Shown piece by piece: positions 1 through 64,000 of a stretch of DNA of 64,000 bases; position 1 is the first letter of the stretch, and every line of letters starts with the position of its first letter. The notes below the pieces were generated by a model. That model saw nothing but the letters and a program-made list of their open reading frames with translations, had not been told where the DNA came from and ran no database searches. The stretch comes from a virus. Where the stretch lies: positions 1-64,000 of IMG/VR virus record IMGVR_UViG_3300027896_000002; one strand, given 5' to 3'. The position numbers and the translations under genes are program-made.

Positions 1-441
1 AATGGGCTTCATCCAATGAACCTCAAAGTCCATGGGATGTTCAATGGGCTTCATCCAATGAACCTCAAAGTCCATGGGATGTTTAATGGGCTTCATCAGA
101 TGAACCTCAAAGTCCATGGGATGTTTAATGGGCTTCATCCAATGAACCTCAAAGTCCATGGGATGTTTAATGGGCTTCATCCAATGAACCTCAAAGTCCA
201 TGGGATGTTTAATGGGCTTCATCAGATGAACCTCAAAGTCCATGGGATGTTTAATGGGCTTCATCAGATGAACCTCAAAGTCCATGGGATGTTTAATGGG
301 CTTCATCAGATGAACCTCAAAGTCCATGGGATGTTCAATGGGCTTCATCAGATGAACCTCAAAGTCCATGGGATGTTCAATGGGCTTCATCAGATGAACC
401 TCAAAGTCCATGGGATGTTCAATGGGCTTCATCCAATGAAC
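1..441. repeat. 42-bp tandem repeat at the left edge
   Basis: Ten full 42-bp units begin at base 16 (ATGAACCTCAAAGTCC...), with a partial unit at each end; the array runs off the left edge. Units differ only at TTC/TTT and at CCA/CAG just before the next ATG, so they have been homogenised recently. Each unit contains the palindrome CCATGG and the dyad TTCAT...ATGAA. The array ends about 30 bp upstream of the large terminase gene, where packaging sites often lie, so a pac/cos-type recognition array is possible. An expanding minisatellite at which an assembly broke is the alternative. Confidence 0.95.
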
Positions 442-453
442 TGTTTAAATTAA
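16..453 (+). CDS. Possible repetitive peptide reading frame (doubtful)
   Basis: Because 42 is divisible by 3, one frame stays open through the array and encodes ten copies of the 14-residue unit MNLKVHGMFNGLH(P/Q), ending MNCLN. The frame is also open at the left edge, so it could be the end of a longer gene. TTC/TTT differences are synonymous, but CCA/CAG changes the residue. There is no convincing ribosome-binding site at base 16. It may be only a by-product of the DNA repeat. Confidence 0.2.
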   Translation: MNLKVHGMFNGLHPMNLKVHGMFNGLHQMNLKVHGMFNGLHPMNLKVHGMFNGLHPMNLKVHGMFNGLHQMNLKVHGMFNGLHQMNLKVHGMFNGLHQMNLKVHGMFNGLHQMNLKVHGMFNGLHQMNLKVHGMFNGLHPMNCLN

Positions 454-472
454 AAATAATGAAGGAGGGTTC

Positions 473-2008
473 TTGAAGGCAAAAGCTAAACGCCTTACTC
501 ATTTCACCTTAGCACCTTCACCAATCAATCGCCTATATACCCCTGTCAATGCATCTTTGTCTTCAAGTAATGATAACTCACCAATGATTCAAATGCCAGA
601 AGTCATGGAATTTTTGTTTGAGCCAGCTCGATACAAAGTGGCTTATGGAGGACGAGGAGGCGTAAAGTCTTGGAGCTTTGCTAGGGCGTTGTTGCTGCTT
701 GGCGCCCAGAACAAGTTGAGGATACTATGTGCTCGTGAGTTTCAAAACTCTATCAAGGATTCAGTTCATCAGTTGCTTCAAGACCAGATCACCTTGATGA
801 GGCTCCATGATTATTATCAGGTGCTTCAGACAGAGATTAGAGGCATTACGGGCACAGAGATGATTTTCATGGGCCTTAAGAATAATGTCAATAAGGTAAA
901 GTCGACAGAAGGGATCGATATTTGTTGGGTTGAGGAGGCCGAGAAGATCAGTGAGAACTCTTGGCAGGTTTTAATTCCAACGATTCGTAAAGAAGGAAGC
1001 GAGATCTGGATAAGTTTCAACCCAATCAACGAGACCGATCCTACTTATAAGCGTTTTAAGACTAACCACCCTTCTGAGTTCACACCCAGTGGAAAAAGAT
1101 ATTGTTTTTTAATTGAAACGGGTTGGAAGGATAATCCGTGGCTGCCTGAAGAGTTGCAGATGGAAAAGGATTATTTGGCCAGGGTTGATAAGGACGCCTA
1201 TGACCACGTGTGGGGCGGGCAGGTTCAACGGAAGTCTAACTCTCAGGTGATGCATGATAAGTGTATCCTTGACGCATTCGTCCCAGACTTGACGCTGTGC
1301 GAGTGTGGCCACCGGGTTGATAAGCACAACCTACCATCTGGGCAAGAGATTCCTTGCCAGGTATGCGGGTGTAAAGAGTTTAAGGAAGTTTGGAATGGTC
1401 CTTACTATGGGGCAGATTGGGGCTTTTCATCTGACCCGGTTGTTTTAATTAAGGATTGGATTTGTGGGAGAAAGCTTTATGTTGAAGAAGAGTTTTGGAA
1501 GGTGGGAGTGGAGCTTGATCAATTGCCTACGGCCTTTGACACCATCTCAGGAGCCAAAGAGCATACTATTCGCGGAGATAGCTCTAGGCCAGAAACGATT
1601 TCCTACCTCAAGAACCATAAGGAAAACCCTTACCCGAAAATCATCGCGGCAGAAAGTTGGCCGGGTAGCGTAGAGGACGGGATCTCCTATCTTCGCTCCT
1701 TTGAGCAGATCGTCATTCACCCTAGATGTGTTCATACGGACGAGGAGTCACGCACCTATAAGCATAAGATTGATCAATTAACTGGGGACGTGCTGCCAGA
1801 CATCATCGACAAGAACAATCACTGTTGGGATTCAATCAGGTATTCAGTGCAGCCTCTGATTAGGCGGCGACAGATGCCAGGGTTGTTCTTCGTGAGCCGG
1901 GATGATAAGGGAAAAGTAAAGCATCCAGACGATCAGCATCAAGTCGTGCCTAAGAATATTGGCGGGTTGGTAGATGCCAGGGCAGAGGCGTGGTACAGGG
2001 GAGATTGA
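473..2008 (+). CDS. terL: Terminase large subunit
   Basis: ATPase-nuclease motor that pumps DNA into the prohead. The PBSX-like terminase layout is visible: Walker A GGRGGVKS (residues 59-66), Walker B IDICWVEEAE (148-157), and a C-terminal RNase H-like nuclease beginning around GADWGF (313-318). An unusual zinc-ribbon-like insert (CEC at 276-278 and CQVCGC at 295-300) lies between the two domains. At 511 residues it has typical length for the family. The start is TTG at 473, chosen because GGAGGG sits 4 bases upstream and no in-frame ATG precedes the conserved region. No small terminase gene is recognisable next to it; it may lie left of the window. Confidence 0.93.
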   Translation: MKAKAKRLTHFTLAPSPINRLYTPVNASLSSSNDNSPMIQMPEVMEFLFEPARYKVAYGGRGGVKSWSFARALLLLGAQNKLRILCAREFQNSIKDSVHQLLQDQITLMRLHDYYQVLQTEIRGITGTEMIFMGLKNNVNKVKSTEGIDICWVEEAEKISENSWQVLIPTIRKEGSEIWISFNPINETDPTYKRFKTNHPSEFTPSGKRYCFLIETGWKDNPWLPEELQMEKDYLARVDKDAYDHVWGGQVQRKSNSQVMHDKCILDAFVPDLTLCECGHRVDKHNLPSGQEIPCQVCGCKEFKEVWNGPYYGADWGFSSDPVVLIKDWICGRKLYVEEEFWKVGVELDQLPTAFDTISGAKEHTIRGDSSRPETISYLKNHKENPYPKIIAAESWPGSVEDGISYLRSFEQIVIHPRCVHTDEESRTYKHKIDQLTGDVLPDIIDKNNHCWDSIRYSVQPLIRRRQMPGLFFVSRDDKGKVKHPDDQHQVVPKNIGGLVDARAEAWYRGD

Positions 2009-2013
2009 GGTAT

Positions 2014-2193
2014 ATGGAAGACCAAGCAATGATACTAACGACGCACAAAGTTCTCTCTGATAAGGTTGTTGGTGAGATGAAGAAAAGGCTGGAGGCAATG
2101 GCAAGGGTCGGGATCTCGTTGAGAGTTGCCTTTAGGCAGATAGCCAAAGAATTTGGGTTAGAGATAAAATGGACAAAAACAATAAGCGAGTAA
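2014..2193 (+). CDS. Small hypothetical protein (59 aa)
   Basis: Begins 5 bases after terL with a GAGG motif before ATG 2014; a GTG at 1990 would overlap terL and is less likely. The product is a short basic helical protein (KRLEAMARVGISLRVAFRQI) with no motif I recognise. Its place in the packaging operon would suit a packaging accessory factor, but nothing in the sequence proves that. Confidence 0.6.
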   Translation: MEDQAMILTTHKVLSDKVVGEMKKRLEAMARVGISLRVAFRQIAKEFGLEIKWTKTISE

Positions 2194-2206
2194 GGAGGAT
2201 GATCTT

Positions 2207-2446
2207 ATGACACAGTTAAATAAAGATGGGTTGAAGGTCAAGTTTGCGAAAGATTTGATTGAGGATATTGTTCTTATGGACTCTCAAGTTAAGGCATTCT
2301 CTGATGAGCTGAAGCTTGAAAAGGGCTACAGAGCAGATTTAATCTTTGTGACGAACTATGAAAATGCCCTGGGAGCTGTCGCCACGATATTGGGAAATGA
2401 AAAGTCAAGGCTTGAAGCCATAGCCGTGGTACTGCACACCAAGTAA
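2207..2446 (+). CDS. Small hypothetical protein (79 aa)
   Basis: Strong AAGGAGGATG ribosome site before ATG 2207. The predicted protein is acidic in its first half and helical, with no membrane segment and no family I recognise. It is tightly packed within the terminase-portal operon. Confidence 0.65.
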   Translation: MTQLNKDGLKVKFAKDLIEDIVLMDSQVKAFSDELKLEKGYRADLIFVTNYENALGAVATILGNEKSRLEAIAVVLHTK

Positions 2447-2472
2447 TTGCATCGATTGAGTGAGGTTAAAAA

Positions 2473-2703
2473 ATGGGCAAAGACAGCAGACGGATGAGGA
2501 AGGAGCTTAGACGATTTACCAAGGACAAGGTGGATGACCTGAATCCTAGGGACGTTGTCCTGGCCTTCATCGATGAGGCCATGCAGCGACCCTTGCTGCA
2601 AAGGGTTAAGCTGGGGTTTGGATTGATCACGAGGTGGCAGAAGCTTCTGCCGGTTCAATTGAGAGAGGACAAGCGAAGCAATGAAGAGAGAACACTTCAA
2701 TAG
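2473..2703 (+). CDS. Small basic hypothetical protein (76 aa)
   Basis: Highly charged N-terminus (GKDSRRMRKELRRFTKDK) followed by a helical segment; no family recognised. Its end overlaps the start of the following ATP-grasp gene by 23 bases, which suggests translational coupling. Confidence 0.6.
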   Translation: MGKDSRRMRKELRRFTKDKVDDLNPRDVVLAFIDEAMQRPLLQRVKLGFGLITRWQKLLPVQLREDKRSNEERTLQ

Positions 2704-4147
2704 GCTTATTAATCTTTCTAGAGATGCTTGGCTCGTTCAACAGTCGACCAAGCAAGATCTCACTGGCAAGAGCATTGGCTTCGTTGATACTAACCTGGGT
2801 CTTGACCACGCGTTAGCTTGCGTTGGGTCTGGGTTTAAGGTTATTTATTATATAGCCAGTGGCGGAGCATATCCCTACCTGAAAGACGAGAGGTCCGGGG
2901 ATGGATTTCCGGGGATCAATAAGGTGGAGTGTCTGACGGACGCTGTGGCTTGCGACGTCGTGGCCTTTATGGATTGCTACTTTGGTCGGGACGCTGATGA
3001 CTTGCGAAAGGCTGGCAGAGATGTCTATGGGCCGTCTCAATGGTGGACTGAAGTTGAGAATGATAGGCGTAAGGGATGGCTCCGGCTTGAGGAGATGGGT
3101 GTCGGCGTGCCGGACGGGGTGATCGTCAAGGGGTTAAAAGAGCTTTTGAGGTATATTAGAGATAATCAGGGAGAAGGCAGAAAGGATATTTATTTTACTG
3201 AAACAAAGTCGGGGACATTGATTGCGGTAGCAGTTCCCAAGTATATTTATCCACCAGCACCTTACTATGTTCCTAAGTCCTATCAAGATTTAATCCAATT
3301 GACTGAAGTGAAAGACAACCCCTCGGTAAAGGTCTTCTATATCAAGACGTCTAAGTATCGTGGCTCTAAGGAAACTGGCGGTAGCGTGTTGAATTGGGTT
3401 GAGGCTTTAGTATCTGTTACTCAGGGGATGTTTGGCCCTTACCTGACTGATATGGAATTTTTAGTACAGAGCCAGTGTCCTGGAAAAGAGTTTGGGGTAG
3501 ATGCCTATGTTAATGGCAAAATGATTCTACGCCCTTACCTTTTTACGACTGAAGAGAAAGGCTCGGGCACCGTGGGCAAGTGGGTAGAGTCCGGGCCGTT
3601 GGATGATTTGCTCTTTAAGAAGGTCTTGCCGTCGTTGATAAAGACAGACTATCGGGGGATGATTTGCTTTGAATTTTTCATCGACGATAAAGGTCGGCTC
3701 AGGGTGCATGACCCTTGCACTAGAAATAGTTATCCTTGTTCGGCTATCCAAGCTCATAGGATTAAGAATTATCCGGAGGTCATTTGTGCCGTGGCCGCTG
3801 GAAAGAATATTCAAATTGAGGTTGATGAAGGTTATGAAGCACAGGTTGGCCTTTATACCGATGAGAAGGACACGTGGCGGCCTATCAGGTTTCCTGAAGA
3901 GATCAGAGAGAGCGTAGGGTTCAGGAGGGTCGTGATCCGAGATAAGGAATACTACTACTGCCCTGGGGATTTTGTCGTGGCCACGGCCATGGGTTCAGGC
4001 CCGACGGCGGAGACGGCAATCGATAAGGCCAACGAGGTCGTAAAGCAGATCGAGTGCTCCAACAGCGCATATCCGGGAGGGTTCAAAGAAGACGTGCTCA
4101 AGAAGATTGAGACGTTGAACTCCTGGCCAACGGACCTAAAGTTTTGA
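2681..4147 (+). CDS. ATP-grasp enzyme resembling phosphoribosylamine-glycine ligase (PurD)
   Basis: A 488-residue protein with PurD-like order. There is an N-terminal Rossmann-like segment (FVDTNLGLDHALACVGSG). A GPS...VENDR...RKGWLRLEEMGVGVPD stretch resembles the start of the PurD ATP-grasp domain. The metal-binding end (EFFIDDKGRLRVHDP...RNSYPC) and the C-terminal GSGPTAETAIDKANE strand resemble those of PurD. ATP-grasp enzymes join a carboxylate to an amine or thiol through an acyl-phosphate. The substrate cannot be read from sequence. A purine-pathway enzyme is unlikely to sit between terminase and portal without partners, so a repurposed ligase acting on protein, nucleotide or DNA is plausible. 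Confidence 0.65.
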   Translation: MKREHFNRLINLSRDAWLVQQSTKQDLTGKSIGFVDTNLGLDHALACVGSGFKVIYYIASGGAYPYLKDERSGDGFPGINKVECLTDAVACDVVAFMDCYFGRDADDLRKAGRDVYGPSQWWTEVENDRRKGWLRLEEMGVGVPDGVIVKGLKELLRYIRDNQGEGRKDIYFTETKSGTLIAVAVPKYIYPPAPYYVPKSYQDLIQLTEVKDNPSVKVFYIKTSKYRGSKETGGSVLNWVEALVSVTQGMFGPYLTDMEFLVQSQCPGKEFGVDAYVNGKMILRPYLFTTEEKGSGTVGKWVESGPLDDLLFKKVLPSLIKTDYRGMICFEFFIDDKGRLRVHDPCTRNSYPCSAIQAHRIKNYPEVICAVAAGKNIQIEVDEGYEAQVGLYTDEKDTWRPIRFPEEIRESVGFRRVVIRDKEYYYCPGDFVVATAMGSGPTAETAIDKANEVVKQIECSNSAYPGGFKEDVLKKIETLNSWPTDLKF

Positions 4148-4161
4148 TGAGGAGAAAATAA

Positions 4162-4368
4162 ATGGGAGTCGTTGTTAATATGCCTCTTGAGGAGATGCCG
4201 AAGGGAAACATGATACTTGACAAGCTCACGAAAGATGCTTTGGAGAAGATGAAGTTTTGGATGAGGATAGAGGAGTTTGACAAAAGGCTTGCAGCAGCTC
4301 AAGTGCAGAAGTTTGTTGATGAGTTTAACCAGGAGATGTGTAAGGTCGTTCGTCGGAGGATGAGATGA
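4162..4368 (+). CDS. Small hypothetical protein (68 aa)
   Basis: A short charged helical protein (GVVVNMPLEEMPKGNMILDK...) preceded by GAGGAGAAAATAA. It overlaps the next gene by 4 bases (ATGA), so the two are probably translationally coupled. No recognised domain. Confidence 0.6.
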   Translation: MGVVVNMPLEEMPKGNMILDKLTKDALEKMKFWMRIEEFDKRLAAAQVQKFVDEFNQEMCKVVRRRMR

Positions 4369-4706
4369 GAGACAAGCTTAGTGTCATTTGGACGTTGATT
4401 GGAATTGTGGTGATTGTAGGTGGATTTTTTGCTTATCTTGAAACCCATTACGCTCACGCCTCCAGCATTGCCGCACAGTTTGAGGCGCTTCAAAAACAGA
4501 CCGATAAGATCAATGACAAGGTTGATTTGGGCGTCTCTATCCAAGAGCGAGACTACTTGCAGAGACAGATTGACGACTTAAAGAAGAAGTGGGAGAACAA
4601 GAAGATGACCGATGAGGCCAAAGAGTTGCTCAAGGGTTATGAGGAAAGACTGAAGCAGAAGCAAGAAGAGATCGGTGACTTGAAAGCGAAGATGAAGCAG
4701 AAGTAA
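4365..4706 (+). CDS. Membrane-anchored coiled-coil protein (113 aa)
   Basis: One N-terminal transmembrane helix (about residues 8-25, WTLIGIVVIVGGFFAYL) followed by a long charged coiled coil (about 40-113) rich in K, E and Q. The shape resembles inner-membrane spanins or phage membrane scaffolds, but the position between terminase and portal does not point to lysis. Function unknown. Confidence 0.65.
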   Translation: MRDKLSVIWTLIGIVVIVGGFFAYLETHYAHASSIAAQFEALQKQTDKINDKVDLGVSIQERDYLQRQIDDLKKKWENKKMTDEAKELLKGYEERLKQKQEEIGDLKAKMKQK

Positions 4707-4726
4707 AAATAGGAGTGTGACTTTAG

Positions 4727-5086
4727 ATGAGATTCATCTTTACTGATAAAGACCAATATTTCAAAGATGAGTACCAAGAAGCTTGGCTATCTGAAGAGAC
4801 AGGTTGGTGGACCCTGGCGGGTGAGATCTATGTCTGGACTCCAGGTCAAGAGCGATTGAAACAAATTGGGGTGGCGGTGCATGAGGCTTTTGAGTGGTTC
4901 ATCATGGTTCGGGTTCTTAAGGGCTTAAGGAAGAGGCATCGCGTCCTTTTTAAATTTTTTTCAGACGCCAGTCACAACATCGCTAATGTTCTGGAGTTCG
5001 TGGTGAGCTCAGGCAGGGCAGATCAGTACTGGGGAAAGCAGGATTGGTATGGTGGAAAAGATCAAGGCATGGCTCAAAGAAAATAA
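4727..5086 (+). CDS. HExxE-motif protein, possible metal-binding domain (119 aa)
   Basis: Contains VHEAFEW (51-57) and, about 25 residues later, SHNIANVLEFV (82-92). The same spacing and residues recur in the large protease fusion (VHEFTER...AHEIANIAEEGV, around 11.6-11.7 kb), so the two are probably paralogous domains within this genome. HExxE plus a downstream His resembles zinc metallopeptidase-like domains of phage polyvalent proteins; activity is inference. Ribosome site AGGAGTG upstream. Confidence 0.6.
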   Translation: MRFIFTDKDQYFKDEYQEAWLSEETGWWTLAGEIYVWTPGQERLKQIGVAVHEAFEWFIMVRVLKGLRKRHRVLFKFFSDASHNIANVLEFVVSSGRADQYWGKQDWYGGKDQGMAQRK

Positions 5087-5228
5087 TCTGGATGAGAGAG
5101 ATGTTGTCATTGGCATAGGGTTGCTGATGATTGGCATAGGGTGTGGATTAATATATCTTCCAGTGGCCTTTATCGTGGTGGGGGTTGGGTTGTTTGGGCT
5201 AGGCACTGGGATGATAAAGATAAAGTGA
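5049..5228 (+). CDS. Small glycine-rich two-helix membrane protein (59 aa)
   Basis: ATG 5049 overlaps the end of the preceding gene. After a short charged head (VEKIKAWLKENNLDERD) come two hydrophobic helices (about 19-37 and 38-54) rich in Gly, ending KIK. Size and topology are holin-like, but it lies in the head operon immediately before the portal, so a role in procapsid assembly at the membrane is equally possible. Confidence 0.6.
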   Translation: MVEKIKAWLKENNLDERDVVIGIGLLMIGIGCGLIYLPVAFIVVGVGLFGLGTGMIKIK

Positions 5229-5238
5229 GGAGAGAATT

Positions 5239-7392
5239 ATGGGATTCTTCGAGTCACTCCAGCAGAACAAGCAGCAGAAGCCAGAGGGGCCACGGACACC
5301 AATCGTTAGCTCCTTTTACACTGCCCCGCAAGCTATCGCGGCTGAGAAGCCCTACTACGCCTTAGTTCAGGCTTATAAGTCCTGGGTTTATACCTGTATT
5401 GACAAGATAGCTAAGGCGGTAGCCATGATCCCGCTGAACCTTTATATCTATCGAAAGGTAAAGTCTGGAACAAAGGTGGTGGACCTTCAGTGGCGAAGTG
5501 AGTACAAATCTATAAAGACTAAAGGGAGGAAGGAGTATTTTCTCAAGCAGATTGGGGTGAAGAAAGAGCAAGTGCTTGACCATCCCTTTCTTTCCCTGAT
5601 TAGCCGTCCCAATCCCTTGATGACTAGATTCATGCTCTGGTATGAGACGATGGTCAGGCTTGAGTTAGGAGGGATGTGTGGATGGCTCCAGATCAAGAAT
5701 GTTTTAAACACCCCCTCAGAGATTTGGCCACTGCCCTTGACTCAATTTGCTAACCTGAGGCCAAAGGTCAGCCCATCGCTTCGGCTTGAGTATTGGGATT
5801 ATCAAGACGGTGACGTGAGGCAGAGGTTTAGGCCAGATGAAATCCTCTTATACAAATACCCACACCCGGCTTCACCTTTCCAAGCCATGTCGCCGTTGAT
5901 GGCACAGACCTACCCCTATGACATTGACCTTTTTCTGATGCAGCAGCAGCGGGCCTTGTTTAAGAACATGGGGATCCCAGGCATTACCCTTGAGACGGAT
6001 GCCGAACTTAGTCCTGATCAAGTTAAAGAGATCAGGGAGCAGTTGTTGTTTGAGTTTGGCAACGCTATGGCTGCAGGCCTCCCGATGATTTTGCATTCGG
6101 GCCTTAAGCAGGGGCAGAAGGCCATGATGAGCAGTAGCCGTGAGGCCATGCTCAACGAGGTGCAGCAGTTCGTCCGAGAAAAATTGATCACGGCCTTTGA
6201 CCTTTCGCCCTCAAAGATTGGGCTTCATGAAAAAGACAATCGGGCAACGGCCGAGGTGGCGGACTGGACGTTTATCAAGGAGTGCTTAAACCCAAAGTGC
6301 ATGCTGATGGAAGAGGTGATCGAGACGTTTGCCCTCCCCCAGTATGACGATGGCCTCACATGCGATTTTGACCTTCCTGATTATCCTGATAATGAATTCA
6401 ATCTCAAGGAGAGGGAGGTAAATCTCAAGACGGGTTATCATTCAATCAACCAGGAGCTTGAGAAAGAAGGTGAGCCACCTGTTCCATGGGGCGAGAAGCC
6501 GTGGATGCCATTTAATTATGTACAATTAGGAGGGACCGTTGTGCCTCCAACTCTAGCAGATGGGGGAACAGACGAGGGCAAGGGAATCAAGTCTCTCAAG
6601 CTGATGAACCGAGCTTTTTGGACCGAGGAAAGGAAAGAACTCTACTGGAAACTTTTTGTCAGGACGGCAGATAACTATCAGCCCCTGATTGAGGGGCCGA
6701 TGAAGAAATATTTTAGCAGCCTTAAGGAAGAAGTTATCAACCGGCTCCACAAGGAAGGAAACAAGGCCCTGAATATTCAAGGCATAAACATTAATAAAAA
6801 GACCGAGGCCAAGAAGCTTGTCAAAAGAACCGAGCCAGCGGTCAGGCAGATAGTGGAAGACGCCGGTCAGCATCGCATGAAGGACCTGCTTGAGACCGTA
6901 AAGCTTCAGACGCAGTTTGAGTGGAATGCCAGGGTGACGGGATGGCTTGGCGATCGCCTGAAACAGTTTTCAGAGCAGGTGTCAGGGACTACCTTTGATG
7001 CGATTGAGAAGATATTAAAAGAAGGGTTTGCGGCGGAGGCCACCATCACCGAGATGGCGGAGACGTTGAGGCAGACGTTTGATTCTTGGGAAGAGTACAG
7101 GGCGGCCAACATCGCTCGCACCGAAACGATTTCTGCCATGAACGCTGGTGACATTGAGGGCGTCCGACAGTCAGGGCTTGAGGATGCTTTGCTTAAGTGC
7201 TGGCTGTCTTCACGGGACGCTGCCGTTCGGCCAACCCATCAGCAGGCAGATGAGGAATACGCTGACGGGATTCCGATGGATGAAGATTTTATCGTTGGCG
7301 CTGATTCGATGGATGCCCCTGGGGAAGGGACAGACCCAGCAGAGGTCTGTAACTGTAGGTGCACGCTCTATTATATAGAGGCAGGCGAGTAA
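5239..7392 (+). CDS. Portal protein fused to a MuF-type minor head protein
   Basis: The first 450 or so residues match the HK97-type portal family (AYKSWVYTCIDKIAKAVAMI near residue 50; DNRATAEVADWTF in the later core), which forms the dodecameric DNA channel. The last 120 residues carry a phage Mu F / SPP1 gp7-type head morphogenesis domain: ARTETISAMNAGD, the W.SS.D..VRPTH core and a terminal CNCRC. These are normally separate adjacent genes; here they form one 717-residue polypeptide, so 12 MuF copies per capsid would be fixed to the portal. GAGGAG precedes the ATG. Confidence 0.9.
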   Translation: MGFFESLQQNKQQKPEGPRTPIVSSFYTAPQAIAAEKPYYALVQAYKSWVYTCIDKIAKAVAMIPLNLYIYRKVKSGTKVVDLQWRSEYKSIKTKGRKEYFLKQIGVKKEQVLDHPFLSLISRPNPLMTRFMLWYETMVRLELGGMCGWLQIKNVLNTPSEIWPLPLTQFANLRPKVSPSLRLEYWDYQDGDVRQRFRPDEILLYKYPHPASPFQAMSPLMAQTYPYDIDLFLMQQQRALFKNMGIPGITLETDAELSPDQVKEIREQLLFEFGNAMAAGLPMILHSGLKQGQKAMMSSSREAMLNEVQQFVREKLITAFDLSPSKIGLHEKDNRATAEVADWTFIKECLNPKCMLMEEVIETFALPQYDDGLTCDFDLPDYPDNEFNLKEREVNLKTGYHSINQELEKEGEPPVPWGEKPWMPFNYVQLGGTVVPPTLADGGTDEGKGIKSLKLMNRAFWTEERKELYWKLFVRTADNYQPLIEGPMKKYFSSLKEEVINRLHKEGNKALNIQGININKKTEAKKLVKRTEPAVRQIVEDAGQHRMKDLLETVKLQTQFEWNARVTGWLGDRLKQFSEQVSGTTFDAIEKILKEGFAAEATITEMAETLRQTFDSWEEYRAANIARTETISAMNAGDIEGVRQSGLEDALLKCWLSSRDAAVRPTHQQADEEYADGIPMDEDFIVGADSMDAPGEGTDPAEVCNCRCTLYYIEAGE

Positions 7393-7402
7393 GAGGTAAA
7401 CT

Positions 7403-9403
7403 ATGGCCTTAACATTTAACAGAATTTTTGGCACTTCGGGATCCAGCAACGGACAGTTTAGCAATCCAAGCAAGCTAAAGGTCTATGGGGATAAGATCTA
7501 TATCCTTGATGTCAATAACATAAGAATTGAGGTCGTAGACCTTCAGGGAAATTATGTAACTCAATGGGCAGAGGCGGCACAGGGTGCGGACCTTGATGTT
7601 GCTGATGGTTATGTTTATGTCGCTTACCCAAGCTCAGGGTATGTTTATAGATATGACCTAATTGGAAATGGGGCAGGAAGCTTTCATCCAGTGTTTGATG
7701 AGACGTATTATATTTGTGCGGCGACAAATTATCTCTTGTGTGCCAGGGTCTCGGACTTGATCGCTGTTTATGACCCTGGCTTTAATCTTTTAGGGCAATA
7801 CTCTACCAGTCCAATTGTTAACGTAAAGGGACTGGCATTTTACAACGGTGAGATCTATATTCTTGGTCAGAATAGTGGCTCCTATCCGGAAGTTGTCGTA
7901 ATGAACCCTTTGAACGGTAGCATAAACCGTAGTTTTTTAATCCCTCAGGTTGTGTATAGCCCGTATGGCATTGACGTTGACAGCACAGGGGTCTATATCG
8001 CGGGCTTTGGAAACAACAAAGTTTATCGGTATGACATTAATGGAACTTATCTGGATTATGCCCAGTACGGGGACGGGGCAGCCTTCTATCCTTCGGACGT
8101 CTCTCTTTACAAGGGAGAAATCTTTGTCGCTAATGCCCCACTTGATAATATCTTGGTTTATGAGGAGCCAGCCCCACCATCAATCACCGCATTTACCATC
8201 CCTCAATCGTATGGTTCGAGGACCGTTCCTATTACTGCATTTACGGCTTCAAATTCTCCGACGGGCTATTTGGTGAATCAGGCGTCAAGCCCTCCGGCAC
8301 CCAATGATCTTGGGTGGACGGCTAACCCTCCGACCAATTATGTCTTTGGCACCGTTGGCTTGAAATGGCTTTATCCCTGGGCCAAGAATGGGGTCGGGGT
8401 GTCGACAGATGGAGACAATAATAGAAAGAGCGTGTTCGTCTACGACCAGGTACCTCCGACGGTCTCGGAGTTTGAGATTCCACCGACGTCGGATTCTCTG
8501 ACCGTGCCGATTACCACGTTCGTTTTGACAGGGGTCTACATCACAGGTTATATCGTTACTGAATCAAGTAATGCTCCTGATCCGAATGGCCAAGGATGGA
8601 CCCCTTGGCCTACTTTGAATTATACGTTTGGATCGGCTGGCGCTAAGACGCTTTACGCATGGGGAAAAAATGTCTATGGGGTATCAAGCTCGTTGAGTGC
8701 CCAGGTGGTTGTAACCCTGACGCCTCCGACCCCATTTCCGTCACCTCCTTCTGGATTTAAGTTAGAAATTTATTTGGAGTTTGATGAGAAGATCGGTGCC
8801 ACAGGAATTTATCTCGCCGACGGAACGCCATGGGGTTATGCTGAATTTGAAAATAACACCACGAGAATTTATCTGGCCGATGGGACGCCGTGGGGTTATC
8901 TGGAATATGATGAGAAGACCGATTCTACAAGGATTTATCTTGAAGATGGAACGCTTCGTGGCTACTGGGTGTTCGATGCAAAAGCTGATACCGTAGAGAT
9001 CTATCTCGCTGACGGGACGCCGTGGGGAAGAGCAGCTTACGATGAGAAGACGAACCAGACTCTGGTATATAAGAGAAAAGACATCATTGGGATAAACGAT
9101 ACGGTCGTTGGCAGGTTGACGGCAGCAAGCCCTCCAGATCCTTACTACCTTCCAGATATTTATTATTCAGAGGATTGGAACTTGGTGGAGGTTGTTGTCG
9201 GGCAGGCGATAACCGTCGTTGAAACAAGTCCTGATTTTAAGATTTGGATAGATATTCTCGACGCCACAGATTTGGTAAATCCCATTTTTGAAGGGGGAGG
9301 GCCGATAACGTTTACGCCGCAAGCTGGGATAAATTACGTGATCAGAGCAAGCACCTATGCTGAATATCAGGTGGGTGCTTATACGTTGGCGACGGTGTCG
9401 TAA
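7403..9403 (+). CDS. NHL-type beta-propeller virion protein with internal repeats
   Basis: N-terminal NHL-like blades (FGTSGSSNGQFSNPSKLKVY; repeated YGDKIYILD, DGYVYVAY, YNGEIYILGQ) form a probable six-bladed propeller in residues 1-250. Two homologous approximately 85-residue segments follow (FTIPQSYGSRTVPITAF and FEIPPTSDSLTVPITTF). Next come four short repeats of the type IYLADGTPWGY (about 455-555) and a C-terminal beta domain like pre-peptidase C-terminal folds. No signal peptide. Its place between portal and protease suggests a capsid decoration or carbohydrate-binding protein; this is inference. Confidence 0.75.
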   Translation: MALTFNRIFGTSGSSNGQFSNPSKLKVYGDKIYILDVNNIRIEVVDLQGNYVTQWAEAAQGADLDVADGYVYVAYPSSGYVYRYDLIGNGAGSFHPVFDETYYICAATNYLLCARVSDLIAVYDPGFNLLGQYSTSPIVNVKGLAFYNGEIYILGQNSGSYPEVVVMNPLNGSINRSFLIPQVVYSPYGIDVDSTGVYIAGFGNNKVYRYDINGTYLDYAQYGDGAAFYPSDVSLYKGEIFVANAPLDNILVYEEPAPPSITAFTIPQSYGSRTVPITAFTASNSPTGYLVNQASSPPAPNDLGWTANPPTNYVFGTVGLKWLYPWAKNGVGVSTDGDNNRKSVFVYDQVPPTVSEFEIPPTSDSLTVPITTFVLTGVYITGYIVTESSNAPDPNGQGWTPWPTLNYTFGSAGAKTLYAWGKNVYGVSSSLSAQVVVTLTPPTPFPSPPSGFKLEIYLEFDEKIGATGIYLADGTPWGYAEFENNTTRIYLADGTPWGYLEYDEKTDSTRIYLEDGTLRGYWVFDAKADTVEIYLADGTPWGRAAYDEKTNQTLVYKRKDIIGINDTVVGRLTAASPPDPYYLPDIYYSEDWNLVEVVVGQAITVVETSPDFKIWIDILDATDLVNPIFEGGGPITFTPQAGINYVIRASTYAEYQVGAYTLATVS

Positions 9404-9442
9404 GATGAAAGAATAAACAAGGAATTTTAAAAGGAGGGAACA

Positions 9443-12400
9443 ATGAAGATCCCAAAATTGGAGCGTAAAGTATTCTCTGCAGAGGTCAAGGAATTTGATG
9501 ACGAGCAATTGACAGTGACCCACTTCATCTCAACAGAGAAGAGAGACAGGGGTGGAGACTCCATGAAGGCTGACGGCATGAAGATCAGGGGTAAGGTCGT
9601 TGTGCTTCTGGCCCATGGGTTTTCTAGCATGGGGCAGGAGCCTATCGCCAAGCCTTTGAAGATCTGGCCGGACACATTTAAGGGATCTCCAGGTATATGT
9701 GCAATGACCCAGTTCTACGACGGCAGTCATCTTAACCCGCCCGACAATACGGGTCGAAGGTTCTATGATAAGACTAAGAATGGCTACATGCCCAACTGGT
9801 CTATCGGGTGGATCCCCATTAAGTGGGAAGACATAAAAGGGCCCCACGGTGAATATTATCGAGATGTCATTGAATGGGAGCTTCTTGAATACTCTCCGGT
9901 GGGCGTGCCAATGAACCCTGACTGTCAGACCGTGGATAAATCTGGCAAGTGCAATGTGGACAAGTGTGGCACCTGCCAAAAAGAAGCATGGTTCAGAGTT
10001 CTCCCAGATGATGTTGTGCCAGTTGGTAAAGAGGAATTTAAACATTATACATACCTTGATGGAAAGCCTCTTTGGAAAGAGGATGATCGGGAGGAGCTTG
10101 AGAAGAAGCTTGGAGATCTCTGCCAGTATAAAGACGGCTTGCTCTGTGACATGGAAGGCAAGCCCTATCCGAACGAGCATGCCTGCTGCATCAACGACCC
10201 AAAAAAGTATGACCGTATCAGGAGAAACAATGATAAGTTTGGCAAGGGCATTCACGCTCTCTGGGGGATCAAAAAAGGAAATCCGGTTGAGCTTCAAGCC
10301 ATTCGGTTTTCTAAGAGTAAGTTCACGCCAGCGGAGGCCCGTAAGTGGTGCAAGGACCATGAGTACAAATGCAAGCCCTTTGAGCCTGCCAGTGAAAAGT
10401 GTGCAACGTGTGGCGCAGAGATGGTCTGGAAGTGGTTTATGGAAGATGAGGAAGATGGTGTCTATTCTTGCGAGGCCTGCAAGGGGATCAAGGCAAAAAA
10501 GAACGAGTGCAAGTGTGACAACGAGAAGTGTGGCCACACGGTCGCGTGGGATAGCAATTGCCACGGGATGAAGTGCCTCAAGTGTGGCAAGGGAACGTTG
10601 AGAAGGGTGAAGAAGACGAAGAAAGATCTTGAGGGTAAGATGAGTGTTGAAACAAAGAGTGGACGGATGTTTATCGGCATTCATTCTATCCCGACCTTAA
10701 TTGGCGTTGACATATATTCCGAACCAAAGTTAAGAGAGATACTTGAATTTACAAGAGAATTTCTGAATCGAGGGACTCCAGTGACTTTGATGGCTGACGA
10801 CGATTCAATCTGTGAGCTTGATAAAGATAAAATTCGCTTACTTGAAGAGCCGAAAGGAGCTATTCCATATAAGAAGACCCCTTCTGCCAAAGATGATGAG
10901 CCTTGGAGCTTAAGGGAAGAGATAGGTAAGGCATCGCTGGATGACTTGAGAGAGATGGCAGTATGGGTTGATGAGAAGCGTCCCAAGGCTAAAGGCTCAT
11001 ACAAGGGAATTCACCACAAGGCTGGTGGAGATTATCCTGTCGTTAAGAAAGCTGTCAGGGCATTGGCGGCCAACCTTTTAAATTCCAGGGGAGGAATTCA
11101 CATCCCAACCGTTGACTTGAAAAAAGCACGAGAGCACTGTGCTTCCCACTACGAAGATCTGGGAATGGGTGAAGTGCCATGGAAGAGCAAGAAGGGAATA
11201 GAGTTTGTTGAGTGGGTAGCTATCAGTTTTGATCTTAGCGGAATTTCTTTTAGGTCGTTTACTGAAGAAGATAATAAAAAGATCTTTGAGAAAGCTAAAA
11301 CTCTTATTCCAGACCTTGTTGAATTCTTCAGCCTAGAGTATAAGCAAGACGATTGGGGGTACGGGGATGGTGGAGATGGTGACGGTACTGGAGATAGTGC
11401 CGAGCCGAACCTTACCGAAAGCGAGACGGTGGTCATCGAGATGATAGATGGCCAGGAGATCCGAGACCGCATGGATAACTTGGGCATTGAGTACACGATG
11501 GGCGGCCATCACTACGTTTATCCTGACTTGGTTCCAGAGGAAAATAAGATCATCGTCGATGGAAGGATGAGCGATGAGGATATCGTTGCCACAAAAGTTC
11601 ACGAGTTCACTGAACGTGAGCTTATGAAGTATTACGACTTTCCCTATAATAACGCCCACGAGATTGCTAACATAGCAGAGGAAGGAGTTCGCCATATCCT
11701 GAAAGACTGTGAAGATGGTGGGCACGGCGGGGTGCTGGGGGATGGCCGTAATCACGATCCTGAACACAGAGGCAACCATCATCACGACCATGGGAGGACG
11801 GTAGACCACACGTGGGAGCAGGATGCACTCAACGTTGTTAAGGAACTTTATCAGGCTTGGGATGAAATGAAAAAGCTTGGGCAGCATGATGACGAATGCA
11901 CCTTTGATTCAATATGTCCAGCATGTAAAACTCCCATAGGGAAATGTGATAAGCACGTTGAAGCGATGGCGACTCGAATTGTAAAAATGGACAAGGCCAT
12001 TGCTGATTGTGAAGAGAAAATCGGACAGGGCATCAGCTCAGCTTCAACAGACGTAAGGGATGAGGAGTTGGATTCCTTTATCGATTTTATAAAGACCATG
12101 AAGGAGAAGTTTAATTCAATAGAGTTGATGGTTGCCGCTTTGACAAATAAGCAGAACGACATGTGCGAGCACTACATCGAAAAATGTTCTGTCTGTGATA
12201 AGGTGATCTCATCTTGTCGATGTTCATCGAAGGATAAAGTGATCAAGCTTTCTGTTTGTAAGGAGTGCAGAGAGAAGAATAAAACTTCGGAGCCACAAAA
12301 GATAGTTGCGGTCAATGGCGGGGATGAGGAGAAGAGGATGCTTGCTGAGATCTCAAAGCAGCTGTCAAGGGAGTTCAGTGACCTGATAACCCAGTATGAA

Positions 12401-12460
12401 GAAAATACACGGAAGCTTATCAGGGCTGAAATCAATAAAGCTAAAGGGAGGGTAGAATAG
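9443..12460 (+). CDS. Prohead protease fused to zinc-ribbon, HExxE and coiled-coil modules
   Basis: A 1005-residue protein. Residues 1-160 are an HK97-type (S78/U35) maturation protease: LLAHGF with His58 and EYSPVGVPMNP with Ser151. Several Cys-rich zinc ribbons follow (CNVDKCGTC; CATCGAEM...CEACKG; CDNEKCGH...CLKCGKG), then a GIKKGNPVELQAIRFSKSKF-type segment common in phage protease fusions. Further on are a YKGIHHKAGG segment, an HExxE domain (VHEFTER around 717), a CxxC pair and a helical C-terminus of the kind that could scaffold. HK97-like phages often place protease and scaffold in one frame; the zinc and HExxE additions are unusual. Confidence 0.8.
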   Translation: MKIPKLERKVFSAEVKEFDDEQLTVTHFISTEKRDRGGDSMKADGMKIRGKVVVLLAHGFSSMGQEPIAKPLKIWPDTFKGSPGICAMTQFYDGSHLNPPDNTGRRFYDKTKNGYMPNWSIGWIPIKWEDIKGPHGEYYRDVIEWELLEYSPVGVPMNPDCQTVDKSGKCNVDKCGTCQKEAWFRVLPDDVVPVGKEEFKHYTYLDGKPLWKEDDREELEKKLGDLCQYKDGLLCDMEGKPYPNEHACCINDPKKYDRIRRNNDKFGKGIHALWGIKKGNPVELQAIRFSKSKFTPAEARKWCKDHEYKCKPFEPASEKCATCGAEMVWKWFMEDEEDGVYSCEACKGIKAKKNECKCDNEKCGHTVAWDSNCHGMKCLKCGKGTLRRVKKTKKDLEGKMSVETKSGRMFIGIHSIPTLIGVDIYSEPKLREILEFTREFLNRGTPVTLMADDDSICELDKDKIRLLEEPKGAIPYKKTPSAKDDEPWSLREEIGKASLDDLREMAVWVDEKRPKAKGSYKGIHHKAGGDYPVVKKAVRALAANLLNSRGGIHIPTVDLKKAREHCASHYEDLGMGEVPWKSKKGIEFVEWVAISFDLSGISFRSFTEEDNKKIFEKAKTLIPDLVEFFSLEYKQDDWGYGDGGDGDGTGDSAEPNLTESETVVIEMIDGQEIRDRMDNLGIEYTMGGHHYVYPDLVPEENKIIVDGRMSDEDIVATKVHEFTERELMKYYDFPYNNAHEIANIAEEGVRHILKDCEDGGHGGVLGDGRNHDPEHRGNHHHDHGRTVDHTWEQDALNVVKELYQAWDEMKKLGQHDDECTFDSICPACKTPIGKCDKHVEAMATRIVKMDKAIADCEEKIGQGISSASTDVRDEELDSFIDFIKTMKEKFNSIELMVAALTNKQNDMCEHYIEKCSVCDKVISSCRCSSKDKVIKLSVCKECREKNKTSEPQKIVAVNGGDEEKRMLAEISKQLSREFSDLITQYEENTRKLIRAEINKAKGRVE

Positions 12461-12461
12461 A

Positions 12462-12513
12462 GATCCTAACCCGAATAGACGGGATCATCCCAATAGGGAT
12501 TAACAGGTCGGGT
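12462..12513 (+). ncRNA. Pseudoknot leader RNA, copy 1 (upstream of capsid gene)
   Basis: Stem P1 pairs GATCC (12462-12466) with GGATC (12482-12486). Its loop holds ACCCGA (12469-12474), which pairs with TCGGGT (12508-12513) to make a pseudoknot. Between them is a hairpin ATCCC-AATA-GGGAT (12487-12500). A second diverged copy follows with compensatory changes, supporting a real RNA fold. It lies between the protease stop and the capsid ribosome site. Confidence 0.7.
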
Positions 12514-12532
12514 GAAAATAAGATTTAACAAG

Positions 12533-12589
12533 GATTCCACCCTGAATAGACGGAATCACCCAGGACTTAAAGGGGTTAGCAGGACAGGG
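12533..12589 (+). ncRNA. Pseudoknot leader RNA, copy 2 (upstream of capsid gene)
   Basis: Same layout as copy 1 with different paired bases: GATTCC (12533-12538) with GGAATC (12552-12557), and loop CCCTG (12540-12544) with CAGGG (12585-12589). An inner ACCC/GGGT hairpin (12558-12561 / 12573-12576) is also possible. Unpaired GAATAGACGG and TAGCAGG are conserved relative to copy 1 (GAATAGACGG, TAACAGG). Family not recognised; a tandem cis-regulatory RNA or processing element for the most highly expressed gene is plausible. Confidence 0.7.
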
Positions 12590-12630
12590 GAAAAAAGAAA
12601 ATAAAAAACTAAAAAAGGAGGAAACACACT

Positions 12631-13953
12631 ATGGACCCGATAGAAGTTGAAGTTAAAAAGAAAGAGGACGGCTCGTTGTATTTTGACGTGGCTAAGATCA
12701 TGGAGCACATGCAGAATGGCACCTTAGGCGTTATTAGGCAGGAGATGAAGAGTCTTTTGCAGGCCGAGGTGAAGACCATTTTTGACAACAGCGATGGGCG
12801 TTTTGTCGGTAAAGAAGATAAGTCCATCATCGACACAAGCTATTTCAGCAAAGGCTACGCGGCTGGCAGACGGGGTGAAATGGACGGAAGCCAGTTGGCT
12901 TTTACCCTGGCTGCTTGTGGTGGGCCGTGGCTAAAGCTCTCACCGGCTATGGAAAAGTTTGCAAACTTAGTTCGGCTGAGATTCGATCCCAATCAGATTG
13001 TCGCTAAGGGAATTAGCATGCAGGACTATAACAAGGAGATGTATGATTGGAACAAGAAGGCCGCACTTTCTGGAGCTTTGACAGAGGCTGATGTGGGCGC
13101 GATTGTTCCAATTGAGTTCCTTGCAACCGTCATTGAGTTTGCGATTGAGCAGAGCAAGATATTGCCCAAGCTCTGGAGAATTCCACTGGGTGCCTATCAG
13201 ACAAGAATCCCGCAGCTTGCCCAGTCTGCAGGCAGCTATTTTGGTGGGATTTTGCTCTATCACCCAGAGGAAGCTTACGAGAAGACAGGTACAAAACCAA
13301 CTTTCGTTTACAAGACCCTGACACCTAAGAAGTTGATCGGTTTGATTCCGATCTCTGACGAATTGGTTATGGACAGCTCAATCAACATCATCAATTACCT
13401 AACGGGCCTTTTCACCAGGGCCTTTCAGTATGCGTCAGAGGGTGAGGTGATTGCAGGTGCTGGGCTGTTGGGCCAGATGCTGGGCATCACCAGTGACCCT
13501 TTTATCAACGTAGTGCCCAGACAGACAGCAGGGACAGTCAAGAGAGATGATGTGATTAACCTTGAGTCTATCCTTGATGAGAACTTTCAGGACCTTAATT
13601 ACCTGACAAGGAGAACAACCCTTAATATTCTTCGCAAGGAGAAAAATGTTGTTGGCACTCCATTTTACTATGACACGATGGAGTCTGGGCTTGAGAGAGG
13701 GGTTGGCCCCCAGCTTAATGGGTATCCAGTGCTTAAAACTCGGAACGTGCCAGCCACAGGAAAGAAAGGTGACATCATCTGTGGTGAGCTTGGGTATTAT
13801 CTCTGGGGCATTCGTCAGGACATGACCATTGATATGTCAGCCGAGCGATATTTTGAGTACGATGTGAAGGCCATCCGCTTTGTGGTTCGTCAGGACGGAC
13901 TGCCAGGCGTTTCGATTGCCTTTGCAGTGCTTGACAGTACCCCAGAATCATAA
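12631..13953 (+). CDS. Major capsid protein, HK97 fold
   Basis: Forms the icosahedral shell. The 440-residue protein has an N-terminal helical region of about 140 residues that may act as the delta/scaffold domain. The HK97-type core follows: GAIVPIEFLATVIEFA, IPQLAQSAGSYFGG, ISDELVMDSS, the GAGLLGQMLGI loop and a C-terminal DVKAIRFVVRQDG strand. The ribosome site GGAGGA lies 8 bases upstream of ATG and is preceded by two pseudoknots; two hairpins follow the stop. This isolation by RNA structure suggests separate control of expression level. Confidence 0.9.
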   Translation: MDPIEVEVKKKEDGSLYFDVAKIMEHMQNGTLGVIRQEMKSLLQAEVKTIFDNSDGRFVGKEDKSIIDTSYFSKGYAAGRRGEMDGSQLAFTLAACGGPWLKLSPAMEKFANLVRLRFDPNQIVAKGISMQDYNKEMYDWNKKAALSGALTEADVGAIVPIEFLATVIEFAIEQSKILPKLWRIPLGAYQTRIPQLAQSAGSYFGGILLYHPEEAYEKTGTKPTFVYKTLTPKKLIGLIPISDELVMDSSINIINYLTGLFTRAFQYASEGEVIAGAGLLGQMLGITSDPFINVVPRQTAGTVKRDDVINLESILDENFQDLNYLTRRTTLNILRKEKNVVGTPFYYDTMESGLERGVGPQLNGYPVLKTRNVPATGKKGDIICGELGYYLWGIRQDMTIDMSAERYFEYDVKAIRFVVRQDGLPGVSIAFAVLDSTPES

Positions 13954-13964
13954 GAGCATTCATC

Positions 13965-14028
13965 ATCCAGCCTCCTTTCTGGATTGAACCGTGGCCCAGG
14001 GTAGTAGGGTAAACTGAAGACTGGGCCA
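13965..14028 (+). other. Two hairpins downstream of the capsid gene
   Basis: Hairpin 1 pairs ATCCAG (13965-13970) with CTGGAT (13979-13984). Hairpin 2 pairs TGGCCCAG (13992-13999) with CTGGGCCA (14021-14028) across a 21-base loop. Neither is followed by a run of T, so they look more like mRNA-end protection or processing elements than classical terminators. The next gene begins at 14046 with its own AAGGAG site. Confidence 0.6.
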
Positions 14029-14045
14029 ATTTAAAAAGGAGAATT

Positions 14046-15176
14046 ATGAACAAGGAGATTCCGGAAGTTTTAAAAGACGCCATTTTTACGGATGATAAAA
14101 GCATGGTTGAAGTTGAATATACTTTATCTGGGTATGGAGGCGCCAAGACCTGGATTAGTGTGGAGCGGGCACTGCTTGGTGAAGCTCATGGAAGATGGAA
14201 GATAGTTAGAAGACTTCAGCGGTATGATAACAAGATGATGACAGCGGAGATTCCTCCTGATTCTTTAACCAGGGGCAATTTATTCTCTAATGGAACGTAT
14301 GAAACCAAGGGGGTAAAAAAAAAGAAAGTAGCTTGGGTTCAGGACCTGGTGATAAGGGGCGGGGCGGAGATCAGCAATGAGCTTGTCATTAGGACTGGGA
14401 TTGAGTGTGGGTTTAACATCAAGCGAGTCTTTCAAACGGTGTCTTGTTCCATTATAGAGGACCTGTTGGGTCAGTGTGATCTTATTGTTCTTAATAACAT
14501 CTGGGCCTTCTCAGATGAGCAAATGAGGGTTATTAAGATGTTTATCCAGAAGAAGCCTTATGTTAAATATGAGCATGATCATAGAGAGCTTGGCAGATTA
14601 GAATTTTCAAAAGGCCTTTTCTCAAATTCTAAGCTTAACGTCTTTTTGTCCCCTGCCCATCTTAATAACTATCAAGAGAAGCTTGGGATAGACGGAATCT
14701 GTCTGCCTCTTGCCATTGATGTTGATCTTTTTAAACCTGTACAGGGGGTTGAGAGGAAATCTAACACGGCGCTGATATGTAACGTCAGGCATCTTAGGAC
14801 ATGGTTAAATCTTCAGAAATATGTGGACGAGCATCCTGAGATTTTATTTACGGTAATGTTAAACGGTGAGACTAAGGTGGTGGGAGATAATGTTACCACC
14901 AGGCCGATGATTCCATATGAAGAGATGCCTAAACTTTATTCTGGGTTTGAGTACCTTGTCCATATCATGGATGGGTGGGGAGCTGGAGAGAGAGTCTTCT
15001 TTGAAGGCATGCTTTGTGGATGTAATGTGATTTCAAACAAAAGGGTAGGACATACTTCCTGGAATGAGCAGGAATCTATGGGTTGGGTCGTTGATTTTAA
15101 AGACGTCAATGGCTTGAGAGAATGGCTCAAGAAAGCGCCATATCAGTTTTGGAAAGCAATTGACCAAAGAATATAA
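14046..15176 (+). CDS. GT-B glycosyltransferase with extra N-terminal domain
   Basis: From about residue 95 it resembles GT4/GT1-type enzymes: VAWVQDLVIRGGAEISNELV at the acceptor-side Rossmann fold, NNIWAF, DVDLFKPV, and a C-terminal MDGWGAGERVFFEGMLCGC, where the family has its E-x7-E donor-binding motif. The first 90 residues (EVEYTLSGYGGAKTWISVER) are not part of a normal glycosyltransferase and are unrecognised. It is the first gene after the capsid and opens a sugar cassette inside the virion operon; it is likely to decorate either virion proteins or host surface sugars. Confidence 0.75.
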   Translation: MNKEIPEVLKDAIFTDDKSMVEVEYTLSGYGGAKTWISVERALLGEAHGRWKIVRRLQRYDNKMMTAEIPPDSLTRGNLFSNGTYETKGVKKKKVAWVQDLVIRGGAEISNELVIRTGIECGFNIKRVFQTVSCSIIEDLLGQCDLIVLNNIWAFSDEQMRVIKMFIQKKPYVKYEHDHRELGRLEFSKGLFSNSKLNVFLSPAHLNNYQEKLGIDGICLPLAIDVDLFKPVQGVERKSNTALICNVRHLRTWLNLQKYVDEHPEILFTVMLNGETKVVGDNVTTRPMIPYEEMPKLYSGFEYLVHIMDGWGAGERVFFEGMLCGCNVISNKRVGHTSWNEQESMGWVVDFKDVNGLREWLKKAPYQFWKAIDQRI

Positions 15177-15187
15177 TAGGGATTTAC

Positions 15188-15949
15188 GTGAAAATATTTT
15201 GGGCATTTTGCATTTATAATGAAAGAGAAATGCTTCCTTTCAAGATAGATTTCATGAGAAAGAATGCCATCAATTTTTATGTCTTTGATAATGTAAGCGT
15301 AGATGGGTCGTGGGAATGGCTTCAAGAGAACAAAATTCCGTCTGGTAGGTTCAACTCTGATGGAATGTTCAACCTGACATTAAACCTTAGTTTGTTGACC
15401 AAGAAGATTCACGAGGTGAAGCCTGATTGGGTTATTATGGCTGGGACAGATACCTTCTATGTCCATGGTAAGAGGACGCTTAGGGAGACGATAGAATCTG
15501 TGGACAAGCAGGGATTTAATTGTATCTATGATGTTTTTAAATCGTTTCAGTTTATGTTTACTGGGGAAGAAAAACCTGGGGAAGATCCTAGGTTGACTTA
15601 TATGTATTATGTTTTAAAATCTTTTAATAATGTTTGCTGCATTGCCAAGTATTGTTCGCAGCTGAAGTTTAGGTCTGCTGATTGTCTTGTTGTCCCAAAG
15701 GCAAAGTTATATCAAGACGGGGATTTTGTGGCATTGCATTATAGCATGAGGCATGACGCAGAGAACAGGAAGACGGAACAATACATCAGGAGAAAAAAAG
15801 CTTGGGATTCGGGGCGTACCGCACGGTGCTATGGCACTCACTACGAGAGGATCGTGAACAGCGGCCGTTTTATTTTTGATAAAAAAGATCTCCTAGATGT
15901 AAGAGATTCTTTTCTTTGGGGGGCTATAAGGAAGTCTGTAGAAGCGTGA
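15188..15949 (+). CDS. Glycosyltransferase, GT-A type (GT92/DUF-like)
   Basis: Starts at GTG 15188. The N-terminus FWAFCIYNEREMLPFKIDFM and the MAGTDTFYV stretch (DxD-like) match glycosyltransferases that begin with a 'YNE' nucleotide-binding motif; HYSMRHDAENRKTEQYI near the C-terminus is typical of this group. Probably transfers a sugar from a nucleotide-sugar donor in the cytoplasm. It overlaps the next start (ATGA), so it is co-translated with it. Confidence 0.7.
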   Translation: MKIFWAFCIYNEREMLPFKIDFMRKNAINFYVFDNVSVDGSWEWLQENKIPSGRFNSDGMFNLTLNLSLLTKKIHEVKPDWVIMAGTDTFYVHGKRTLRETIESVDKQGFNCIYDVFKSFQFMFTGEEKPGEDPRLTYMYYVLKSFNNVCCIAKYCSQLKFRSADCLVVPKAKLYQDGDFVALHYSMRHDAENRKTEQYIRRKKAWDSGRTARCYGTHYERIVNSGRFIFDKKDLLDVRDSFLWGAIRKSVEA

Positions 15950-16905
15950 TGAATGTTGTGATGCTTTCTAAACATGATTATGCTGGGAGCGGGTGGCAGA
16001 TAGTCCAGGCTGTTCGTCGTCACACGAGGCATAATATTGTGCACGTCAAAACGACCTCCCATAAGCACGGTTATAAGACAGACTATATTCTAGATGGAAA
16101 AAATCGGGCAGTTGTTCAAGGGCTTGTGGACAAGGCTGATGTTGTTCACTTCAAGGGAGATGATCTTCCATCGAGAGATTGGTATGGAGTTAAGATCCCA
16201 GAGAAAGTGAAAATTATTCTTACCGTTGGGGGATCGTTTTTTAGAAGAAATGGAAGGAGGACAGGGCTTAGGCCAATTGAAGAGTATGTTAAAAGATCGG
16301 ATTTTAGGACTGCCTTGTCTCCTGATTTGAATTATGATGAATTTAAGTCAGTGTATACTCCATACTTGATCGATAGCGAAAAAGCGGAGTATTCTTGGAA
16401 AGAGGATAGGGATGGAAAGTTTGTTATTGGCTGCTATCCTGGAGTGAGAAAAGAAAAGGGTTTTGAATCAGTTGTCGAGCCTGCTTGGCGTCAGCTTGAA
16501 AAGGAAGGATATAAATTTGAGAAGGTGTTAACGATTGGAATGACATACGAACAAAGCGTTGGGGCCAAGAAGGGGATGTCAATATTTATAGATCAGATTT
16601 CCTTGGCCGGCTGCTATGGGAATTCTGCTCTTGAGGCCATGCAGTTTGGCATTCCTGTAGTTGCTTATATAGGAGATGTGGCTTTAAAGCATGCCATGGA
16701 AGAATTTAAAAAATCTCCGATTATGAATCCTGGAAAAACAAAGGAGGGGCTTTATCTTTTACTCAAGAGGATACTGTCAAGAAAAATTGACTTGTCAGAT
16801 ATATCTAAAAAGACGAAATGTTACTGCGATGGTTTTCACTCCTATACCGTAGGGGCAAGGATATGGAATGAGATTTATGAAAAAGTTGCAAGCAAAAATG
16901 TTTAA
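15949..16905 (+). CDS. Glycosyltransferase, GT-B fold (GT4-like)
   Basis: ATG 15949 overlaps the preceding stop. Signature elements are MLSKHDYAGSGWQIVQAVRR at the N-terminus, IGCYPGVRKEKGFESVVEPA at the domain junction, and SLAGCYGNSALEAMQFGIPV, the GT4-type E-x7-E donor site. About 318 residues, normal for a compact GT4 enzyme. Acceptor and donor unknown. Confidence 0.8.
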   Translation: MNVVMLSKHDYAGSGWQIVQAVRRHTRHNIVHVKTTSHKHGYKTDYILDGKNRAVVQGLVDKADVVHFKGDDLPSRDWYGVKIPEKVKIILTVGGSFFRRNGRRTGLRPIEEYVKRSDFRTALSPDLNYDEFKSVYTPYLIDSEKAEYSWKEDRDGKFVIGCYPGVRKEKGFESVVEPAWRQLEKEGYKFEKVLTIGMTYEQSVGAKKGMSIFIDQISLAGCYGNSALEAMQFGIPVVAYIGDVALKHAMEEFKKSPIMNPGKTKEGLYLLLKRILSRKIDLSDISKKTKCYCDGFHSYTVGARIWNEIYEKVASKNV

Positions 16906-17506
16906 AAACGTTTTAGTTGTGTCTCCTCACACGGATGATGGTGAACTTGGGGCAGGGGGGTCATTGGCTAAATTCTCAAGAGAAGGAAGCCAAATTACTC
17001 ATCTGGTGTTTTTTGATGGGGAAAAGCAGTCAGAGGAAATTTTAAAAGAGTTTGAAAAGTCAAACGGTATTTTTGCCCCATCTTCAAACAGGATAGTGGA
17101 GAGGCTTAAGATAAGAAGTTATGAAAAGGACCGTCAAAGAATATTGGATTTAATGATTGAAATTGAAAGAAGTTTTAAACCAGACCTTGTCTTTCTTCCC
17201 TCGTCGAGAGACTTTCATCAAGATCACATGACGGTTTCAAGGGAAGGGCTTAGGGCATTTAAATTTTCTACTATCTTCGGTTATGAGGAACCTTGGAATA
17301 ACCTCGTGTTTGAGACGTCTTGCTTTATTGAGATATCAAAAGGAGATCTTTCAAAGAAATTGCGGGCGTTAAATTGTTATAAGTCTCAAAAGGCGCACTA
17401 TTATTTTTCAGATGAGATTATTCGATCACTGGCTTTAGTCAGGGGAATGCAGATCAGGGCTCAGTACGCGGAGGCATTTGAGATCATTAGGATGATTGTT
17501 CATTGA
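16868..17506 (+). CDS. PIG-L/LmbE-family N-deacetylase
   Basis: The zinc-binding motif SPHTDDGELGAGG near the N-terminus and the later FLPSSRDFHQDHMTV (HxxH) are diagnostic of LmbE/PIG-L enzymes, which remove acetyl groups from N-acetylglucosaminyl compounds. ATG 16868 has AAGGAT upstream and overlaps the previous gene; ATG 16901 would start directly before the conserved VLVVSPH strand but lacks a clear ribosome site. In this cassette it would create a free amino sugar that the following acyltransferase could re-acylate. Confidence 0.85.
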   Translation: MRFMKKLQAKMFKNVLVVSPHTDDGELGAGGSLAKFSREGSQITHLVFFDGEKQSEEILKEFEKSNGIFAPSSNRIVERLKIRSYEKDRQRILDLMIEIERSFKPDLVFLPSSRDFHQDHMTVSREGLRAFKFSTIFGYEEPWNNLVFETSCFIEISKGDLSKKLRALNCYKSQKAHYYFSDEIIRSLALVRGMQIRAQYAEAFEIIRMIVH

Positions 17507-17517
17507 GGAGTAATGGT

Positions 17518-18078
17518 TTGAAAATGATAGAAAGATTCAAGTTTTGTCTGGAGATGAGAGAGAAATGTCCTGAGACTCTTGGGATTCATCCCTCAATAAT
17601 TATCCCAGAATGGGTTTTAATTGGGAAAAATGTTTCAATTCATGAGAGAGTTATCTTGGGAAGTCAGGGTTTTGGATTTGCGAGAGATGAGGATGGCCAT
17701 TGGTTTCATATCCCTCACGTTGGAAAGGTGATAATTGAGGATGACGTAGAGATATTTGAAGGGACAAATGTTTGCCGTGGTACGCTGGGAGATACTAAAA
17801 TTGGCAGGGGGACGAAGATTGATGCCTTATGCCACATTGGGCATAATGCCGTGATAGGAGAAAATTGTATCATAACCGCTCATTGCATGATCGCAGGGTG
17901 CGTGATAGGAAATGACGTGTGGGTTGGCCCAAATTCAACGACTAAGCCCAAGATCCAGATAGCTGACAATGTGCTCATAGGCCAAGGTTCTAATGTCGTT
18001 GAGAGTATCCTAAAGCCTGGGGAAGTTTGGGCAGGAAATCCAGCTCGTTTTTTAAGAATGAGAAAACCGTTTGAGTAG
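17518..18078 (+). CDS. LpxD-like hexapeptide-repeat N-acyltransferase
   Basis: Left-handed beta-helix protein of about 186 residues. GSQGFGFARDEDGHW, HIPHVGKVIIEDDVEIFEG and KIDALCHIGHNAVIGENC reproduce the LpxD pattern, including the catalytic-type His in GHN. LpxD adds a hydroxyacyl chain to an amino sugar; this version lacks the usual N-terminal uridine-binding domain, so the donor/acceptor may differ. The start is TTG 17518, 7 bases after GAGGAG; ATG 17524 is the alternative. It follows the deacetylase, a natural deacetylate-then-acylate pair. Confidence 0.8.
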   Translation: MKMIERFKFCLEMREKCPETLGIHPSIIIPEWVLIGKNVSIHERVILGSQGFGFARDEDGHWFHIPHVGKVIIEDDVEIFEGTNVCRGTLGDTKIGRGTKIDALCHIGHNAVIGENCIITAHCMIAGCVIGNDVWVGPNSTTKPKIQIADNVLIGQGSNVVESILKPGEVWAGNPARFLRMRKPFE

Positions 18079-18089
18079 AAAGGTAAAAA

Positions 18090-18344
18090 ATGTCATTGCA
18101 TCCGGTGACTGATGAGGAGAGAAGAGCCAATAACCCAAAGATGTATGTGAGCAACAAGTGGACGATTTGTGAGTTGCTGCGAAAGATTTATATTTTGGCT
18201 GAAGCCAGGAATGATACAAGAACAATGCACCTTTCTCACGACGCTCTTTGCTATGCTAAAAGAATGAATCTTAAGCTAGGCCAAAAAGATCCGAAGTATG
18301 GAGAAGAGTGGTATTATGGTAAACGAGAAAGAAAAAATTATTAA
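18090..18344 (+). CDS. Small hypothetical protein (84 aa)
   Basis: A basic helical protein (TDEERRANNPKMYVSNKW...; AKRMNLKLGQKD) with AAGG upstream. No recognised domain. It overlaps the epimerase start and so belongs to the sugar cassette transcript. Confidence 0.6.
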   Translation: MSLHPVTDEERRANNPKMYVSNKWTICELLRKIYILAEARNDTRTMHLSHDALCYAKRMNLKLGQKDPKYGEEWYYGKRERKNY

Positions 18345-19263
18345 GAGGGCTTTGGTTACGGGCGGGGCAGGTTTTATAGGCTCTCACTTATGTGAGCGGT
18401 TGACGGGCATGGGGATTGAAGTAATTTCTCTTGATGATTATTCTGCTGGTCACATTGAAAATTTACGGAAAGTTCATTGCAAAAAAGTATATGGAGATGT
18501 GCTCAATGAATATTTGGTAATGGACTTGATGAAAGATGTGGATGTGGTATTTCACAACGCAGCAAGTAAAAAAACCATCTGCATCGCAGATCCTAAACAT
18601 GATCTTGACGTAAATGCCAAGGGAACTTTGACACTGCTTACGGCAGCTTTGAAACAGGGGGTAAAAAAATTTATTCATGCATCAACTGGTTCTGTTTATG
18701 GACAGCCCTCCTGTTTTCCACAGGACGAAGATCACCCCTTGAGGCCGATCTCTTATTACGGCGTGAGTAAGTTGGCTGGGGAACGTTACGTTGAAATGTT
18801 TTACAAATTGTTTGGTTTAGACACGACAATTTTGAGATATTTTCACGTGTATGGGCCTCGACAGGCTAATGGAAAATATGGCGGAGTGGTGGCAATTTTT
18901 ATTACAGGCATGTTGATGGATTTGCCAATATTTATTCACGGGGATGGTAGTCAAGAGAGATCTTTTACCTATGTGAAAGATATAGTAGACATAAATCTGG
19001 AAGCAATGAAATCTCCTTTTTCAAGTGGGCAGGTTTATAATTGTGCCTCTGGGCTGCACGTAAGCGTGCTTGATTTGCATCGGGAACTTGCAAGGCAATT
19101 AGATTGTAATGGAAAATCTCCAGTTTATACAGAGAGTGATCTGGGAGAAGTTTTTAAGTTTGACGTTTCAAATGAAAAAGTCAAGAAGGATTTGAAGATA
19201 AATTTTACGTCGCTCGATGAAGGATTGCGGGAGACAATATCTTGGTTCAAGGTCAGTGCCTAG
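18316..19263 (+). CDS. NAD-dependent nucleotide-sugar epimerase/dehydratase
   Basis: Extended short-chain dehydrogenase. Rossmann motif TGGAGFIGSH, the D of LDDYSAG that selects NAD, Ser in ASTGSVYG, and catalytic YYGVSKLAGERY (YxxxK). It resembles UDP-glucose/GlcNAc 4-epimerases (RYFHVYGPRQ, GDGSQERSFTYVKD). It would supply an activated hexose for the neighbouring glycosyltransferases. ATG 18316 has GGAGAAG upstream and is preferred to ATG 18298. Confidence 0.88.
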   Translation: MVNEKEKIIKRALVTGGAGFIGSHLCERLTGMGIEVISLDDYSAGHIENLRKVHCKKVYGDVLNEYLVMDLMKDVDVVFHNAASKKTICIADPKHDLDVNAKGTLTLLTAALKQGVKKFIHASTGSVYGQPSCFPQDEDHPLRPISYYGVSKLAGERYVEMFYKLFGLDTTILRYFHVYGPRQANGKYGGVVAIFITGMLMDLPIFIHGDGSQERSFTYVKDIVDINLEAMKSPFSSGQVYNCASGLHVSVLDLHRELARQLDCNGKSPVYTESDLGEVFKFDVSNEKVKKDLKINFTSLDEGLRETISWFKVSA

Positions 19264-19277
19264 TAGAGGTGATTGTC

Positions 19278-19982
19278 TTGAAGATATGTGCTTATCTACC
19301 CATTTATAAAAGAGAGGGACTTTTGGCGGAAACACTTCGAAGATTGAAACACCAGACATTGTCATTTGAGCGTATTGTAACTGTTGGAAGTTGTGACGAG
19401 GACAAGGAGATTGCAAAAAAATTTGGGGTTGATTATATTGGCCATGAAAACCATCCCTTGAGTGATAAGATTCAGGCAGGGGTGTCATACCTTCGTCAAT
19501 TTAAACCTGATGCAATTATGGGCATAGGTTCAGATGATTGGGTTACAAGTAATTGGGTTGAGGAGGTCTCCAAATGCTTAGGAGAATTTGATATCATTGG
19601 GGCAGACCACTTTTATCTTTTTCTCGTAGATTCAAAGCCAATACAGTTGATTCGGTACTGTTATCCCTCTTCTCGGTATGGTGAGCCGATGGGCGCAGGC
19701 AGATTTGTATCAAGACGGATTTTGGATAAGCTTGATTGGAGGCTTTATCCTCGGGGATTTGAATGGGGCCTTGACGGTAAAAGCCACAGCAGGATGGTGG
19801 CTTTAGGTGCAACGTACTCATTGTATAGAAGTGATAAAGCAAAAATCTTATGCCCAAAAGGAATTCAGGGACAATTGACCACTTGGGACCATGCGATCAA
19901 CTCAGATCGCAGTAAGAAAATTGATGATAAGCACTGGATCAGCACAAATTTCCCTGGCGTTGTAATGGAAGGGTCGGTATGA
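19278..19982 (+). CDS. Glycosyltransferase, GT2-like
   Basis: KICAYLPIYKREGLLAETLR with GSDDWVTSNW as the acid-rich metal-binding motif; no membrane helix. The TTG start at 19278 follows GAGGTG and removes a non-homologous leader. It overlaps the next gene by 4 bases. Sugar and acceptor unknown. Confidence 0.72.
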   Translation: MKICAYLPIYKREGLLAETLRRLKHQTLSFERIVTVGSCDEDKEIAKKFGVDYIGHENHPLSDKIQAGVSYLRQFKPDAIMGIGSDDWVTSNWVEEVSKCLGEFDIIGADHFYLFLVDSKPIQLIRYCYPSSRYGEPMGAGRFVSRRILDKLDWRLYPRGFEWGLDGKSHSRMVALGATYSLYRSDKAKILCPKGIQGQLTTWDHAINSDRSKKIDDKHWISTNFPGVVMEGSV

Positions 19983-20770
19983 TTCTGATCGTCTCAAGGT
20001 TTGGTAGAATGAATAAATATCCAGATCAGGTTATGATGAGGAAAACATTGGCTGCTTTTTTAAGATCTCTGGACAATCAGACGGATAAGGGCTTCAGGGC
20101 TTTCTTAAGCTGCCATGATGTACCAGAGGGGTTCAATTATCCCTGGCTTGAATGGTGTTCGATGGCCGCTAACCCAGAGAACAGTGGCACAAAATACTGG
20201 AAACGATTCCCTATAAATCTAGATGATCTTGGAGAAAGAATTGTCTGTACGTATGGCAGCAAAATTCAAGACTCTGGCCGTAAGGGGATTCACTCGGTGA
20301 TAAAAGCAGGGCAATGGGCATATAGAAATGGACTAAAAGATTTTTGGATAATGAGGATGGATAGCGACGACATGCTTGCAAAACGCACGATTGAAACTAT
20401 TCACGCTCTTGATAAGCAAGGGATAGAGGCTATTTATAATAGACGCTGTCACATCTTTGACGCACGAACAAGAGAGATTGGGGAATATAATTACAGATCT
20501 TCTACAACCTGTAACGCTCTTAAGATGAGAATTGAGAAAAATATACTCCTGCGTTGGTTTTATCTTTGCACCAATCACACGAGATTTATCTCTGATGTGA
20601 GGAGAGATAAAATAAAATTTAAAGAGGTAGACTGGACTTATTGCATTGTCACTAATTCTAGGAATTCAATTTCTAGCAGGCCAACATTAACCGCAGAGAG
20701 ATGGGCAAGGAAAATTGGCATGACGAAGAAATTATCAGATCGCTATGGCTTAGATCAGTTTGGGAGATAA
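19979..20770 (+). CDS. Glycosyltransferase (GT-A, rhamnosyltransferase-like)
   Basis: VSRFGRMNKYPDQVMM at the N-terminus and IMRMDSDDMLAKRTI, a DxDD metal/nucleotide motif, match a family of putative rhamnosyl transferases. 263 residues, soluble. Contiguous with flanking transferases. Confidence 0.72.
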   Translation: MILIVSRFGRMNKYPDQVMMRKTLAAFLRSLDNQTDKGFRAFLSCHDVPEGFNYPWLEWCSMAANPENSGTKYWKRFPINLDDLGERIVCTYGSKIQDSGRKGIHSVIKAGQWAYRNGLKDFWIMRMDSDDMLAKRTIETIHALDKQGIEAIYNRRCHIFDARTREIGEYNYRSSTTCNALKMRIEKNILLRWFYLCTNHTRFISDVRRDKIKFKEVDWTYCIVTNSRNSISSRPTLTAERWARKIGMTKKLSDRYGLDQFGR

Positions 20771-20771
20771 C

Positions 20772-21506
20772 GTGATTGACATAATTGTTACAACGTATAA
20801 TCGACTTCATTTTTTACAAAGTACTCTTGAAAGTCTTCTTGACAGCGTAACTAGTGAGCTGTTCAAACTTTATATCATTGATGATTGCAGCTTTGACGGG
20901 ACGAGGGAATATCTTAGCAAGATGAATAAATTTCTTGACATTTCTATCATCCTATCTGATGAAAGAAGAGGGGTCGTTCCAAACTTTAATTCTTTGTGGG
21001 ATACAGTTATTTTAAATGAAAGGCATCCATTCTTGTGCTATCTGCAGGACGATATAGTTGCAGTGGAAAAAGATTGGCTTACCGTATTGACTGTGGCGTG
21101 GCACGAAATGAAAGACGCCTATAAGATTGGTTTTTTGAGTGGGTATGATGCTCCAGAGCATCCAACAGAAAGAGAAATAATGTGGATGGGTCGAAATGTA
21201 AAGATTAAGAAGTCTACGTCAGGGCAAAATTTATTCGCTGATAAGAAGTTTTGGGCTTCTATAGGAAAGCCCCCTGAATTAAATTTTAATGGTTCGGTGC
21301 GTGGCTTTCCAGACAATGGTAAAGGGTCTAATATTGATGTCTGGTTTACAGGTTGTTATTCCTTGAGTAAATTTGACCAGAAAAATGCAGCTCCTAATTG
21401 TCTTTATAAGCAAGGCAAGAGGGTTATGGTTATTCCAATGTTAAAGCATCTTGGCATTGAAAAAAAAGACTCAACTTGGCGACAAAATCGGGTCGGAGGG
21501 TTTTAA
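20772..21506 (+). CDS. Glycosyltransferase family 2
   Basis: Classic GT2 start VIDIIVTTYNRLHFLQSTLE, IIDDCSFDGTREYL, and QDDIVAVEKDWL as the metal-binding aspartates. GTG 20772 is preceded by GGGAG and overlaps the preceding gene's last bases only minimally; a TTG 12 bases earlier is possible. C-terminal lysine-rich tail. Confidence 0.8.
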   Translation: MIDIIVTTYNRLHFLQSTLESLLDSVTSELFKLYIIDDCSFDGTREYLSKMNKFLDISIILSDERRGVVPNFNSLWDTVILNERHPFLCYLQDDIVAVEKDWLTVLTVAWHEMKDAYKIGFLSGYDAPEHPTEREIMWMGRNVKIKKSTSGQNLFADKKFWASIGKPPELNFNGSVRGFPDNGKGSNIDVWFTGCYSLSKFDQKNAAPNCLYKQGKRVMVIPMLKHLGIEKKDSTWRQNRVGGF

Positions 21507-21512
21507 GGAAAG

Positions 21513-22523
21513 ATGGGAAAAAGCGTAGCATATTTTGCTAACGGAATTGGAAATTTTATTATGATGATGCCTGCCCTGCAAGCAATGGCAACCTTGGCAG
21601 ATAACAAGGTAGTAGACATCATTATAGATAGCAATTGGGTTGACAACCGAAGACCCGCGGTCGAGGAGATCTGCACAGCTTGGCCTGTAATAGGAAAGAT
21701 TATAAGGTATCCTAAACAAAAGTTCGATAAAAATAGCTATGGGCACTGGTTCTTTACTGTTCATGGAATGACAAATGGCGCAGCCTCTATATTCCTTCCG
21801 AGAATGAAAAAGATTATTCCAAAACCCCACTGGAGATCTTCTCAAACGCATGAGAGAGATTATTATATGAATGTGGCGAGAGGGGTGGGGTACGAAGGTT
21901 TAGAACCAGAGATTCAGTTTCCATTGGCTAAGAATCCTATTGTTAATTTAACAAGGCCAATTATTGGTTTGTGCAATGGGTACTTTCGCACTTTTAATCA
22001 TTATTGGGATAAAAAGGGATGGCAGTATTTTCCAAGGTTGTCAGAAATTTTAGCACTGTATTTTGGTGGGTCTGTTGTTGGCCTTGGCCATGAGAATGAG
22101 ATTCCAAAGGGGACAAAGCTTATTGTAGATTATGCAGGCAAACTTTCTATTTTGGAGACAGCTAAGGTTTTATCTCAGCTTGATTTGTTTATTACCACAG
22201 ATACGGGGCTTATGCATCTGGCAGATGTACTTAATATCCCCACCATAGCAATGTTTGGGCCAACGCTTGTGACCAAAAACGGGATTAGGGGAGAGAATTC
22301 TTATGTTCTGCAAGCGGGCCTTAAGTGTGTCCCATGTCAGGAGACCTCAGCATATTATATGTGTAAGTTGAATGAATGCATGAGGTCTATTAAAACAGAT
22401 GATGTGATGGCTAAGGCAAAAGAAATTTTGGGAGGACATGCCAATGAGCGAAGTTATCATAGCTGGAATTATAAAGTGGAGCGATCTTCAGAATTGGATA
22501 GAACCGTCTCCTCTGGATACTGA
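21513..22523 (+). CDS. Glycosyltransferase family 9 (heptosyltransferase-like)
   Basis: GT-B fold: SVAYFANGIGNFIMMMPAL at the N-terminus, and a C-terminal TTDTGLMHLADVLNIPTIAM with FGPTLVTKNG, the donor-site signature of ADP-heptose:LPS heptosyltransferases. Such enzymes build lipopolysaccharide core in bacteria. It ends the sugar cassette and overlaps the next structural gene by 80 bases, so the cassette is fused into the virion operon rather than loosely inserted. Confidence 0.85.
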   Translation: MGKSVAYFANGIGNFIMMMPALQAMATLADNKVVDIIIDSNWVDNRRPAVEEICTAWPVIGKIIRYPKQKFDKNSYGHWFFTVHGMTNGAASIFLPRMKKIIPKPHWRSSQTHERDYYMNVARGVGYEGLEPEIQFPLAKNPIVNLTRPIIGLCNGYFRTFNHYWDKKGWQYFPRLSEILALYFGGSVVGLGHENEIPKGTKLIVDYAGKLSILETAKVLSQLDLFITTDTGLMHLADVLNIPTIAMFGPTLVTKNGIRGENSYVLQAGLKCVPCQETSAYYMCKLNECMRSIKTDDVMAKAKEILGGHANERSYHSWNYKVERSSELDRTVSSGY

Positions 22524-23127
22524 TCTCGGAAAGCTAACGCTGATCGGAGAGGGCGTTGTTTCTGACGCTGAAGATTATGTTCATGGAAAAATTAGTCGAG
22601 TTGAGGGTGAAATTGCCCATCTCGATGGGGGTAAAAATTATTTGACTTTACCTCATTTGAATGTCAGCAACGTTTTAATTTGGGAGGATATGAACAGGGT
22701 CTTTGGTAGTTCCACTTTGATCAATCCAAAAAGATATCAAGTTTATGGGCCGAGGGGAATTGCCAGAATTGGGAAGCCTAAGAGCCATTCGATAGGGGGT
22801 ATTGCCTGGATGGATAGATTTTTCTCCGATTACTATTGGGATGATTTCTGGTTTGATAGATTTTTTGAGGGGAGGAGAGAATTTATTCATGGCAGGCTTG
22901 TAATAAAGGTTCGGTACGATGGGGGTTGGGATCAAGATACAGTTGAAAAAGGGTTGAAGCTTGCCATGATAACCCAGATTGGATATCGGTACAGAAGAAG
23001 AAAAGATCCTGGTCTTTCAACAGTGAGTTATCCAGATGGGTCGGTGACAAAAATGATGAACATCGATCAATGGCTTCCAGAGGTTAAAGCTACATTGAAT
23101 AAGTATAAGAGGATATCGTTGATATGA
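22444..23127 (+). CDS. Head-tail connector-like protein (227 aa)
   Basis: Starts at ATG 22444, 8 bases after GGGAGG, within the end of the glycosyltransferase. It is compact, with an acidic aromatic segment (WMDRFFSDYYWDDFWFDRFF). Its position directly before an HK97 gp10-like gene and a tail-terminator-like gene fits a head-completion adaptor; sequence similarity alone does not prove it. Confidence 0.5.
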   Translation: MSEVIIAGIIKWSDLQNWIEPSPLDTDLGKLTLIGEGVVSDAEDYVHGKISRVEGEIAHLDGGKNYLTLPHLNVSNVLIWEDMNRVFGSSTLINPKRYQVYGPRGIARIGKPKSHSIGGIAWMDRFFSDYYWDDFWFDRFFEGRREFIHGRLVIKVRYDGGWDQDTVEKGLKLAMITQIGYRYRRRKDPGLSTVSYPDGSVTKMMNIDQWLPEVKATLNKYKRISLI

Positions 23128-23783
23128 ATACATTAGATGTTGTCTATGAAAGTAAAATAGATATAAACCAGATCGCGCCATCGTTAACGAAAAAATTAGT
23201 TAGGACATTTGATCTTGGTGCTATTTGGCTGCAGAAACTTATTAGAACGGGATATATGAGTGGGCCAACGTCTGCTAAGTCGGTGAGCGTTAGAACTGGA
23301 GCTCTTAGGGCATCGGTGATACCGATTAAGACTGAAATCAAGGAAGATGCCGTTCAGGCAGGGGTTTCTATTGGTGGGAACATTTCACAAGGAGCAGGTA
23401 CTCCAGCTGGTCGATATGCAGGGGTTCATGTTGGAGGATATAGGTCTACTGTCATATCGGCAAAGAACAAAAAGTTTCTAACCATTCCCCTTACGGCTGC
23501 AAAAACTGGAGCAGGGGTAGCAAAAGGTTCAGCCTTAAGTGGTATTTGGGGTGAGACGTTTATTGCGAAGTCAAAGCAAGGAAATTTAATTATCTTTGGA
23601 AGAGAGAAGTTTGTCAAGGGGAAAAAGATGGGAGAATTTAAGACGCCTATAGTTCCTCTTTTTCTTTTAAAGAAATCTGTTTCTGTACCAGGGAGAATTC
23701 ATCCAAATGAAATTCTTGAGACCTTTGGCCGAAAATTAATTGGAGATTTATCAGCTCTCGGCATAGAAGACATAGGAAAGTGA
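23124..23783 (+). CDS. HK97 gp10-like head-tail joining protein
   Basis: The N-terminal half has the pattern of HK97 gp10/tail-completion proteins: SAKSVSVRTGALRASV (the RTG.LR.S signature) and YAGVHVGGYRSTVI, followed by a longer C-terminus than usual. It joins capsid and tail during assembly. Overlaps both neighbours by a few bases. Confidence 0.65.
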   Translation: MNTLDVVYESKIDINQIAPSLTKKLVRTFDLGAIWLQKLIRTGYMSGPTSAKSVSVRTGALRASVIPIKTEIKEDAVQAGVSIGGNISQGAGTPAGRYAGVHVGGYRSTVISAKNKKFLTIPLTAAKTGAGVAKGSALSGIWGETFIAKSKQGNLIIFGREKFVKGKKMGEFKTPIVPLFLLKKSVSVPGRIHPNEILETFGRKLIGDLSALGIEDIGK

Positions 23784-23785
23784 AA

Positions 23786-24460
23786 ATGGATAAGGTGATC
23801 TTAGCGATTGGTGGTGTGGTCATTAAAACTGCTTGGGAAGAGTTGAAAGAGGTAGTCAGAAGCGAGAAAGTTGAGATCCTTGTTCATAACGGGGCTTCAC
23901 TTTTTCATGACTTTCAGAGGGCAACGGATAAAATTCTTGCAGCAGCTGGGATGCATTCATATCCGTTGGATGATCTTTTAATTAACAGAGAACTTGATCG
24001 ACCTGCTGCTAATTTAGTTTGGAGTTGGATCAGGGGGGCACAGGCACCAGAAGCAAGCGTAACAAGGATTTGCGAGGAGATGAAAATTCCAACTCTTTGC
24101 TTCACGGCATTAGGATGTGATTTCTGGCAGCTTTTTGATCGAGGGTGGGATGAATTCGCGCAGAAAACAAAAAGGGATTTGGCTTTTTTGGCCAATAGGA
24201 TGGTGGGAGGGCAGTTCCATTATCTTCTTCTTGGCTCTGCCGTGATTCACCCTGAGATATTTAGATCGGCAATGGCTCTTGCAAAGCCTGGAGTCTTTCG
24301 TGCTGATGTCGTGGATTTTAAGGATATGTATCGGCCCCGGACAAGGGTTGCCAGGTATGGTTCTTATTATCAAACAGACTTTAAAACTTTTTTAAGAAAA
24401 TGGCTTAATGAGGATAAAGTTATGCCAGGATTAGATTTTCAAGACGTAAGCAATCATTAG
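23786..24460 (+). CDS. Unknown protein with deoxyhypusine-synthase-like segment
   Basis: VEILVHNGASLFHDFQRATD and EEMKIPTLCFTALGCDFWQLF recall the NAD-binding fold of deoxyhypusine synthase-like proteins ('NGA...HD' plus a later compartment strand), but the match is partial and by eye. It lies between the head-tail joining protein and the tail terminator, where an enzyme is not expected. ATG 23786 follows GGAAAG; GTG 23780 overlaps the previous stop. It may instead be a structural protein of unknown fold. Confidence 0.45.
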   Translation: MDKVILAIGGVVIKTAWEELKEVVRSEKVEILVHNGASLFHDFQRATDKILAAAGMHSYPLDDLLINRELDRPAANLVWSWIRGAQAPEASVTRICEEMKIPTLCFTALGCDFWQLFDRGWDEFAQKTKRDLAFLANRMVGGQFHYLLLGSAVIHPEIFRSAMALAKPGVFRADVVDFKDMYRPRTRVARYGSYYQTDFKTFLRKWLNEDKVMPGLDFQDVSNH

Positions 24461-24469
24461 AGGTGAAAG

Positions 24470-24919
24470 ATGGCTAAGCCTGTAAAGACAGTTTTTATGG
24501 ATCTTGTAGAGATAGCCTTGAAGGCAACGATCTCATCTGACCATGATGTACAGAGGCGGCCAACTTTACCTATAGATCGGGATACTTATAAAGCCCCATT
24601 TATTAGGTTTGCATATACCACGTCAAAGAGGCGTAGGAATAACAGAGTGCAGCTTATAGAATTCGATCTACACGTTGAAGCTTCTATTGAGAGAACTGCC
24701 ACAGACAGCGTGGATGTTGTTGGGGAGATCTTGCAAGCAGATATAGAAAAGGCCTTGGCAGCGCTCGCCAATTTAAAGGTGAGTGGAAAACCTCAAATGA
24801 AAATTGAATGCACAGCAGATGATATTCTTTATTTTGACGATGAGTTAAAGGCTGGTATGGCAGTTTCAATTTATTCAATCACGTTAATGCATGAGTACGG
24901 GGATCCGTACAAATTCTAA
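24470..24919 (+). CDS. Tail terminator / tail completion-like protein
   Basis: 149 residues located immediately upstream of the tail tube gene, the usual place of the tail terminator. LIEFDLHVEASIERTATDSV and a beta-strand-rich C-terminus (YSITLMHEYGDP) fit the family shape. Assignment rests mostly on position. Confidence 0.55.
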   Translation: MAKPVKTVFMDLVEIALKATISSDHDVQRRPTLPIDRDTYKAPFIRFAYTTSKRRRNNRVQLIEFDLHVEASIERTATDSVDVVGEILQADIEKALAALANLKVSGKPQMKIECTADDILYFDDELKAGMAVSIYSITLMHEYGDPYKF

Positions 24920-24936
24920 AAAAGGAGGAAAGTAGA

Positions 24937-25464
24937 ATGGAACACACACCGCATGATGTTCAGTTATTGTCACTTGGCAAGGGGATTTTGAAGTTTGACC
25001 GGTTTGATGTCGATGGTCTTCCAACTGGGTTGGTTGATATCGGCAATGCTCCAACCTTCAACCTTACTATAACGGTTGATAAGTTAGAGCATCTTAGCTC
25101 GCGTGAAGGTGTCGCGACGATGGACGATCAGGTTATTCGGTCGAGAAAGATGGAAGGTGATTTTGAGCTCGATGAACTGGGCCGTGAAAATCTTCGTCTT
25201 TGGTTGATGGGCAAGATCGGAAGTTTTGGCATTAAACCAATGACCGCGGGCGCGATTCAGGGAATGATTGATTTTATAGGAACGAGCGACGTTGGCCCTC
25301 GTTATCATTTCCAGGGATGGGTTGTCAATCTCTTTCCAAAGGGCTCTCTCGGCTTGATCAGCACTGATTGGGGGAAGATGGGTTTTGATTTTACAATTCT
25401 TCAGGATTCGGTTGGGCATCCTGACAGTCCTTGGGGTGATTTGACCTTGTTGGGTCAATCATAA
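24937..25464 (+). CDS. Major tail tube protein
   Basis: 175 residues, preceded by a strong AAAGGAGGAAAG. IGNAPTFNLTITVDKLEHLS and the central ATMDDQVIRSRKMEGDFELD resemble siphovirus tube proteins that polymerise in hexameric rings. It sits directly before the frameshifting tail chaperones and tape measure, the conserved order. Confidence 0.75.
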   Translation: MEHTPHDVQLLSLGKGILKFDRFDVDGLPTGLVDIGNAPTFNLTITVDKLEHLSSREGVATMDDQVIRSRKMEGDFELDELGRENLRLWLMGKIGSFGIKPMTAGAIQGMIDFIGTSDVGPRYHFQGWVVNLFPKGSLGLISTDWGKMGFDFTILQDSVGHPDSPWGDLTLLGQS

Positions 25465-25489
25465 GATTCTAATTTAATTGGAGGTTTTT

Positions 25490-25924
25490 ATGAGAGAAGA
25501 ATTAAAAAAATCCGAGGCTGAAGTAATGTTTCCAGCGATCAGTCTCGATGGGTATCAGTTAAGGCCATGGACTTGGGATCAATTGATATCTGTTTTGCCA
25601 GATGTCATGAGTGCCATGGAAAAGGTGGAGACCCTTAAGATCAATTTTGATCAGATTGAAGCAATGGCTAATGACCCAAGGCAAAAGACAGAGCTGTTTA
25701 AACTTTTAGTCCCTGTCTTGATTGCAATTGGCCCAATTGTTCTAAACATCATTGCAAAGACGATTGATGAGGATTTGGATAAAATTAAATCTTGGGACGC
25801 TTATAAAATTCTTAACATCGCTCTTGTGATAGCGATTCAGAATGCGTCTAGAATAAAAAACTCGGTCGGCCTCGTGGCAAGTCAGCTGGAGATGATTGGC
25901 CCGAGGCCTTTGCTGAAGCAATAG
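25490..25924 (+). CDS. Tail assembly chaperone, short form (G-like)
   Basis: Starts at ATG 25490 behind TTGGAGG. It is 144 residues, with hydrophobic helices in the second half (LLVPVLIAIGPIVLNIIAK). Lambda gpG-like: a short chaperone that coats the tape measure. The C-terminal end overlaps a frameshift site, so a minority of ribosomes continue into the next frame. Confidence 0.8.
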   Translation: MREELKKSEAEVMFPAISLDGYQLRPWTWDQLISVLPDVMSAMEKVETLKINFDQIEAMANDPRQKTELFKLLVPVLIAIGPIVLNIIAKTIDEDLDKIKSWDAYKILNIALVIAIQNASRIKNSVGLVASQLEMIGPRPLLKQ

Positions 25925-26187
25925 AATTTTTGATTTCAAGGGGCCATCGATTCGAGGATATCTTTAAGGTCTATACGGTTGATCAATTTTTTCTTCTTTT
26001 AGAGAAAGCAAGGGTCAATCGAAATAAGGAAATCCTCGAAGGCTCTTTTGGGGTGAGAGCGGCTTTAGGGGCAAATCAAAGAGAATGGAAGCAATACATT
26101 GATTCTTTGATGCCTCGTCCTGAGAAAGTCAAAGTTTCATCTAAGGTTGAATATCTGCAATTTAGGAGGTTGATGTCACATGGCTGA
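25490..26187 (+). CDS. Tail assembly chaperone, frameshifted long form (GT-like)
   Basis: A -1 shift at A AAA AAC (25855-25861) joins the short chaperone to a downstream frame that begins LGRPRGKSAGDDWPEAFAEA and runs to 26187. That frame is open from 25852 and has no good start of its own. The T-like part (FEDIFKVYTVDQFFLLLEKA) matches the usual extension that contacts the tube protein. It overlaps the tape measure start by 8 bases. Confidence 0.85.
25855..25908 (+). promoter_or_regulatory. Programmed -1 frameshift signal
   Basis: Slippery heptamer AAAAAAC (25855-25861) lies in the correct phase (codons AAA AAC). Six bases later GGCCTCG (25868-25874) pairs perfectly with CGAGGCC (25902-25908), a 7-bp stimulatory stem. 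Spacing and order are textbook. Confidence 0.9.
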
Positions 26188-28912
26188 TACCGAACTTGGC
26201 ACGTTGATCCTGAGATTAAAAGCCGATCTTTCTGATTTGAAGAAGGGGCTTAAGGACGCCGAGAATACTATCAAGGGATCTGTTGATACCCAGCAGAAAA
26301 GCGCTGGCACCCTTGGCCAATCTATTATAGGCATAAAGACACAGTGGCTGGCTCTTGCGGCTGCCGCAGTTGCAATTGCGGCAACGATAAAAAAAGCCTT
26401 TGATTGGTCAGAGCTTGGGGCAAGGGCAGAGGCTATTCAAGAATCCTTTGACGCGATCACTAAAAGCTTTGATGTTAACGGGGCACAGCTTATCGCTAAA
26501 ATTAAAGACACGGCGGGAGTTTATGTTAATGAAACTGAGTTGATGGTTTTTACGAATAAGCTTCTTGCCGAAGGCATTGCTGCAGCTGACATTCCAAAAT
26601 TGTTTGAGGCCGCTCGGGTTGCTGCCAGGTTAATGGGAACTGACGTCAATGAGGCAATGACATTGGTAACACGGGCTGTCCTTACCTTTCAGACCAGAGG
26701 TTTATTCAGGCAAGCTTTCCCAATGGAATCAGCAAAGGTTTTTGAAGTATATGCCACAGGCATTGGGCAAGACGTTGACATGCTTAGCACCTTTGCCAAG
26801 CAACAAGCAATGGTGAACGAGATCCTAAAACAATCAGCTGAAAAAATGCAGATACTTGGTGGCCCAGGAGGATTAGTTAGAAATCATTATGAAAATCTTC
26901 AATTGCTTAGTTCAGCTTACATGGAAGCTAAGGAGATGATTGGTAAGTTCATCGTTGATGGGGTCATGTGGCTTTCAGATGCCTTGGGAGGGCTTATTGG
27001 GATTGTTGAAAAAACCTATGAGAAAATTACCTCTATTCCTAAGGCAATCAAGGGAGTTATTACCAGTGCTTCAGAATTTCTTGGAATAGCATCAAAAGCT
27101 CCTCCTCCGTTAGAACTTGCCACTAGTCATGGCGCTGCAGCCACTCCTGAGCTTGAACTTGCAGTTTCTCATGGTGCAGTTGATAAAGAAAAGAAGTCTT
27201 TGGTCGATGAAGACAAGCTTCAAAAGGCATTGACAAAATTGAGATTAGACGCTGAGAAGGCCCGTATCGACGCTGAAGGGCAGTTAAGAATTTATGGCCT
27301 TGAAGCCCAGCATAATCGAATCTTAACTGAAGCGGCTAAGGTGGGGGAAGACACCCTTGAAATTGATTTAGCATTTGCTAAGAAAAAGGCCGCTATGGAA
27401 TTAGCAAATACCCTGGCCTCCCTTAAGGCCCAAGAAGCAGCCGAGATGGCAACTGCTATCTCTGATAAAAAGACAAGAGAAATACCTGGAATTAAGGAAA
27501 AAATCAGACAGCAAGAATTAATCGCCGAGGGGAAATATCGAGAAGAAATAACCAAACTTGACTTGGATGAAGTAAAAAAGAGAAATGAAAGAAAGCTCGC
27601 CATTGATGAAGCTGCCACAAAAACTGAAATGTCTAATCAGCAAGCCGTTCTTGACCAGGCTCAAGATTATTACGACAGGCTTTTAATCTCTGCTAAGAAC
27701 TTTTATAAGATCAAAGAAGATATTACTCTTTCAACCGGAACATCTGAGATCAGGATGCTTCAAGAGAGGCTTGACCTCGAAACTGATGAGGGAAAGAAAG
27801 CCGACCTTCGGGCACAAATCGCAGAAAAAATTAATGCCCTTGAAAAAAAGATCACCAGCGACCGGTGGGAGGGATATAAGGCACTTCAAGCTGAGGCTGA
27901 CCTTCATAATCAAATTTTGCAAACAGATACCAGTCGCCAGAACATGATGATTGACATGGCTCGGGAGAAATTTGAGATAACTGAGGCCGATGCCTTAACA
28001 AAAAGAATTCAACTTCAAAATGATCTCCTTTCAGCGTTGCAAGATCAATTAAATATTACCGATAAGATTAGTGACCCGAAAAAATATGCTGACCTTAAAC
28101 TTGCGATCACTCAAACTACTGCCCAAATTCAAACGATGAATATTTCACTTACCGAGCAAGTGGGGACGTTTGTCCAGCTTAGTGATTTGGGGATGAAACG
28201 GTATGCGGATAGTTTGCAGAAGAATCTTATCACTAACGTGGAAAATTTGGTTCCTAACGCCTTCGATACTGCCGGAAGCTCTGTCAAGGGGTTTATCAAT
28301 AACCTTGTTGACGGGACAATGTCAGCAAGTGCAGCCTTAAAAGAAATGGCCAATAGTTTTGCAAAAGGTATATTGAATATGGTGGTTGACATTGGCCTTC
28401 TTATTGTAAAGATGGAGATTCTAAAAGCTCTTGGCTATGGTCAAGGAAGTACACCCGCTGCGGGTGAAAGTAGCTTAGGTGGAATGGGGGGTGGGAGTGG
28501 CATCCTTAACGTTGTTGTGGGGCTTATTGGTAGCATATTTCAAGGTGGTGGTCAAGTTACTGGTCAATCTGGAATTGATAAAGTTCCAATTCGAGCTACT
28601 GTTGGAGAGTTTGTTATTCAACAATCTGCGGTTAAAAAATATGGATCAGGATTTATGGCAATGATCAACGAGGGAATGCTTGATGTTTCAAAATTAGTGG
28701 GAATATCTTCTCGACCACAACCTACTTTAGCTTTTGCCAGCGGTGGTGAGGTTACCTCTCAACCGACCCAAACGATGAAAAACGAAATTACCCTTATCAA
28801 TGTCGTTGATTCAAGAGATATGGATAAATGGGCAGCATCAGCGGCAGGTCAAAATGCGGTTATTAATGTTCTTAGTTCCAGATTAGCAACCGTAAAAAAG
28901 ATTGTGAGGTAG
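26180..28912 (+). CDS. Tail tape measure protein
   Basis: 910 residues, the longest gene of the tail module. It has a helical N-terminus (LRLKADLSDLKKGLKDAENT), one hydrophobic segment near 52-70 and a long coiled-coil middle. A C-terminal TMP-like region follows (GGGQVTGQSGIDKVPIRATV, GEFVIQQSAVKKYG), typical of lambda-like tape measures. It sets tail length and is ejected with DNA. Confidence 0.9.
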   Translation: MADTELGTLILRLKADLSDLKKGLKDAENTIKGSVDTQQKSAGTLGQSIIGIKTQWLALAAAAVAIAATIKKAFDWSELGARAEAIQESFDAITKSFDVNGAQLIAKIKDTAGVYVNETELMVFTNKLLAEGIAAADIPKLFEAARVAARLMGTDVNEAMTLVTRAVLTFQTRGLFRQAFPMESAKVFEVYATGIGQDVDMLSTFAKQQAMVNEILKQSAEKMQILGGPGGLVRNHYENLQLLSSAYMEAKEMIGKFIVDGVMWLSDALGGLIGIVEKTYEKITSIPKAIKGVITSASEFLGIASKAPPPLELATSHGAAATPELELAVSHGAVDKEKKSLVDEDKLQKALTKLRLDAEKARIDAEGQLRIYGLEAQHNRILTEAAKVGEDTLEIDLAFAKKKAAMELANTLASLKAQEAAEMATAISDKKTREIPGIKEKIRQQELIAEGKYREEITKLDLDEVKKRNERKLAIDEAATKTEMSNQQAVLDQAQDYYDRLLISAKNFYKIKEDITLSTGTSEIRMLQERLDLETDEGKKADLRAQIAEKINALEKKITSDRWEGYKALQAEADLHNQILQTDTSRQNMMIDMAREKFEITEADALTKRIQLQNDLLSALQDQLNITDKISDPKKYADLKLAITQTTAQIQTMNISLTEQVGTFVQLSDLGMKRYADSLQKNLITNVENLVPNAFDTAGSSVKGFINNLVDGTMSASAALKEMANSFAKGILNMVVDIGLLIVKMEILKALGYGQGSTPAAGESSLGGMGGGSGILNVVVGLIGSIFQGGGQVTGQSGIDKVPIRATVGEFVIQQSAVKKYGSGFMAMINEGMLDVSKLVGISSRPQPTLAFASGGEVTSQPTQTMKNEITLINVVDSRDMDKWAASAAGQNAVINVLSSRLATVKKIVR

Positions 28913-28915
28913 TTT

Positions 28916-30121
28916 TTGAACATCGTAAGCGATTATCTTCTTCTTAAACCAAATTGGGTAGACCCTGTTAGTTATAAGAGGAAGTGGCAGACGAATATTC
29001 AGACAGGGTTAAAGGGGAGCGAGCAGCGGTCTGCACTTTTCACATGGCCAAGAAGGTCTCTGTCCTATTCGATACTTTCTTTGAATTATTCCAAGACGGC
29101 ATCTTTGAAGAGGGTGCTCTATAAAAATATGCATAATCTTCTGGGAATTCCCTTTTGGCAAGATGGAACTGTCCTGTCGTCTCAAGCTGCTTTTGGGCAG
29201 AAGGTCTTAAACGTTAGATCTACTATAAATAGAAATTTTGAGGTTGGGGGTTTATGTGTCTTGGTTAATTCAGAGGTCAATTTTGAGGATGGGATCATTG
29301 ACGTTATGTCAAGTACCCAGATCACGTTGCATAGCAACCTCGCCCACACGTGGCCGATTGGCACGGAAGTTTATCCTGCTATGATTAGTCGAATTCAACC
29401 AAGTCAGCAGATTGATATGGCTACCTCTCTTTACGGAAAAATGAAGATTGATGCTGAAGAAGACTATTATGCTGGAATCGTCAGGCATATTGGTGGAGAT
29501 GAATCATTTTCATTTTATAAGGGGTCTCGGGTATTTGACTGCCAGCCGAATTGGAGTTCTGAGCTTAACTACAAGCTCTATCACCCTTATGAGCGGCTTG
29601 CGTTCTTGGGCAAAACTTTCTCGATGACTCATTATGATGAGACGGCAATTGGTTTAAATGTTCCGTATACCAAATTCAATAAAGCGTCAATTCAGAAGAT
29701 CATTGACTTTTTTGACAGTCGAAAGGGAAGGTGGGGAAACTTCTGGATGCCAACATGGCAGAACGACATGATTGTCACTGCTCCTTTTTTAGCGTCAGAT
29801 AATATCTTGAACATTCGCACGATGGATTTTTCCTCTTACTGGCTTGCTGGGGCGATGGGTTCTTATATCATTATCTTCTGGCCTGACTGGACATTTGCGT
29901 GTGGAAAAGTAGTTGATGCCACCGCAACGACTATTACTTTAGAATCAGTGATTGGAAAAAAGTGCGTTGCTAATCAACGATCACATCTTTTGGTTTGTTT
30001 TCTTCTGTGTTCAAGGTTCGATCAGGATGAGATTGAAGTCGGATATTTGACCTCTGAGGTTGCTAACGTTAGTCTTTCCTCTCGAGCCTTGTTTGATGAA
30101 GTGTCAGTGATGGAATCATGA
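28916..30121 (+). CDS. Distal tail protein (GTA gp12 / DUF2460-like)
   Basis: TTG start at 28916, three bases after the tape measure. Beta-rich 401 residues (LLGIPFWQDGTVLSSQAAFG, MISRIQPSQQIDMATSLYGK). The position and the three genes that follow reproduce the gene transfer agent distal-tail order, so it probably forms the ring that joins the tube to the baseplate hub. Confidence 0.65.
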   Translation: MNIVSDYLLLKPNWVDPVSYKRKWQTNIQTGLKGSEQRSALFTWPRRSLSYSILSLNYSKTASLKRVLYKNMHNLLGIPFWQDGTVLSSQAAFGQKVLNVRSTINRNFEVGGLCVLVNSEVNFEDGIIDVMSSTQITLHSNLAHTWPIGTEVYPAMISRIQPSQQIDMATSLYGKMKIDAEEDYYAGIVRHIGGDESFSFYKGSRVFDCQPNWSSELNYKLYHPYERLAFLGKTFSMTHYDETAIGLNVPYTKFNKASIQKIIDFFDSRKGRWGNFWMPTWQNDMIVTAPFLASDNILNIRTMDFSSYWLAGAMGSYIIIFWPDWTFACGKVVDATATTITLESVIGKKCVANQRSHLLVCFLLCSRFDQDEIEVGYLTSEVANVSLSSRALFDEVSVMES

Positions 30122-30966
30122 AAGATGTTACCTCAGAATATACTAACAAGGAAAAGGCAGCCAAAAGAAAGCCCGTTGAACTTTATCACATTTGGGCAGG
30201 CGCCGGGGATCAATTGAATATTAATACCTGGTACTATACGAGCGGTGATATTATTGTGTCGTTTGGAACTCCACCCCATGACTATGTTCCTGCCACTTTG
30301 AAACGAAGTCTGGTTCAATATGATGCTTCAAATGAAGTTACAAAAATGACTTTGCAAGCCGCTTACATCGAGAATCCTGCCCTTGAATTTATTAGCATCA
30401 ACCCGATCGAAATTATTTGGATTGAGGTAATGAGACTTCACAGGGATCAGGTACCCCTTGAGGCAGACGTGGTCTTTGTTGGGCAGATCAAGAATGTTTC
30501 ATTTAAGGGGACAGCGGCAAATGCCGAGTGCGTTGGCTTTGAGCATTTTCTTTCAATGCCAATTCCCCGCTATCGGTATCAACTCACCTGTAACTGGATG
30601 CTTTTTGAACCTAAATGTACCTTAGTTAAAGATGGAAGTAGTCCTGTTTTTAAGGTTGAGACAATCGTGACGGTTGATTCTACGGGGACAATTTTAACCA
30701 GTGCAGCTTTCTCTGCATTTGATGACGGGTACTTTATCTTTGGGTCGCTTGAATTTGGAGATGATGCCCGAACGATCGTCGATCACATTGGGAGTGGGAT
30801 CACGATCAACTTTAAGATTAAGGCCCTTGTTAGTGGAGACATTATTAAAGCTTATCCTGGATGCGATGGTAGGATCACAACCTGTAGGGATAAATTTAAT
30901 AATCTTTTGAATTTTTTAGGGTTTCCTTTTATCCCAGAAGAAAACCCGACATTAAGGAATTATTAA
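30118..30966 (+). CDS. Baseplate hub protein, DUF2163-like
   Basis: Clear family pattern in the second half: CNWMLFEPKCTL, then a conserved GD...AYPGCDGRITTCRDKF, and finally NFLGFPFIPEENP. In gene transfer agents this protein binds an iron-sulphur cluster through conserved cysteines; equivalent Cys residues are present here. Four-base overlap with the preceding gene. Confidence 0.85.
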   Translation: MKDVTSEYTNKEKAAKRKPVELYHIWAGAGDQLNINTWYYTSGDIIVSFGTPPHDYVPATLKRSLVQYDASNEVTKMTLQAAYIENPALEFISINPIEIIWIEVMRLHRDQVPLEADVVFVGQIKNVSFKGTAANAECVGFEHFLSMPIPRYRYQLTCNWMLFEPKCTLVKDGSSPVFKVETIVTVDSTGTILTSAAFSAFDDGYFIFGSLEFGDDARTIVDHIGSGITINFKIKALVSGDIIKAYPGCDGRITTCRDKFNNLLNFLGFPFIPEENPTLRNY

Positions 30967-31418
30967 TGAAGTATTTTTTTGAAGACATTGAGCGGCAAAG
31001 GAAATTAAGGAAGATTTTAGATGAATGGATCGGGACGCCTCACCGTCACCACTGTGGCGTAAAGGGGTTGGGGACTGATTGCATTCACTTTGTCGCCCGC
31101 GTCCTTGAAGAGATGGGGATATTGAAGTGGCGAAAGGATTTAGTGCCTGATTATCCACCTGACTGGCACATGCATAATACAAAAGAGCTGTTAAAAGAGC
31201 ATCTTGAGAAAGAAATTCGAGGCGAGTGGGTTAACTTGAATACCCTGGTCAATGGTGACATAACCCTTAGTTATTTTGGAAAAGCCTCATCACACGCGGG
31301 TATTTACATGGATGGGTCTATCTACCAGGCTTTGGATCGTATTGGAGTAAGAAAAATTAATTTTAATGATCCGTGGTTAAAAAAACATATAAAATTTGCA
31401 TATAGGATTTTAATATGA
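30966..31418 (+). CDS. NlpC/P60-family tail peptidase
   Basis: 150 residues with the catalytic Cys in GLGTDCIHFVARVL and the His in SSHAGIYMDG, followed by YQALDRIGV. Tail-associated NlpC/P60 proteins cut peptidoglycan stems at the infection site. Its start overlaps the DUF2163 stop. Confidence 0.85.
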   Translation: MKYFFEDIERQRKLRKILDEWIGTPHRHHCGVKGLGTDCIHFVARVLEEMGILKWRKDLVPDYPPDWHMHNTKELLKEHLEKEIRGEWVNLNTLVNGDITLSYFGKASSHAGIYMDGSIYQALDRIGVRKINFNDPWLKKHIKFAYRILI

Positions 31419-33889
31419 GCACGGGTGGAGCGATTGGTGGAATATTGGGTGCAGTGATTGGCGCCCTCTTTGCTTATTTTACAGGGGGACTTAGCATTGT
31501 AGCAGGCGCCCTTATTGGGGGTTCGATTGGTTATACGGTTGGCACTATCATTGATCCTCAAAAGCCAGATGTAAGAACCGCTGGCGTTCCGATTCAGGCC
31601 CTTCAATTCATGTCAAATGTGATAGGATCTCCAATTCCTGATTTATTGGGGACGGGAAAAATTGTTGGATTTCTTCTTTGTTTTGGAAAAGAAAGAACTG
31701 TGGCAACTTGGCAAAGGACTGGAGGGAAAGGTGGTTCAGGAAGTGGTAGGCAATTCGCTGGTTATAATTATTATGCCTCTTGGGTTGTGGGAATTTGCTT
31801 AGGTCCGATTGATTCACTTTATACTATTTTTAGAGATTCGGAGGATGTCGTTTGGACGGGTGAGGTTACTCTTCCTGTATCGGGTGGGAAGCAAACGATT
31901 GCAATACCAATTATGGGGTCGGTTGATTTTTATTTTGGAACGAATGATCATCAACTTAACCCCCGCATTGCGGAGACTTTGCAGGCGGCCAGTCAATTGA
32001 CTCAAGCCGCTGGAATTTTAAGTGGAGACACAGTCATTGAACTTTCTGACAGTACCTTTTTTAATGTTAATGATCGCATCCTTATCTATGGCACAGCTAC
32101 TGAATTGTCGGCAGATTGGGAAGAAAATCATATCATCCAGTTGAAAGCTGGTGCTAATATTACCCTTACCACTCCGATGCTCTATTCTTATGTCAACGCG
32201 ACAGTCTATAATTACAGTGCAGTTGGAGGTGTAGGTACCGCGATCAATTATCCATACCGAAATCTTTGTTTCGCTTTCTTTGACGACTGTCTTCTTGGAG
32301 GTTCAAACAGAATTCCAAGCATGCAATTTGTGATTAGAAAATCTCCGGTTATTGCCTTTTCACCCTTTAATCAGATTCAAACTTTTGATTATAATCCAGC
32401 TCATGCCATGTGGTACATTTTGAAGAGCATGACTGGATTTCCAGAGGGATGGCTTCATGAGGGTGATTTCGCAGATTTGGCAGAAAAACTTGCCCTTGAA
32501 AATCGGGGGATTAGCCTTTTGATCGATTCACTTCAAGCTTGTCTTAGTTATATTGAAAATATTGACACCCACATCGATGGCATCTTGCGATATGGTTCGG
32601 ACGGAAAATTTCATCCTAAACTAATCAGAAATGATTATATTCTTGGAGACCTCCTCTCTATCGATGAATCAATGCTCATAGATGAACCAGAAATTTCGAG
32701 GAAAAGTTGGATCGATACCGTCAACGAGATGAAAGTTCAGTATTCAGAGATTACGGGGACTACAGGAAGAGTTACAGCCATGGGCCAGTATCTTGGATTC
32801 ATTCCCCTTCATTTAGAAATTGATGGGGATTATGTCTATGTTTGTGGCCAGCAGGCATACGGCGTAGGAGAAACGAGTTACTATTATGCCGCAGTGAGGA
32901 AAATGAATGTAAGTGACTTGATGATAGTGGACGAGTTTGATCTTCACCAAGCGACTGACAACTTGAACAATGCCTTTTACCGAGTTCACGTGGATGGAGA
33001 CTATTTGTATTTGGTTGGTTCTTCCTACGTAGATGGCAAGGTTCAAACTGTTATTACCAAAAGAGATAAGAATAACCTTGCTATTGGACTTTGGACAAAC
33101 TATCATTACCTTGGAGATCCAGCTTATTCGGTTAACACAGGGATGGATTGCATTACAGATAATTTTTATTTATATGTTACAGAAAGCTGGAATGATGCTT
33201 ATTACCATCAAGCGGCGTGGAGGCAAAAATTGAATAAATTGGATGGCTCCTTAATTTGGGAAGGAGGCTGGCCTTCCGTTATGACAGGTTATGATGGGAT
33301 AGTCGATGCTGATCCCTACGTTATCATAGCAGGAACGGCAGGAGGAGATAGGGCCATAGAGAAGATAAATATGGCAACGAATGCGTCTAATATATACAGT
33401 GTTTCACGTGATCGCTATTCAAACGAGGGCATTGTTTTATATGATGATGGCTATTATTATGTTTGTGGTAAAGGTTATGCAACGGCATACGGTGATTTTA
33501 GAGTTTCAGTGTTAAAATACGATGACTTTTTTATAAAGGTCTGGGAATGGACCAAAAATTATTTTACCGCTCCGCCTGATTTAGTTGAAGAATTACTTAA
33601 CTGCGTGGTAGATGCTTCGGGAGTCTATTCGATAGGACGTTTACAATATAACCCAATTCCTGGCATCTATTATTATCAGGCGGTATTTGCAAAGGTGAGC
33701 CTTGATGGCTCCCCCCTATGGGATCTTCAGCATGAGACTCAGTACCGGGCGGCCATGAGAGCGATCGGGCTATTAGATACCGATACCTTTGTAGTTGGAA
33801 CCTATGACGACAACCAGTCCGTTTCGATCGTGGATCGTTATGGCTATCTTGAAAAAAGGCTAACAGCAACGGGGGCAATGATAGGATAA
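31415..33889 (+). CDS. Tail tip protein, N-terminal half with inserted beta-propeller
   Basis: Begins with a glycine-zipper hydrophobic segment (GGAIGGILGAVIGALFAYFT) and the body of a GTA gp15/J-like tip protein down to SWIDTVNEMKVQYSEITGTT (about 430-450). From there to the end are repeated blades of the type DGDYVYVCGQ, DGDYLYLVGS, DGYYYVCGKG, i.e. a beta-propeller. The frame ends with two stops (TAA TAG). In uninterrupted relatives the text after VQYSEI continues into the sequence that here begins the next gene. Confidence 0.75.
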   Translation: MSTGGAIGGILGAVIGALFAYFTGGLSIVAGALIGGSIGYTVGTIIDPQKPDVRTAGVPIQALQFMSNVIGSPIPDLLGTGKIVGFLLCFGKERTVATWQRTGGKGGSGSGRQFAGYNYYASWVVGICLGPIDSLYTIFRDSEDVVWTGEVTLPVSGGKQTIAIPIMGSVDFYFGTNDHQLNPRIAETLQAASQLTQAAGILSGDTVIELSDSTFFNVNDRILIYGTATELSADWEENHIIQLKAGANITLTTPMLYSYVNATVYNYSAVGGVGTAINYPYRNLCFAFFDDCLLGGSNRIPSMQFVIRKSPVIAFSPFNQIQTFDYNPAHAMWYILKSMTGFPEGWLHEGDFADLAEKLALENRGISLLIDSLQACLSYIENIDTHIDGILRYGSDGKFHPKLIRNDYILGDLLSIDESMLIDEPEISRKSWIDTVNEMKVQYSEITGTTGRVTAMGQYLGFIPLHLEIDGDYVYVCGQQAYGVGETSYYYAAVRKMNVSDLMIVDEFDLHQATDNLNNAFYRVHVDGDYLYLVGSSYVDGKVQTVITKRDKNNLAIGLWTNYHYLGDPAYSVNTGMDCITDNFYLYVTESWNDAYYHQAAWRQKLNKLDGSLIWEGGWPSVMTGYDGIVDADPYVIIAGTAGGDRAIEKINMATNASNIYSVSRDRYSNEGIVLYDDGYYYVCGKGYATAYGDFRVSVLKYDDFFIKVWEWTKNYFTAPPDLVEELLNCVVDASGVYSIGRLQYNPIPGIYYYQAVFAKVSLDGSPLWDLQHETQYRAAMRAIGLLDTDTFVVGTYDDNQSVSIVDRYGYLEKRLTATGAMIG

Positions 33890-33893
33890 TAGA

Positions 33894-35297
33894 ATGACAA
33901 TAGATGCAATAAACATCAAACAGTCAACCGCGGACCCAATGGTCATTGATACTGGGAATCAGAAGATTCAGCAGAGGGTTGCATCAAAGACAGTTCAGTT
34001 TGGGCTCTTTACCAATAACCGAAACGCCGTGTGGGCCTGTAAGAACCAATTGAGAAAGGAGTCCTACCCGTTCGCTACGCTTAATTTAAAGATGAATCGA
34101 AACGCTTTTCCCTTTGAGATTGGCGATACCTTTAAGTTCTCTTACTCAAAATATAACATCGTAGACATGGTGGTCAGGGTTCTGCAAAGAAGTGAAGCGG
34201 AACTTGAATCAGAGGAGATTAACATCATAGTGATGGAAGACCTTTTTCAGATCACTAATACAATTTCAGAATATTCACCTTCTCAAGAACGTTCTCAACC
34301 GAGGGTTGATTATGCGGTTAAGAATATCATTCACGAAAAGCTCTTTGAACCCGTCTATGCTTGGTCTCTTGGAGAAGTAGCTATAACTCCCCTGGCCGCT
34401 CGAGAGTCTCAGATTGACCTTGGGTTCAATGCTTATATGAGTTTGGATGGTGGGGCTTCCTATTCTCCAAACCCAATTGCCCAGGGATTATTTTTTAGGG
34501 CTTATGGGGCACTTATTGGAACCTATCCCAAGGAGACTTATGAAATCGACGAGCTGGTGGGAATGGTAATCGACTTTTCTAATGCAGATGTTGACTTAAT
34601 TGAAAGTCAAACTTGGCCTATGATCCTTTCTGGGAATCAAAATCTTGCTCTTCTTGGAGATGAAATCATTTCTTTTAAGACCATCACACCAATTTCTGGA
34701 TCTCAGTATAAGCTTGAGGACATAATTCGAGGGCGCTACGGTACGGAAAAACAGGCCCATGTCGATGGCGAAACCTTCTTTTTTCTTGGCCAAGATATTC
34801 CTGTCATTACGAACAATGACATTTCAACGGGAGCTGATAGGTTCTTTAAGCTCGTAGGATTTAACGCCGTTGAGTTTGGGGATATTTCGGCGGCAACTGC
34901 CATGGAACATCAATTTTTAGGGGTGGCCAAAACGCCTTATGTCCCGATCAACTTTGAGGCTAACGGTGGCTCATTTGCCTCTCGGTATGATACCGACATC
35001 ATTCTTACCTGGTCATCAAGGTATCGAAACAAAGGAGCGGGGATCGGAATTCCAGGGACGGTTCTTTCTGATCTGACCTATGAGGGGTTGTTTGAGATTG
35101 AGGTTTGGGTTGGAGGCATCAAGGTAAGAACCCAAAGCGCCATTGACGCTTTGACATGGACTTATACGGAAGCGATGAACATCTCTGATAATGGTTCTTT
35201 GGCGAGCGAGGTAACATTTAAGCTCTCTAACTATCGAACGGAAGACGGGATCACTTACTATTCAAGCCAAGCTCAAGTGACCTGTAAAAAGAATTAG
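33894..35297 (+). CDS. Tail tip protein, C-terminal half
   Basis: The N-terminus TIDAINIKQSTADPMVIDTG, then RVASKTVQFGLFTN and QLRKESYPFATLNLKMNR, is the middle of J-like/GTA tip proteins rather than a natural start. The ATG lies 5 bases after the previous stop with only a weak ribosome site, so expression probably depends on coupling. The two halves presumably assemble into one tip. Confidence 0.75.
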   Translation: MTIDAINIKQSTADPMVIDTGNQKIQQRVASKTVQFGLFTNNRNAVWACKNQLRKESYPFATLNLKMNRNAFPFEIGDTFKFSYSKYNIVDMVVRVLQRSEAELESEEINIIVMEDLFQITNTISEYSPSQERSQPRVDYAVKNIIHEKLFEPVYAWSLGEVAITPLAARESQIDLGFNAYMSLDGGASYSPNPIAQGLFFRAYGALIGTYPKETYEIDELVGMVIDFSNADVDLIESQTWPMILSGNQNLALLGDEIISFKTITPISGSQYKLEDIIRGRYGTEKQAHVDGETFFFLGQDIPVITNNDISTGADRFFKLVGFNAVEFGDISAATAMEHQFLGVAKTPYVPINFEANGGSFASRYDTDIILTWSSRYRNKGAGIGIPGTVLSDLTYEGLFEIEVWVGGIKVRTQSAIDALTWTYTEAMNISDNGSLASEVTFKLSNYRTEDGITYYSSQAQVTCKKN

Positions 35298-35308
35298 GAG
35301 GAAATTTT

Positions 35309-36529
35309 ATGGACAACGATAAATATGGCCTTCACGATGTCCTCTATGGAGTGCAGGGTTGGGATGCGATCATGGCCACCGACATGCAGATCATCAACGA
35401 CCAGATGCCGACGAGAATCATAGGGACTCTCGGAGAAACTGTGGTAGCCTACGAAGCCTTGTACCAAAAGGCCGCTGATTCAAAATGGTGGAAGGCTAAG
35501 GCGGATGGGGCCAAGCAGCCATGCCAGGGGTTAGCGGTTGAGGGTGGAGATGCTGATGATGAGATAAGAATTCATCGGATGGGGGAGATTACCAATGTCT
35601 CTTGGGCTTGGGCAACTATCGGAGCGGCCATCTACCTTGACCCCTCTACGGAGGGTGCTTTGACCCAAACGCCTCCAGCTGATAACGTTCAAATAATTGG
35701 TTATGCTAAGGCGGCAACCATAATGATTGTAATGATTCAGGTGGTTGGCACCGGAACCGTTATGGTTCATGCGCTTGGAGGAGACGCTCATAGCGCTGAT
35801 CTTAAGGCAAATCTTGACAATAAAATCTCAGATGGGGATCTTTTTTCTACCCTCCCTGGTGAGATTAACATTTTAACGGAGAAAGATGTTCCTGTCGGAA
35901 CTGATCTGCTTTTAATTGAGGACAGTGAAGCAGACAACGCTAAAATGAAGGTGCAAATTGCGAACTTACCCGCTGGTATACCTGCCCCTCATGCACTGGG
36001 AGGAGATCAGCACACTGCCGACTCCAAAGCCAACCTTGATTCTAAATTAACAGACGCGACACTCATTTCCACCCTCCCTGGGGAAATTGCCGTACTTGAA
36101 GAAAAAATTATTCTTGACGCTGACGATGTGATACTTGCGGAGGATAGTGCCGACGATAATGAAAAGGTAATGGTGAAAGCATCCAATCTTCCTGGCGCTG
36201 TTTTCAGCCAGGGCGGAACAATTTATAAATCAGATGGGATAGTTGACGCAGCCAACATCATTATCTGGGAGGCACCTTTTGCCTGCACGGTGACGAACGT
36301 AAAAGGATACCGGGTGGGGGGAACTGGGGCAACGATCAACGCAAGAAAGAACGGAGCGTCAAATCACCTTTCATCAAACTTATCTTTGTCAAGCACCGAT
36401 GCCTGGGAAGATGGCGGGGTGGTTCAAAATACTGCCTATGCCATTGAAGATAAGCTTGAGATCATGTTGGTTTCGGTGGCTGGCAACCCGACTCAGATAG
36501 CAATCAAAGTAAATTTCAAGAGGCCTTAA
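35309..36529 (+). CDS. Tail fibre-like protein with duplicated segment
   Basis: 406 residues. Contains two copies of a segment of about 75 residues beginning HALGGDAHSADLKANLDNKI and HALGGDQHTADSKANLDSKL, each ending STLPGEI followed by an acidic stretch. The C-terminus (NARKNGASNHLSSNLSLSST) is beta-rich. The position after the tip protein and the repeat structure fit a fibre or stalk. Strong AGGAGG upstream. Confidence 0.6.
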   Translation: MDNDKYGLHDVLYGVQGWDAIMATDMQIINDQMPTRIIGTLGETVVAYEALYQKAADSKWWKAKADGAKQPCQGLAVEGGDADDEIRIHRMGEITNVSWAWATIGAAIYLDPSTEGALTQTPPADNVQIIGYAKAATIMIVMIQVVGTGTVMVHALGGDAHSADLKANLDNKISDGDLFSTLPGEINILTEKDVPVGTDLLLIEDSEADNAKMKVQIANLPAGIPAPHALGGDQHTADSKANLDSKLTDATLISTLPGEIAVLEEKIILDADDVILAEDSADDNEKVMVKASNLPGAVFSQGGTIYKSDGIVDAANIIIWEAPFACTVTNVKGYRVGGTGATINARKNGASNHLSSNLSLSSTDAWEDGGVVQNTAYAIEDKLEIMLVSVAGNPTQIAIKVNFKRP

Positions 36530-36540
36530 AAGAGGTATAA

Positions 36541-37890
36541 ATGGCAAGACTTTGGACTTGTGGCTTTGAGCTAAATTCTACAACCACTGGGATCGAATGG
36601 TCTGGTGGTTCTCACAATGTTTCTATTGGAATAACGAACGTTAGAAGCGGGACCTATTCACTACACTTTCCAGCTAACATCCAAAGTTATATTTATCAGC
36701 ATTTTAACTCTGGTAATGTCAATGGTCCTTTCTATTTTCGTATGTATGTCTATGTGACCCATGCCCCAGCAGGTGCATCAGATATTTTAGACTTTCAAGA
36801 TTCAGGTGGCACTCATAGACTATATGTATATCTTAACGCCGATATGACCTTAACCCTGAAAGATGGGGCGGGTGTTACAATAGGGTCATCATCTGCTTTT
36901 AGTTTAAATGATTGGCATTGCATAGAAGCCAGTTATTATAACAATGGGGTGTCTGGAAAGGCTGAATTGGAAGCACGCCTCGACTATGGCGCTTTTGCTT
37001 CAACAACGACAGATGCTAATAATGGAACAGTTAATCTTGTAAATATTGGAAATGAGTTGAGTGACGCACAATTAATCTTTGACATAGATGACCTCGCGAT
37101 AAACGACAATACGGGTGCATTTCAGAATAGTTATCCAGGAAGCGGAAAAGTAATCCGTTTAAAGCCGAACGCCGATGGAGATGCACACGCATGGCTTAAA
37201 TCTGGTGGCGGTGCAGGAGATGCAAACAACTATAACCAGGTATATGAAGTAACCCCAGATAATGCGGCGACATATCTAAAGGCTTTAAACCTTAACGTAG
37301 AGGATTTTTACAATTGTGACAACTCTGGAATAGGGGCCGGTGATATCGTCAATGTGGTTCAGGTTGGTGTTAGGTTTTCAGGCTATGCCAGTGGTTCTTA
37401 TGGGCAACAATTTAAGGTTGAGTGTAAGAAAGCTTCAGCTGGAACAATTGCCCAAGGTTCAGCGATTGTAGGGGTAAATAATTGGAGAACAAATACACCT
37501 TCTCTCCCGTTTTTTCCTACTCTTACTTTACATCAAGACCCAGATGGTGGTGCCTGGACGCAGGCTACGTTAGACACCATGCAGATAGGAATGAAACAAA
37601 CTGGTTATTATGCAGGTTGTTATGATTATGTTTCTACTATATGGGCTTACGTAGATTATACCCCGGCAGCAACCACGACGACTACTACCACTACAACCTC
37701 AACTACAACGACGACAACGACGACGACCACCACGACGACGACGACGACGACCACCACCACCACTACTACCACCACCACCACCACCACTACTACGACGACC
37801 ACTACTACGACGACCACTACTACGACGACCACTACCACGACGACCACCACTACCTCGCCACCATTATTTGTCCTGTGGCTGAGCGGGTGA
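36541..37890 (+). CDS. Lectin-like (LamG) virion protein with polythreonine tail
   Basis: Residues 1-200 look like a concanavalin/LamG sandwich (FELNSTTTGIEWSGGSHNVS, LDYGAFASTTTDANNGTVNL), often a carbohydrate-binding fold in phage tails. A second beta domain follows (to about 375). Then come about 60 threonines and the short hydrophobic end SPPLFVLWLSG. The threonine tract could be an extended, possibly O-glycosylated stalk; a glycosyltransferase gene lies 200 bases downstream. Confidence 0.7.
   Translation: MARLWTCGFELNSTTTGIEWSGGSHNVSIGITNVRSGTYSLHFPANIQSYIYQHFNSGNVNGPFYFRMYVYVTHAPAGASDILDFQDSGGTHRLYVYLNADMTLTLKDGAGVTIGSSSAFSLNDWHCIEASYYNNGVSGKAELEARLDYGAFASTTTDANNGTVNLVNIGNELSDAQLIFDIDDLAINDNTGAFQNSYPGSGKVIRLKPNADGDAHAWLKSGGGAGDANNYNQVYEVTPDNAATYLKALNLNVEDFYNCDNSGIGAGDIVNVVQVGVRFSGYASGSYGQQFKVECKKASAGTIAQGSAIVGVNNWRTNTPSLPFFPTLTLHQDPDGGAWTQATLDTMQIGMKQTGYYAGCYDYVSTIWAYVDYTPAATTTTTTTTTSTTTTTTTTTTTTTTTTTTTTTTTTTTTTTTTTTTTTTTTTTTTTTTTTTTTSPPLFVLWLSG
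37672..37854 (+). repeat. Threonine-codon tract (61 codons)
   Basis: Continuous ACN codons with one Ser interruption. All four third bases are used in irregular order, so selection has kept threonine while the DNA is not a simple perfect trinucleotide repeat. Length variation between isolates is likely. Confidence 0.9.
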
Positions 37891-37904
37891 GAAAGGAGAA
37901 GATT

Positions 37905-38090
37905 ATGGAAAAAGTTTTATGTAAAGATTGTAAGGCTTGGGAAAGAGATGGGGCAGACGGGATATGTTGTAAAAATGCTCCAAGGCCAGAATGTCTTCCA
38001 ATCGATAAGAAAGGATATACTCTTGTGTTGCCAAGAACCCAGGCTAATGGAGGATGCTTTGAAGGCATCCTGATAGAGGTGGCAAGTTGA
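37905..38090 (+). CDS. Small cysteine-rich protein (61 aa)
   Basis: Seven Cys residues in pairs (CKDCKAW, GICCKNAPRPEC, GGCF) suggest a zinc- or disulphide-stabilised knuckle. AAAGGAG precedes ATG 37905. The 3' end overlaps the glycosyltransferase start by 4 bases, linking it to that gene. Confidence 0.7.
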   Translation: MEKVLCKDCKAWERDGADGICCKNAPRPECLPIDKKGYTLVLPRTQANGGCFEGILIEVAS

Positions 38091-39151
38091 AGCTAAGCGT
38101 AATTATCCCAAATCGAAACGACACAGTGATGCTTGCCATCACGGTCAGAAGCATCCTTGAAGAGCTGAAAGCCGTGGAGGGTGGCGGGGAGATCGTGGTC
38201 GTTGACAATTCAGACGAGGACCTTTGGCTAATTTTGAAGACCATGAACGTTAGCCCTCTTGCCCTTCAATACGTCGAGGAGGGGAAAGTTCAACTCATCC
38301 ATCAAAAGTTTCAAGGTATCTATTCGGCCAGGGCAGAGGCCATTCGAGCCGCCCGGGGGGAGTATGTCTATAACGTCGACAGCCACATGCTGGTCGGCCA
38401 CAACACCCTGAAGGATATGGTTGACTTTATGGACGCAGATAAAGAGGGAAAGGTTGGCTTTGCCTTCTCGCCGATCGGTTGGTTCAGTGCCCACGAGGCC
38501 CTTGCAAGGCACGATATCCGAATTGATCAGGGGACGATTTTTGGCAGCTGGGGAAAACGGTATTATAGGCCGATGAAGATCTGCTGGAACTTTGGCTCGT
38601 GCATCTGTCGAACGAGATGGTTCAATGAGGATTTTGGAGGATATGGTTTCTTTGATAAAAAAAGAATCTCATGGGGAGGGGGAGAATTTTATGCCGCCAT
38701 AAAATCCTGGCTTCTTGGATATGAGAACTGGGCGGTGCCGACAAGCCCTCAATACCACATTGGGCCATTTTCCAAGGAGATTGAAGCAAGAACATCCTAC
38801 CGTTTTAGACAGTATGGGGGTTCAGGGAACGGAAAACTTGGGATAGGGATTTTTGCAGCTTTCTATGCTCTTGGCGGAGACGAGATGAAGGAAGAGGCAT
38901 GGAACGCAGAAATTGCTGGAGTGGGTAAAAATTATGGCATCAGCGTCGAGCGAGATTGGGAAACGGCCAAGGAACTTGCCCACGAGGATTGGCTGTGGTT
39001 AAAGGAAAAGCAGAAGCTAACCTATTTTAAGCTCATGGAAAAACAACCCTGGAAAGAGGACGGATGGGGAGATTGGGAAAATTGGAAGCCAGACAAAGAC
39101 GCTGGGATAAAAAGGGTCTTCAATCTGGCCAACTTAAAAGTGATTGGTTGA
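38087..39151 (+). CDS. Glycosyltransferase family 2
   Basis: TTG start. LSVIIPNRNDTVMLAITVRS, IVVVDNSDEDLW and YNVDSHMLVG (the metal-binding DxH position) are GT2 hallmarks; later RTRWFNEDFGGYGF and GGGEFYAAIKSWLLGYENWA resemble polypeptide/cell-surface GalNAc- or rhamnose-type transferases of the GT2/GT27 shape. Its location next to the polythreonine protein makes that protein a candidate acceptor. Confidence 0.8.
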   Translation: MKLSVIIPNRNDTVMLAITVRSILEELKAVEGGGEIVVVDNSDEDLWLILKTMNVSPLALQYVEEGKVQLIHQKFQGIYSARAEAIRAARGEYVYNVDSHMLVGHNTLKDMVDFMDADKEGKVGFAFSPIGWFSAHEALARHDIRIDQGTIFGSWGKRYYRPMKICWNFGSCICRTRWFNEDFGGYGFFDKKRISWGGGEFYAAIKSWLLGYENWAVPTSPQYHIGPFSKEIEARTSYRFRQYGGSGNGKLGIGIFAAFYALGGDEMKEEAWNAEIAGVGKNYGISVERDWETAKELAHEDWLWLKEKQKLTYFKLMEKQPWKEDGWGDWENWKPDKDAGIKRVFNLANLKVIG

Positions 39152-39600
39152 AAGGTGTCATCGCTGACGTTCATCCGAGCGTAAAGTTCGGAAAGAATTG
39201 TTTAGTCTGGTCTTTTGCCGTGATCTGTCAGGGCGTGGAGATAGGAGAAAATTGTGCAATCGGTTCGGGGGTGTTTATAGGAAAGAATTGCAGAATAGGC
39301 AATAACGTAAGGATCCAAGATAAGGCACACTTGACTCCGGGCATGATCGTTGAGAACAATGTCTTCATCGGGCCATGCGTAGTAACAATGAACGATAAAT
39401 ATCCAGTTGTATTAAATCCTGATTATGCGAAACGGCCCCCTTATTTTGAGGAGGGGTGCTCAATCGGAGCTGGAGCAATCATACTTCCAGGAGTCCGAAT
39501 AGGGAGGTTCTCTGTAATTGGGGCAGGGGCTGTCGTGACTAAAGATGTAATAGCAGAATCAATCGTGGTTGGATGCCCTGCAAAAAAGATAACTGATTAG
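39148..39600 (+). CDS. Hexapeptide-repeat acyltransferase (WbbJ/LbetaH type)
   Basis: Left-handed beta-helix repeats (IGENCAIGSGVFIGKNCRIG, IGAGAIILPGVRIGRFSVIG) and the terminal GCPAKKI of sugar O/N-acetyltransferases. TTG 39148 overlaps the preceding stop; longer upstream frames are inside the glycosyltransferase and show no homology. Probably acetylates a sugar made by its neighbour. Confidence 0.8.
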   Translation: MKGVIADVHPSVKFGKNCLVWSFAVICQGVEIGENCAIGSGVFIGKNCRIGNNVRIQDKAHLTPGMIVENNVFIGPCVVTMNDKYPVVLNPDYAKRPPYFEEGCSIGAGAIILPGVRIGRFSVIGAGAVVTKDVIAESIVVGCPAKKITD

Positions 39601-39614
39601 GGAAGGAGATTAAA

Positions 39615-40037
39615 TTGAAAAAACTAAGATATGGCTTGATCGCTGGTTTCGGGTTGCTTTCTCTCATCTGTTTGTTGAATGGCCAGGCAGATGTTTATCC
39701 AGTGGTGGCACCTGAACCTTTTCGATTTTCTTTAACAGAAGTCGTGGGTTTGGTCAGCGGGATTGTTTCCGTATTTTTGGTTATTATGGGATTTTTGCTC
39801 AAGCGAACTGTCTTTGGAGAAATCGATGGCGTAAAAAAATCGGTTGAAAAGATGGATACCAAGAAACAGGATAAGTCAATGTGTGAGCAAATTGAATCTA
39901 CTGCTTGCAGGGATAGAGAAGAGATTAAGAAAGACCTTAAAGATGGAGTCAAAAAATTCAGCCGAATAGATCGAAACATTGACCGCATCATGATAAAAAT
40001 GAAACTTCCAATCGAGGGTAATAGGACTGATGATTGA
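39615..40037 (+). CDS. Membrane protein with coiled coil (140 aa)
   Basis: TTG start after GGAAGGAG. Two hydrophobic segments (about 6-24, signal-like, and 44-65) followed by a charged coiled coil. Could be a holin partner or spanin-like protein at the start of the lysis region; no family recognised. Confidence 0.6.
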   Translation: MKKLRYGLIAGFGLLSLICLLNGQADVYPVVAPEPFRFSLTEVVGLVSGIVSVFLVIMGFLLKRTVFGEIDGVKKSVEKMDTKKQDKSMCEQIESTACRDREEIKKDLKDGVKKFSRIDRNIDRIMIKMKLPIEGNRTDD

Positions 40038-40053
40038 AGGAGGAAAAGAAATC

Positions 40054-40185
40054 GTGAAAGTAATTGTTTGGAGCGTTGTAATGTTTGCCATGTTTGTGGC
40101 GGGGTTGTTTGTTCCTAACGTTCGCACCTTGGCTTTATTTGGATTGGTGGCAATATTTTGGGGCTTTGTAGTTTATAGTAAATAA
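40054..40185 (+). CDS. Small two-helix membrane protein (43 aa), holin candidate
   Basis: GTG start with AAGGAGGAAAAG upstream. Nearly the whole product is hydrophobic (VWSVVMFAMFVAGLFVP and LALFGLVAIFWGFVV), with a short turn (NVRT) between helices. The hairpin topology resembles class II holins. Confidence 0.6.
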   Translation: MKVIVWSVVMFAMFVAGLFVPNVRTLALFGLVAIFWGFVVYSK

Positions 40186-40216
40186 ATTTATCAAAAACTA
40201 AAGGAGGAAAAAAATT

Positions 40217-40957
40217 ATGAAAAGAAGATATGACTGGATACGTGACCTGCCAGACCATAGAGATTTTATGTTTTTGAGGCTGCCGACGAAGATTCCAAAC
40301 ACGGTAGATCTTCGCCCGAAGTGCTCTCCGATAGAGAATCAGCTACAACTTGGAGCTTGTACGGCTAATGCTGGAGTTGGCATCTATGAATGCCTTGAGC
40401 ACATTCAGGGGATGAAGTTTGATGATAAATCCCGTTTGTTTCTATACTATAATACCCGCCTTATCCAAGGAACTGTCAGTACTGACAGTGGGGGAACGAT
40501 TCGGAATACCTTCAAGGCAGAGGCGAAATATGGCATCTGTTCAGAGAAACTGTGGCTATATGATATTCAAAAGTTTGCGGTGTTACCACCGAAAAATTGT
40601 TATGCTGACGCGATAAAGCACACAATAATTATTTATCAGAGAATGCAGACCCTCGATGATTTGCTCAACTGTCTTGCTCTCGGATTTCCATTTGAATTTG
40701 GCTTCTCAGTTTATCAATCTTTTGAAAGTGATAAAGTGGCGAAGACGGGAATCGTACCAATGCCGAAGAAGACCGAAGCGTTTCTCGGGGGCCATGCGGT
40801 AGACGGAGTTGGCTATGAGATGGACAAGAAGTGGATCATCTGTCGGAACTCGTGGGGTCCGCAGTGGGGGGACTACGGATATTTTTATCTCCCGTTTAAT
40901 TACATTTCTAATCCTAACCTGGCCGCCGACTTTTGGATGGCAAAAAAAGAGACGTGA
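40217..40957 (+). CDS. Papain-like cysteine protease (C1A)
   Basis: All catalytic features are present: QLQLGACTANA (oxyanion Gln and nucleophile Cys), GGHAVDGVGYE (His), and CRNSWGPQWGDYGYF (Asn). The N-terminus has the VDLRPKCSPIENQ lead-in of mature C1A enzymes and no propeptide or signal peptide, so it would be cytoplasmic or released at lysis. Uncommon in phages. It may process virion proteins or degrade host proteins/S-layer; no substrate is indicated. Confidence 0.85.
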   Translation: MKRRYDWIRDLPDHRDFMFLRLPTKIPNTVDLRPKCSPIENQLQLGACTANAGVGIYECLEHIQGMKFDDKSRLFLYYNTRLIQGTVSTDSGGTIRNTFKAEAKYGICSEKLWLYDIQKFAVLPPKNCYADAIKHTIIIYQRMQTLDDLLNCLALGFPFEFGFSVYQSFESDKVAKTGIVPMPKKTEAFLGGHAVDGVGYEMDKKWIICRNSWGPQWGDYGYFYLPFNYISNPNLAADFWMAKKET

Positions 40958-41002
40958 TGCCTAAGACGCTCGTACTGTCTATTCTAAAGAGAGGTGATGG
41001 TT

Positions 41003-41188
41003 ATGATTGAAATTATTTTGACAGCCATTCTTAGAAAGGCCATATTTGCTGCCCTAATAGCTGTAGTATTTTTATGTTGGGACAAAGGGTATTTTAGGGC
41101 ATTTGATACAGATAAGGTGATAGCAAATGATCCACAGGCAATCGCGATTCTTTATGCTGGTCTTTTTATTTCCCTTGCTTTTGCTTAG
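41003..41188 (+). CDS. Small membrane protein (61 aa), holin-like
   Basis: ATG 41003 is 6 bases after GAGGTG. Two hydrophobic helices (residues 5-22 and 44-60) flank a charged loop (CWDKGYFRAFDTDKV). It overlaps the start of the lytic transglycosylase, the usual holin-endolysin pairing. Confidence 0.6.
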   Translation: MIEIILTAILRKAIFAALIAVVFLCWDKGYFRAFDTDKVIANDPQAIAILYAGLFISLAFA

Positions 41189-41714
41189 CTGTAAGGGGGA
41201 AATAACAGCAGAGGCAATAGCTAAGCCAGTGGCGGCTAAGGTGTCAATTCCTGAACCTGTTGGGAAGTATGATCTTTCTTTCAAGCGCTGGGGAGAGTTT
41301 TATTTTCCCTTTGACGACTGGCGCTGGTGGAAATCTCAGGGGATAGCGGAAAGCAACCTTAACCCAAATGCGGTGTCATGGTGTGGGGCTGTTGGGGTAA
41401 TGCAAATTATGCCAGCTACTGCAACGGGTTTAGGCGTAAAGAACAGGTTAGATGCAGAAGAGAGTATCCAGGGAGGAATTAAATACGATAATCAGGTCGA
41501 TAGAGTTTTTAAAAGTGTTGACCAGCCAGAGCGAAGGAAATTTATGTTTGCAGGTTACAACGCTGGGCCTGGAAATATTACGAAGGCTAAAAAATTGGCC
41601 GGTTCTGATACGTGGGATGTTACCGCAAATTCTCTTAACCTTGTTACCGGCCATAATTCGTTAGAGACAATAAACTACGTTAAGAGGATCTGCAAAATAA
41701 AAAAAGACCTTTAA
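41127..41714 (+). CDS. Lytic transglycosylase endolysin (SLT), lipoprotein-type
   Basis: Signal sequence with lipobox-like LLLLSCKG (around residues 17-24). SLT domain: GIAESNLNPNAVSWCGAVGV with catalytic Glu, MQIMPATATGLG and FAGYNAGPGN. It cleaves the glycan backbone of peptidoglycan to 1,6-anhydro ends. Membrane anchoring would hold it on the inner membrane until holin action. Confidence 0.88.
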   Translation: MIHRQSRFFMLVFLFPLLLLSCKGEITAEAIAKPVAAKVSIPEPVGKYDLSFKRWGEFYFPFDDWRWWKSQGIAESNLNPNAVSWCGAVGVMQIMPATATGLGVKNRLDAEESIQGGIKYDNQVDRVFKSVDQPERRKFMFAGYNAGPGNITKAKKLAGSDTWDVTANSLNLVTGHNSLETINYVKRICKIKKDL

Positions 41715-41729
41715 AGGAGGTGATCACAA

Positions 41730-41993
41730 ATGAGAAAATGGCTATCATGGTTTATGTTTTTTTTGATGTCGTGTCTCTTGTTCGTTATCTCTGCGTGTTC
41801 GGGGTCAACGACAGGTTCAGCTGTCGAAAAAACGATCATCCTGATTGTGGTGCTGATGATTGTGGCTATCTGCTTATTGATCGCCTTGGGGATTTTCCTC
41901 TACAAGGTATATAAGCACAATAAGGACAAAATCGCCGCAGTTCATACTACTGTCAATGAGGTGCAACAAGCTGTGGCCACTCTCAAAAAGTAA
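41730..41993 (+). CDS. Small lipoprotein-like membrane protein (87 aa)
   Basis: Signal peptide with a lipobox-like FVISACSG, a second hydrophobic helix (about 36-57) and a charged C-terminal helix. AAAGGAGGTG upstream. Its place directly after the endolysin suggests a lysis accessory such as an outer-membrane spanin component. Confidence 0.6.
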   Translation: MRKWLSWFMFFLMSCLLFVISACSGSTTGSAVEKTIILIVVLMIVAICLLIALGIFLYKVYKHNKDKIAAVHTTVNEVQQAVATLKK

Positions 41994-41999
41994 AAATTC

Positions 42000-42071
42000 A
42001 TTCTGGGACGAGGGGTCAAACACGGGTTAGCCAAGGGCAAGAAATACTCCACCCGTGCCTCGTCCCAGAAT
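42000..42071 (+). ncRNA. Large pseudoknot-capable RNA hairpin
   Basis: A perfect 14-bp outer stem pairs 42000-42013 with 42058-42071 (ATTCTGGGACGAGG). A 7-base bulge (GGTCAAA) sits on the 5' side, followed by an inner 7-bp stem CACGGGT/ACCCGTG (42021-42027 / 42051-42057). The 23-base loop contains ACTCC, which can pair with GGGGT at the bulge. It fills nearly all of the gap before the phosphoesterase gene. No U-run, so not a simple terminator. Family unknown. Confidence 0.75.
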
Positions 42072-42085
42072 AAAGGAAAATAAAC

Positions 42086-42790
42086 ATGAACTTAAAAACA
42101 AGGCTTGATCTTTTATGGCAGAGCCCACCCGTTTATTTGAAGACCAAAGATCCGGTGGCAATATTCTCTGATCATCACATGAATGATCAAGGCGTGGCAG
42201 ATTATTTCTTTCCGAACTATCCTCGTTACTTAAAAATTCGTAGAAATTATGCAAATAGTGGGTGGGTGACTATTGATTTAGGAGATAGGGAAGATCTCTG
42301 GAAATATCCGAAAGTACAAATTATTCGAGAAAGATACAAGGAAGCCTACGAGCTGGATGAACAACTTCGACGAGAAGGGCTATACTTTAAGGTGGGAGGA
42401 AATCACAATATTCAACTTGGGTATCCAGAAGCCTTAGTTTTAGACCATCCTGCCGGAAAGTTTCTACTGGTTCATGGGTACCAGGGTGATTTTTTTAATG
42501 ATACGATGTGGCCGATTGCCATGCTGTTTGTGAGATATGTTGCCGACCCACTTGAAAAGATCGGCATTAAAGACCCTTGGAGCGTGAGCAAGAACCCAAA
42601 GAGGCACAAGAAGATAAGGGATGCCTTGATCTACTGGGCCAATCATGCTGATCCATCTATGACAGGAATGATCGCAGGACACACTCATAAGCAAGAGCAG
42701 ATTGGGCGTTATTTTAATGTGGGGTGTGAGATGCATACCCAGCTTGAGTGTATAGAGATTAATCAAACAATTCAACTGAGAACGTGGTAG
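42086..42790 (+). CDS. Calcineurin-like metallophosphoesterase
   Basis: The metal-binding signature is nearly complete: FSDHHMND, DLGDREDLW (GDxxD), VGGNHN (GNHE-like), LLVHGYQGD and MIAGHTHKQEQ (GHTH). 234 residues, no signal peptide. Hydrolyses a phosphomonoester or diester; the substrate cannot be inferred. Preceded by the 42.0-kb RNA structure. Confidence 0.85.
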   Translation: MNLKTRLDLLWQSPPVYLKTKDPVAIFSDHHMNDQGVADYFFPNYPRYLKIRRNYANSGWVTIDLGDREDLWKYPKVQIIRERYKEAYELDEQLRREGLYFKVGGNHNIQLGYPEALVLDHPAGKFLLVHGYQGDFFNDTMWPIAMLFVRYVADPLEKIGIKDPWSVSKNPKRHKKIRDALIYWANHADPSMTGMIAGHTHKQEQIGRYFNVGCEMHTQLECIEINQTIQLRTW

Positions 42791-42802
42791 GAGGATAAGT
42801 TA

Positions 42803-42925
42803 ATGAAAAAAGTTATTCGCTGGTCGGTAATAGGAATTTTAGTAGGTGTTTTTTCTCCGTATATAATCATAGCTATCTTGAACTTCGTCAACTCCTGGCT
42901 TAATAGCTGGAAATTTAATTGGTGA
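42803..42925 (+). CDS. Microprotein with one membrane helix (40 aa)
   Basis: GGAGGATAAGTTA precedes ATG. MKKVIRWSVIGILVGVFSPY is followed by a hydrophobic continuation and a Trp/Asn-rich tail. It is a diverged duplicate of the next gene. Confidence 0.6.
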   Translation: MKKVIRWSVIGILVGVFSPYIIIAILNFVNSWLNSWKFNW

Positions 42926-42938
42926 AGGAGATTAGAGA

Positions 42939-43055
42939 ATGAAAAAGATTATCTATTGGTCAATAATAGTAATTTTGATAGTTGCTCTTTCTCCATTTAT
43001 AATCTTGTTTATAGCTGGAGATTTAGTTGGCGAAGGTCTTTCAATGTTAAGTTAA
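42939..43055 (+). CDS. Microprotein with one membrane helix (38 aa), paralogue
   Basis: MKKIIYWSIIVILIVALSPF parallels the previous protein position by position over 25 residues. GAAGGAG lies upstream. The pair points to a local tandem duplication within the lysis region. Confidence 0.6.
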   Translation: MKKIIYWSIIVILIVALSPFIILFIAGDLVGEGLSMLS

Positions 43056-43069
43056 AAGGATGTATAAAA

Positions 43070-43138
43070 ATGGAAATCTATATTGGAATTTTTGGTTTAA
43101 TTTTGGCTCTCCTTATTTGCTGGCTAATTTGGCCGTAG
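43070..43138 (+). CDS. Microprotein (22 aa), single membrane helix
   Basis: MEIYIGIFGLILALLICWLI with GGA nine bases upstream. Very short; supported by its position in a run of similar genes with ribosome sites rather than by homology. Confidence 0.4.
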   Translation: MEIYIGIFGLILALLICWLIWP

Positions 43139-43149
43139 GAGGTGAGTTT

Positions 43150-43209
43150 ATGATTCCTTATATTGTGGTAGGTCTTTTAGTGATAGGTGTGATTTGGAGA
43201 AACTGGTAG
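43150..43209 (+). CDS. Microprotein (19 aa), single membrane helix
   Basis: Encodes MIPYIVVGLLVIGVIWRNW, preceded by a full AGGAGGTGAG ribosome site that otherwise has no gene to serve. Its hydrophobic core and aromatic-basic end are typical of tiny membrane peptides. Confidence 0.45.
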   Translation: MIPYIVVGLLVIGVIWRNW

Positions 43210-43222
43210 GAGGTGAATCAGT

Positions 43223-43390
43223 ATGTTGAAGTATTGGCTATGTCTTATTGCGATTGTAGGTCTGGTTATAGCGGGACTAATATTCAAGACCAAAACAGGT
43301 GGAGTGAATGTTATTTTCTTCTTTGCTTTGATAGCATTAGGTTGGGCATTTTTATTGCTTACAAACAGAAAATGGGAACGGGAGGAATAA
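43223..43390 (+). CDS. Small two-helix membrane protein (55 aa)
   Basis: AGGAGGTGAATCA precedes ATG 43223. Helix 1 YWLCLIAIVGLVIAGLIF, basic turn KTKTGG, helix 2 VIFFFALIALGWAFLLL, charged end NRKWEREE. Holin-like hairpin. Confidence 0.6.
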   Translation: MLKYWLCLIAIVGLVIAGLIFKTKTGGVNVIFFFALIALGWAFLLLTNRKWEREE

Positions 43391-43393
43391 ATA

Positions 43394-43498
43394 ATGTTAC
43401 GAATCTTACATAACCAAAAAAGGTATCAGAGATTTAATCCATTTACACTCATTATGGTGTTGATAGTTATTGCAGTCACATATCTCTTATCAAAGTAA
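43394..43498 (+). CDS. Microprotein (34 aa), single membrane helix
   Basis: Basic N-terminus (LRILHNQKRYQRFNP) followed by the helix FTLIMVLIVIAVTYLL. Starts three bases after the preceding stop, with GGGAGGAA upstream. Confidence 0.5.
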   Translation: MLRILHNQKRYQRFNPFTLIMVLIVIAVTYLLSK

Positions 43499-43520
43499 GA
43501 ACTGAAAAGGAGGGAGTTTG

Positions 43521-43940
43521 ATGGAACGAATAATGAAATTTATTAAGATATTTCCATGGTGGTTTTGGATCTTGGTAATTGTAGGCTTGCTTTTTCTATG
43601 GCAGGCTTTTTCAGGATGGTCAATGTCTAAAAAATATTTCGATCTGGCCGTTCAGGGCCTTAAGACAGAAGAGTCTCAGGTCCTTAAAAATAAGGATGAA
43701 TACATCAAGGCATGTGAGACAGAGATCAGAGATAAGCAGGTAGAGATCGATCAGATTAAGAAAGAGAAGGCAACGCTACAGATTGATAAAGTCAATTCGG
43801 CCGCTGAAGTTGTCCGGCTAAAAAGGAGCAACGATGACCTTAAAAGGCAGATTCGAGAAATCATTATTCCTGATGATCCTGATCGGATCATTGACGATCT
43901 GCGGAAACGCTTTCCCTCAATCCATAAGATTCAGCCTTGA
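43521..43940 (+). CDS. Inner-membrane spanin (Rz-like)
   Basis: Aromatic N-terminal anchor (FPWWFWILVIVGLLFLW) followed by a long periplasmic coiled coil (residues 45-125), the architecture of Rz i-spanins. ATG 43521 follows AAAGGAGGGAG. A second frame (43834) begins inside its 3' end, as in Rz/Rz1. Confidence 0.65.
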   Translation: MERIMKFIKIFPWWFWILVIVGLLFLWQAFSGWSMSKKYFDLAVQGLKTEESQVLKNKDEYIKACETEIRDKQVEIDQIKKEKATLQIDKVNSAAEVVRLKRSNDDLKRQIREIIIPDDPDRIIDDLRKRFPSIHKIQP

Positions 43941-44283
43941 GTTTCCTGATCTTAAGGAATGGGATAAGCAGACCCAGGAATATCCGCTTCAAAATAAATT
44001 GATTGAAGATCAGGCCAAGACAATTCAAGAGCTCGAAAAATCTCTCGCCATAGAGATAAAAACCAACGAGCTGAACCAGCGAGAGCTCAATTTAAAAGAT
44101 CAGATCATTGGCTTAAAAGATCAGGAGATAGCGGCAACAAACAGGGCCAACGCTCAGTTAAAAGATGTCACGGATCGAGCTATCAAGCTGGCTGAGATCT
44201 CAAAGCCAAAATCCAACTGGGAACTCCAGGGAATTCTCTCTGGGGTAGCATTGGCTGTTGGATATTTTCTTGGAAGAAGATAA
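43834..44283 (+). CDS. Overlapping Rz1-like / spanin partner (149 aa)
   Basis: Starts 107 bases before the end of the previous gene in another frame, with AAAAGGAG upstream. N-terminal signal-like stretch (SLFLMILIGSLTICGNAF), then a coiled coil, then a C-terminal membrane helix (GILSGVALAVGYFLG). The overlap and topology suggest a spanin partner, but it lacks the short proline-rich form of classical Rz1. Confidence 0.6.
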   Translation: MTLKGRFEKSLFLMILIGSLTICGNAFPQSIRFSLEFPDLKEWDKQTQEYPLQNKLIEDQAKTIQELEKSLAIEIKTNELNQRELNLKDQIIGLKDQEIAATNRANAQLKDVTDRAIKLAEISKPKSNWELQGILSGVALAVGYFLGRR

Positions 44284-44700
44284 TTATAAGTAATGACATT
44301 CCGCTATCAACGGGTGATCTTTCACTAGCATCGGGACGATCCAATTTAGGTTAGTAATTATATTTGGGGGTAAAGAATCAATAGAAAATATTTTGACCTC
44401 TTCATCAGTTATAGACCTTATGTCTCGCATAGAGCCAAAGGCGCGAAACACCCAGCACTTCCAGTCTTTACCATTCATCTTTAGGATTATCTCCCAACTT
44501 GAGATTTCTAACCCTGCCTCCTCCTTAAATTCACGGATCATTGCCTTAAGAGGGTCTTCCCCGATCATGACCTTTCCTCCAATCCCGTTGAACCTCCCAC
44601 TCTGCCATTTTGGCCTATTCTTTTTTATTAAGGCTACTGTAGTTTTATCCCCTGAAAAATAAAAACCCAAGACATACCATCTTATAGCAATATTTTTCAC
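44284..44700 (-). CDS. Nudix hydrolase
   Basis: Complete Nudix box: G-GKVMIGEDPLKAMIREFKEE-AGL (residues about 42-66), which binds Mg and hydrolyses nucleoside diphosphates linked to X. 138 residues. Last gene of the leftward block, abutting the end of the rightward block with no spacer. Likely cleans oxidised or modified nucleotides or acts on a cofactor. Confidence 0.88.
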   Translation of the reverse strand: MKNIAIRWYVLGFYFSGDKTTVALIKKNRPKWQSGRFNGIGGKVMIGEDPLKAMIREFKEEAGLEISSWEIILKMNGKDWKCWVFRAFGSMRDIRSITDEEVKIFSIDSLPPNIITNLNWIVPMLVKDHPLIAECHYL

Positions 44701-44711
44701 AATGCACCTCC

Positions 44712-45272
44712 TTATTGGTTTTGAACCAGGACATATAGGTTAGCTAAATTTTCTAAGATTCTATTTTTATAGTGCCCGTCTTTTCCGCCTAGATATAGGT
44801 CAAGGGTTTTAGAAATATCTTCACTACTCTGTTTGGAGCATTCATCTAGGATCAAAGATCCTGCCCTTATCGATGGTTTAACATCAAACAAATCTCTCCT
44901 GTTTTTTGCTATCCCCAACTTTAACAAGGCAACCTTGTGAGTATCATACATCACCTGAGTTAGGCCAATCGCCCCTTTGCTTGAAATGGCCGTGGGGACA
45001 AATTCGCTTTCGACAAAAGTTAAAGCCAGGACCAAAAGGGGCTTGTGAGTTTTAAGTGACTCTTGAACTATGGTCCTTGCCGTAAATTCAGAAATCCGGC
45101 TTGAATGGTCAAAGACCCATTTTGTCAGGGAGATTTGAACTATCTCATTTCTTAAGCGGTTGGTCTCTTCCTTCTTTGTCTCTGGTAAATTCATCATTTC
45201 TAATTGGTATAAAACCCAGATCCCAGTTCCTATTGCAGTAAGTAAAAGTATCCCAGCAATTAATTTTTTCAT
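44712..45272 (-). CDS. Second lytic transglycosylase (SLT), membrane-anchored
   Basis: N-terminal membrane anchor (KKLIAGILLLTAIGTGIWVL) followed by an SLT domain: LALTFVESEFVPTAISSKG with catalytic Glu and AIGLTQVMYDTHK. It is transcribed with the replication block rather than with lysis genes, so it may serve early (injection-related repair or superinfection effects) rather than lysis. Confidence 0.8.
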   Translation of the reverse strand: MKKLIAGILLLTAIGTGIWVLYQLEMMNLPETKKEETNRLRNEIVQISLTKWVFDHSSRISEFTARTIVQESLKTHKPLLVLALTFVESEFVPTAISSKGAIGLTQVMYDTHKVALLKLGIAKNRRDLFDVKPSIRAGSLILDECSKQSSEDISKTLDLYLGGKDGHYKNRILENLANLYVLVQNQ

Positions 45273-45292
45273 CTTTATTACCTCCCTTTATT

Positions 45293-45706
45293 TTATGCCC
45301 ATGAAATAATTCTTTTGAATTGTGGCCAATCAATTGAATTATCCCAAACATGGGTTGCCACATCTTCCATCTGGGCCTTATTTAAGGTCCCAATAAGATA
45401 AATCTTTTTCCATGAAAAAATAAGATAGGTTCGTTCAATTCGAATTAAGAGCCAGCACCATCCACCATTATGGCCACGGTTTTGTAACCATGCTCGCTGT
45501 TGGTCAGTAAATCCTGGGACCTTAACAATTGTCATTGGATTTTTTGGCCAAGCATCAAGAGACTTCAACTCAATCCAACCATTTATCTTATTGATTCCAT
45601 ATGAAACATCTGGCACCCCAGGTGAAAGTCGATCTTCATGTCGAGCAGCATCCCATGAGTTTCTCATTCCGCTTCGTAAGTATAGCCATAGAGACCTTTC
45701 TGCCAT
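45293..45706 (-). CDS. PD-(D/E)XK-type nuclease
   Basis: DRLSPGVPDVSYGINKINGW then IELK gives the D...E-x-K active-site pattern of small phage VRR-NUC/Holliday-resolvase-like nucleases. The ATG at 45706 shares its A with the polymerase stop (TAATG), so it is coupled to DNA polymerase and probably acts in replication or recombination. Confidence 0.7.
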   Translation of the reverse strand: MAERSLWLYLRSGMRNSWDAARHEDRLSPGVPDVSYGINKINGWIELKSLDAWPKNPMTIVKVPGFTDQQRAWLQNRGHNGGWCWLLIRIERTYLIFSWKKIYLIGTLNKAQMEDVATHVWDNSIDWPQFKRIISWA

Positions 45707-47628
45707 TATTTTGTCCCCCAATTCTCTACAAGAGCATGGTCTATGATGATTGGGACCTTAAACTTGATCGTTGTTTCCATGATGTGGATCATTTCCTTAA
45801 AGGCCTCTTTTCCCTCTTTCGTCTTTGGCACAGAAGAAATTAGTTCATCATGAACGGTAAGATGTGGAATTAAAATACCACACAGCCCTGCTTCCCAAAT
45901 ATCAACCATGGCCTTTTTTATAAGGTCAGCGGCACTTCCCTGGATGATAGCGTTTAGGGCCCGATAGGTATAAGCTCGCTGTACCCCAGGACGTGGTGGA
46001 ATTTCACCTTTGTCTAAGGCTTCCCAAATTTTTTTATTAACTTGTTTAAGCATCAAGCTTTTATCTTCAATGGCATCAAGTTCCTTAGCTAAGGTGTAAT
46101 CAACTGGAGCCCAGGTAATAAAGCGGCGCCGCCGGTTTAAAATTGTTTTAACATAGCCCTTTAAAAGAGCCGCGTTGGAAGCAGCCTCAAGGGTAGTTTT
46201 CATAAAAGGAATCTTTTCATTATATTCTTGAAGAAATTTTTCGGCTTCAGTGTACGGAAGTCCCAACTGTCTGGCAAGTTTTCTAAGGCCCATGCCATAG
46301 ATTAAACCAAAATTAATGTCTTTAGCCTTTCGCCTTTGCTCTGGTTTACCAATTGTATTTGCGCACCATTGGTGATAGTCAATTTTTGGATTTTCATTAT
46401 ACTCAGCCCTAAATTGATCTGACCCAAGCCCAATGGCATAATGGGCAAAGATCCGAAATTCAACCTGTGAGTAGTCGGCTTTTCCTAAATCACATCCTTT
46501 TTCAGGGATAAACATTGAACGACACAATGGCCCCAGTTCTTCATCACGAGCTGGAATAAATTGCAAGTTTGGGTGAGAGCATGAAAAACGCCCAGTAACA
46601 GTTCCGTACTCATCTGATAGTAGTTGGTTGAAAAGACAATGAACTCGGCCATTGATAAGCTGGTCTTTAATCGAGCCTTTCAAAAAGGTTCCAATAAATT
46701 TATCAAGGGTACGGCACGCGGTGATTAACTTAGGCAACGGATGCTCATGGGCCCTTAACCATTCCTTAACAAAAGAAGGCTTTTTAGTCTTAGCGGTCAG
46801 AGGATATTCAACTTTAAATTTGTCAAAGGCCTTGGCAATATCCTCCGCTGCCTGATAATTAATTTTAAAGCCTACAAGCTTTTTTAATTCAGCGTAGGTT
46901 CGTTTTAGACGTTTATTATATTCAATGATAGCGTGATTTAACTTAGTTTCATCAATCCGAATACCAATGCGTCTCATCTGTAAAAGTAGCGGGGAAAGCC
47001 TAGTCTCAAGCAAGAAAAGGTCCCATAGCTCTTCGGCCTTTAAAATTGACGCCTGCTTCTTAAAGATTTTAATTGGCAGCCTGACGTCTTGCTTCGCGTA
47101 GCAGGTGACTTTTTCAAAGGGAATTTTCCAAAGGTATTTTTGAACCTTGCCCTTCCACCCACGCTCAAGGCAATAGGCCTCAAGCTCAGTTTCTTCCTTA
47201 GTTTCACCTAAATACTTTTTAGCGAGGGCTCCAAGATTATAGTTGCCAGCGTTGTTCTCATCAAGCAAGGGCTCGGCAATTTGCACATCATACCAAGGTC
47301 CTTTTACCTGAACACCTTGCTCGGCTAAAAAATCAAAATCATATAGAAGGTTAGTCCCAAGCTTTATCTGTGAAACTCGACTAAGTTCTTTTTTAAGCCA
47401 TGAAAAAACAGCCTTCTTGTTAAGGTTAGGGCCCCAATCATGGGCGATAGGGTAATATTCACAAAAATCATGGTCAGCGGCAATTGAGACGCCAATGATG
47501 TAAGCATCTCGACGAACCCCAGGTCCTTTTTCTACAAGGTCATCATCTCTGGTCTCAACGTCAATGCTAATGACCTTGGCTCTTGAAAGGTCAGGAAAAC
47601 TATCTGGTAAATGGTAAAGGTCAGGCAT
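45706..47628 (-). CDS. polA: DNA polymerase, family A with 3'-5' exonuclease
   Basis: DEDDy exonuclease: SIDVETRD, LLYDFDFL and YAKQDVRLP. Polymerase motifs: A KADYSQVEFRIFA, B RRKAKDINFGLIYGMG, C TVHDELISSVP. The O-helix carries Phe (as in E. coli Pol I), so it should discriminate against dideoxynucleotides. 640 residues, no 5'-nuclease domain, typical of replicative phage family A enzymes. Its leader contains two copies of a 104-bp repeat. Confidence 0.95.
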   Translation of the reverse strand: MPDLYHLPDSFPDLSRAKVISIDVETRDDDLVEKGPGVRRDAYIIGVSIAADHDFCEYYPIAHDWGPNLNKKAVFSWLKKELSRVSQIKLGTNLLYDFDFLAEQGVQVKGPWYDVQIAEPLLDENNAGNYNLGALAKKYLGETKEETELEAYCLERGWKGKVQKYLWKIPFEKVTCYAKQDVRLPIKIFKKQASILKAEELWDLFLLETRLSPLLLQMRRIGIRIDETKLNHAIIEYNKRLKRTYAELKKLVGFKINYQAAEDIAKAFDKFKVEYPLTAKTKKPSFVKEWLRAHEHPLPKLITACRTLDKFIGTFLKGSIKDQLINGRVHCLFNQLLSDEYGTVTGRFSCSHPNLQFIPARDEELGPLCRSMFIPEKGCDLGKADYSQVEFRIFAHYAIGLGSDQFRAEYNENPKIDYHQWCANTIGKPEQRRKAKDINFGLIYGMGLRKLARQLGLPYTEAEKFLQEYNEKIPFMKTTLEAASNAALLKGYVKTILNRRRRFITWAPVDYTLAKELDAIEDKSLMLKQVNKKIWEALDKGEIPPRPGVQRAYTYRALNAIIQGSAADLIKKAMVDIWEAGLCGILIPHLTVHDELISSVPKTKEGKEAFKEMIHIMETTIKFKVPIIIDHALVENWGTK

Positions 47629-47638
47629 AGCTACCTCA

Positions 47639-47846
47639 TGGCTTCATACCCTGGGTCATTCAGGATCATCCAGGATCATTTTCTTTGGTTAGGTATATAT
47701 CTTCCTATTAGGGCCCCTTAAAAAGAGGCTTAAAACATGTCCTCGGGAGCATAAATCTAATCATTTAGGACCATTCAGAATCAACTTTGATCATAAGTAC
47801 ATAACCTTCTATAGGTCTTATGGGATAACACCTTAAGACCATGTCC
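47639..47846 (-). repeat. Two tandem ~104-bp diverged repeats upstream of DNA polymerase
   Basis: Reading the minus strand, unit 1 starts at 47846 and unit 2 at 47742. Both begin GGACATG(G)TYTTAAG and share CTA-TAG-AAG, CAAAG and TGAT-CTG-ATG-TCCT-AATGA near their ends. Unit 1 forms a 7-bp hairpin GGTCTTA/TAAGACC (47834-47840 / 47814-47820). The first G of unit 1 is the last base of the deaminase stop codon. Probably a leader RNA or protein-binding array. Confidence 0.55.
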
Positions 47847-48328
47847 TATGCTTCATAGGATAGTACTTTTTCATGGAGGATAGACCATTTGACTCCTAAC
47901 TCAGAGAACAGTTGCTTTGACCTTTCAGAACTCTGATAGTCATAGGTGGCCTTAACCTCAACGATACCTACGTTCACGATGGCCTTAGCGCAGTCATAAC
48001 ACGGAAAAATTTTACAGTATAAAATTGCTCCTTCTACCGTGGGGCCATAGCGAGCCGCTTGTAGAATAGCATTAAGCTCCGCGTGCAAAGTCCTGGCACA
48101 ATTTTTTGTTTCAATTTGCATATCATTTGACCAGTATTTTCTTGATTCGATCTCATGTCCAGCCTCATCACAGTGAGGTGCCCCCATTGGAGAGCCAACA
48201 TGCCCAGTGGCAATGATCCGGCCTTGTTTCACGATGACTGCCCCAGCCATCCCTCGGTCACAGGTGCCACGCAAAGTAATCGCCTCAACTACGGCTCGAT
48301 AGTATTCATCCCTTGAAATTCGGCTCAT
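47846..48328 (-). CDS. dCMP deaminase
   Basis: Zinc motif TLHAELNAILQAARYG (HAE) and FPCYDCAKAIV (PCxxC). Converts dCMP to dUMP. ATG 48328 has GGAGAAACT upstream and overlaps the stop of the ThyA-family gene (ATGA); an upstream in-frame start would lie within that gene. Part of a thymidine nucleotide pathway block. Confidence 0.92.
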   Translation of the reverse strand: MSRISRDEYYRAVVEAITLRGTCDRGMAGAVIVKQGRIIATGHVGSPMGAPHCDEAGHEIESRKYWSNDMQIETKNCARTLHAELNAILQAARYGPTVEGAILYCKIFPCYDCAKAIVNVGIVEVKATYDYQSSERSKQLFSELGVKWSILHEKVLSYEA

Positions 48329-49197
48329 AGTTTCTCCTTTCCTGCTAACCAATTTAATTTCTGTTTTAATAATGGGTCCTTGATCAAGTCAATAAAGCCA
48401 TCAATCACTGGTAAATACTCTAGCTTATTGGCCCGGATAAATTCATCCGTCATCTCAACATTTCGAAGCTCATAGTCAAGTTCAATGCCGCTTTTCAACG
48501 TCGAAAGAGGAGTGAACTGACTGTTAGGGATTAAGTTATGGCTTAAGATCTCATTGACCTTATCATAATGCTCTTGATAAACGTGAAAGCTGCCTTGGAT
48601 CAGCCGAAATTCTCCTGGCTCAAGCTCCAAGATGGAGGCAAGAATTAGCTGGAGACAGGTAAAATTATGCACGTCGTAAGGAAACCCGAGCCAGGCATCT
48701 TGGCTTCGCATGTAGACGTTAAGATTCAAGCGCTCAAGGGGCCGGCGGATAAATTGCATAGTGATGGTGCATGGCACGTCCTTGGTTACTGGTGGCTTTT
48801 CACGCCAGATAGTTAGGACCGCTTGCCTGGTCCATGGATCTTGTCGCAGGGCATTTTCAACGTATGATAATTGATCCATGATCTTGGGCCCATAGGCGCC
48901 AAAGAACGTGATCCCGTCGTCAGAGTAAGCTTTAACCTTCTTGCTATAAAAGCCAATCATCTCGACATCATCGCGCCCAAGCAAGATCCAAAGAAGCTCG
49001 GCAGCCATGAACCTCTTAGAGGCATTTCGCACTAAGTTAATGAGGATATTATTCTGGATATTATTAAGTATGGTGCAAAATGGGCTTAGCTCCAAGCACT
49101 GATAACCCCGAGGCATGGTTATATTTCCATAACTCATAAGGTATTCTAAAGCATCCAAGTACAAGGCGTCAATTGAGCTGTTTGAAATAACTAACAT
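48325..49197 (-). CDS. ThyA-family pyrimidine nucleotide (hydroxy)methyltransferase
   Basis: Active-site Cys in TKDVPCTITMQF and substrate loop GSFHVYQEH are conserved. The usual Asn in PFNI, which reads the uracil base in thymidylate synthases, is Asp here (RSQDAWLGFPYDVHNFT). Asn-to-Asp at this site is known to favour dCMP in dCMP hydroxymethylases such as T4 gp42. Neighbouring dCMP deaminase, dUTPase and kinase argue for dUMP, so substrate is uncertain. Confidence 0.8.
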   Translation of the reverse strand: MLVISNSSIDALYLDALEYLMSYGNITMPRGYQCLELSPFCTILNNIQNNILINLVRNASKRFMAAELLWILLGRDDVEMIGFYSKKVKAYSDDGITFFGAYGPKIMDQLSYVENALRQDPWTRQAVLTIWREKPPVTKDVPCTITMQFIRRPLERLNLNVYMRSQDAWLGFPYDVHNFTCLQLILASILELEPGEFRLIQGSFHVYQEHYDKVNEILSHNLIPNSQFTPLSTLKSGIELDYELRNVEMTDEFIRANKLEYLPVIDGFIDLIKDPLLKQKLNWLAGKEKL

Positions 49198-50105
49198 GGG
49201 TTTTCTCCTTTCATCGCGGCCTTTAAAAACTTCACATAGGCCTTAGGTTCATGGGCATGGAAGCGGTGCCAATATTGCGGGTGGGGAATTGTCTGGTGCT
49301 TGACTCCAAGGTTTAAAAGCTTTTGATGGGCATAGGTACCTAAACCTATCCAAGTTGTATTTTCAAGGTTTAAAAAGTTAACTTCACCTTTAGTCAAGTT
49401 AATGGCATTGCAAAGATAAACTAAATCCTCGGGAACATTTGCTTCTTTGAATCGCTCATAAAGATAACTACTTGCCGGCCCATTGTCAAATGGCAACCCA
49501 AGCCAAGTTATTTTCATATTTAGCCTATCGCCCACGAACACGACCTTTTCACCATAAATAGTTCCTACCCCTGAACAACAGTTCATAGCTAAGATAGCAT
49601 GGCTCCTAAGCGGAAGAAGCAATCGTTCAAGGTGTAAGAGCAAGTCAGCTAGCGCTGTTTCCTTGGTGGCATCATAAAAAAGCAAGGGCCAAAGGTTACA
49701 GGAATGGATTAATGTTTTAAACCGAACCCAAGCCCTTTGATTATCTTTCAATGAGATCTTCTCATTGGCTAAATTATCATTAAGCCGAGCTTGACAAACT
49801 TTGAGCGGGGTCGAGGCATAGATAAAGATTGCCCCCTTAAGTCGACAGATGCGCTCGATCACGGCATATTGCAGGTCGCTTATCTTTGAGGCTCCCCGCA
49901 GCAGTGGGCCATAAACTCGCTCCCCAAAATAAGACCGGTCACACACGGTCGGGTAAGAGATGCCTTCAAAAAATGAAGCGTACTCTGACGCTGGGTCATT
50001 TCCCGGGGCACTAAAGTGAGCATATTGATAATGAAATCGCTCCTCAATCTTTTTTGCCAGGGTAGTTTTTCCTGACTTATCTGGGCCTTCAATGATGATC
50101 AACAT
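49191..50105 (-). CDS. dNMP (thymidylate-type) kinase fused to a uracil-DNA-glycosylase-like domain
   Basis: Residues 1-170: P-loop IIIEGPDKSGKTTLAKKI and DRSYFGERVYG, typical of phage dTMP/dNMP kinases. The remaining 140 residues have the layout of the UDG superfamily: YGEKVVFVGDRLN, LPFDNGPASSYLYERF, GLGTYAHQKLLNLG and IPHPQYWHRF. ATG 50105 follows AAAGGAG. A kinase-glycosylase fusion links nucleotide supply to recognition of a modified base; catalytic activity of the second domain is unproven. Confidence 0.75.
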   Translation of the reverse strand: MLIIIEGPDKSGKTTLAKKIEERFHYQYAHFSAPGNDPASEYASFFEGISYPTVCDRSYFGERVYGPLLRGASKISDLQYAVIERICRLKGAIFIYASTPLKVCQARLNDNLANEKISLKDNQRAWVRFKTLIHSCNLWPLLFYDATKETALADLLLHLERLLLPLRSHAILAMNCCSGVGTIYGEKVVFVGDRLNMKITWLGLPFDNGPASSYLYERFKEANVPEDLVYLCNAINLTKGEVNFLNLENTTWIGLGTYAHQKLLNLGVKHQTIPHPQYWHRFHAHEPKAYVKFLKAAMKGENPC

Positions 50106-50142
50106 GACAGGGTCTCCTTTCAATTCAATGGACGTTAAATTC

Positions 50143-50919
50143 TTAATGCCTATGGGGCTTATAGCTTAAGATTGGCTTTTGGCAAAGCCAAACGTTATTG
50201 CGGCTTTCATCTGGGTGCAAAGGCGCTAGGAAACAAGCCATAACATCATGGCTATAATAAGCAAGCAACTCGTCATAAATCTCTCGTTCATGGATACTAA
50301 GCGCTGATAAAAAGGATTTTTGATGTGAGGCGAAGGTGCCAAAACGACCAGTGATCATAAACCCAGTTTCTACGAGCGCTTTTTGAAGCTCAATGATCAT
50401 CCACTCATGCACATGGTTGCGGGCTGCCTTGCCGTCAAAGACGGGGGTTGAAAGGATAATCAACCCATCTTGAGCACAGCACTCAAATAACCCACGTAAT
50501 AAGCATAGACCATTTTCCCTGGTCATGTGCTCAATTACTTCATAGCAGACCACCACGTCAAATTGCCCATAGAGTTTAATTAACTCTTGGTATCGTTTTA
50601 CAAAATTAAATTCTGAGTGCCAGTGAGCCCATTGCCTGATACCTACCTCAGGCAACTTGTTAAGATCTACCCCTACATATAACTTGGGCACTGAACTTTT
50701 ACTGGCCGTTAAGACATTCATCAATGGCTTATCCTGCCCACACCCCACGTCTAAGATCTTTGATTTTGGATTAATAAATCGTCTTGTAAAACCCCAGCGA
50801 AAAAAGTGGGCGGCATAATCTCGATGTACATATTTCCCATGTTGAGCTTCTCGAAGTTGGGTCTGATCAAATTCTCTTTCCTCTCTGACCTTATTTGGAT
50901 TTCTTATTTCTTGTTTCAT
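50143..50919 (-). CDS. SAM-dependent methyltransferase (class I)
   Basis: SAM-binding motif KILDVGCGQDKPL, acidic YVGVDLNK and VVCYEVIEHMTRENG, the small-molecule-type (UbiE/Methyltransf_23) pattern; no DPPY/NPPY DNA-methylase motif is visible. Substrate unknown. Its stop is just upstream of the kinase-UDG gene and its start abuts the dUTPase stop. Confidence 0.8.
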   Translation of the reverse strand: MKQEIRNPNKVREEREFDQTQLREAQHGKYVHRDYAAHFFRWGFTRRFINPKSKILDVGCGQDKPLMNVLTASKSSVPKLYVGVDLNKLPEVGIRQWAHWHSEFNFVKRYQELIKLYGQFDVVVCYEVIEHMTRENGLCLLRGLFECCAQDGLIILSTPVFDGKAARNHVHEWMIIELQKALVETGFMITGRFGTFASHQKSFLSALSIHEREIYDELLAYYSHDVMACFLAPLHPDESRNNVWLCQKPILSYKPHRH

Positions 50920-51266
50920 TAGTACCCCCTATCTTGGCGTGCTTGATTTTCCGCCATTTTATTTTCATAGGCCTCAAAGATCATTTCAGCATTCATCCCC
51001 CACATGATCATAAGTTCCATGGTAAAGTGAAAGATGTCAATTAGCTCGGTCTGAAGCAAGTCAAAGTTTACTGGCTTAACGGTTCGCTTCCATGGCTTCC
51101 AATTGATCTCGTCCCCAGCCTCACCCAATTCACAACAGATGGCAAATAATAGGTCTTTAGTTTGCTCTTGGATGAGGGCGTCATTTTTCTTGTCCTCTAA
51201 AACTTGTACTCCAAGCCGTTGCATCAAGGCCTTTTGCATCTCAACTATTTGGCTTAACTTATCCAT
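50919..51266 (-). CDS. Dimeric (MazG-like) dUTPase
   Basis: All-alpha NTP pyrophosphohydrolase pattern: CCELGEAGDEINWKPWK (ExxE), ELIDIFHFTMELM (ExxD) and a terminal KMAENQARQDRGY. Hydrolyses dUTP to dUMP, supplying the ThyA-family enzyme and keeping uracil out of DNA. Confidence 0.85.
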   Translation of the reverse strand: MDKLSQIVEMQKALMQRLGVQVLEDKKNDALIQEQTKDLLFAICCELGEAGDEINWKPWKRTVKPVNFDLLQTELIDIFHFTMELMIMWGMNAEMIFEAYENKMAENQARQDRGY

Positions 51267-51275
51267 TGTTTTATT

Positions 51276-51500
51276 TTACCTCCTTTTCAAAGCAATAAGT
51301 TTTTCTACGAGTTTCTCAGTAAACTTTTGGCGTTTTTCTACCTTATCGAGTGGAAACCACTCCTGTACCCCCTTCCATTTTCCAGGTATTTTTAAATTAG
51401 TTACCTTATAACGTAAAAAATGAGCCTCGACATTTAGTCGAAGGTTAGTCCCGTCCTTATTCTGAGTAGCCCGAATGACAATTATTTGATTATCTCTCAT
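51276..51500 (-). CDS. Small hypothetical protein (74 aa)
   Basis: Basic beta-then-helix protein (IIVIRATQNKDGTNLRL, ending KLVEKLIALKRR) with AGGGAGG upstream. No family recognised. Confidence 0.6.
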   Translation of the reverse strand: MRDNQIIVIRATQNKDGTNLRLNVEAHFLRYKVTNLKIPGKWKGVQEWFPLDKVEKRQKFTEKLVEKLIALKRR

Positions 51501-51540
51501 TTGAATTTACCTCCCTTTATCCAATAGGTTTAGAAACAGC

Positions 51541-51574
51541 AAAAGGGCTTGAGAAATAAATCCCAAGCCCTTTT
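51541..51574 (-). terminator. Bidirectional hairpin terminator
   Basis: Perfect 11-bp stem AAAAGGGCTTG (51541-51551) / CAAGCCCTTTT (51564-51574). The A/T-rich ends give a U-run in either direction. It lies just after the 282-aa gene on the minus strand, separating the small-gene array from the nucleotide-metabolism genes. Confidence 0.85.
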
Positions 51575-51582
51575 CATTTTGA

Positions 51583-52431
51583 TCATTTGACAAGGCTGTA
51601 TGTCTCGGTCTTCTTATCATAGTCGGTGACCAAAAGTTCCTTGGTCCGCTTCGGGTTTTTAAAGATGCTCATGGCACACATCAGGTTGGCCTTGTCAAAG
51701 CCAGATCGTTTCATCAAGTCCTTTAATGACCAGTTCTTTTTCTCAATGAAAGCAGCCCTGATCTTTCCCATCTTAGAATTTGGGTTTAACTTAAACCCCC
51801 TGGCCTTGCCAGATTTTGCTTTTCCCTTGGCTTTATCTCCCTTGTAATAAGCGCAATCAGCCACGCACTTATTCTTGGGCTTAGCCTGACGCTTTTCGCA
51901 GCCGCCAAAGGGGATCCGCTTTTGTTCCCCGGCGCAATGGATCATTTCGTTTGGCTTTGGGACATCAGCGTCTAGGGTATTTAACCGTTCGATCGCGGTT
52001 TTTCGGTCCGTGAACTTATAGACCTTTTTCCCAGTCCGCTTGTTAAATAGATCAACAAGCTCTTTCATGGTGAGTTGCTCGTACCCCTTTGCTTCTGGCT
52101 GTGCTTCCTGCTTCTTGTCGCCAACCATCTTTTTATTGGCGTTCGAAATTTCCTCAAGCTCTTTTTTAGTAGATTCTTTTGTCATGGTCTCCTCCGGTTT
52201 TTTCACGCACGAGGCGTGGGCCGCGACGAACGGCTCAGTTGATTGAACGATAAAGTTATGGCCTATCCTAATTTGGCCATGGCACTCGGAACAAGGAGTG
52301 TTCCGGTGTGCTACTTCTGCCTCTAAGTCCCAAACTTTTACTTGCGTCTCTGCCATTGTCTCCTCCTTTTTTTGTTCAAAGTGACTACCCCAGGGGGCAA
52401 AATATTTAGCATCTAACTTTTGCTTTTTCAT
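51583..52431 (-). CDS. Composite protein with zinc finger; three possible starts
   Basis: 282 residues if read from ATG 52431, which overlaps the previous stop. In-frame copies of the array's leader occur inside it: AAAAAGGAGGAGACA-ATG at 52356 and CCGGAGGAGACC-ATG at 52185, translated as KKEET-M and KPEET-M. It therefore looks like three former genes fused in one frame, and shorter proteins of 257 and 200 residues may also be made. Segment 2 has a zinc knuckle (CSECHG...C). Segment 3 has a SAP-like helix pair and a Cys pair, and ends in a winged-helix-like KMGKIRAAFIEKKNWSLKDL. Confidence 0.7.
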   Translation of the reverse strand: MKKQKLDAKYFAPWGSHFEQKKEETMAETQVKVWDLEAEVAHRNTPCSECHGQIRIGHNFIVQSTEPFVAAHASCVKKPEETMTKESTKKELEEISNANKKMVGDKKQEAQPEAKGYEQLTMKELVDLFNKRTGKKVYKFTDRKTAIERLNTLDADVPKPNEMIHCAGEQKRIPFGGCEKRQAKPKNKCVADCAYYKGDKAKGKAKSGKARGFKLNPNSKMGKIRAAFIEKKNWSLKDLMKRSGFDKANLMCAMSIFKNPKRTKELLVTDYDKKTETYSLVK

Positions 52432-52640
52432 CTTTCAACATTTCTCCCATTATGTTCAGAGATGCCTATAAAATTTTTATTGCGTGAATACCATTCCTTC
52501 CCATAGGTGCATTTAAGCCAGTTAATGACCGTTGGTTTTCCCCTCGGTCTCTTAGGATCTGTCCTTCGTTCTGGCATCTCTGCAAGGACTGAAATCTCAT
52601 GGGTCTTAGGGTCATAGAGCGTAATTTTATAGGTTGTCAT
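52428..52640 (-). CDS. Small hypothetical protein (70 aa)
   Basis: Beta-rich N-terminus (YKITLYDPKTHEISVLAEMP) and basic middle (RTDPKRPRGKPT). AAAAGGAGG upstream. Overlaps the next start by 4 bases. Confidence 0.6.
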   Translation of the reverse strand: MTTYKITLYDPKTHEISVLAEMPERRTDPKRPRGKPTVINWLKCTYGKEWYSRNKNFIGISEHNGRNVER

Positions 52641-52657
52641 TTTAACCTACCTCCTTT

Positions 52658-53542
52658 TCAAGCCGCCCGTTTTTGCTTGGCCATTTCTTCCATCAAGTGC
52701 CACAAGCCACGGTTGACCCGAATATTTTCGGTAATGCCAGTGATGCCAGGGACCTTTTCCTTATGGACCAAGTGGCCATTTGGGGTTGTGTGCACGGTTC
52801 TTTCAAAGCGATTTCCCTTGGTCATTTTTTCTTGGATCCGATTAAAAATGTTCCAAATGGTTGGGGCCTCATCACTGACGCGAAGGGGCTTTAAAAGAGC
52901 TGGGACATCAAAGGTTCGGTCATCAACGTGAAAATTAAAACCCTCGCTTGAGGTCTTTGAATCATCCTTGGCATATTTAAGAAGTAAAGTTGACTCGGCA
53001 AAGATGATTTGCTCAACGGGCTTGAGCTCAATTGCCTGATAGGATGAAATCTTCTTTGCAAGTTTAGGAACTTCCTCAATCACCTTATAGCTGGCTTCAA
53101 TTACTTCTTTTTGCTCTTGCCCAAGATGCATGACGTTGATCTGACCAAAGCTGCCCTCACTTACGATCAAGCCATTTAAGCAAGCCAGCTTAAAAAAGCC
53201 TGCCATGATTGAGTACCTGGTTGTCCTATCATGAGCATTAGTCAAAATTAATTCAGGAGCCAAGTCTCCAACCTTATCAAGGTAGGTGCCCTCTTGCCGA
53301 AAACGAACCATATGTTTCTGATAACCCAACCGATTTTCCTTTAAGACCCGTTGCTCTTGCGCTTTTACCGGATACCAGTTATGATCGCAAAGGCCATCAA
53401 TCACGTCCATGGTTGAATAAAACCGGTACTTAGCGCTTGCCGTAGAAATTGGCTTAGTTTGAATGATGCTTCGAAGCGCCGCTAATTGTTCAAGGGAAAT
53501 AAAACTTTTGCCATCGCCAATAGTAGTAATTCTGGTTGTCAT
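52658..53542 (-). CDS. DUF932-family phage/plasmid protein
   Basis: 294 residues matching the DUF932 layout (YRFYSTMDVIDGLCDHNWYP, HMVRFR, GFFKLACLNGLIV, NIFNRIQEKM). The family is common on phages and plasmids near replication or recombination genes; its molecular role is unknown. Leader AAAAAAGGAGGAGACC precedes the start. Confidence 0.8.
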   Translation of the reverse strand: MTTRITTIGDGKSFISLEQLAALRSIIQTKPISTASAKYRFYSTMDVIDGLCDHNWYPVKAQEQRVLKENRLGYQKHMVRFRQEGTYLDKVGDLAPELILTNAHDRTTRYSIMAGFFKLACLNGLIVSEGSFGQINVMHLGQEQKEVIEASYKVIEEVPKLAKKISSYQAIELKPVEQIIFAESTLLLKYAKDDSKTSSEGFNFHVDDRTFDVPALLKPLRVSDEAPTIWNIFNRIQEKMTKGNRFERTVHTTPNGHLVHKEKVPGITGITENIRVNRGLWHLMEEMAKQKRAA

Positions 53543-53580
53543 AGGTCTCCTCCTTTTTTAAGTTATTCTGGATGGTTTAA

Positions 53581-53937
53581 TCACCACCCATACCGTTTAA
53601 AGGGAAAGGCAAATTCATTAATTGCCCTCTGCTTCTTTTCATCCATCTTATAGTAAAGGTTAATCACTGTCAACAACATTTCCTTTCCATCTTTTCCCCA
53701 GCCCCTCCATTGAACATGGGTTTTAAGGCAATCAGCATCAGTCACTGCTTCAATTACCTCTGCCCTTGAAATAGTTTTTCTACTTCCATGGCCAATCATA
53801 GCCTCTAACCAATCAGAGCCAATTTCCTGCCATGTTGAACTCATCGCCGAGCTTAATGCCTTTACCTGCTCACTTGTTAGGCCTGTTGCCTTGACCACTT
53901 TCGCCAATTCTTTTTCATAAATTTCTTTTGACATCAT
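53581..53937 (-). CDS. Hypothetical protein (118 aa)
   Basis: ATG 53937 (or 53934) is directly behind AAAAGGAGGAGACCAAG; an in-frame ATG at 53970 lies in the leader and is not a plausible start. Helical, acidic N-terminal half; no family recognised. The hatchet-like RNA lies immediately upstream of its leader. Confidence 0.65.
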   Translation of the reverse strand: MMSKEIYEKELAKVVKATGLTSEQVKALSSAMSSTWQEIGSDWLEAMIGHGSRKTISRAEVIEAVTDADCLKTHVQWRGWGKDGKEMLLTVINLYYKMDEKKQRAINEFAFPFKRYGW

Positions 53938-53976
53938 CTTGGTCTCCTCCTTTTGAATTTTATTTTGCACTCTTCC

Positions 53977-54049
53977 TCCCTTAACTTATAAAGCGCCGGC
54001 GGGCCTATCATTAGATAAGCCCACCCCAGGGACCTACTTCCTGATGAAG
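53977..54049 (-). ncRNA. Hatchet-ribozyme-like RNA, copy 1
   Basis: On the minus strand: hairpin CUUC-AUCAG-GAAG (54049-54037), then UCCCU (54032-54028) pairing with terminal AGGGA (53981-53977). Inside are GGUG/CGCC and a 9-bp hairpin GGGCUUAUC/GAUAGGCCC, then GGCGCUUUAUAAGUUA. Order and bases (CUGGGG..., GRCG-U-rich-AA near the 3' end) resemble the hatchet ribozyme as I remember it; copy 2 differs by compensatory changes. It overlaps the last codons of the upstream gene. Confidence 0.5.
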
Positions 54050-54219
54050 GCGCCGGTCGTTCCCTTTGCAAATTTTCTAATCGCGCTCACGACGCTGGTC
54101 AAATCCTTCGGGTCGATTCGCATCGTGCCAAGAGATGCCTTTCGGTCAGTGGTAAGAAGCATCACGCCAAGGGTCCCACCGTTCTTTTTAATGGCCTTCT
54201 TTGCTGGCTTTTTTGCCAT
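54034..54219 (-). CDS. Small basic protein (61 aa)
   Basis: Lys/Ala-rich N-terminus (MAKKPAKKAIKKNGG) like a DNA-binding tail, then a short beta-helix segment (VMLLTTDRKASLGTMRIDP). ATG 54219 follows AGGAGGTGAGGACC. The last codons double as the first hairpin of the hatchet-like RNA. Confidence 0.65.
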   Translation of the reverse strand: MAKKPAKKAIKKNGGTLGVMLLTTDRKASLGTMRIDPKDLTSVVSAIRKFAKGTTGAFIRK

Positions 54220-54261
54220 GGTCCTCACCTCCTTTCATGGAAAATTTTTACTAATAAAAAA

Positions 54262-54447
54262 TCAACGTAAGTCTATTCTCTCTTTCATTCGGCAATAAAT
54301 AGGATTCCCAGACCTATCTATAAGTTTTGGGCTTAAAATGATATGGCATTTTGGACAGGTCAAAGTCTCCCACTTTTTTATCTCCTCTCCCATTGCCATA
54401 AATTCATCTCCACATACTGTGCAATATAGCATTAAACCCTTTTCCAT
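54262..54447 (-). CDS. Zinc-ribbon protein (61 aa)
   Basis: Two CxxC knuckles (YCTVCGDEF and TCPKCHIIL) spaced 20 residues apart form a rubredoxin/zinc-ribbon module. GAAAGGAG upstream. Likely a nucleic-acid or protein-binding adaptor. Confidence 0.7.
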   Translation of the reverse strand: MEKGLMLYCTVCGDEFMAMGEEIKKWETLTCPKCHIILSPKLIDRSGNPIYCRMKERIDLR

Positions 54448-54464
54448 TATTTTATTCTCCTTTC

Positions 54465-55232
54465 TTAATGGCCAATTACCCGTTGACCTTGACCTGGGTT
54501 ATGGCGAAGGGCATTAGCCCTAAGGGAAACCTCGTTGGCCATTTGCTCACCTCGTCGTTGGCCCTCACTGTTGTGCCGAAACTGGTTTAACCTGTTAGCA
54601 GACCTAAGCCCCTTAAGATTTTTCATCCAATCATTTACCTCAGTCAAGGCCCGATCTAACCTAACCAAGGCGGTGGAGCCAGTAGGAGCTGCTGCGTTTC
54701 GCTCGGCATCAAACCGTTTGCTTAGACCAAGGACAAAACCATAAAGCCAAGCACTTCGAAAGCCACGAGCTTCAGTCACATCACCATTGTCGCGGCATTC
54801 GTAAAAGTACTTGACATATTCCTTCTCGGCCATCTTCTCCGCAAGCTTATACATGGTTACAAAAAGATATTCGGCAATCTCACGGTCGCTTTTATGCCCA
54901 ACTAAGCAGATATGATTTGAGCCAACGGAAATTAAGATCTTACAGAAATGGGCCTTAGCAATGATGCTGGCTAATTGCTCAGACCATTGCTGACGGGCCT
55001 TTTTTGAAGTAATTCCTTGAGTTTCAAAGTCAACCCATACCTTACAAATGGGGTCGGTATCTTCTCTCTTGTCCCAATCAACTTCAGACATAGAAAGATT
55101 GTGCTTGAGCAGCAGCTGATTAACCATTCCAGCAAAGGCCTCGGCCTCTTCTTGGCTACCAATTTTCTCACATGATTCTGCCTTTGCATGAAGCTTTCGA
55201 ATCTTGTCAATTACTTTTTCCTCGGTTGTCAT
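54465..55232 (-). CDS. DUF2786-family protein
   Basis: N-terminal DUF2786 helix (KVIDKIRKLHAKAESCEKIG, then QEEAEAFAGMVNQLLLKHNL) followed by a middle domain (HICLVGHKSDREIAEYLFVT) and a Gln/Arg-rich tail. Common phage/plasmid family of unknown function. AAAGGAGGAGACC leader. Confidence 0.8.
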   Translation of the reverse strand: MTTEEKVIDKIRKLHAKAESCEKIGSQEEAEAFAGMVNQLLLKHNLSMSEVDWDKREDTDPICKVWVDFETQGITSKKARQQWSEQLASIIAKAHFCKILISVGSNHICLVGHKSDREIAEYLFVTMYKLAEKMAEKEYVKYFYECRDNGDVTEARGFRSAWLYGFVLGLSKRFDAERNAAAPTGSTALVRLDRALTEVNDWMKNLKGLRSANRLNQFRHNSEGQRRGEQMANEVSLRANALRHNPGQGQRVIGH

Positions 55233-55261
55233 GGTGGTCTCCTCCTTTTAGATTTTATTTT

Positions 55262-55317
55262 GTTACCTACCTGGGATTAAACCCAGGTTTCGGCCATTTA
55301 GGCCTCATCAGGGCAAC
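55262..55317 (-). ncRNA. Type I hammerhead ribozyme A
   Basis: Minus strand: stem I GUUGCC (55317-55312) with GGUAAC (55267-55262). The core is CUGAUGA (55311-55305), then stem II GGCC-UAAAU-GGCC (55304-55292), then GAAA (55291-55288). Stem III CCUGGG/CCCAGG follows (55287-55282 / 55275-55270). The cleavage triplet is GUA, with predicted cleavage between 55268 and 55267. All core bases match. UGA-UGA of the core is the double stop of the upstream gene (55310-55305). Confidence 0.92.
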
Positions 55318-55667
55318 TGAATTGAAATTTCAAGGCCATCTTTAAAACTTTGAATTGTGAGTGGAATTTCCTTAATCCGTAAAATCTTTGAAAGGTTTTT
55401 TCCTTGCAGGTCAGTCAATGGTTCTTTAAAATACAGGTGCAATAAAGCCCGTTTATAGGAAAAAGGCTTTGTTTCCATGAAGGAATTGTTAAAATACATC
55501 TGAGACCTGACAACCTCAATGCCCCTTCGTTTAAGGATTGGAAACACTGTTGTTATATGCTTATCAGCCAAGTCACTTAAAAGCTTGCAGTTTTTTTCTG
55601 CTAAATCTGCCTCAAGTAAAAGTTCTTGAACTTCCATCTCAATTCGTTCCTTATTAATCTTTTCCAT
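55308..55667 (-). CDS. Hypothetical protein (119 aa)
   Basis: Charged helical N-terminus (EKINKERIEMEVQELLLEAD) and beta-rich C-terminus (LTIQSFKDGLEISIQLP). Ends on the first UGA of hammerhead A. AAAAGGAGGAGACC-ATG leader. Unrecognised. Confidence 0.7.
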   Translation of the reverse strand: MEKINKERIEMEVQELLLEADLAEKNCKLLSDLADKHITTVFPILKRRGIEVVRSQMYFNNSFMETKPFSYKRALLHLYFKEPLTDLQGKNLSKILRIKEIPLTIQSFKDGLEISIQLP

Positions 55668-55697
55668 GGTCTCCTCCTTTTGAATTTTATTTTATAG

Positions 55698-55883
55698 TTA
55701 ACAATCAAATTTACTTTCAACCTTAAACTTCTTGATCGCTTCATTCAGATAACTTTTCTCAATCTGCTTTCCCGCTGAAACAAGAATCGCATAATCGAGG
55801 TCACATCCCTTTAATGTGATCATCAGGGCTAATTTTAATTGGGCTGGCGTCATTTGCATTATGATGCTTTCTAAATTTTCCAT
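55698..55883 (-). CDS. Small hypothetical protein (61 aa)
   Basis: Predicted all-helical (ESIIMQMTPAQLKLALMITL) with Lys/Phe-rich end. Its leader AAAAGGAGGAGACU lies 3' of hammerhead B, so ribozyme cleavage would leave a new 5' end about 27 bases upstream of its start codon. Confidence 0.65.
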   Translation of the reverse strand: MENLESIIMQMTPAQLKLALMITLKGCDLDYAILVSAGKQIEKSYLNEAIKKFKVESKFDC

Positions 55884-55909
55884 AGTCTCCTCCTTTTGAA
55901 TTTTATTTT

Positions 55910-55965
55910 ACCACCGACCCGAGATTAATCTCGGGTTTCGACCATTGAGGTCTCATCAGGATGAT
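55910..55965 (-). ncRNA. Type I hammerhead ribozyme B
   Basis: Stem I AUCAUC (55965-55960) pairs with GGUGGU (55915-55910) using two G-U pairs. The core is CUGAUGA (55959-55953), stem II GACC-UCAAU-GGUC, then GAAA (55939-55936). Stem III is the 7-bp CCCGAGA/UCUCGGG. The triplet is GUC, with predicted cleavage between 55916 and 55915. The core UGA-UGA ends the upstream gene. Confidence 0.92.
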
Positions 55966-56342
55966 TTTCTTGCCTGAAATGTTTCTCCTCTTTTCTCGAT
56001 GATTGCCCCTAATTGAAAAGCCGCTGCCATATCTATTAGATCTTGTACCTCCTCTTTAGCAAGTTTAACGGCTCTGGCAACACTCATCTTCCAATTTTTA
56101 ATGTAATGATCTCGAAGTTGAAAGAGTAAAGTTTCTTCAAGAACTGGAAGCTCTACCACTTTCATCGTGGTGGTAGATTTATTGCACTCAACTCCCGCCA
56201 TTGACCGTCGGCATCCACAGCTTCCATCCACTGTCTCACCATCACACTCAAAGGAAAAATGAACAATCTCACCTTCCGGTACCCAGCAAAAATCATTTTT
56301 CCTTTGCCCCTGCATCTCTTTCGTTGCCACGATAATCTTCAT
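55956..56342 (-). CDS. Hypothetical protein with Cys cluster (128 aa)
   Basis: N-terminal CDGETVDGSCGCRRSMAGVE and C before a beta segment suggest a zinc-binding knuckle; helical C-terminus (AVKLAKEEVQDLIDMAAAFQ). The stop codon is within hammerhead B. Leader variant CGGAGGAGACTGATT. Confidence 0.7.
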   Translation of the reverse strand: MKIIVATKEMQGQRKNDFCWVPEGEIVHFSFECDGETVDGSCGCRRSMAGVECNKSTTTMKVVELPVLEETLLFQLRDHYIKNWKMSVARAVKLAKEEVQDLIDMAAAFQLGAIIEKRGETFQARKSS

Positions 56343-56383
56343 AATCAGTCTCCTCCGTTTTGCCCATTGGGCGGTTAAAGGTT

Positions 56384-56530
56384 TTAATAAATTTCCCTGG
56401 CATTGATCGAATCAACTGTGATCTTTGCTGGCCCATTTTCCAAGGTCATTTTAATATACTCTTCGATCTGCCCGTCACCATCCATCTCACCATCATTGAC
56501 TTCAATCTCCATTATAACTTTTATCTTCAT
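56384..56530 (-). CDS. Small hypothetical protein (48 aa)
   Basis: MKIKVIMEIEVNDGEMDGDG..., an acidic ferredoxin-like beta-strand start, ending INAREIY. AAAAAGGAGGAGACC-ATG leader identical to neighbours. Hammerhead C lies immediately upstream of that leader. Confidence 0.65.
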   Translation of the reverse strand: MKIKVIMEIEVNDGEMDGDGQIEEYIKMTLENGPAKITVDSINAREIY

Positions 56531-56556
56531 GGTCTCCTCCTTTTTAATTTTATTCT

Positions 56557-56611
56557 ATCATCGACCCGAGTTAAACTCGGGTTTCGACCATTTAGGTCTC
56601 ATCAGGATGAT
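56557..56611 (-). ncRNA. Type I hammerhead ribozyme C
   Basis: Stem I AUCAUC (56611-56606) pairs perfectly with GAUGAU (56562-56557). The core is CUGAUGA (56605-56599), stem II GACC-UAAAU-GGUC, then GAAA (56585-56582). Stem III is the 6-bp CCCGAG/CUCGGG. The triplet is GUC, with predicted cleavage between 56563 and 56562. Here the upstream gene stops 16 bases before stem I, so the ribozyme is fully intergenic. Confidence 0.93.
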
Positions 56612-56627
56612 TTTTATATTTTTCTCA

Positions 56628-56906
56628 TTAGATTACTCTTACGATAGAAAGATAAGGTGTCGTATCCTGCTCCAATTTCCATCGCATCCTATCAACTATC
56701 AAATTAAGATCCATTCTGTGCGTGAAGTCTTGCTCCTCACCGTGCTCAAAATTAATGGTCACGATGAACTCCGTCTTCTCCTCGTCCTGCATATTGCTGT
56801 GAGAAGAAGAGACTCTCGACTTTGGAAAAAAAGATGCTGCCACTCTATAAAGACTGTTCATCTCGTTCCATGCTACTGCTCTTTTTTCCTGAATTTTTTT
56901 ATTCAT
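56628..56906 (-). CDS. Hypothetical protein (92 aa)
   Basis: Helical N-terminus (NKKIQEKRAVAWNEMNSLYR) and beta-strands (FIVTINFEHGEEQDFTHRMD). AAAAGGAGGAGACCAAA leader. Unrecognised. Confidence 0.65.
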   Translation of the reverse strand: MNKKIQEKRAVAWNEMNSLYRVAASFFPKSRVSSSHSNMQDEEKTEFIVTINFEHGEEQDFTHRMDLNLIVDRMRWKLEQDTTPYLSIVRVI

Positions 56907-56941
56907 TTTGGTCTCCTCCTTTTAAAATTTGAATTTAAAAT

Positions 56942-57136
56942 TTAAGGCAATACAACAATTTCCAAAGCACCAGGAAAATTTCTTTTTATCTCTTTTAGAG
57001 CACTGGTAAAAAATCCATATCTCATTTCTCTAAAAGCCTGGCCGTTAGAATATTTAATATTAAACCACCATTGACCTTTTCCTTTTGGTTCTTTTCCATG
57101 GCTAAAAAAATATTCATTCTTATTTATTGCTTTCAT
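56942..57136 (-). CDS. Small hypothetical protein (64 aa)
   Basis: Compact alpha/beta protein with KGQWWFNIKYSNGQAFREM, the layout of small phage proteins around a WWF core. AAAAGGAGGAGACC leader. Shares the tail pattern KEIKRNFPGALEI with the IKKIFPHVEI of the next gene, so the two may be diverged paralogues. Confidence 0.65.
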   Translation of the reverse strand: MKAINKNEYFFSHGKEPKGKGQWWFNIKYSNGQAFREMRYGFFTSALKEIKRNFPGALEIVVLP

Positions 57137-57164
57137 CTTGGTCTCCTCCTTTTAAATTTTTTAG

Positions 57165-57407
57165 TTAGAACCTGCAGTTAACTTCAAAGTAAGAATCCTT
57201 TGGCCATGCTCGCCATATTTTCCAAGCATTGATAATCTCGACATGGGGAAATATTTTTTTAATTTGTTCAGCATAACTCTCAGCTGTTTTCCCAAAGGTA
57301 TAAAAGAATCCAAACCTAAAACTTATCGTCTTATCCTTTTTGAAGATAATTTTATCAGGATAGATATTGGTCCCATCAATCATCTCTTTGAATTGTCTTT
57401 TTGTCAT
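57165..57407 (-). CDS. Small hypothetical protein (80 aa)
   Basis: TISFRFGFFYTFGKTAESYA and AEQIKKIFPHVEIINAWKIW; the strand-then-helix-then-strand order and spacing resemble the previous protein. AAAAAAGGAGGAGACC-ATG leader. Confidence 0.65.
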   Translation of the reverse strand: MTKRQFKEMIDGTNIYPDKIIFKKDKTISFRFGFFYTFGKTAESYAEQIKKIFPHVEIINAWKIWRAWPKDSYFEVNCRF

Positions 57408-57422
57408 GGTCTCCTCCTTTTT

Positions 57423-57551
57423 TTACTTAATCCCTTTAACAAGGATTTGAAGTGCGACCGGCTCTAAAGAAAATAGAACCTTAATCGCTGTTAGAAATCC
57501 AATGATCTTCCAAATTCCAAAAAAATTTTTCTTTGTGATGTTGCCTTTCAT
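57423..57551 (-). CDS. Microprotein (42 aa), probable membrane helix
   Basis: Basic start KGNITKKNFFGIWKI followed by hydrophobic IGFLTAIKVLFSL and a second amphipathic stretch. TAAAGGAGGAGACC leader overlaps the end of the preceding gene. Confidence 0.55.
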   Translation of the reverse strand: MKGNITKKNFFGIWKIIGFLTAIKVLFSLEPVALQILVKGIK

Positions 57552-57565
57552 TTTGGTCTCCTCCT

Positions 57566-57700
57566 TTATTTTTTGATAAGGCTTTTATGAATAATTTTTC
57601 CAGTAGAAAGTACAAGAAAACCTCTACCATAACCATCTTCCTTTGTTGCTTTTCTAATAATAAAAATTTCCTTATTTCTAAACGTGTAAACTTTTCTCAT
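57566..57700 (-). CDS. Microprotein (44 aa)
   Basis: Beta-rich (RKVYTFRNKEIFIIRKATKE, GRGFLVLSTGKIIHKSLI), basic. AAAAGGAGGAGACC-ATG leader. Downstream of the second hatchet-like RNA. Confidence 0.6.
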   Translation of the reverse strand: MRKVYTFRNKEIFIIRKATKEDGYGRGFLVLSTGKIIHKSLIKK

Positions 57701-57735
57701 GGTCTCCTCCTTTTAAATTTTAATCGCGGCTTGCA

Positions 57736-57798
57736 ACCCTTAACTTTTTTACCGCCGGCATGATCTATATCTTAATGATATAAACCACGCCACAGGGT
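57736..57798 (-). ncRNA. Hatchet-ribozyme-like RNA, copy 2
   Basis: Minus strand: ACCCU (57798-57794) pairs with terminal AGGGU (57740-57736). Inside are CUGUGG, GGCGU pairing with AUGCC, an 8-bp hairpin UUUAUAUC/GAUAUAGA, then GGCGGUAAAAAAGUUA. It shares layout and the GCCGGCG...AAGUUAAGGG 3' end with copy 1, with covariation in the closing stem (A-U for U-A) and hairpin. The first hairpin upstream is weaker here than in copy 1. Confidence 0.5.
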
Positions 57799-57841
57799 CA
57801 TTTTGTCTTTTCACTCTTCAGTTGTCAAGGTTGGTGGCGGA

Positions 57842-58006
57842 TTATTCTAATGATAGGCCTGAAAAATGTTTTTCAGATCCTACGTTCGAAACGCCTTGGT
57901 TATTGTCAAAAACTTCTGCCTTTGCCAATGAGGCTTGGTCCCCGGCTCGCTTGTTGCCTTTGTTTCTCGCCTCGCTTGCCTCATGATATTTATTAATCTT
58001 AACCAT
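57842..58006 (-). CDS. Small hypothetical protein (54 aa), first gene of the array
   Basis: VKINKYHEASEARNKGNKRA..., hydrophilic and rich in Ala, Asn and Lys. Ribosome site weaker than in the array (AGGATTAGG). It follows a promoter-like AT-rich gap and precedes hatchet-like copy 2. Confidence 0.5.
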   Translation of the reverse strand: MVKINKYHEASEARNKGNKRAGDQASLAKAEVFDNNQGVSNVGSEKHFSGLSLE

Positions 58007-58279
58007 GACCTAATCCTACTATATCTAAATGATAATGTAAATACTTTTTTTCATTTCCAGGAAAATAGTTTCTAAGTTATTGAAATCATTAGGCTTTTTA
58101 ATCATTAATTTTTTTTAATTTTAACCATTTTTCTGTCTTAAAAAAGCTTCATGGTACATGTTTTTCTAAGTTATTGAAATTATTAGGCCTTTTGAGTTAG
58201 AAACTAACACATTTCTCCTGGATAATATTATTTTTTTCAATATTCAATTCCATGATGATCTGGACATCATTATAGAGCT
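58007..58279 (-). promoter_or_regulatory. AT-rich gap with a direct repeat, candidate promoter/operator
   Basis: No gene. A near-identical 26-bp repeat (TTTCTAAGTTATTGAAAT..., then ATTAGGC on the plus strand) occurs at 58069-58094 and 58163-58188, 94 bases apart. Each is a weak dyad (TTTC...GAAA). Position downstream of the helicase and upstream of the small-gene array fits operator sites for a new leftward promoter. I cannot identify a clean -35/-10 pair. Confidence 0.5.
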
Positions 58280-59737
58280 TTAAACATAAAACCCACGGTC
58301 TGTGGTAGGGGTCACTAAAAATAAATTCTGTTTTGCCCGAGTCATGCCAACGTAGAAAACACGATTCTCAGCATCTGAATTTTTTTCCAAATGCTCTTCA
58401 GTTGAACGAGTTAAATCAGTCAATAAAACTACGTGATCAGCCTCACCACCCTTAACTCCATGAATAGTGTCAAGATGCACTTTTGGAATGCCAGTTAACT
58501 TACGTCCTTTTTTTAAAATTGTAAGGTAATAGGAACGCTTATCGGCTGTCAATCCAGTCATGGCATCATGCCAAATACCTGGATCGAAGGAGACCAATCC
58601 CGACAACCGATAAGCGCCCGGTATTAAATCTCGTGGTTTACCAAGATACTGTAAAATTTCTTCGCCCTTTATCTCATCTGTCATTCCGCCCTTTCGCAAG
58701 CGTTCATATTCTTGGATAATTTGTACTTCATCAGGGTTGACTGACACAAATGATCCTCGCATGGTATAAGAAATTCCCTGAGTTATACAAACCTCTTGTA
58801 GGATAGATAAAAAACAAACGTTGCGGGCAAGCAGCAACCAACTACCAGGTAAAGTTAAATCAATTTGATCAAGAGAAGAGCAGCGAACTACCCGGCCTAA
58901 ATCATCACGAGGCTGTAATTTTTTCTCGTACCGCTTATCAATTCTTTTAGTCAAGGCCATGGCCTCATTAAAGATCATTTTAGGAAGACGATAGGAGTAT
59001 GGCAAAATCTCACGCTCATTTTCTCCTAACTCTAAGAAGCGATTGATATCAGCCCCAGACCATTCATAAATTGCCTGGTCATCATCACCAGCGATATAAA
59101 GTCGCTTGGCCTTGGCAAAGGCAATATCAACTACCTGCCACTGCAAGGGCGTTAAGTCTTGGGCCTCGTCAATGATCGTGGCCTCAACCCCAATGTCACC
59201 CCCATCTTTTACAAAATTCTGAAGCATGTCGGTAAAATCAATTAAGCCACGCTTTTGCTTATAGGCCCTTAGAGTTTTTGAAAAGAGCTCAACCATGTGC
59301 CATGAAAGGTCCCAATCAGTTTGATGCCAAACGTCCTTTAAATCTTGCCCAATGTTTCGAGCAAGGTTATCTATGAATAACATCTTGTCACCGTCTCGCA
59401 TTCCAGAATCATCGTCAATGATCATTTTACCAATGATTGGGATGCCAAGCAAATCGCCAATTTCCTTTAGGTGCTCAGTTCGTATCACCTGGTCTCTTTT
59501 TATTCCAAGTTGACGATAGCATAAAGAATGAAGAGTCCTAAAAAAAAGAAAATCTTTTTCCTTCAACTTGAACTTTAGGGCCGCGCGTTGACATGCCTCG
59601 TTTACGGCCTTTTTAGTAAAGGAAACAAAGGCAATCAGGTGGGGCTTTAGGCCACGTGATAGTTCCTCATCCATAACTTCTAAAAGCCTGGTAGTTTTAC
59701 CTGCCCCAGGACCTCCAAGAATCAACCTTTTATACAT
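58280..59737 (-). CDS. SF1 helicase, UvrD/Rep-like
   Basis: Walker A GGPGAGKTTRLL, Walker B TIIDEAQDLTPLQWQ, motif III GDDDQAIYEWSGAD, motif V HGVKGGEADHVVLL and motif VI YVGMTRAKQNLFLV: all superfamily I helicase motifs. About 485 residues, shorter than UvrD because 1B/2B insertions are reduced, as in Dda-type phage helicases. ATG 59737 follows GAAGGAG and overlaps the preceding gene; ATG 59758 is possible. Unwinds DNA in replication or recombination. Confidence 0.92.
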   Translation of the reverse strand: MYKRLILGGPGAGKTTRLLEVMDEELSRGLKPHLIAFVSFTKKAVNEACQRAALKFKLKEKDFLFFRTLHSLCYRQLGIKRDQVIRTEHLKEIGDLLGIPIIGKMIIDDDSGMRDGDKMLFIDNLARNIGQDLKDVWHQTDWDLSWHMVELFSKTLRAYKQKRGLIDFTDMLQNFVKDGGDIGVEATIIDEAQDLTPLQWQVVDIAFAKAKRLYIAGDDDQAIYEWSGADINRFLELGENEREILPYSYRLPKMIFNEAMALTKRIDKRYEKKLQPRDDLGRVVRCSSLDQIDLTLPGSWLLLARNVCFLSILQEVCITQGISYTMRGSFVSVNPDEVQIIQEYERLRKGGMTDEIKGEEILQYLGKPRDLIPGAYRLSGLVSFDPGIWHDAMTGLTADKRSYYLTILKKGRKLTGIPKVHLDTIHGVKGGEADHVVLLTDLTRSTEEHLEKNSDAENRVFYVGMTRAKQNLFLVTPTTDRGFYV

Positions 59738-60101
59738 GGGGATTTTTTCTCCTTCCATGGCCACAGCAAGTTTTTTTTAACAGTTGTTTTTCAAGAAGTT
59801 GTAGCACGCGCCCACAAGAACATTTTACCGTCCAATGGGTTGGGTATAAAAATGGGTGCCTCATGACCACGGTCAATTGGCCAAATTGCTGCCCGACATA
59901 ATTACGGTCTTTTTTTAAATGACCATTAGGGCCCCCATGCCGACGGTTTAAGCCGTTACGCCGAGGCACTCCCCAGCGAGAGAGGTACTTAGCGATCGTA
60001 GGCGCAGTGGTTCTAAATTCACGTGCCAAAGCCCGAAGCGATTTTCCCTTTTTTATATAACCCGTAGTCAAAGCAGTTTTATGTTTATCCCAGAGTTTCA
60101 T
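59730..60101 (-). CDS. HTH DNA-binding protein with Cys/His zinc segment
   Basis: Residues 10-50 form a resolvase-type helix-turn-helix (KGKSLRALAREFRTTAPTIA, KYLSRWGVPRRNG). The C-terminal half (FGQLTVVMRHP, VKCSCGRV, KTCCGHGRR) is the small zinc-binding domain found with phage/homing-endonuclease DNA-binding modules. Could regulate the leftward operon. Confidence 0.7.
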   Translation of the reverse strand: MKLWDKHKTALTTGYIKKGKSLRALAREFRTTAPTIAKYLSRWGVPRRNGLNRRHGGPNGHLKKDRNYVGQQFGQLTVVMRHPFLYPTHWTVKCSCGRVLQLLEKQLLKKTCCGHGRRKNPHV

Positions 60102-60113
60102 TCTTTTCTCCCT

Positions 60114-61616
60114 TTAAAACTCTTGGTCTTTAATTGATGGCACTTCAAGTGGCTCGGTCTGCGTTGAAAAAGCGGGGATTGCCCAAGCCCTAAAGAATTT
60201 TCCCTTGATCTTAAAGGTCTTTACCCCAGCCTTAAGCTCACGGAGAATGTTCCATGCCTTACGAGATTCAATCATAAATTTTTTCTTACGCAGCCATTCA
60301 AGTAAGTCCATTGATCTAAAATAAGTCCGCTCATTTTCAGTAAAAGGCTTGCCAAGAAGCATTTCTTCAGCTGAACGAGCCCCTGCTCGTTCAGTGCAAA
60401 AGCGCTCAATCATTGAAAGAAACTCACCACGCAGCCCTGCGTCTTCAGGGGCAGGAAGTGGTTCAGCTTTGCTTAAAAGGTCCTTAATCAAGTTACGCCA
60501 AACATTGTCCTTGATCCGATTTGGCAAAATGTTAAAGCTGTCTACACAAGCCTTGGTAAAACGATTCTGGCTTAAAAAATCCTCTGATGAGGGCAGGGTC
60601 AACCGCTTGCCGTCTACGTTTAATAGCCACATTGGCGGATCAGTTAAAATCTTTATCATCCCGTCCATTATTATCCCTGGATCTTCTCCTGACCGCTTTA
60701 ACCCAAATTCACGACGCGCACAAATTGACCGATTGCAAACGAGCGAGATGGGTGGGTCACTACACTTATAAAAATAATCCTTACGGCCAACTGACTTTAG
60801 CGTTCCCTCTACCTCCTTGTCCTTTAAGGGAGGAATCAAGTAGCGTTTATTCATCTCCCCAGCTTTAACTTGCCAGCTGTCACCATATTTCATCTTGCAA
60901 AAAATAGCCAAGTTAAATAGGCCCTTGTTGCGAGTCCCTTCAGGAAAACCAGCTCGTGCCAAATGCTGTAGGCAAGGGGGACCGCCAACTAGTTCCTCAT
61001 CTGTCTTTAACTTTAATTCCCCTATTGTCTTAGCCGTCGTTGAAAGCTTAGCGGCGTAAGTTAAAAATTCCTCGGGGGATAGGGCTTCACCCTTTTTAAG
61101 GGCGTAGCGGGTCGTTCTTGCCCCAGCGAAATAAGGCATATTAATCCATGAACCAACATCATCCTCACCGCCAAGCTCGGCCTGCTTTGGAAAGATTTCT
61201 ACCTGTGGGTAGCCAAGGAGTACCGCCCACTCCATTAAATGGTCGCGCACAAATGCCGCTGGGGTTGGCTCACTTAGGAAAAGGTAGAGATGAGCCCCGC
61301 CACTTTTCGTGCGGCACACGACCAAAGGAAGCCCAATTCGATTGACAAGGGCCTCTAACGCAGTAAGGTCAAGGTTATAGACATCAATGTCAATCGCCCC
61401 GAAATGACAAAAGTTCTCATCATCAATGGGCACGATGCCAAGCCCAACTTTACCAGCTAAGTGGGCTTTCCAAATTTCAACAGTGACAATTTCCTTGAGC
61501 GTTTTTGCTTGGCCACCAACTTTTCCTTGTGTATTTACACCACCCACAGTCTGATACGAGCCATGAGCTCGTTCAAGCCCCTTAAACAGTTCAAGGAACT
61601 GTTGTGCTATTGTCAT
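60114..61616 (-). CDS. Archaeo-eukaryotic-type primase (PrimPol/TOTE-like)
   Basis: AEP catalytic features: HFGAIDIDVYNLDL (DxD), CRTKSGGAHLYLFL (sGGxH) and a later QVEIFPKQ...GSWINMPYF. A middle Cys cluster (CSDPPISLVCNRSICARREF) resembles the zinc-binding PriCT region. The C-terminal part is a helical domain. 500 residues. With family A polymerase and SF1 helicase it provides priming; no DnaG/DnaB-type gene is present in this window. Confidence 0.8.
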   Translation of the reverse strand: MTIAQQFLELFKGLERAHGSYQTVGGVNTQGKVGGQAKTLKEIVTVEIWKAHLAGKVGLGIVPIDDENFCHFGAIDIDVYNLDLTALEALVNRIGLPLVVCRTKSGGAHLYLFLSEPTPAAFVRDHLMEWAVLLGYPQVEIFPKQAELGGEDDVGSWINMPYFAGARTTRYALKKGEALSPEEFLTYAAKLSTTAKTIGELKLKTDEELVGGPPCLQHLARAGFPEGTRNKGLFNLAIFCKMKYGDSWQVKAGEMNKRYLIPPLKDKEVEGTLKSVGRKDYFYKCSDPPISLVCNRSICARREFGLKRSGEDPGIIMDGMIKILTDPPMWLLNVDGKRLTLPSSEDFLSQNRFTKACVDSFNILPNRIKDNVWRNLIKDLLSKAEPLPAPEDAGLRGEFLSMIERFCTERAGARSAEEMLLGKPFTENERTYFRSMDLLEWLRKKKFMIESRKAWNILRELKAGVKTFKIKGKFFRAWAIPAFSTQTEPLEVPSIKDQEF

Positions 61617-61707
61617 GACGTCGCGGCCTATATTTCATACCCCTATGTGCTTCACCACTTTTTATTCATTTAGGGGTAAGTTTTTTCCTTTCAAAGTTTT
61701 TGACAAC

Positions 61708-61748
61708 AACTGGATCAAGGGAAATTTTAAAAGACCCCTGATCCAGTT
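61708..61748 (-). terminator. Hairpin after the ssDNA-binding gene
   Basis: Perfect 10-bp stem AACTGGATCA (61708-61717) / TGATCCAGTT (61739-61748), extended by GGG/CCC inside. On the minus strand it is followed by GTTGTCAAAAAC rather than a long U-run, so termination may be partial. Confidence 0.65.
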
Positions 61749-61766
61749 TACTCAATGATCATTTCC

Positions 61767-62594
61767 TTAAAACGCATCATCCTGAACGACTTGATTTGAT
61801 GGTTCCGCGGCTCTTGCCTTATTGCTACTGATTTGCTGGCTAAATTGCTTGGCCAATTCATAAATGTCAACCTCAGAGGTAGGACTAAGCTTATGATCTA
61901 ACTCGATCATGATACCTTTCCAAGTACCTTTGTCATTGCTCTCGGTCACGGTCGTCAGCTTATAGCTGTGTGAAAACATCGGAGGCGTAAACTTCCCACC
62001 ACTCTTTCCCACGAGCTTGATGGTCTTCATCAGGGTCATCCAATTTCGTGACTTCTTAAGCTGGGTAGAACTAAGAGCCAGAACAATCATTCTTGGCCCC
62101 TGTTCAGTTAGGTGAAGACAAAAATGATAGCAGGTATCCACCAGCACGTCCCCATTGTCTAAATTAAACTTGCCGCTCGCGTCACGCTTCAAGACAGTGG
62201 TGTCTATATCTTCAAAAAGATGCTCACCGCGATAACCACCACCCTGGTCACGTGGGACCCATTCCGTGAATTTGTGCTGATAGCTCGCGGGGACAATGAC
62301 CACGCCTTTTTTGCCATCATATAATTCTTTAGTTGCCGTGTTTAAAAACATTCCTGGCTTAGCACCCTTGACATAAGCTCCGTTGTCCTCGGCGCATTGC
62401 GGAGAATTTGTTTGCAGCACGATCAAAAACGGCACGGCATAGGCATCTCGGCCTGCCATCTCGAAGCCAGCGTCTCGGTCAGCCTCAAAGTTCATGAGGC
62501 TGGCTGGCAAGTTCTTGGTAGCACCCACCGGATGCCTTGTTGATACTTCTTTTCCTACTTTTTTTCCCGTATTTTTTTCGTCTGTCTTTTTCAT
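61767..62594 (-). CDS. Candidate phage ssDNA-binding protein
   Basis: 275 residues with OB-like beta pattern (GKKGVVIVPASYQHKFTEWV, YKLTTVTESNDKGTWKGIMI) and an acidic-hydrophobic C-terminal tip QVVQDDAF like that of SSBs, which recruits partner proteins. ATG 62594 follows GGGAGGAAATC. It lies in the replication operon. Identity by layout only. Confidence 0.6.
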   Translation of the reverse strand: MKKTDEKNTGKKVGKEVSTRHPVGATKNLPASLMNFEADRDAGFEMAGRDAYAVPFLIVLQTNSPQCAEDNGAYVKGAKPGMFLNTATKELYDGKKGVVIVPASYQHKFTEWVPRDQGGGYRGEHLFEDIDTTVLKRDASGKFNLDNGDVLVDTCYHFCLHLTEQGPRMIVLALSSTQLKKSRNWMTLMKTIKLVGKSGGKFTPPMFSHSYKLTTVTESNDKGTWKGIMIELDHKLSPTSEVDIYELAKQFSQQISSNKARAAEPSNQVVQDDAF

Positions 62595-62763
62595 GATTTC
62601 CTCCCTTTCGATTTTCAATGATTATTGGGTCTGTAATATCGCCACAGTGAAGACAGCGATAACCTTTAAAACGTTCTCCAGTTTCATGGTCAACAAACCA
62701 TTCACGGCTTAATGGCCCGTGACAAATTTCACACCTTAGCAGGCTTTTCTCTTGGCCGCTCAA
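62485..62763 (-). CDS. Zinc-ribbon protein overlapping the SSB-like gene (92 aa)
   Basis: TTG start at 62763 behind GGGAGG. Knuckles LLRCEICHG and YRCLHCGDI form a zinc ribbon, followed by a very basic tail (NHEKDRRKKYGKKSRKR). Overlaps the 3' end of the upstream gene and 110 bases of the SSB-like gene in different frames; the tail may be an accidental reading. Confidence 0.55.
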   Translation of the reverse strand: MSGQEKSLLRCEICHGPLSREWFVDHETGERFKGYRCLHCGDITDPIIIENRKGGNHEKDRRKKYGKKSRKRSINKASGGCYQELASQPHEL

Positions 62764-63295
62764 CCTTTGCCTCCCGGTATTCAAAAATTTCAAAAAACGT
62801 TGGCAATGGGTTACCGGCCTCAAGCTGCTCTTTTACGAAGGCCTTTAAGGTTCCGCCATGAATACTTTCCTTATGGGCAGAATCATAGCCCTTGGCCATT
62901 AATTCTTTTAAAAGTTTCAAAGCCTTTTTGTCTTCTTTCATGCCAAATTTTGTAACTACCTCATTTTTAATCAAGGAATCAAATTCATTTTCCCGCAACC
63001 AGGCAAAAGCCTTAAATTGATTCTCTGCCTTAATGCTAGCTTCAATTAGTTCTCTGATTGTTACCTTAATGCCAGAGGTTAACTTAAATTCACTAACCCC
63101 AATATCTCGCATTAGGTCAGGAATTAATCTTCTTCTTAATTCATTTAATTTTAACTGCTTTTGTTCAAGCTTCTCAGTTAAATCCTGTATGACTTTTTCT
63201 TGTGTCAATAGAGCTTTGGCTAAAACAGATAACTGTTTTAACTGGGCATTATTTGGCATCACCATTGCCTCTTTTGCATCTTGTTCAAGGTTCAT
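62729..63295 (-). CDS. Coiled-coil phage protein (188 aa)
   Basis: Coiled coil around residues 20-60 (LLTQEKVIQDLTEKLEQKQL), then RRRLIPDLMRDIGVSEFKLT and a helical C-terminus. This layout is common for phage proteins next to SSB-like genes (structural/recombination accessory), but I cannot assign a function. ATG 63295 follows GAAAGGAGGTG. Confidence 0.65.
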   Translation of the reverse strand: MNLEQDAKEAMVMPNNAQLKQLSVLAKALLTQEKVIQDLTEKLEQKQLKLNELRRRLIPDLMRDIGVSEFKLTSGIKVTIRELIEASIKAENQFKAFAWLRENEFDSLIKNEVVTKFGMKEDKKALKLLKELMAKGYDSAHKESIHGGTLKAFVKEQLEAGNPLPTFFEIFEYREAKVERPREKPAKV

Positions 63296-63300
63296 TTTTT

Positions 63301-63405
63301 TCACCTCCTTTCATTGATGGTCAATGAGCAGGATTCACACCTATAGGTTTCCAGCCCCACAGCTTGCTCTGGATAGCCATCATTGACCATTTCAACAATC
63401 ACCAT
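63301..63405 (-). CDS. Microprotein with CxxC (34 aa)
   Basis: VIVEMVNDGYPEQAVGLETY followed by RCESCSLTINERR; its last codons form the ribosome site of the next gene. Overlaps the upstream gene. Confidence 0.5.
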   Translation of the reverse strand: MVIVEMVNDGYPEQAVGLETYRCESCSLTINERR

Positions 63406-63547
63406 AGCTTTGACACAATTGGCACCAGCAAGGTCCTTCATAATCCTCGGGGTGCTCTTCCTCAGCCTCGGTCTTTTTCATTAGCTCATCGTACCGGTCA
63501 CAATTTTCACGAAGGCTTTTTAACTCTTCCCATTCTTCAGGGGTCAA
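63392..63547 (-). CDS. Small acidic protein with Cys cluster (51 aa)
   Basis: TTG start at 63547 with AAGGAGGTG upstream. Very acidic middle (KTEAEEEHPEDYEG) and CWCQLCQSYGDC at the end, a probable zinc site. Confidence 0.55.
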   Translation of the reverse strand: MTPEEWEELKSLRENCDRYDELMKKTEAEEEHPEDYEGPCWCQLCQSYGDC

Positions 63548-63561
63548 GATTTTTCACCTCC

Positions 63562-63792
63562 TTAATTTGGATTTCTTTTTGTAGGAGGATCTGACATTGA
63601 TCCACCTGGCTTTTCAATTACTTCTCCCAGGGATTGTTCATCAAAATAAACCCAATCCAACGGTTTTCCATCCTTAAGTTCTGGAGATAATAACCCAACA
63701 CGAGTGCAGCCATAAAGATATTCTGTCTTGCACATGGCCACTCCAATAAATCCAGTATGCATGTCCCTATATCTCTCTCCCAATTTTATCAT
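63562..63792 (-). CDS. Small hypothetical protein (76 aa)
   Basis: Starts IKLGERYRDMHTGFIGVAMC, an SH3-like beta pattern found in small phage proteins, and ends in a proline-rich tail (GGSMSDPPTKRNPN). AAGGAGGTGAAAGCA upstream. Confidence 0.6.
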   Translation of the reverse strand: MIKLGERYRDMHTGFIGVAMCKTEYLYGCTRVGLLSPELKDGKPLDWVYFDEQSLGEVIEKPGGSMSDPPTKRNPN

Positions 63793-63949
63793 TGCTTTCA
63801 CCTCCTTCCTCTTTGACTTTATCATCTAAAAAATCTTGATAGCCATCGTATAAACCGTCCATGTAGTCTTTGCCATGAGGCTCGACACGAACGTCTTGAG
63901 TCTGTCCGTCAGCATACCCATGGATATATTCTTCCCAGTTTCTGCTCAT
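63767..63949 (-). CDS. Small acidic protein (60 aa)
   Basis: SRNWEEYIHGYADGQTQDVR with repeated Tyr-Asp-Gly (YMDGLYDGYQDF). ATG 63949 overlaps the preceding stop. No family recognised. Confidence 0.55.
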   Translation of the reverse strand: MSRNWEEYIHGYADGQTQDVRVEPHGKDYMDGLYDGYQDFLDDKVKEEGGESNDKIGREI

Positions 63950-63999
63950 AACTTCTCTTTAATTTTATCATCAACCAAAAACGTAGCTTCTTGGTCTGC
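63946..63999 (-). CDS. 3' end of a gene entering from the right (partial)
   Basis: Seventeen residues (ADQEATFLVDDKIKEKL) are visible before the stop, which overlaps the next start (ATGA). Charged; too short to assign. Confidence 0.6.
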   Translation of the reverse strand, partial: ADQEATFLVDDKIKEKL

Positions 64000-64000
64000 T

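Follow-up and report, generated by a model that had tools for sequence, protein, structure and literature searches.

Tandem covarying pseudoknots in the leader of the major capsid gene of an uncultured phage

Two pseudoknots between the protease and capsid genes

We examined 64 kb (the whole stretch of DNA analysed, called here the window) of a 74-kb IMG/VR virus record whose source phage is uncultured. A leader of 170 nt (12461-12630) separates the head-maturation protease gene from the gene for the major capsid protein (MCP), and the identity given to the latter in a preliminary description of the locus was borne out by its matches to HK97-type capsid families (Table 1). The only open reading frames that overlap the leader are mechanical short ones. 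No sigma-70-like promoter was found in the window leader, and the capsid gene is therefore probably co-transcribed with the protease gene and the genes upstream; no terminator was found downstream of the pseudoknot in this leader either. Elsewhere in the window, a 666-aa protein with IYLADGTPWGY-type repeats and no Pfam or PHROG match is encoded between the portal and protease genes (7403-9403), and directly after the capsid gene a gene block of ~8.5 kb (14046-22523) interrupts the head and tail genes. Glycosyltransferase-, deacetylase-, epimerase- and acyltransferase-like genes were recognised in this block by eye from the translations.

The leader carries two copies of a structured element. 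The strings quoted for them in the preliminary description were all found in place, with copy starts 71 nt apart, and copy 1 starts one base past the protease stop codon. Each element is an H/HLout-like pseudoknot, in which the loop of a P1 hairpin pairs with a downstream strand (PK) and a small hairpin (P2), present in both copies and additional to the helices named earlier, lies in between. On the 3' side of P2 and PK come an unpaired A-rich stretch and then the ribosome-binding site, whose Shine-Dalgarno GGAGG is unpaired and lies 27 nt downstream of the pseudoknot.

We scanned both strands of the whole 64 kb with a descriptor consisting of P1, PK and P2 with realistic spacers and scored by stacking energy. 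Copy 1 ranked first and copy 2 fourth. Among dinucleotide shuffles of the 170-nt leader (n = 2,000), only 23 gave any match, none reached the score of copy 1 and none gave two equally good matches. When the two copies were aligned, 33 of 34 cells (97%) were standard pairs, and the compensatory differences claimed earlier were confirmed as four two-sided changes (one in P1, two in PK and one in P2); one A-U pair in the PK helix of copy 1 has no counterpart in copy 2. As a control, sliding the partner strands by 1 to 3 columns left 27 to 59% of cells paired, with no two-sided changes. A local CCCG/CGGG hairpin, put forward as a competitor of the pseudoknot, exists in copy 1 and is not retained in copy 2. 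Thermodynamic folding gave no signal for the window leader (z = -0.9) or for that of the related phage L067 (z = +1.0), and is uninformative because the method cannot form pseudoknots. The pseudoknot fold is a real and well-supported feature, of which the window carries a tandem duplicate, and it is probably involved in maintaining or controlling the capsid message.

Table 1. Features of the protease-capsid junction in the window, and helices of the corresponding elements in related phages
Feature	Positions	Strand	Details
Head-maturation protease gene	9443..12460	+	1005 aa; ORF; phrog_80, E = 1e-12
Protease stop codon	12458-12460	+	TAG
Pseudoknot copy 1	12462..12513	+	top descriptor match in 64 kb; 0/2000 shuffles
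Copy 1, P1	12462-12467/12481-12486	+	GATCCT/GGGATC
Copy 1, PK	12469-12474/12508-12513	+	ACCCGA/TCGGGT
Copy 1, P2	12487-12491/12496-12500	+	ATCCC/GGGAT
Copy 1, joining strand	12501-12507	+	TAACAGG
Pseudoknot copy 2	12533..12589	+	4th descriptor match in 64 kb; compensatory changes relative to copy 1
Copy 2, P1	12533-12538/12552-12557	+	GATTCC/GGAATC
Copy 2, PK	12540-12544/12585-12589	+	CCCTG/CAGGG
Copy 2, P2	12558-12561/12573-12576	+	ACCC/GGGT
Copy 2, joining strand	12577-12584	+	TAGCAGGA
A-rich linker, pseudoknot to ribosome-binding site	12590..12616	+	from sequence; predicted unpaired in fold
Shine-Dalgarno	12617..12621	+	GGAGG; from sequence; outside all pseudoknot helices
Major capsid protein gene	12631..13953	+	440 aa; HK97 fold family; PF05065, E = 1e-31; phrog_10
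Element of L001-L008 and L038			P1 GTCCCC/GGGGAC; PK GCCCTGA/TCGGGGC
Element of L068			P1 GTCCTA/TGGGAC; PK GCTCTGA/TCAGAGC
Element of L067			P1 GATCTCC/GGAGATC; PK GCCCT/GGGGC
Element of L027			P1 AATCCCC/GGGGATT; PK GTCCT/AGGAC

The element in related phages

Capsid searches in viral contigs yielded ~20 distinct relatives. The P1-PK-P2 architecture recurs with other letters at the protease-MCP junction of the L001 clade, L067 and L068. L027 is probably a fourth lineage with the element, and only probably so because the element found there was matched in 19 of 400 shuffles of its leader (0 for L004, 0 for L067 and 7 for L068, n = 400 each). In all four lineages the capsid ATG follows the end of the element by ~20-40 nt, an interval that includes an A-rich stretch. 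Columns aligned by helix across lineages showed two-sided changes in six P1 columns and in at least three PK columns, the two innermost PK pairs of copy 1, whose placing is ambiguous by one position, being left uncounted. The preliminary description had staked its structure on the proposed pairs being maintained in homologous leaders, and the helices are indeed kept in those of the relatives. When 3' strands were re-dealt among the six elements, the observed pairing was reached in 2 of 720 permutations for P1, 6 of 720 for PK and 3 of 200,000 when both helices were re-dealt independently; these figures are favourable, since the helices were chosen because they pair, and the 400-shuffle tests are fairer. 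A covariance model built from the two window copies (R1) recovered both of them and none of the relatives' elements, so that the case for homology of the latter comes from their place and architecture and not from a sequence score.

The unpaired positions are far from constant. The PKa-P1b loop, which reads AATAGAC in the window, changes from lineage to lineage, and the loop equivalent to GAATAGACGG reads TCAAGCGA, TCAAGCC, TAACTACC or GACGG in the relatives. The unpaired bases shared by the tandem copies are present as described and mostly specific to them; with GAATAGACGG common to the two window copies only, such bases do not serve as a hallmark of the family. Just two unpaired features recur, namely, A(A/G)CA, located close to the 3' strand of PK in 5 of 6 elements, and the A-rich tail (all). 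P2 is a hairpin of 4-5 bp in the window and a weak one of 3-4 bp in L067, and in L001, L068 and L027 it is enlarged by a long terminator-like hairpin with a U-tract. A long hairpin ending GCTTTTCTTTTTGGGG, located upstream of the protease gene in L112 (5905-6000; record G016), resembles the P2 insert of L001 and L068, and the G016 phage is without a capsid-leader element. In L004, ~195 nt separate the element from the protease stop, and a short ORF remnant (MPRGIAKNPEGLKRSDW...; 4654-4815) with no Pfam or PHROG match occupies the space between protease and pseudoknot. The capsid gene of L004 is followed directly by a TnpB-like gene on the opposite strand (OrfB_IS605, Cas12f1-like TNB; 6425-7546, -), and a gene similar to those of the ~8.5-kb block of the window also comes after it.

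The element is cleanly absent from L090 and L091, close relatives of L067 (capsid identity of L067 and L090, 82%). In alignments of L067 with both, the whole element appears as a clean insertion/deletion, and it is therefore dispensable. All elements fall within one subclade of the capsid tree, along with the element-free L010, L090 and L091, which have short leaders, and L028, which has a terminator-like hairpin only. This distribution fits an ancestral element with several putative losses. Separately, we observed terminator-like GC hairpins with a U-tract, and no pseudoknot, at the junctions of L028, L033, L034, L035, L071, L072 and L073, only ~20-40 nt before the capsid start; the outer helix that often closes them varies between lineages and still pairs (GCGGG/CCCGC, GCCGG/CCGGC, AGCCGAA/TTCGGCT).

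Beyond these phages, the nearest cultured ones have only ~2-17 nt ahead of the capsid gene. No capsid relatives were found in 84,980 bacterial and archaeal genomes, and a comparison of the leader DNA with annotated phage and plasmid records gave no significant relative. Descriptor scans of related phage records revealed no clear further site beyond the capsid leader, the lower-scoring matches being taken collectively as chance. Several motif scans were set aside. An exact-motif scan of IMG/VR (GAATAGACGG..TARCAGG) gave 12 matches, all of them chance matches that lack the structure; a scan for the 3' half GRTTARCANNWCRGGGNNAAAA found real cases only in the L001 clade; and a scan for the U-tract TTTTCTTTTTGGGG returned generic terminators, plus the site upstream of the protease in G016. 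Searches of the open-access literature turned up no earlier description of a pseudoknot in the leader of a phage capsid gene. We conclude that these elements form a small, apparently undescribed family of pseudoknot RNAs, carried in the leader of the MCP mRNA by a single clade of uncultured tailed phages.

Possible functions of the element

Because the structure is conserved across lineages and the loop sequence is not, we prefer a structural role. The Shine-Dalgarno is free at 27 nt and no terminator follows, so that the platforms usual for a riboswitch are missing and the main ideas left are a barrier and a protein operator. The reading that we place first, tentatively, is a cis-acting structural element (a barrier or insulator) that sets the level or the translation of capsid mRNA. 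A compact barrier would set the capsid cistron, which is highly expressed, apart from the portion of the late message that precedes it. Such a barrier could shield capsid mRNA from decay entering from upstream or mark a new 5' end after processing, and it would leave the A-rich landing site accessible to ribosomes; the outcome would be capsid protein in excess over protease and portal. This reading is supported by helices kept with different letters in independent leaders, by the free Shine-Dalgarno and by a tail that is A-rich in all leaders, and the long P2 hairpin of L001, L068 and L027 would also strengthen a barrier. Against it stand the clean absence of the element from close relatives and the failure of the covariance model to reach the elements of the relatives.

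The main rival, possible though doubtful, is a translational operator, in which a phage or host protein (capsid, protease or an RNA-binding protein) would bind the pseudoknot, extend over the A-rich tail and occlude the ribosome-binding site, in the manner of gp32 on the T4 gene 32 leader. The design is similar, with a pseudoknot followed by an A-rich leader that is unstructured as far as the ribosome-binding site, and the gene 32 pseudoknot of T4, T2 and RB69 is likewise missing in the relative RB49 (PMC3014915). Binding could also involve the tandem arrangement and the A(A/G)CA that recurs close to the 3' strand of PK. However, the long PKa-P1b loop is not conserved between lineages, and no candidate binding protein was identified. 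A broader proposal, which we consider unlikely, is that the elements are a new, vertically inherited phage pseudoknot family devoted to the capsid message, which either truly blocks 5' exonucleases or the degradosome (xrRNA-like) or serves as a capsid autoregulatory operator. If so, it would be a counterpart among bacterial viruses to the protective pseudoknots found in RNA viruses. Few capsid genes of double-stranded DNA phages are documented to have a structured leader, although far more capsid must be made than of the other proteins encoded nearby in its operon, and the leaders of close relatives with and without the element amount to a natural experiment on the ratio of structural proteins made from one late message.

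An attenuator or antiterminator, in which the pseudoknot would control an intrinsic terminator located before the capsid gene, is suggested by the terminator-like hairpin with a U-tract inside P2 of L001, L068 and L027 and by the terminator-like hairpin at the protease-MCP junction of the pseudoknot-free L028, L033, L035 and L071-L073. We judge it improbable, since neither the window nor L067 has such a hairpin and, where one exists, the terminator is transcribed before P2b and PKb, which therefore cannot prevent termination co-transcriptionally.

Riboswitch-like sensing, one of the roles first proposed, was weakened by our analysis, and a tandem small-molecule riboswitch controlling capsid expression now seems quite improbable. 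The compact pseudoknot with an internal hairpin has a topology like that of preQ1-II (HLout; PMC11625349), and the copies are tandem. Nevertheless, the five leaders had no Rfam riboswitch match (a PreQ1 match in L027, with E = 9.7, is at chance level), no aptamer-like binding core is conserved across lineages, and no expression platform is visible, the Shine-Dalgarno being distant and unpaired and no terminator following the pseudoknot.

HDV-like ribozymes have the strand order P1a, P2a, P1b, P4, P2b. The pseudoknotted element comes near to this order, but self-cleavage releasing a separate capsid mRNA is very hard to credit: PKa-P1b is 6-8 nt in copies 1 and 2, L001, L067 and L068, too short for the P3 helix of HDV, and there is neither an Rfam ribozyme match nor an invariant catalytic core across lineages. 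Equally remote is a DNA-level feature (a phage promoter) or pseudoknot-driven readthrough of the protease stop, for although TTAACA before PKb resembles a -35 box and yields one weak promoter-like match in L098, and copy 1 begins 1 nt past the TAG, the window leader has no promoter-like match and the compensatory pairs point to RNA; for readthrough, the spacer is too short, the L004 element lies far from the protease stop, and readthrough was rejected outright because the frame closes at a TAA after two codons.

Comparison with known RNA systems

The earlier failure to recognise a named family held up against Rfam, which gave no match above noise in any of the five leaders; the window had none at the gathering score, and positions 12300-12700 had none at E values up to 10. 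In design the element comes closest to the gene 32 pseudoknot, in topology to preQ1-II and in tandem repetition to STAXI, and it lacks a defining feature of each.

The gene 32 leader pseudoknot of T4, T2 and RB69 lies 67 nt upstream of the start and is patchy among relatives, being missing in RB49; like it, our element belongs to a phage mRNA leader with patchy occurrence and stands tens of nucleotides before the start, with an unstructured A/U-rich stretch leading to the ribosome-binding site (PMC3014915). Unlike T4 gene 32, which encodes a single-stranded-DNA-binding protein, the gene that follows here encodes the capsid, and the element differs in having a P2 hairpin, an interhelical loop of 5-8 nt and, in the window, a tandem arrangement. 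STAXI (RF01728) likewise consists of tandem pseudoknots (PMC2864571). However, STAXI is enterobacterial, lies near DNA-processing genes and frequently has UUCG loops, whereas here protease and capsid genes adjoin. Its covariance model had no match at the gathering score in the window, nor at E values up to 10 in 12300-12700.

In preQ1-II riboswitches an additional hairpin precedes the 3' strand of PK, and the same topology of P1, PK and embedded hairpin is present here. As in preQ1-II (RF01054, HLout; PMC11625349), the loop of the P1 hairpin pairs downstream. The 3' PK strand of preQ1-II contains the Shine-Dalgarno, whereas here PK lies 27 nt upstream of GGAGG, and the Rfam model of preQ1-II had no sequence match in the leaders. 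Intercistronic hairpins that stabilise or process mRNA are known from phage and bacterial operons, as in the RNase III sites of T7 and the REP hairpin in malEFG. Like these, the element places a structure at the junction of differently expressed genes in one operon; those structures are hairpins, whereas the ones described here are covarying pseudoknots.
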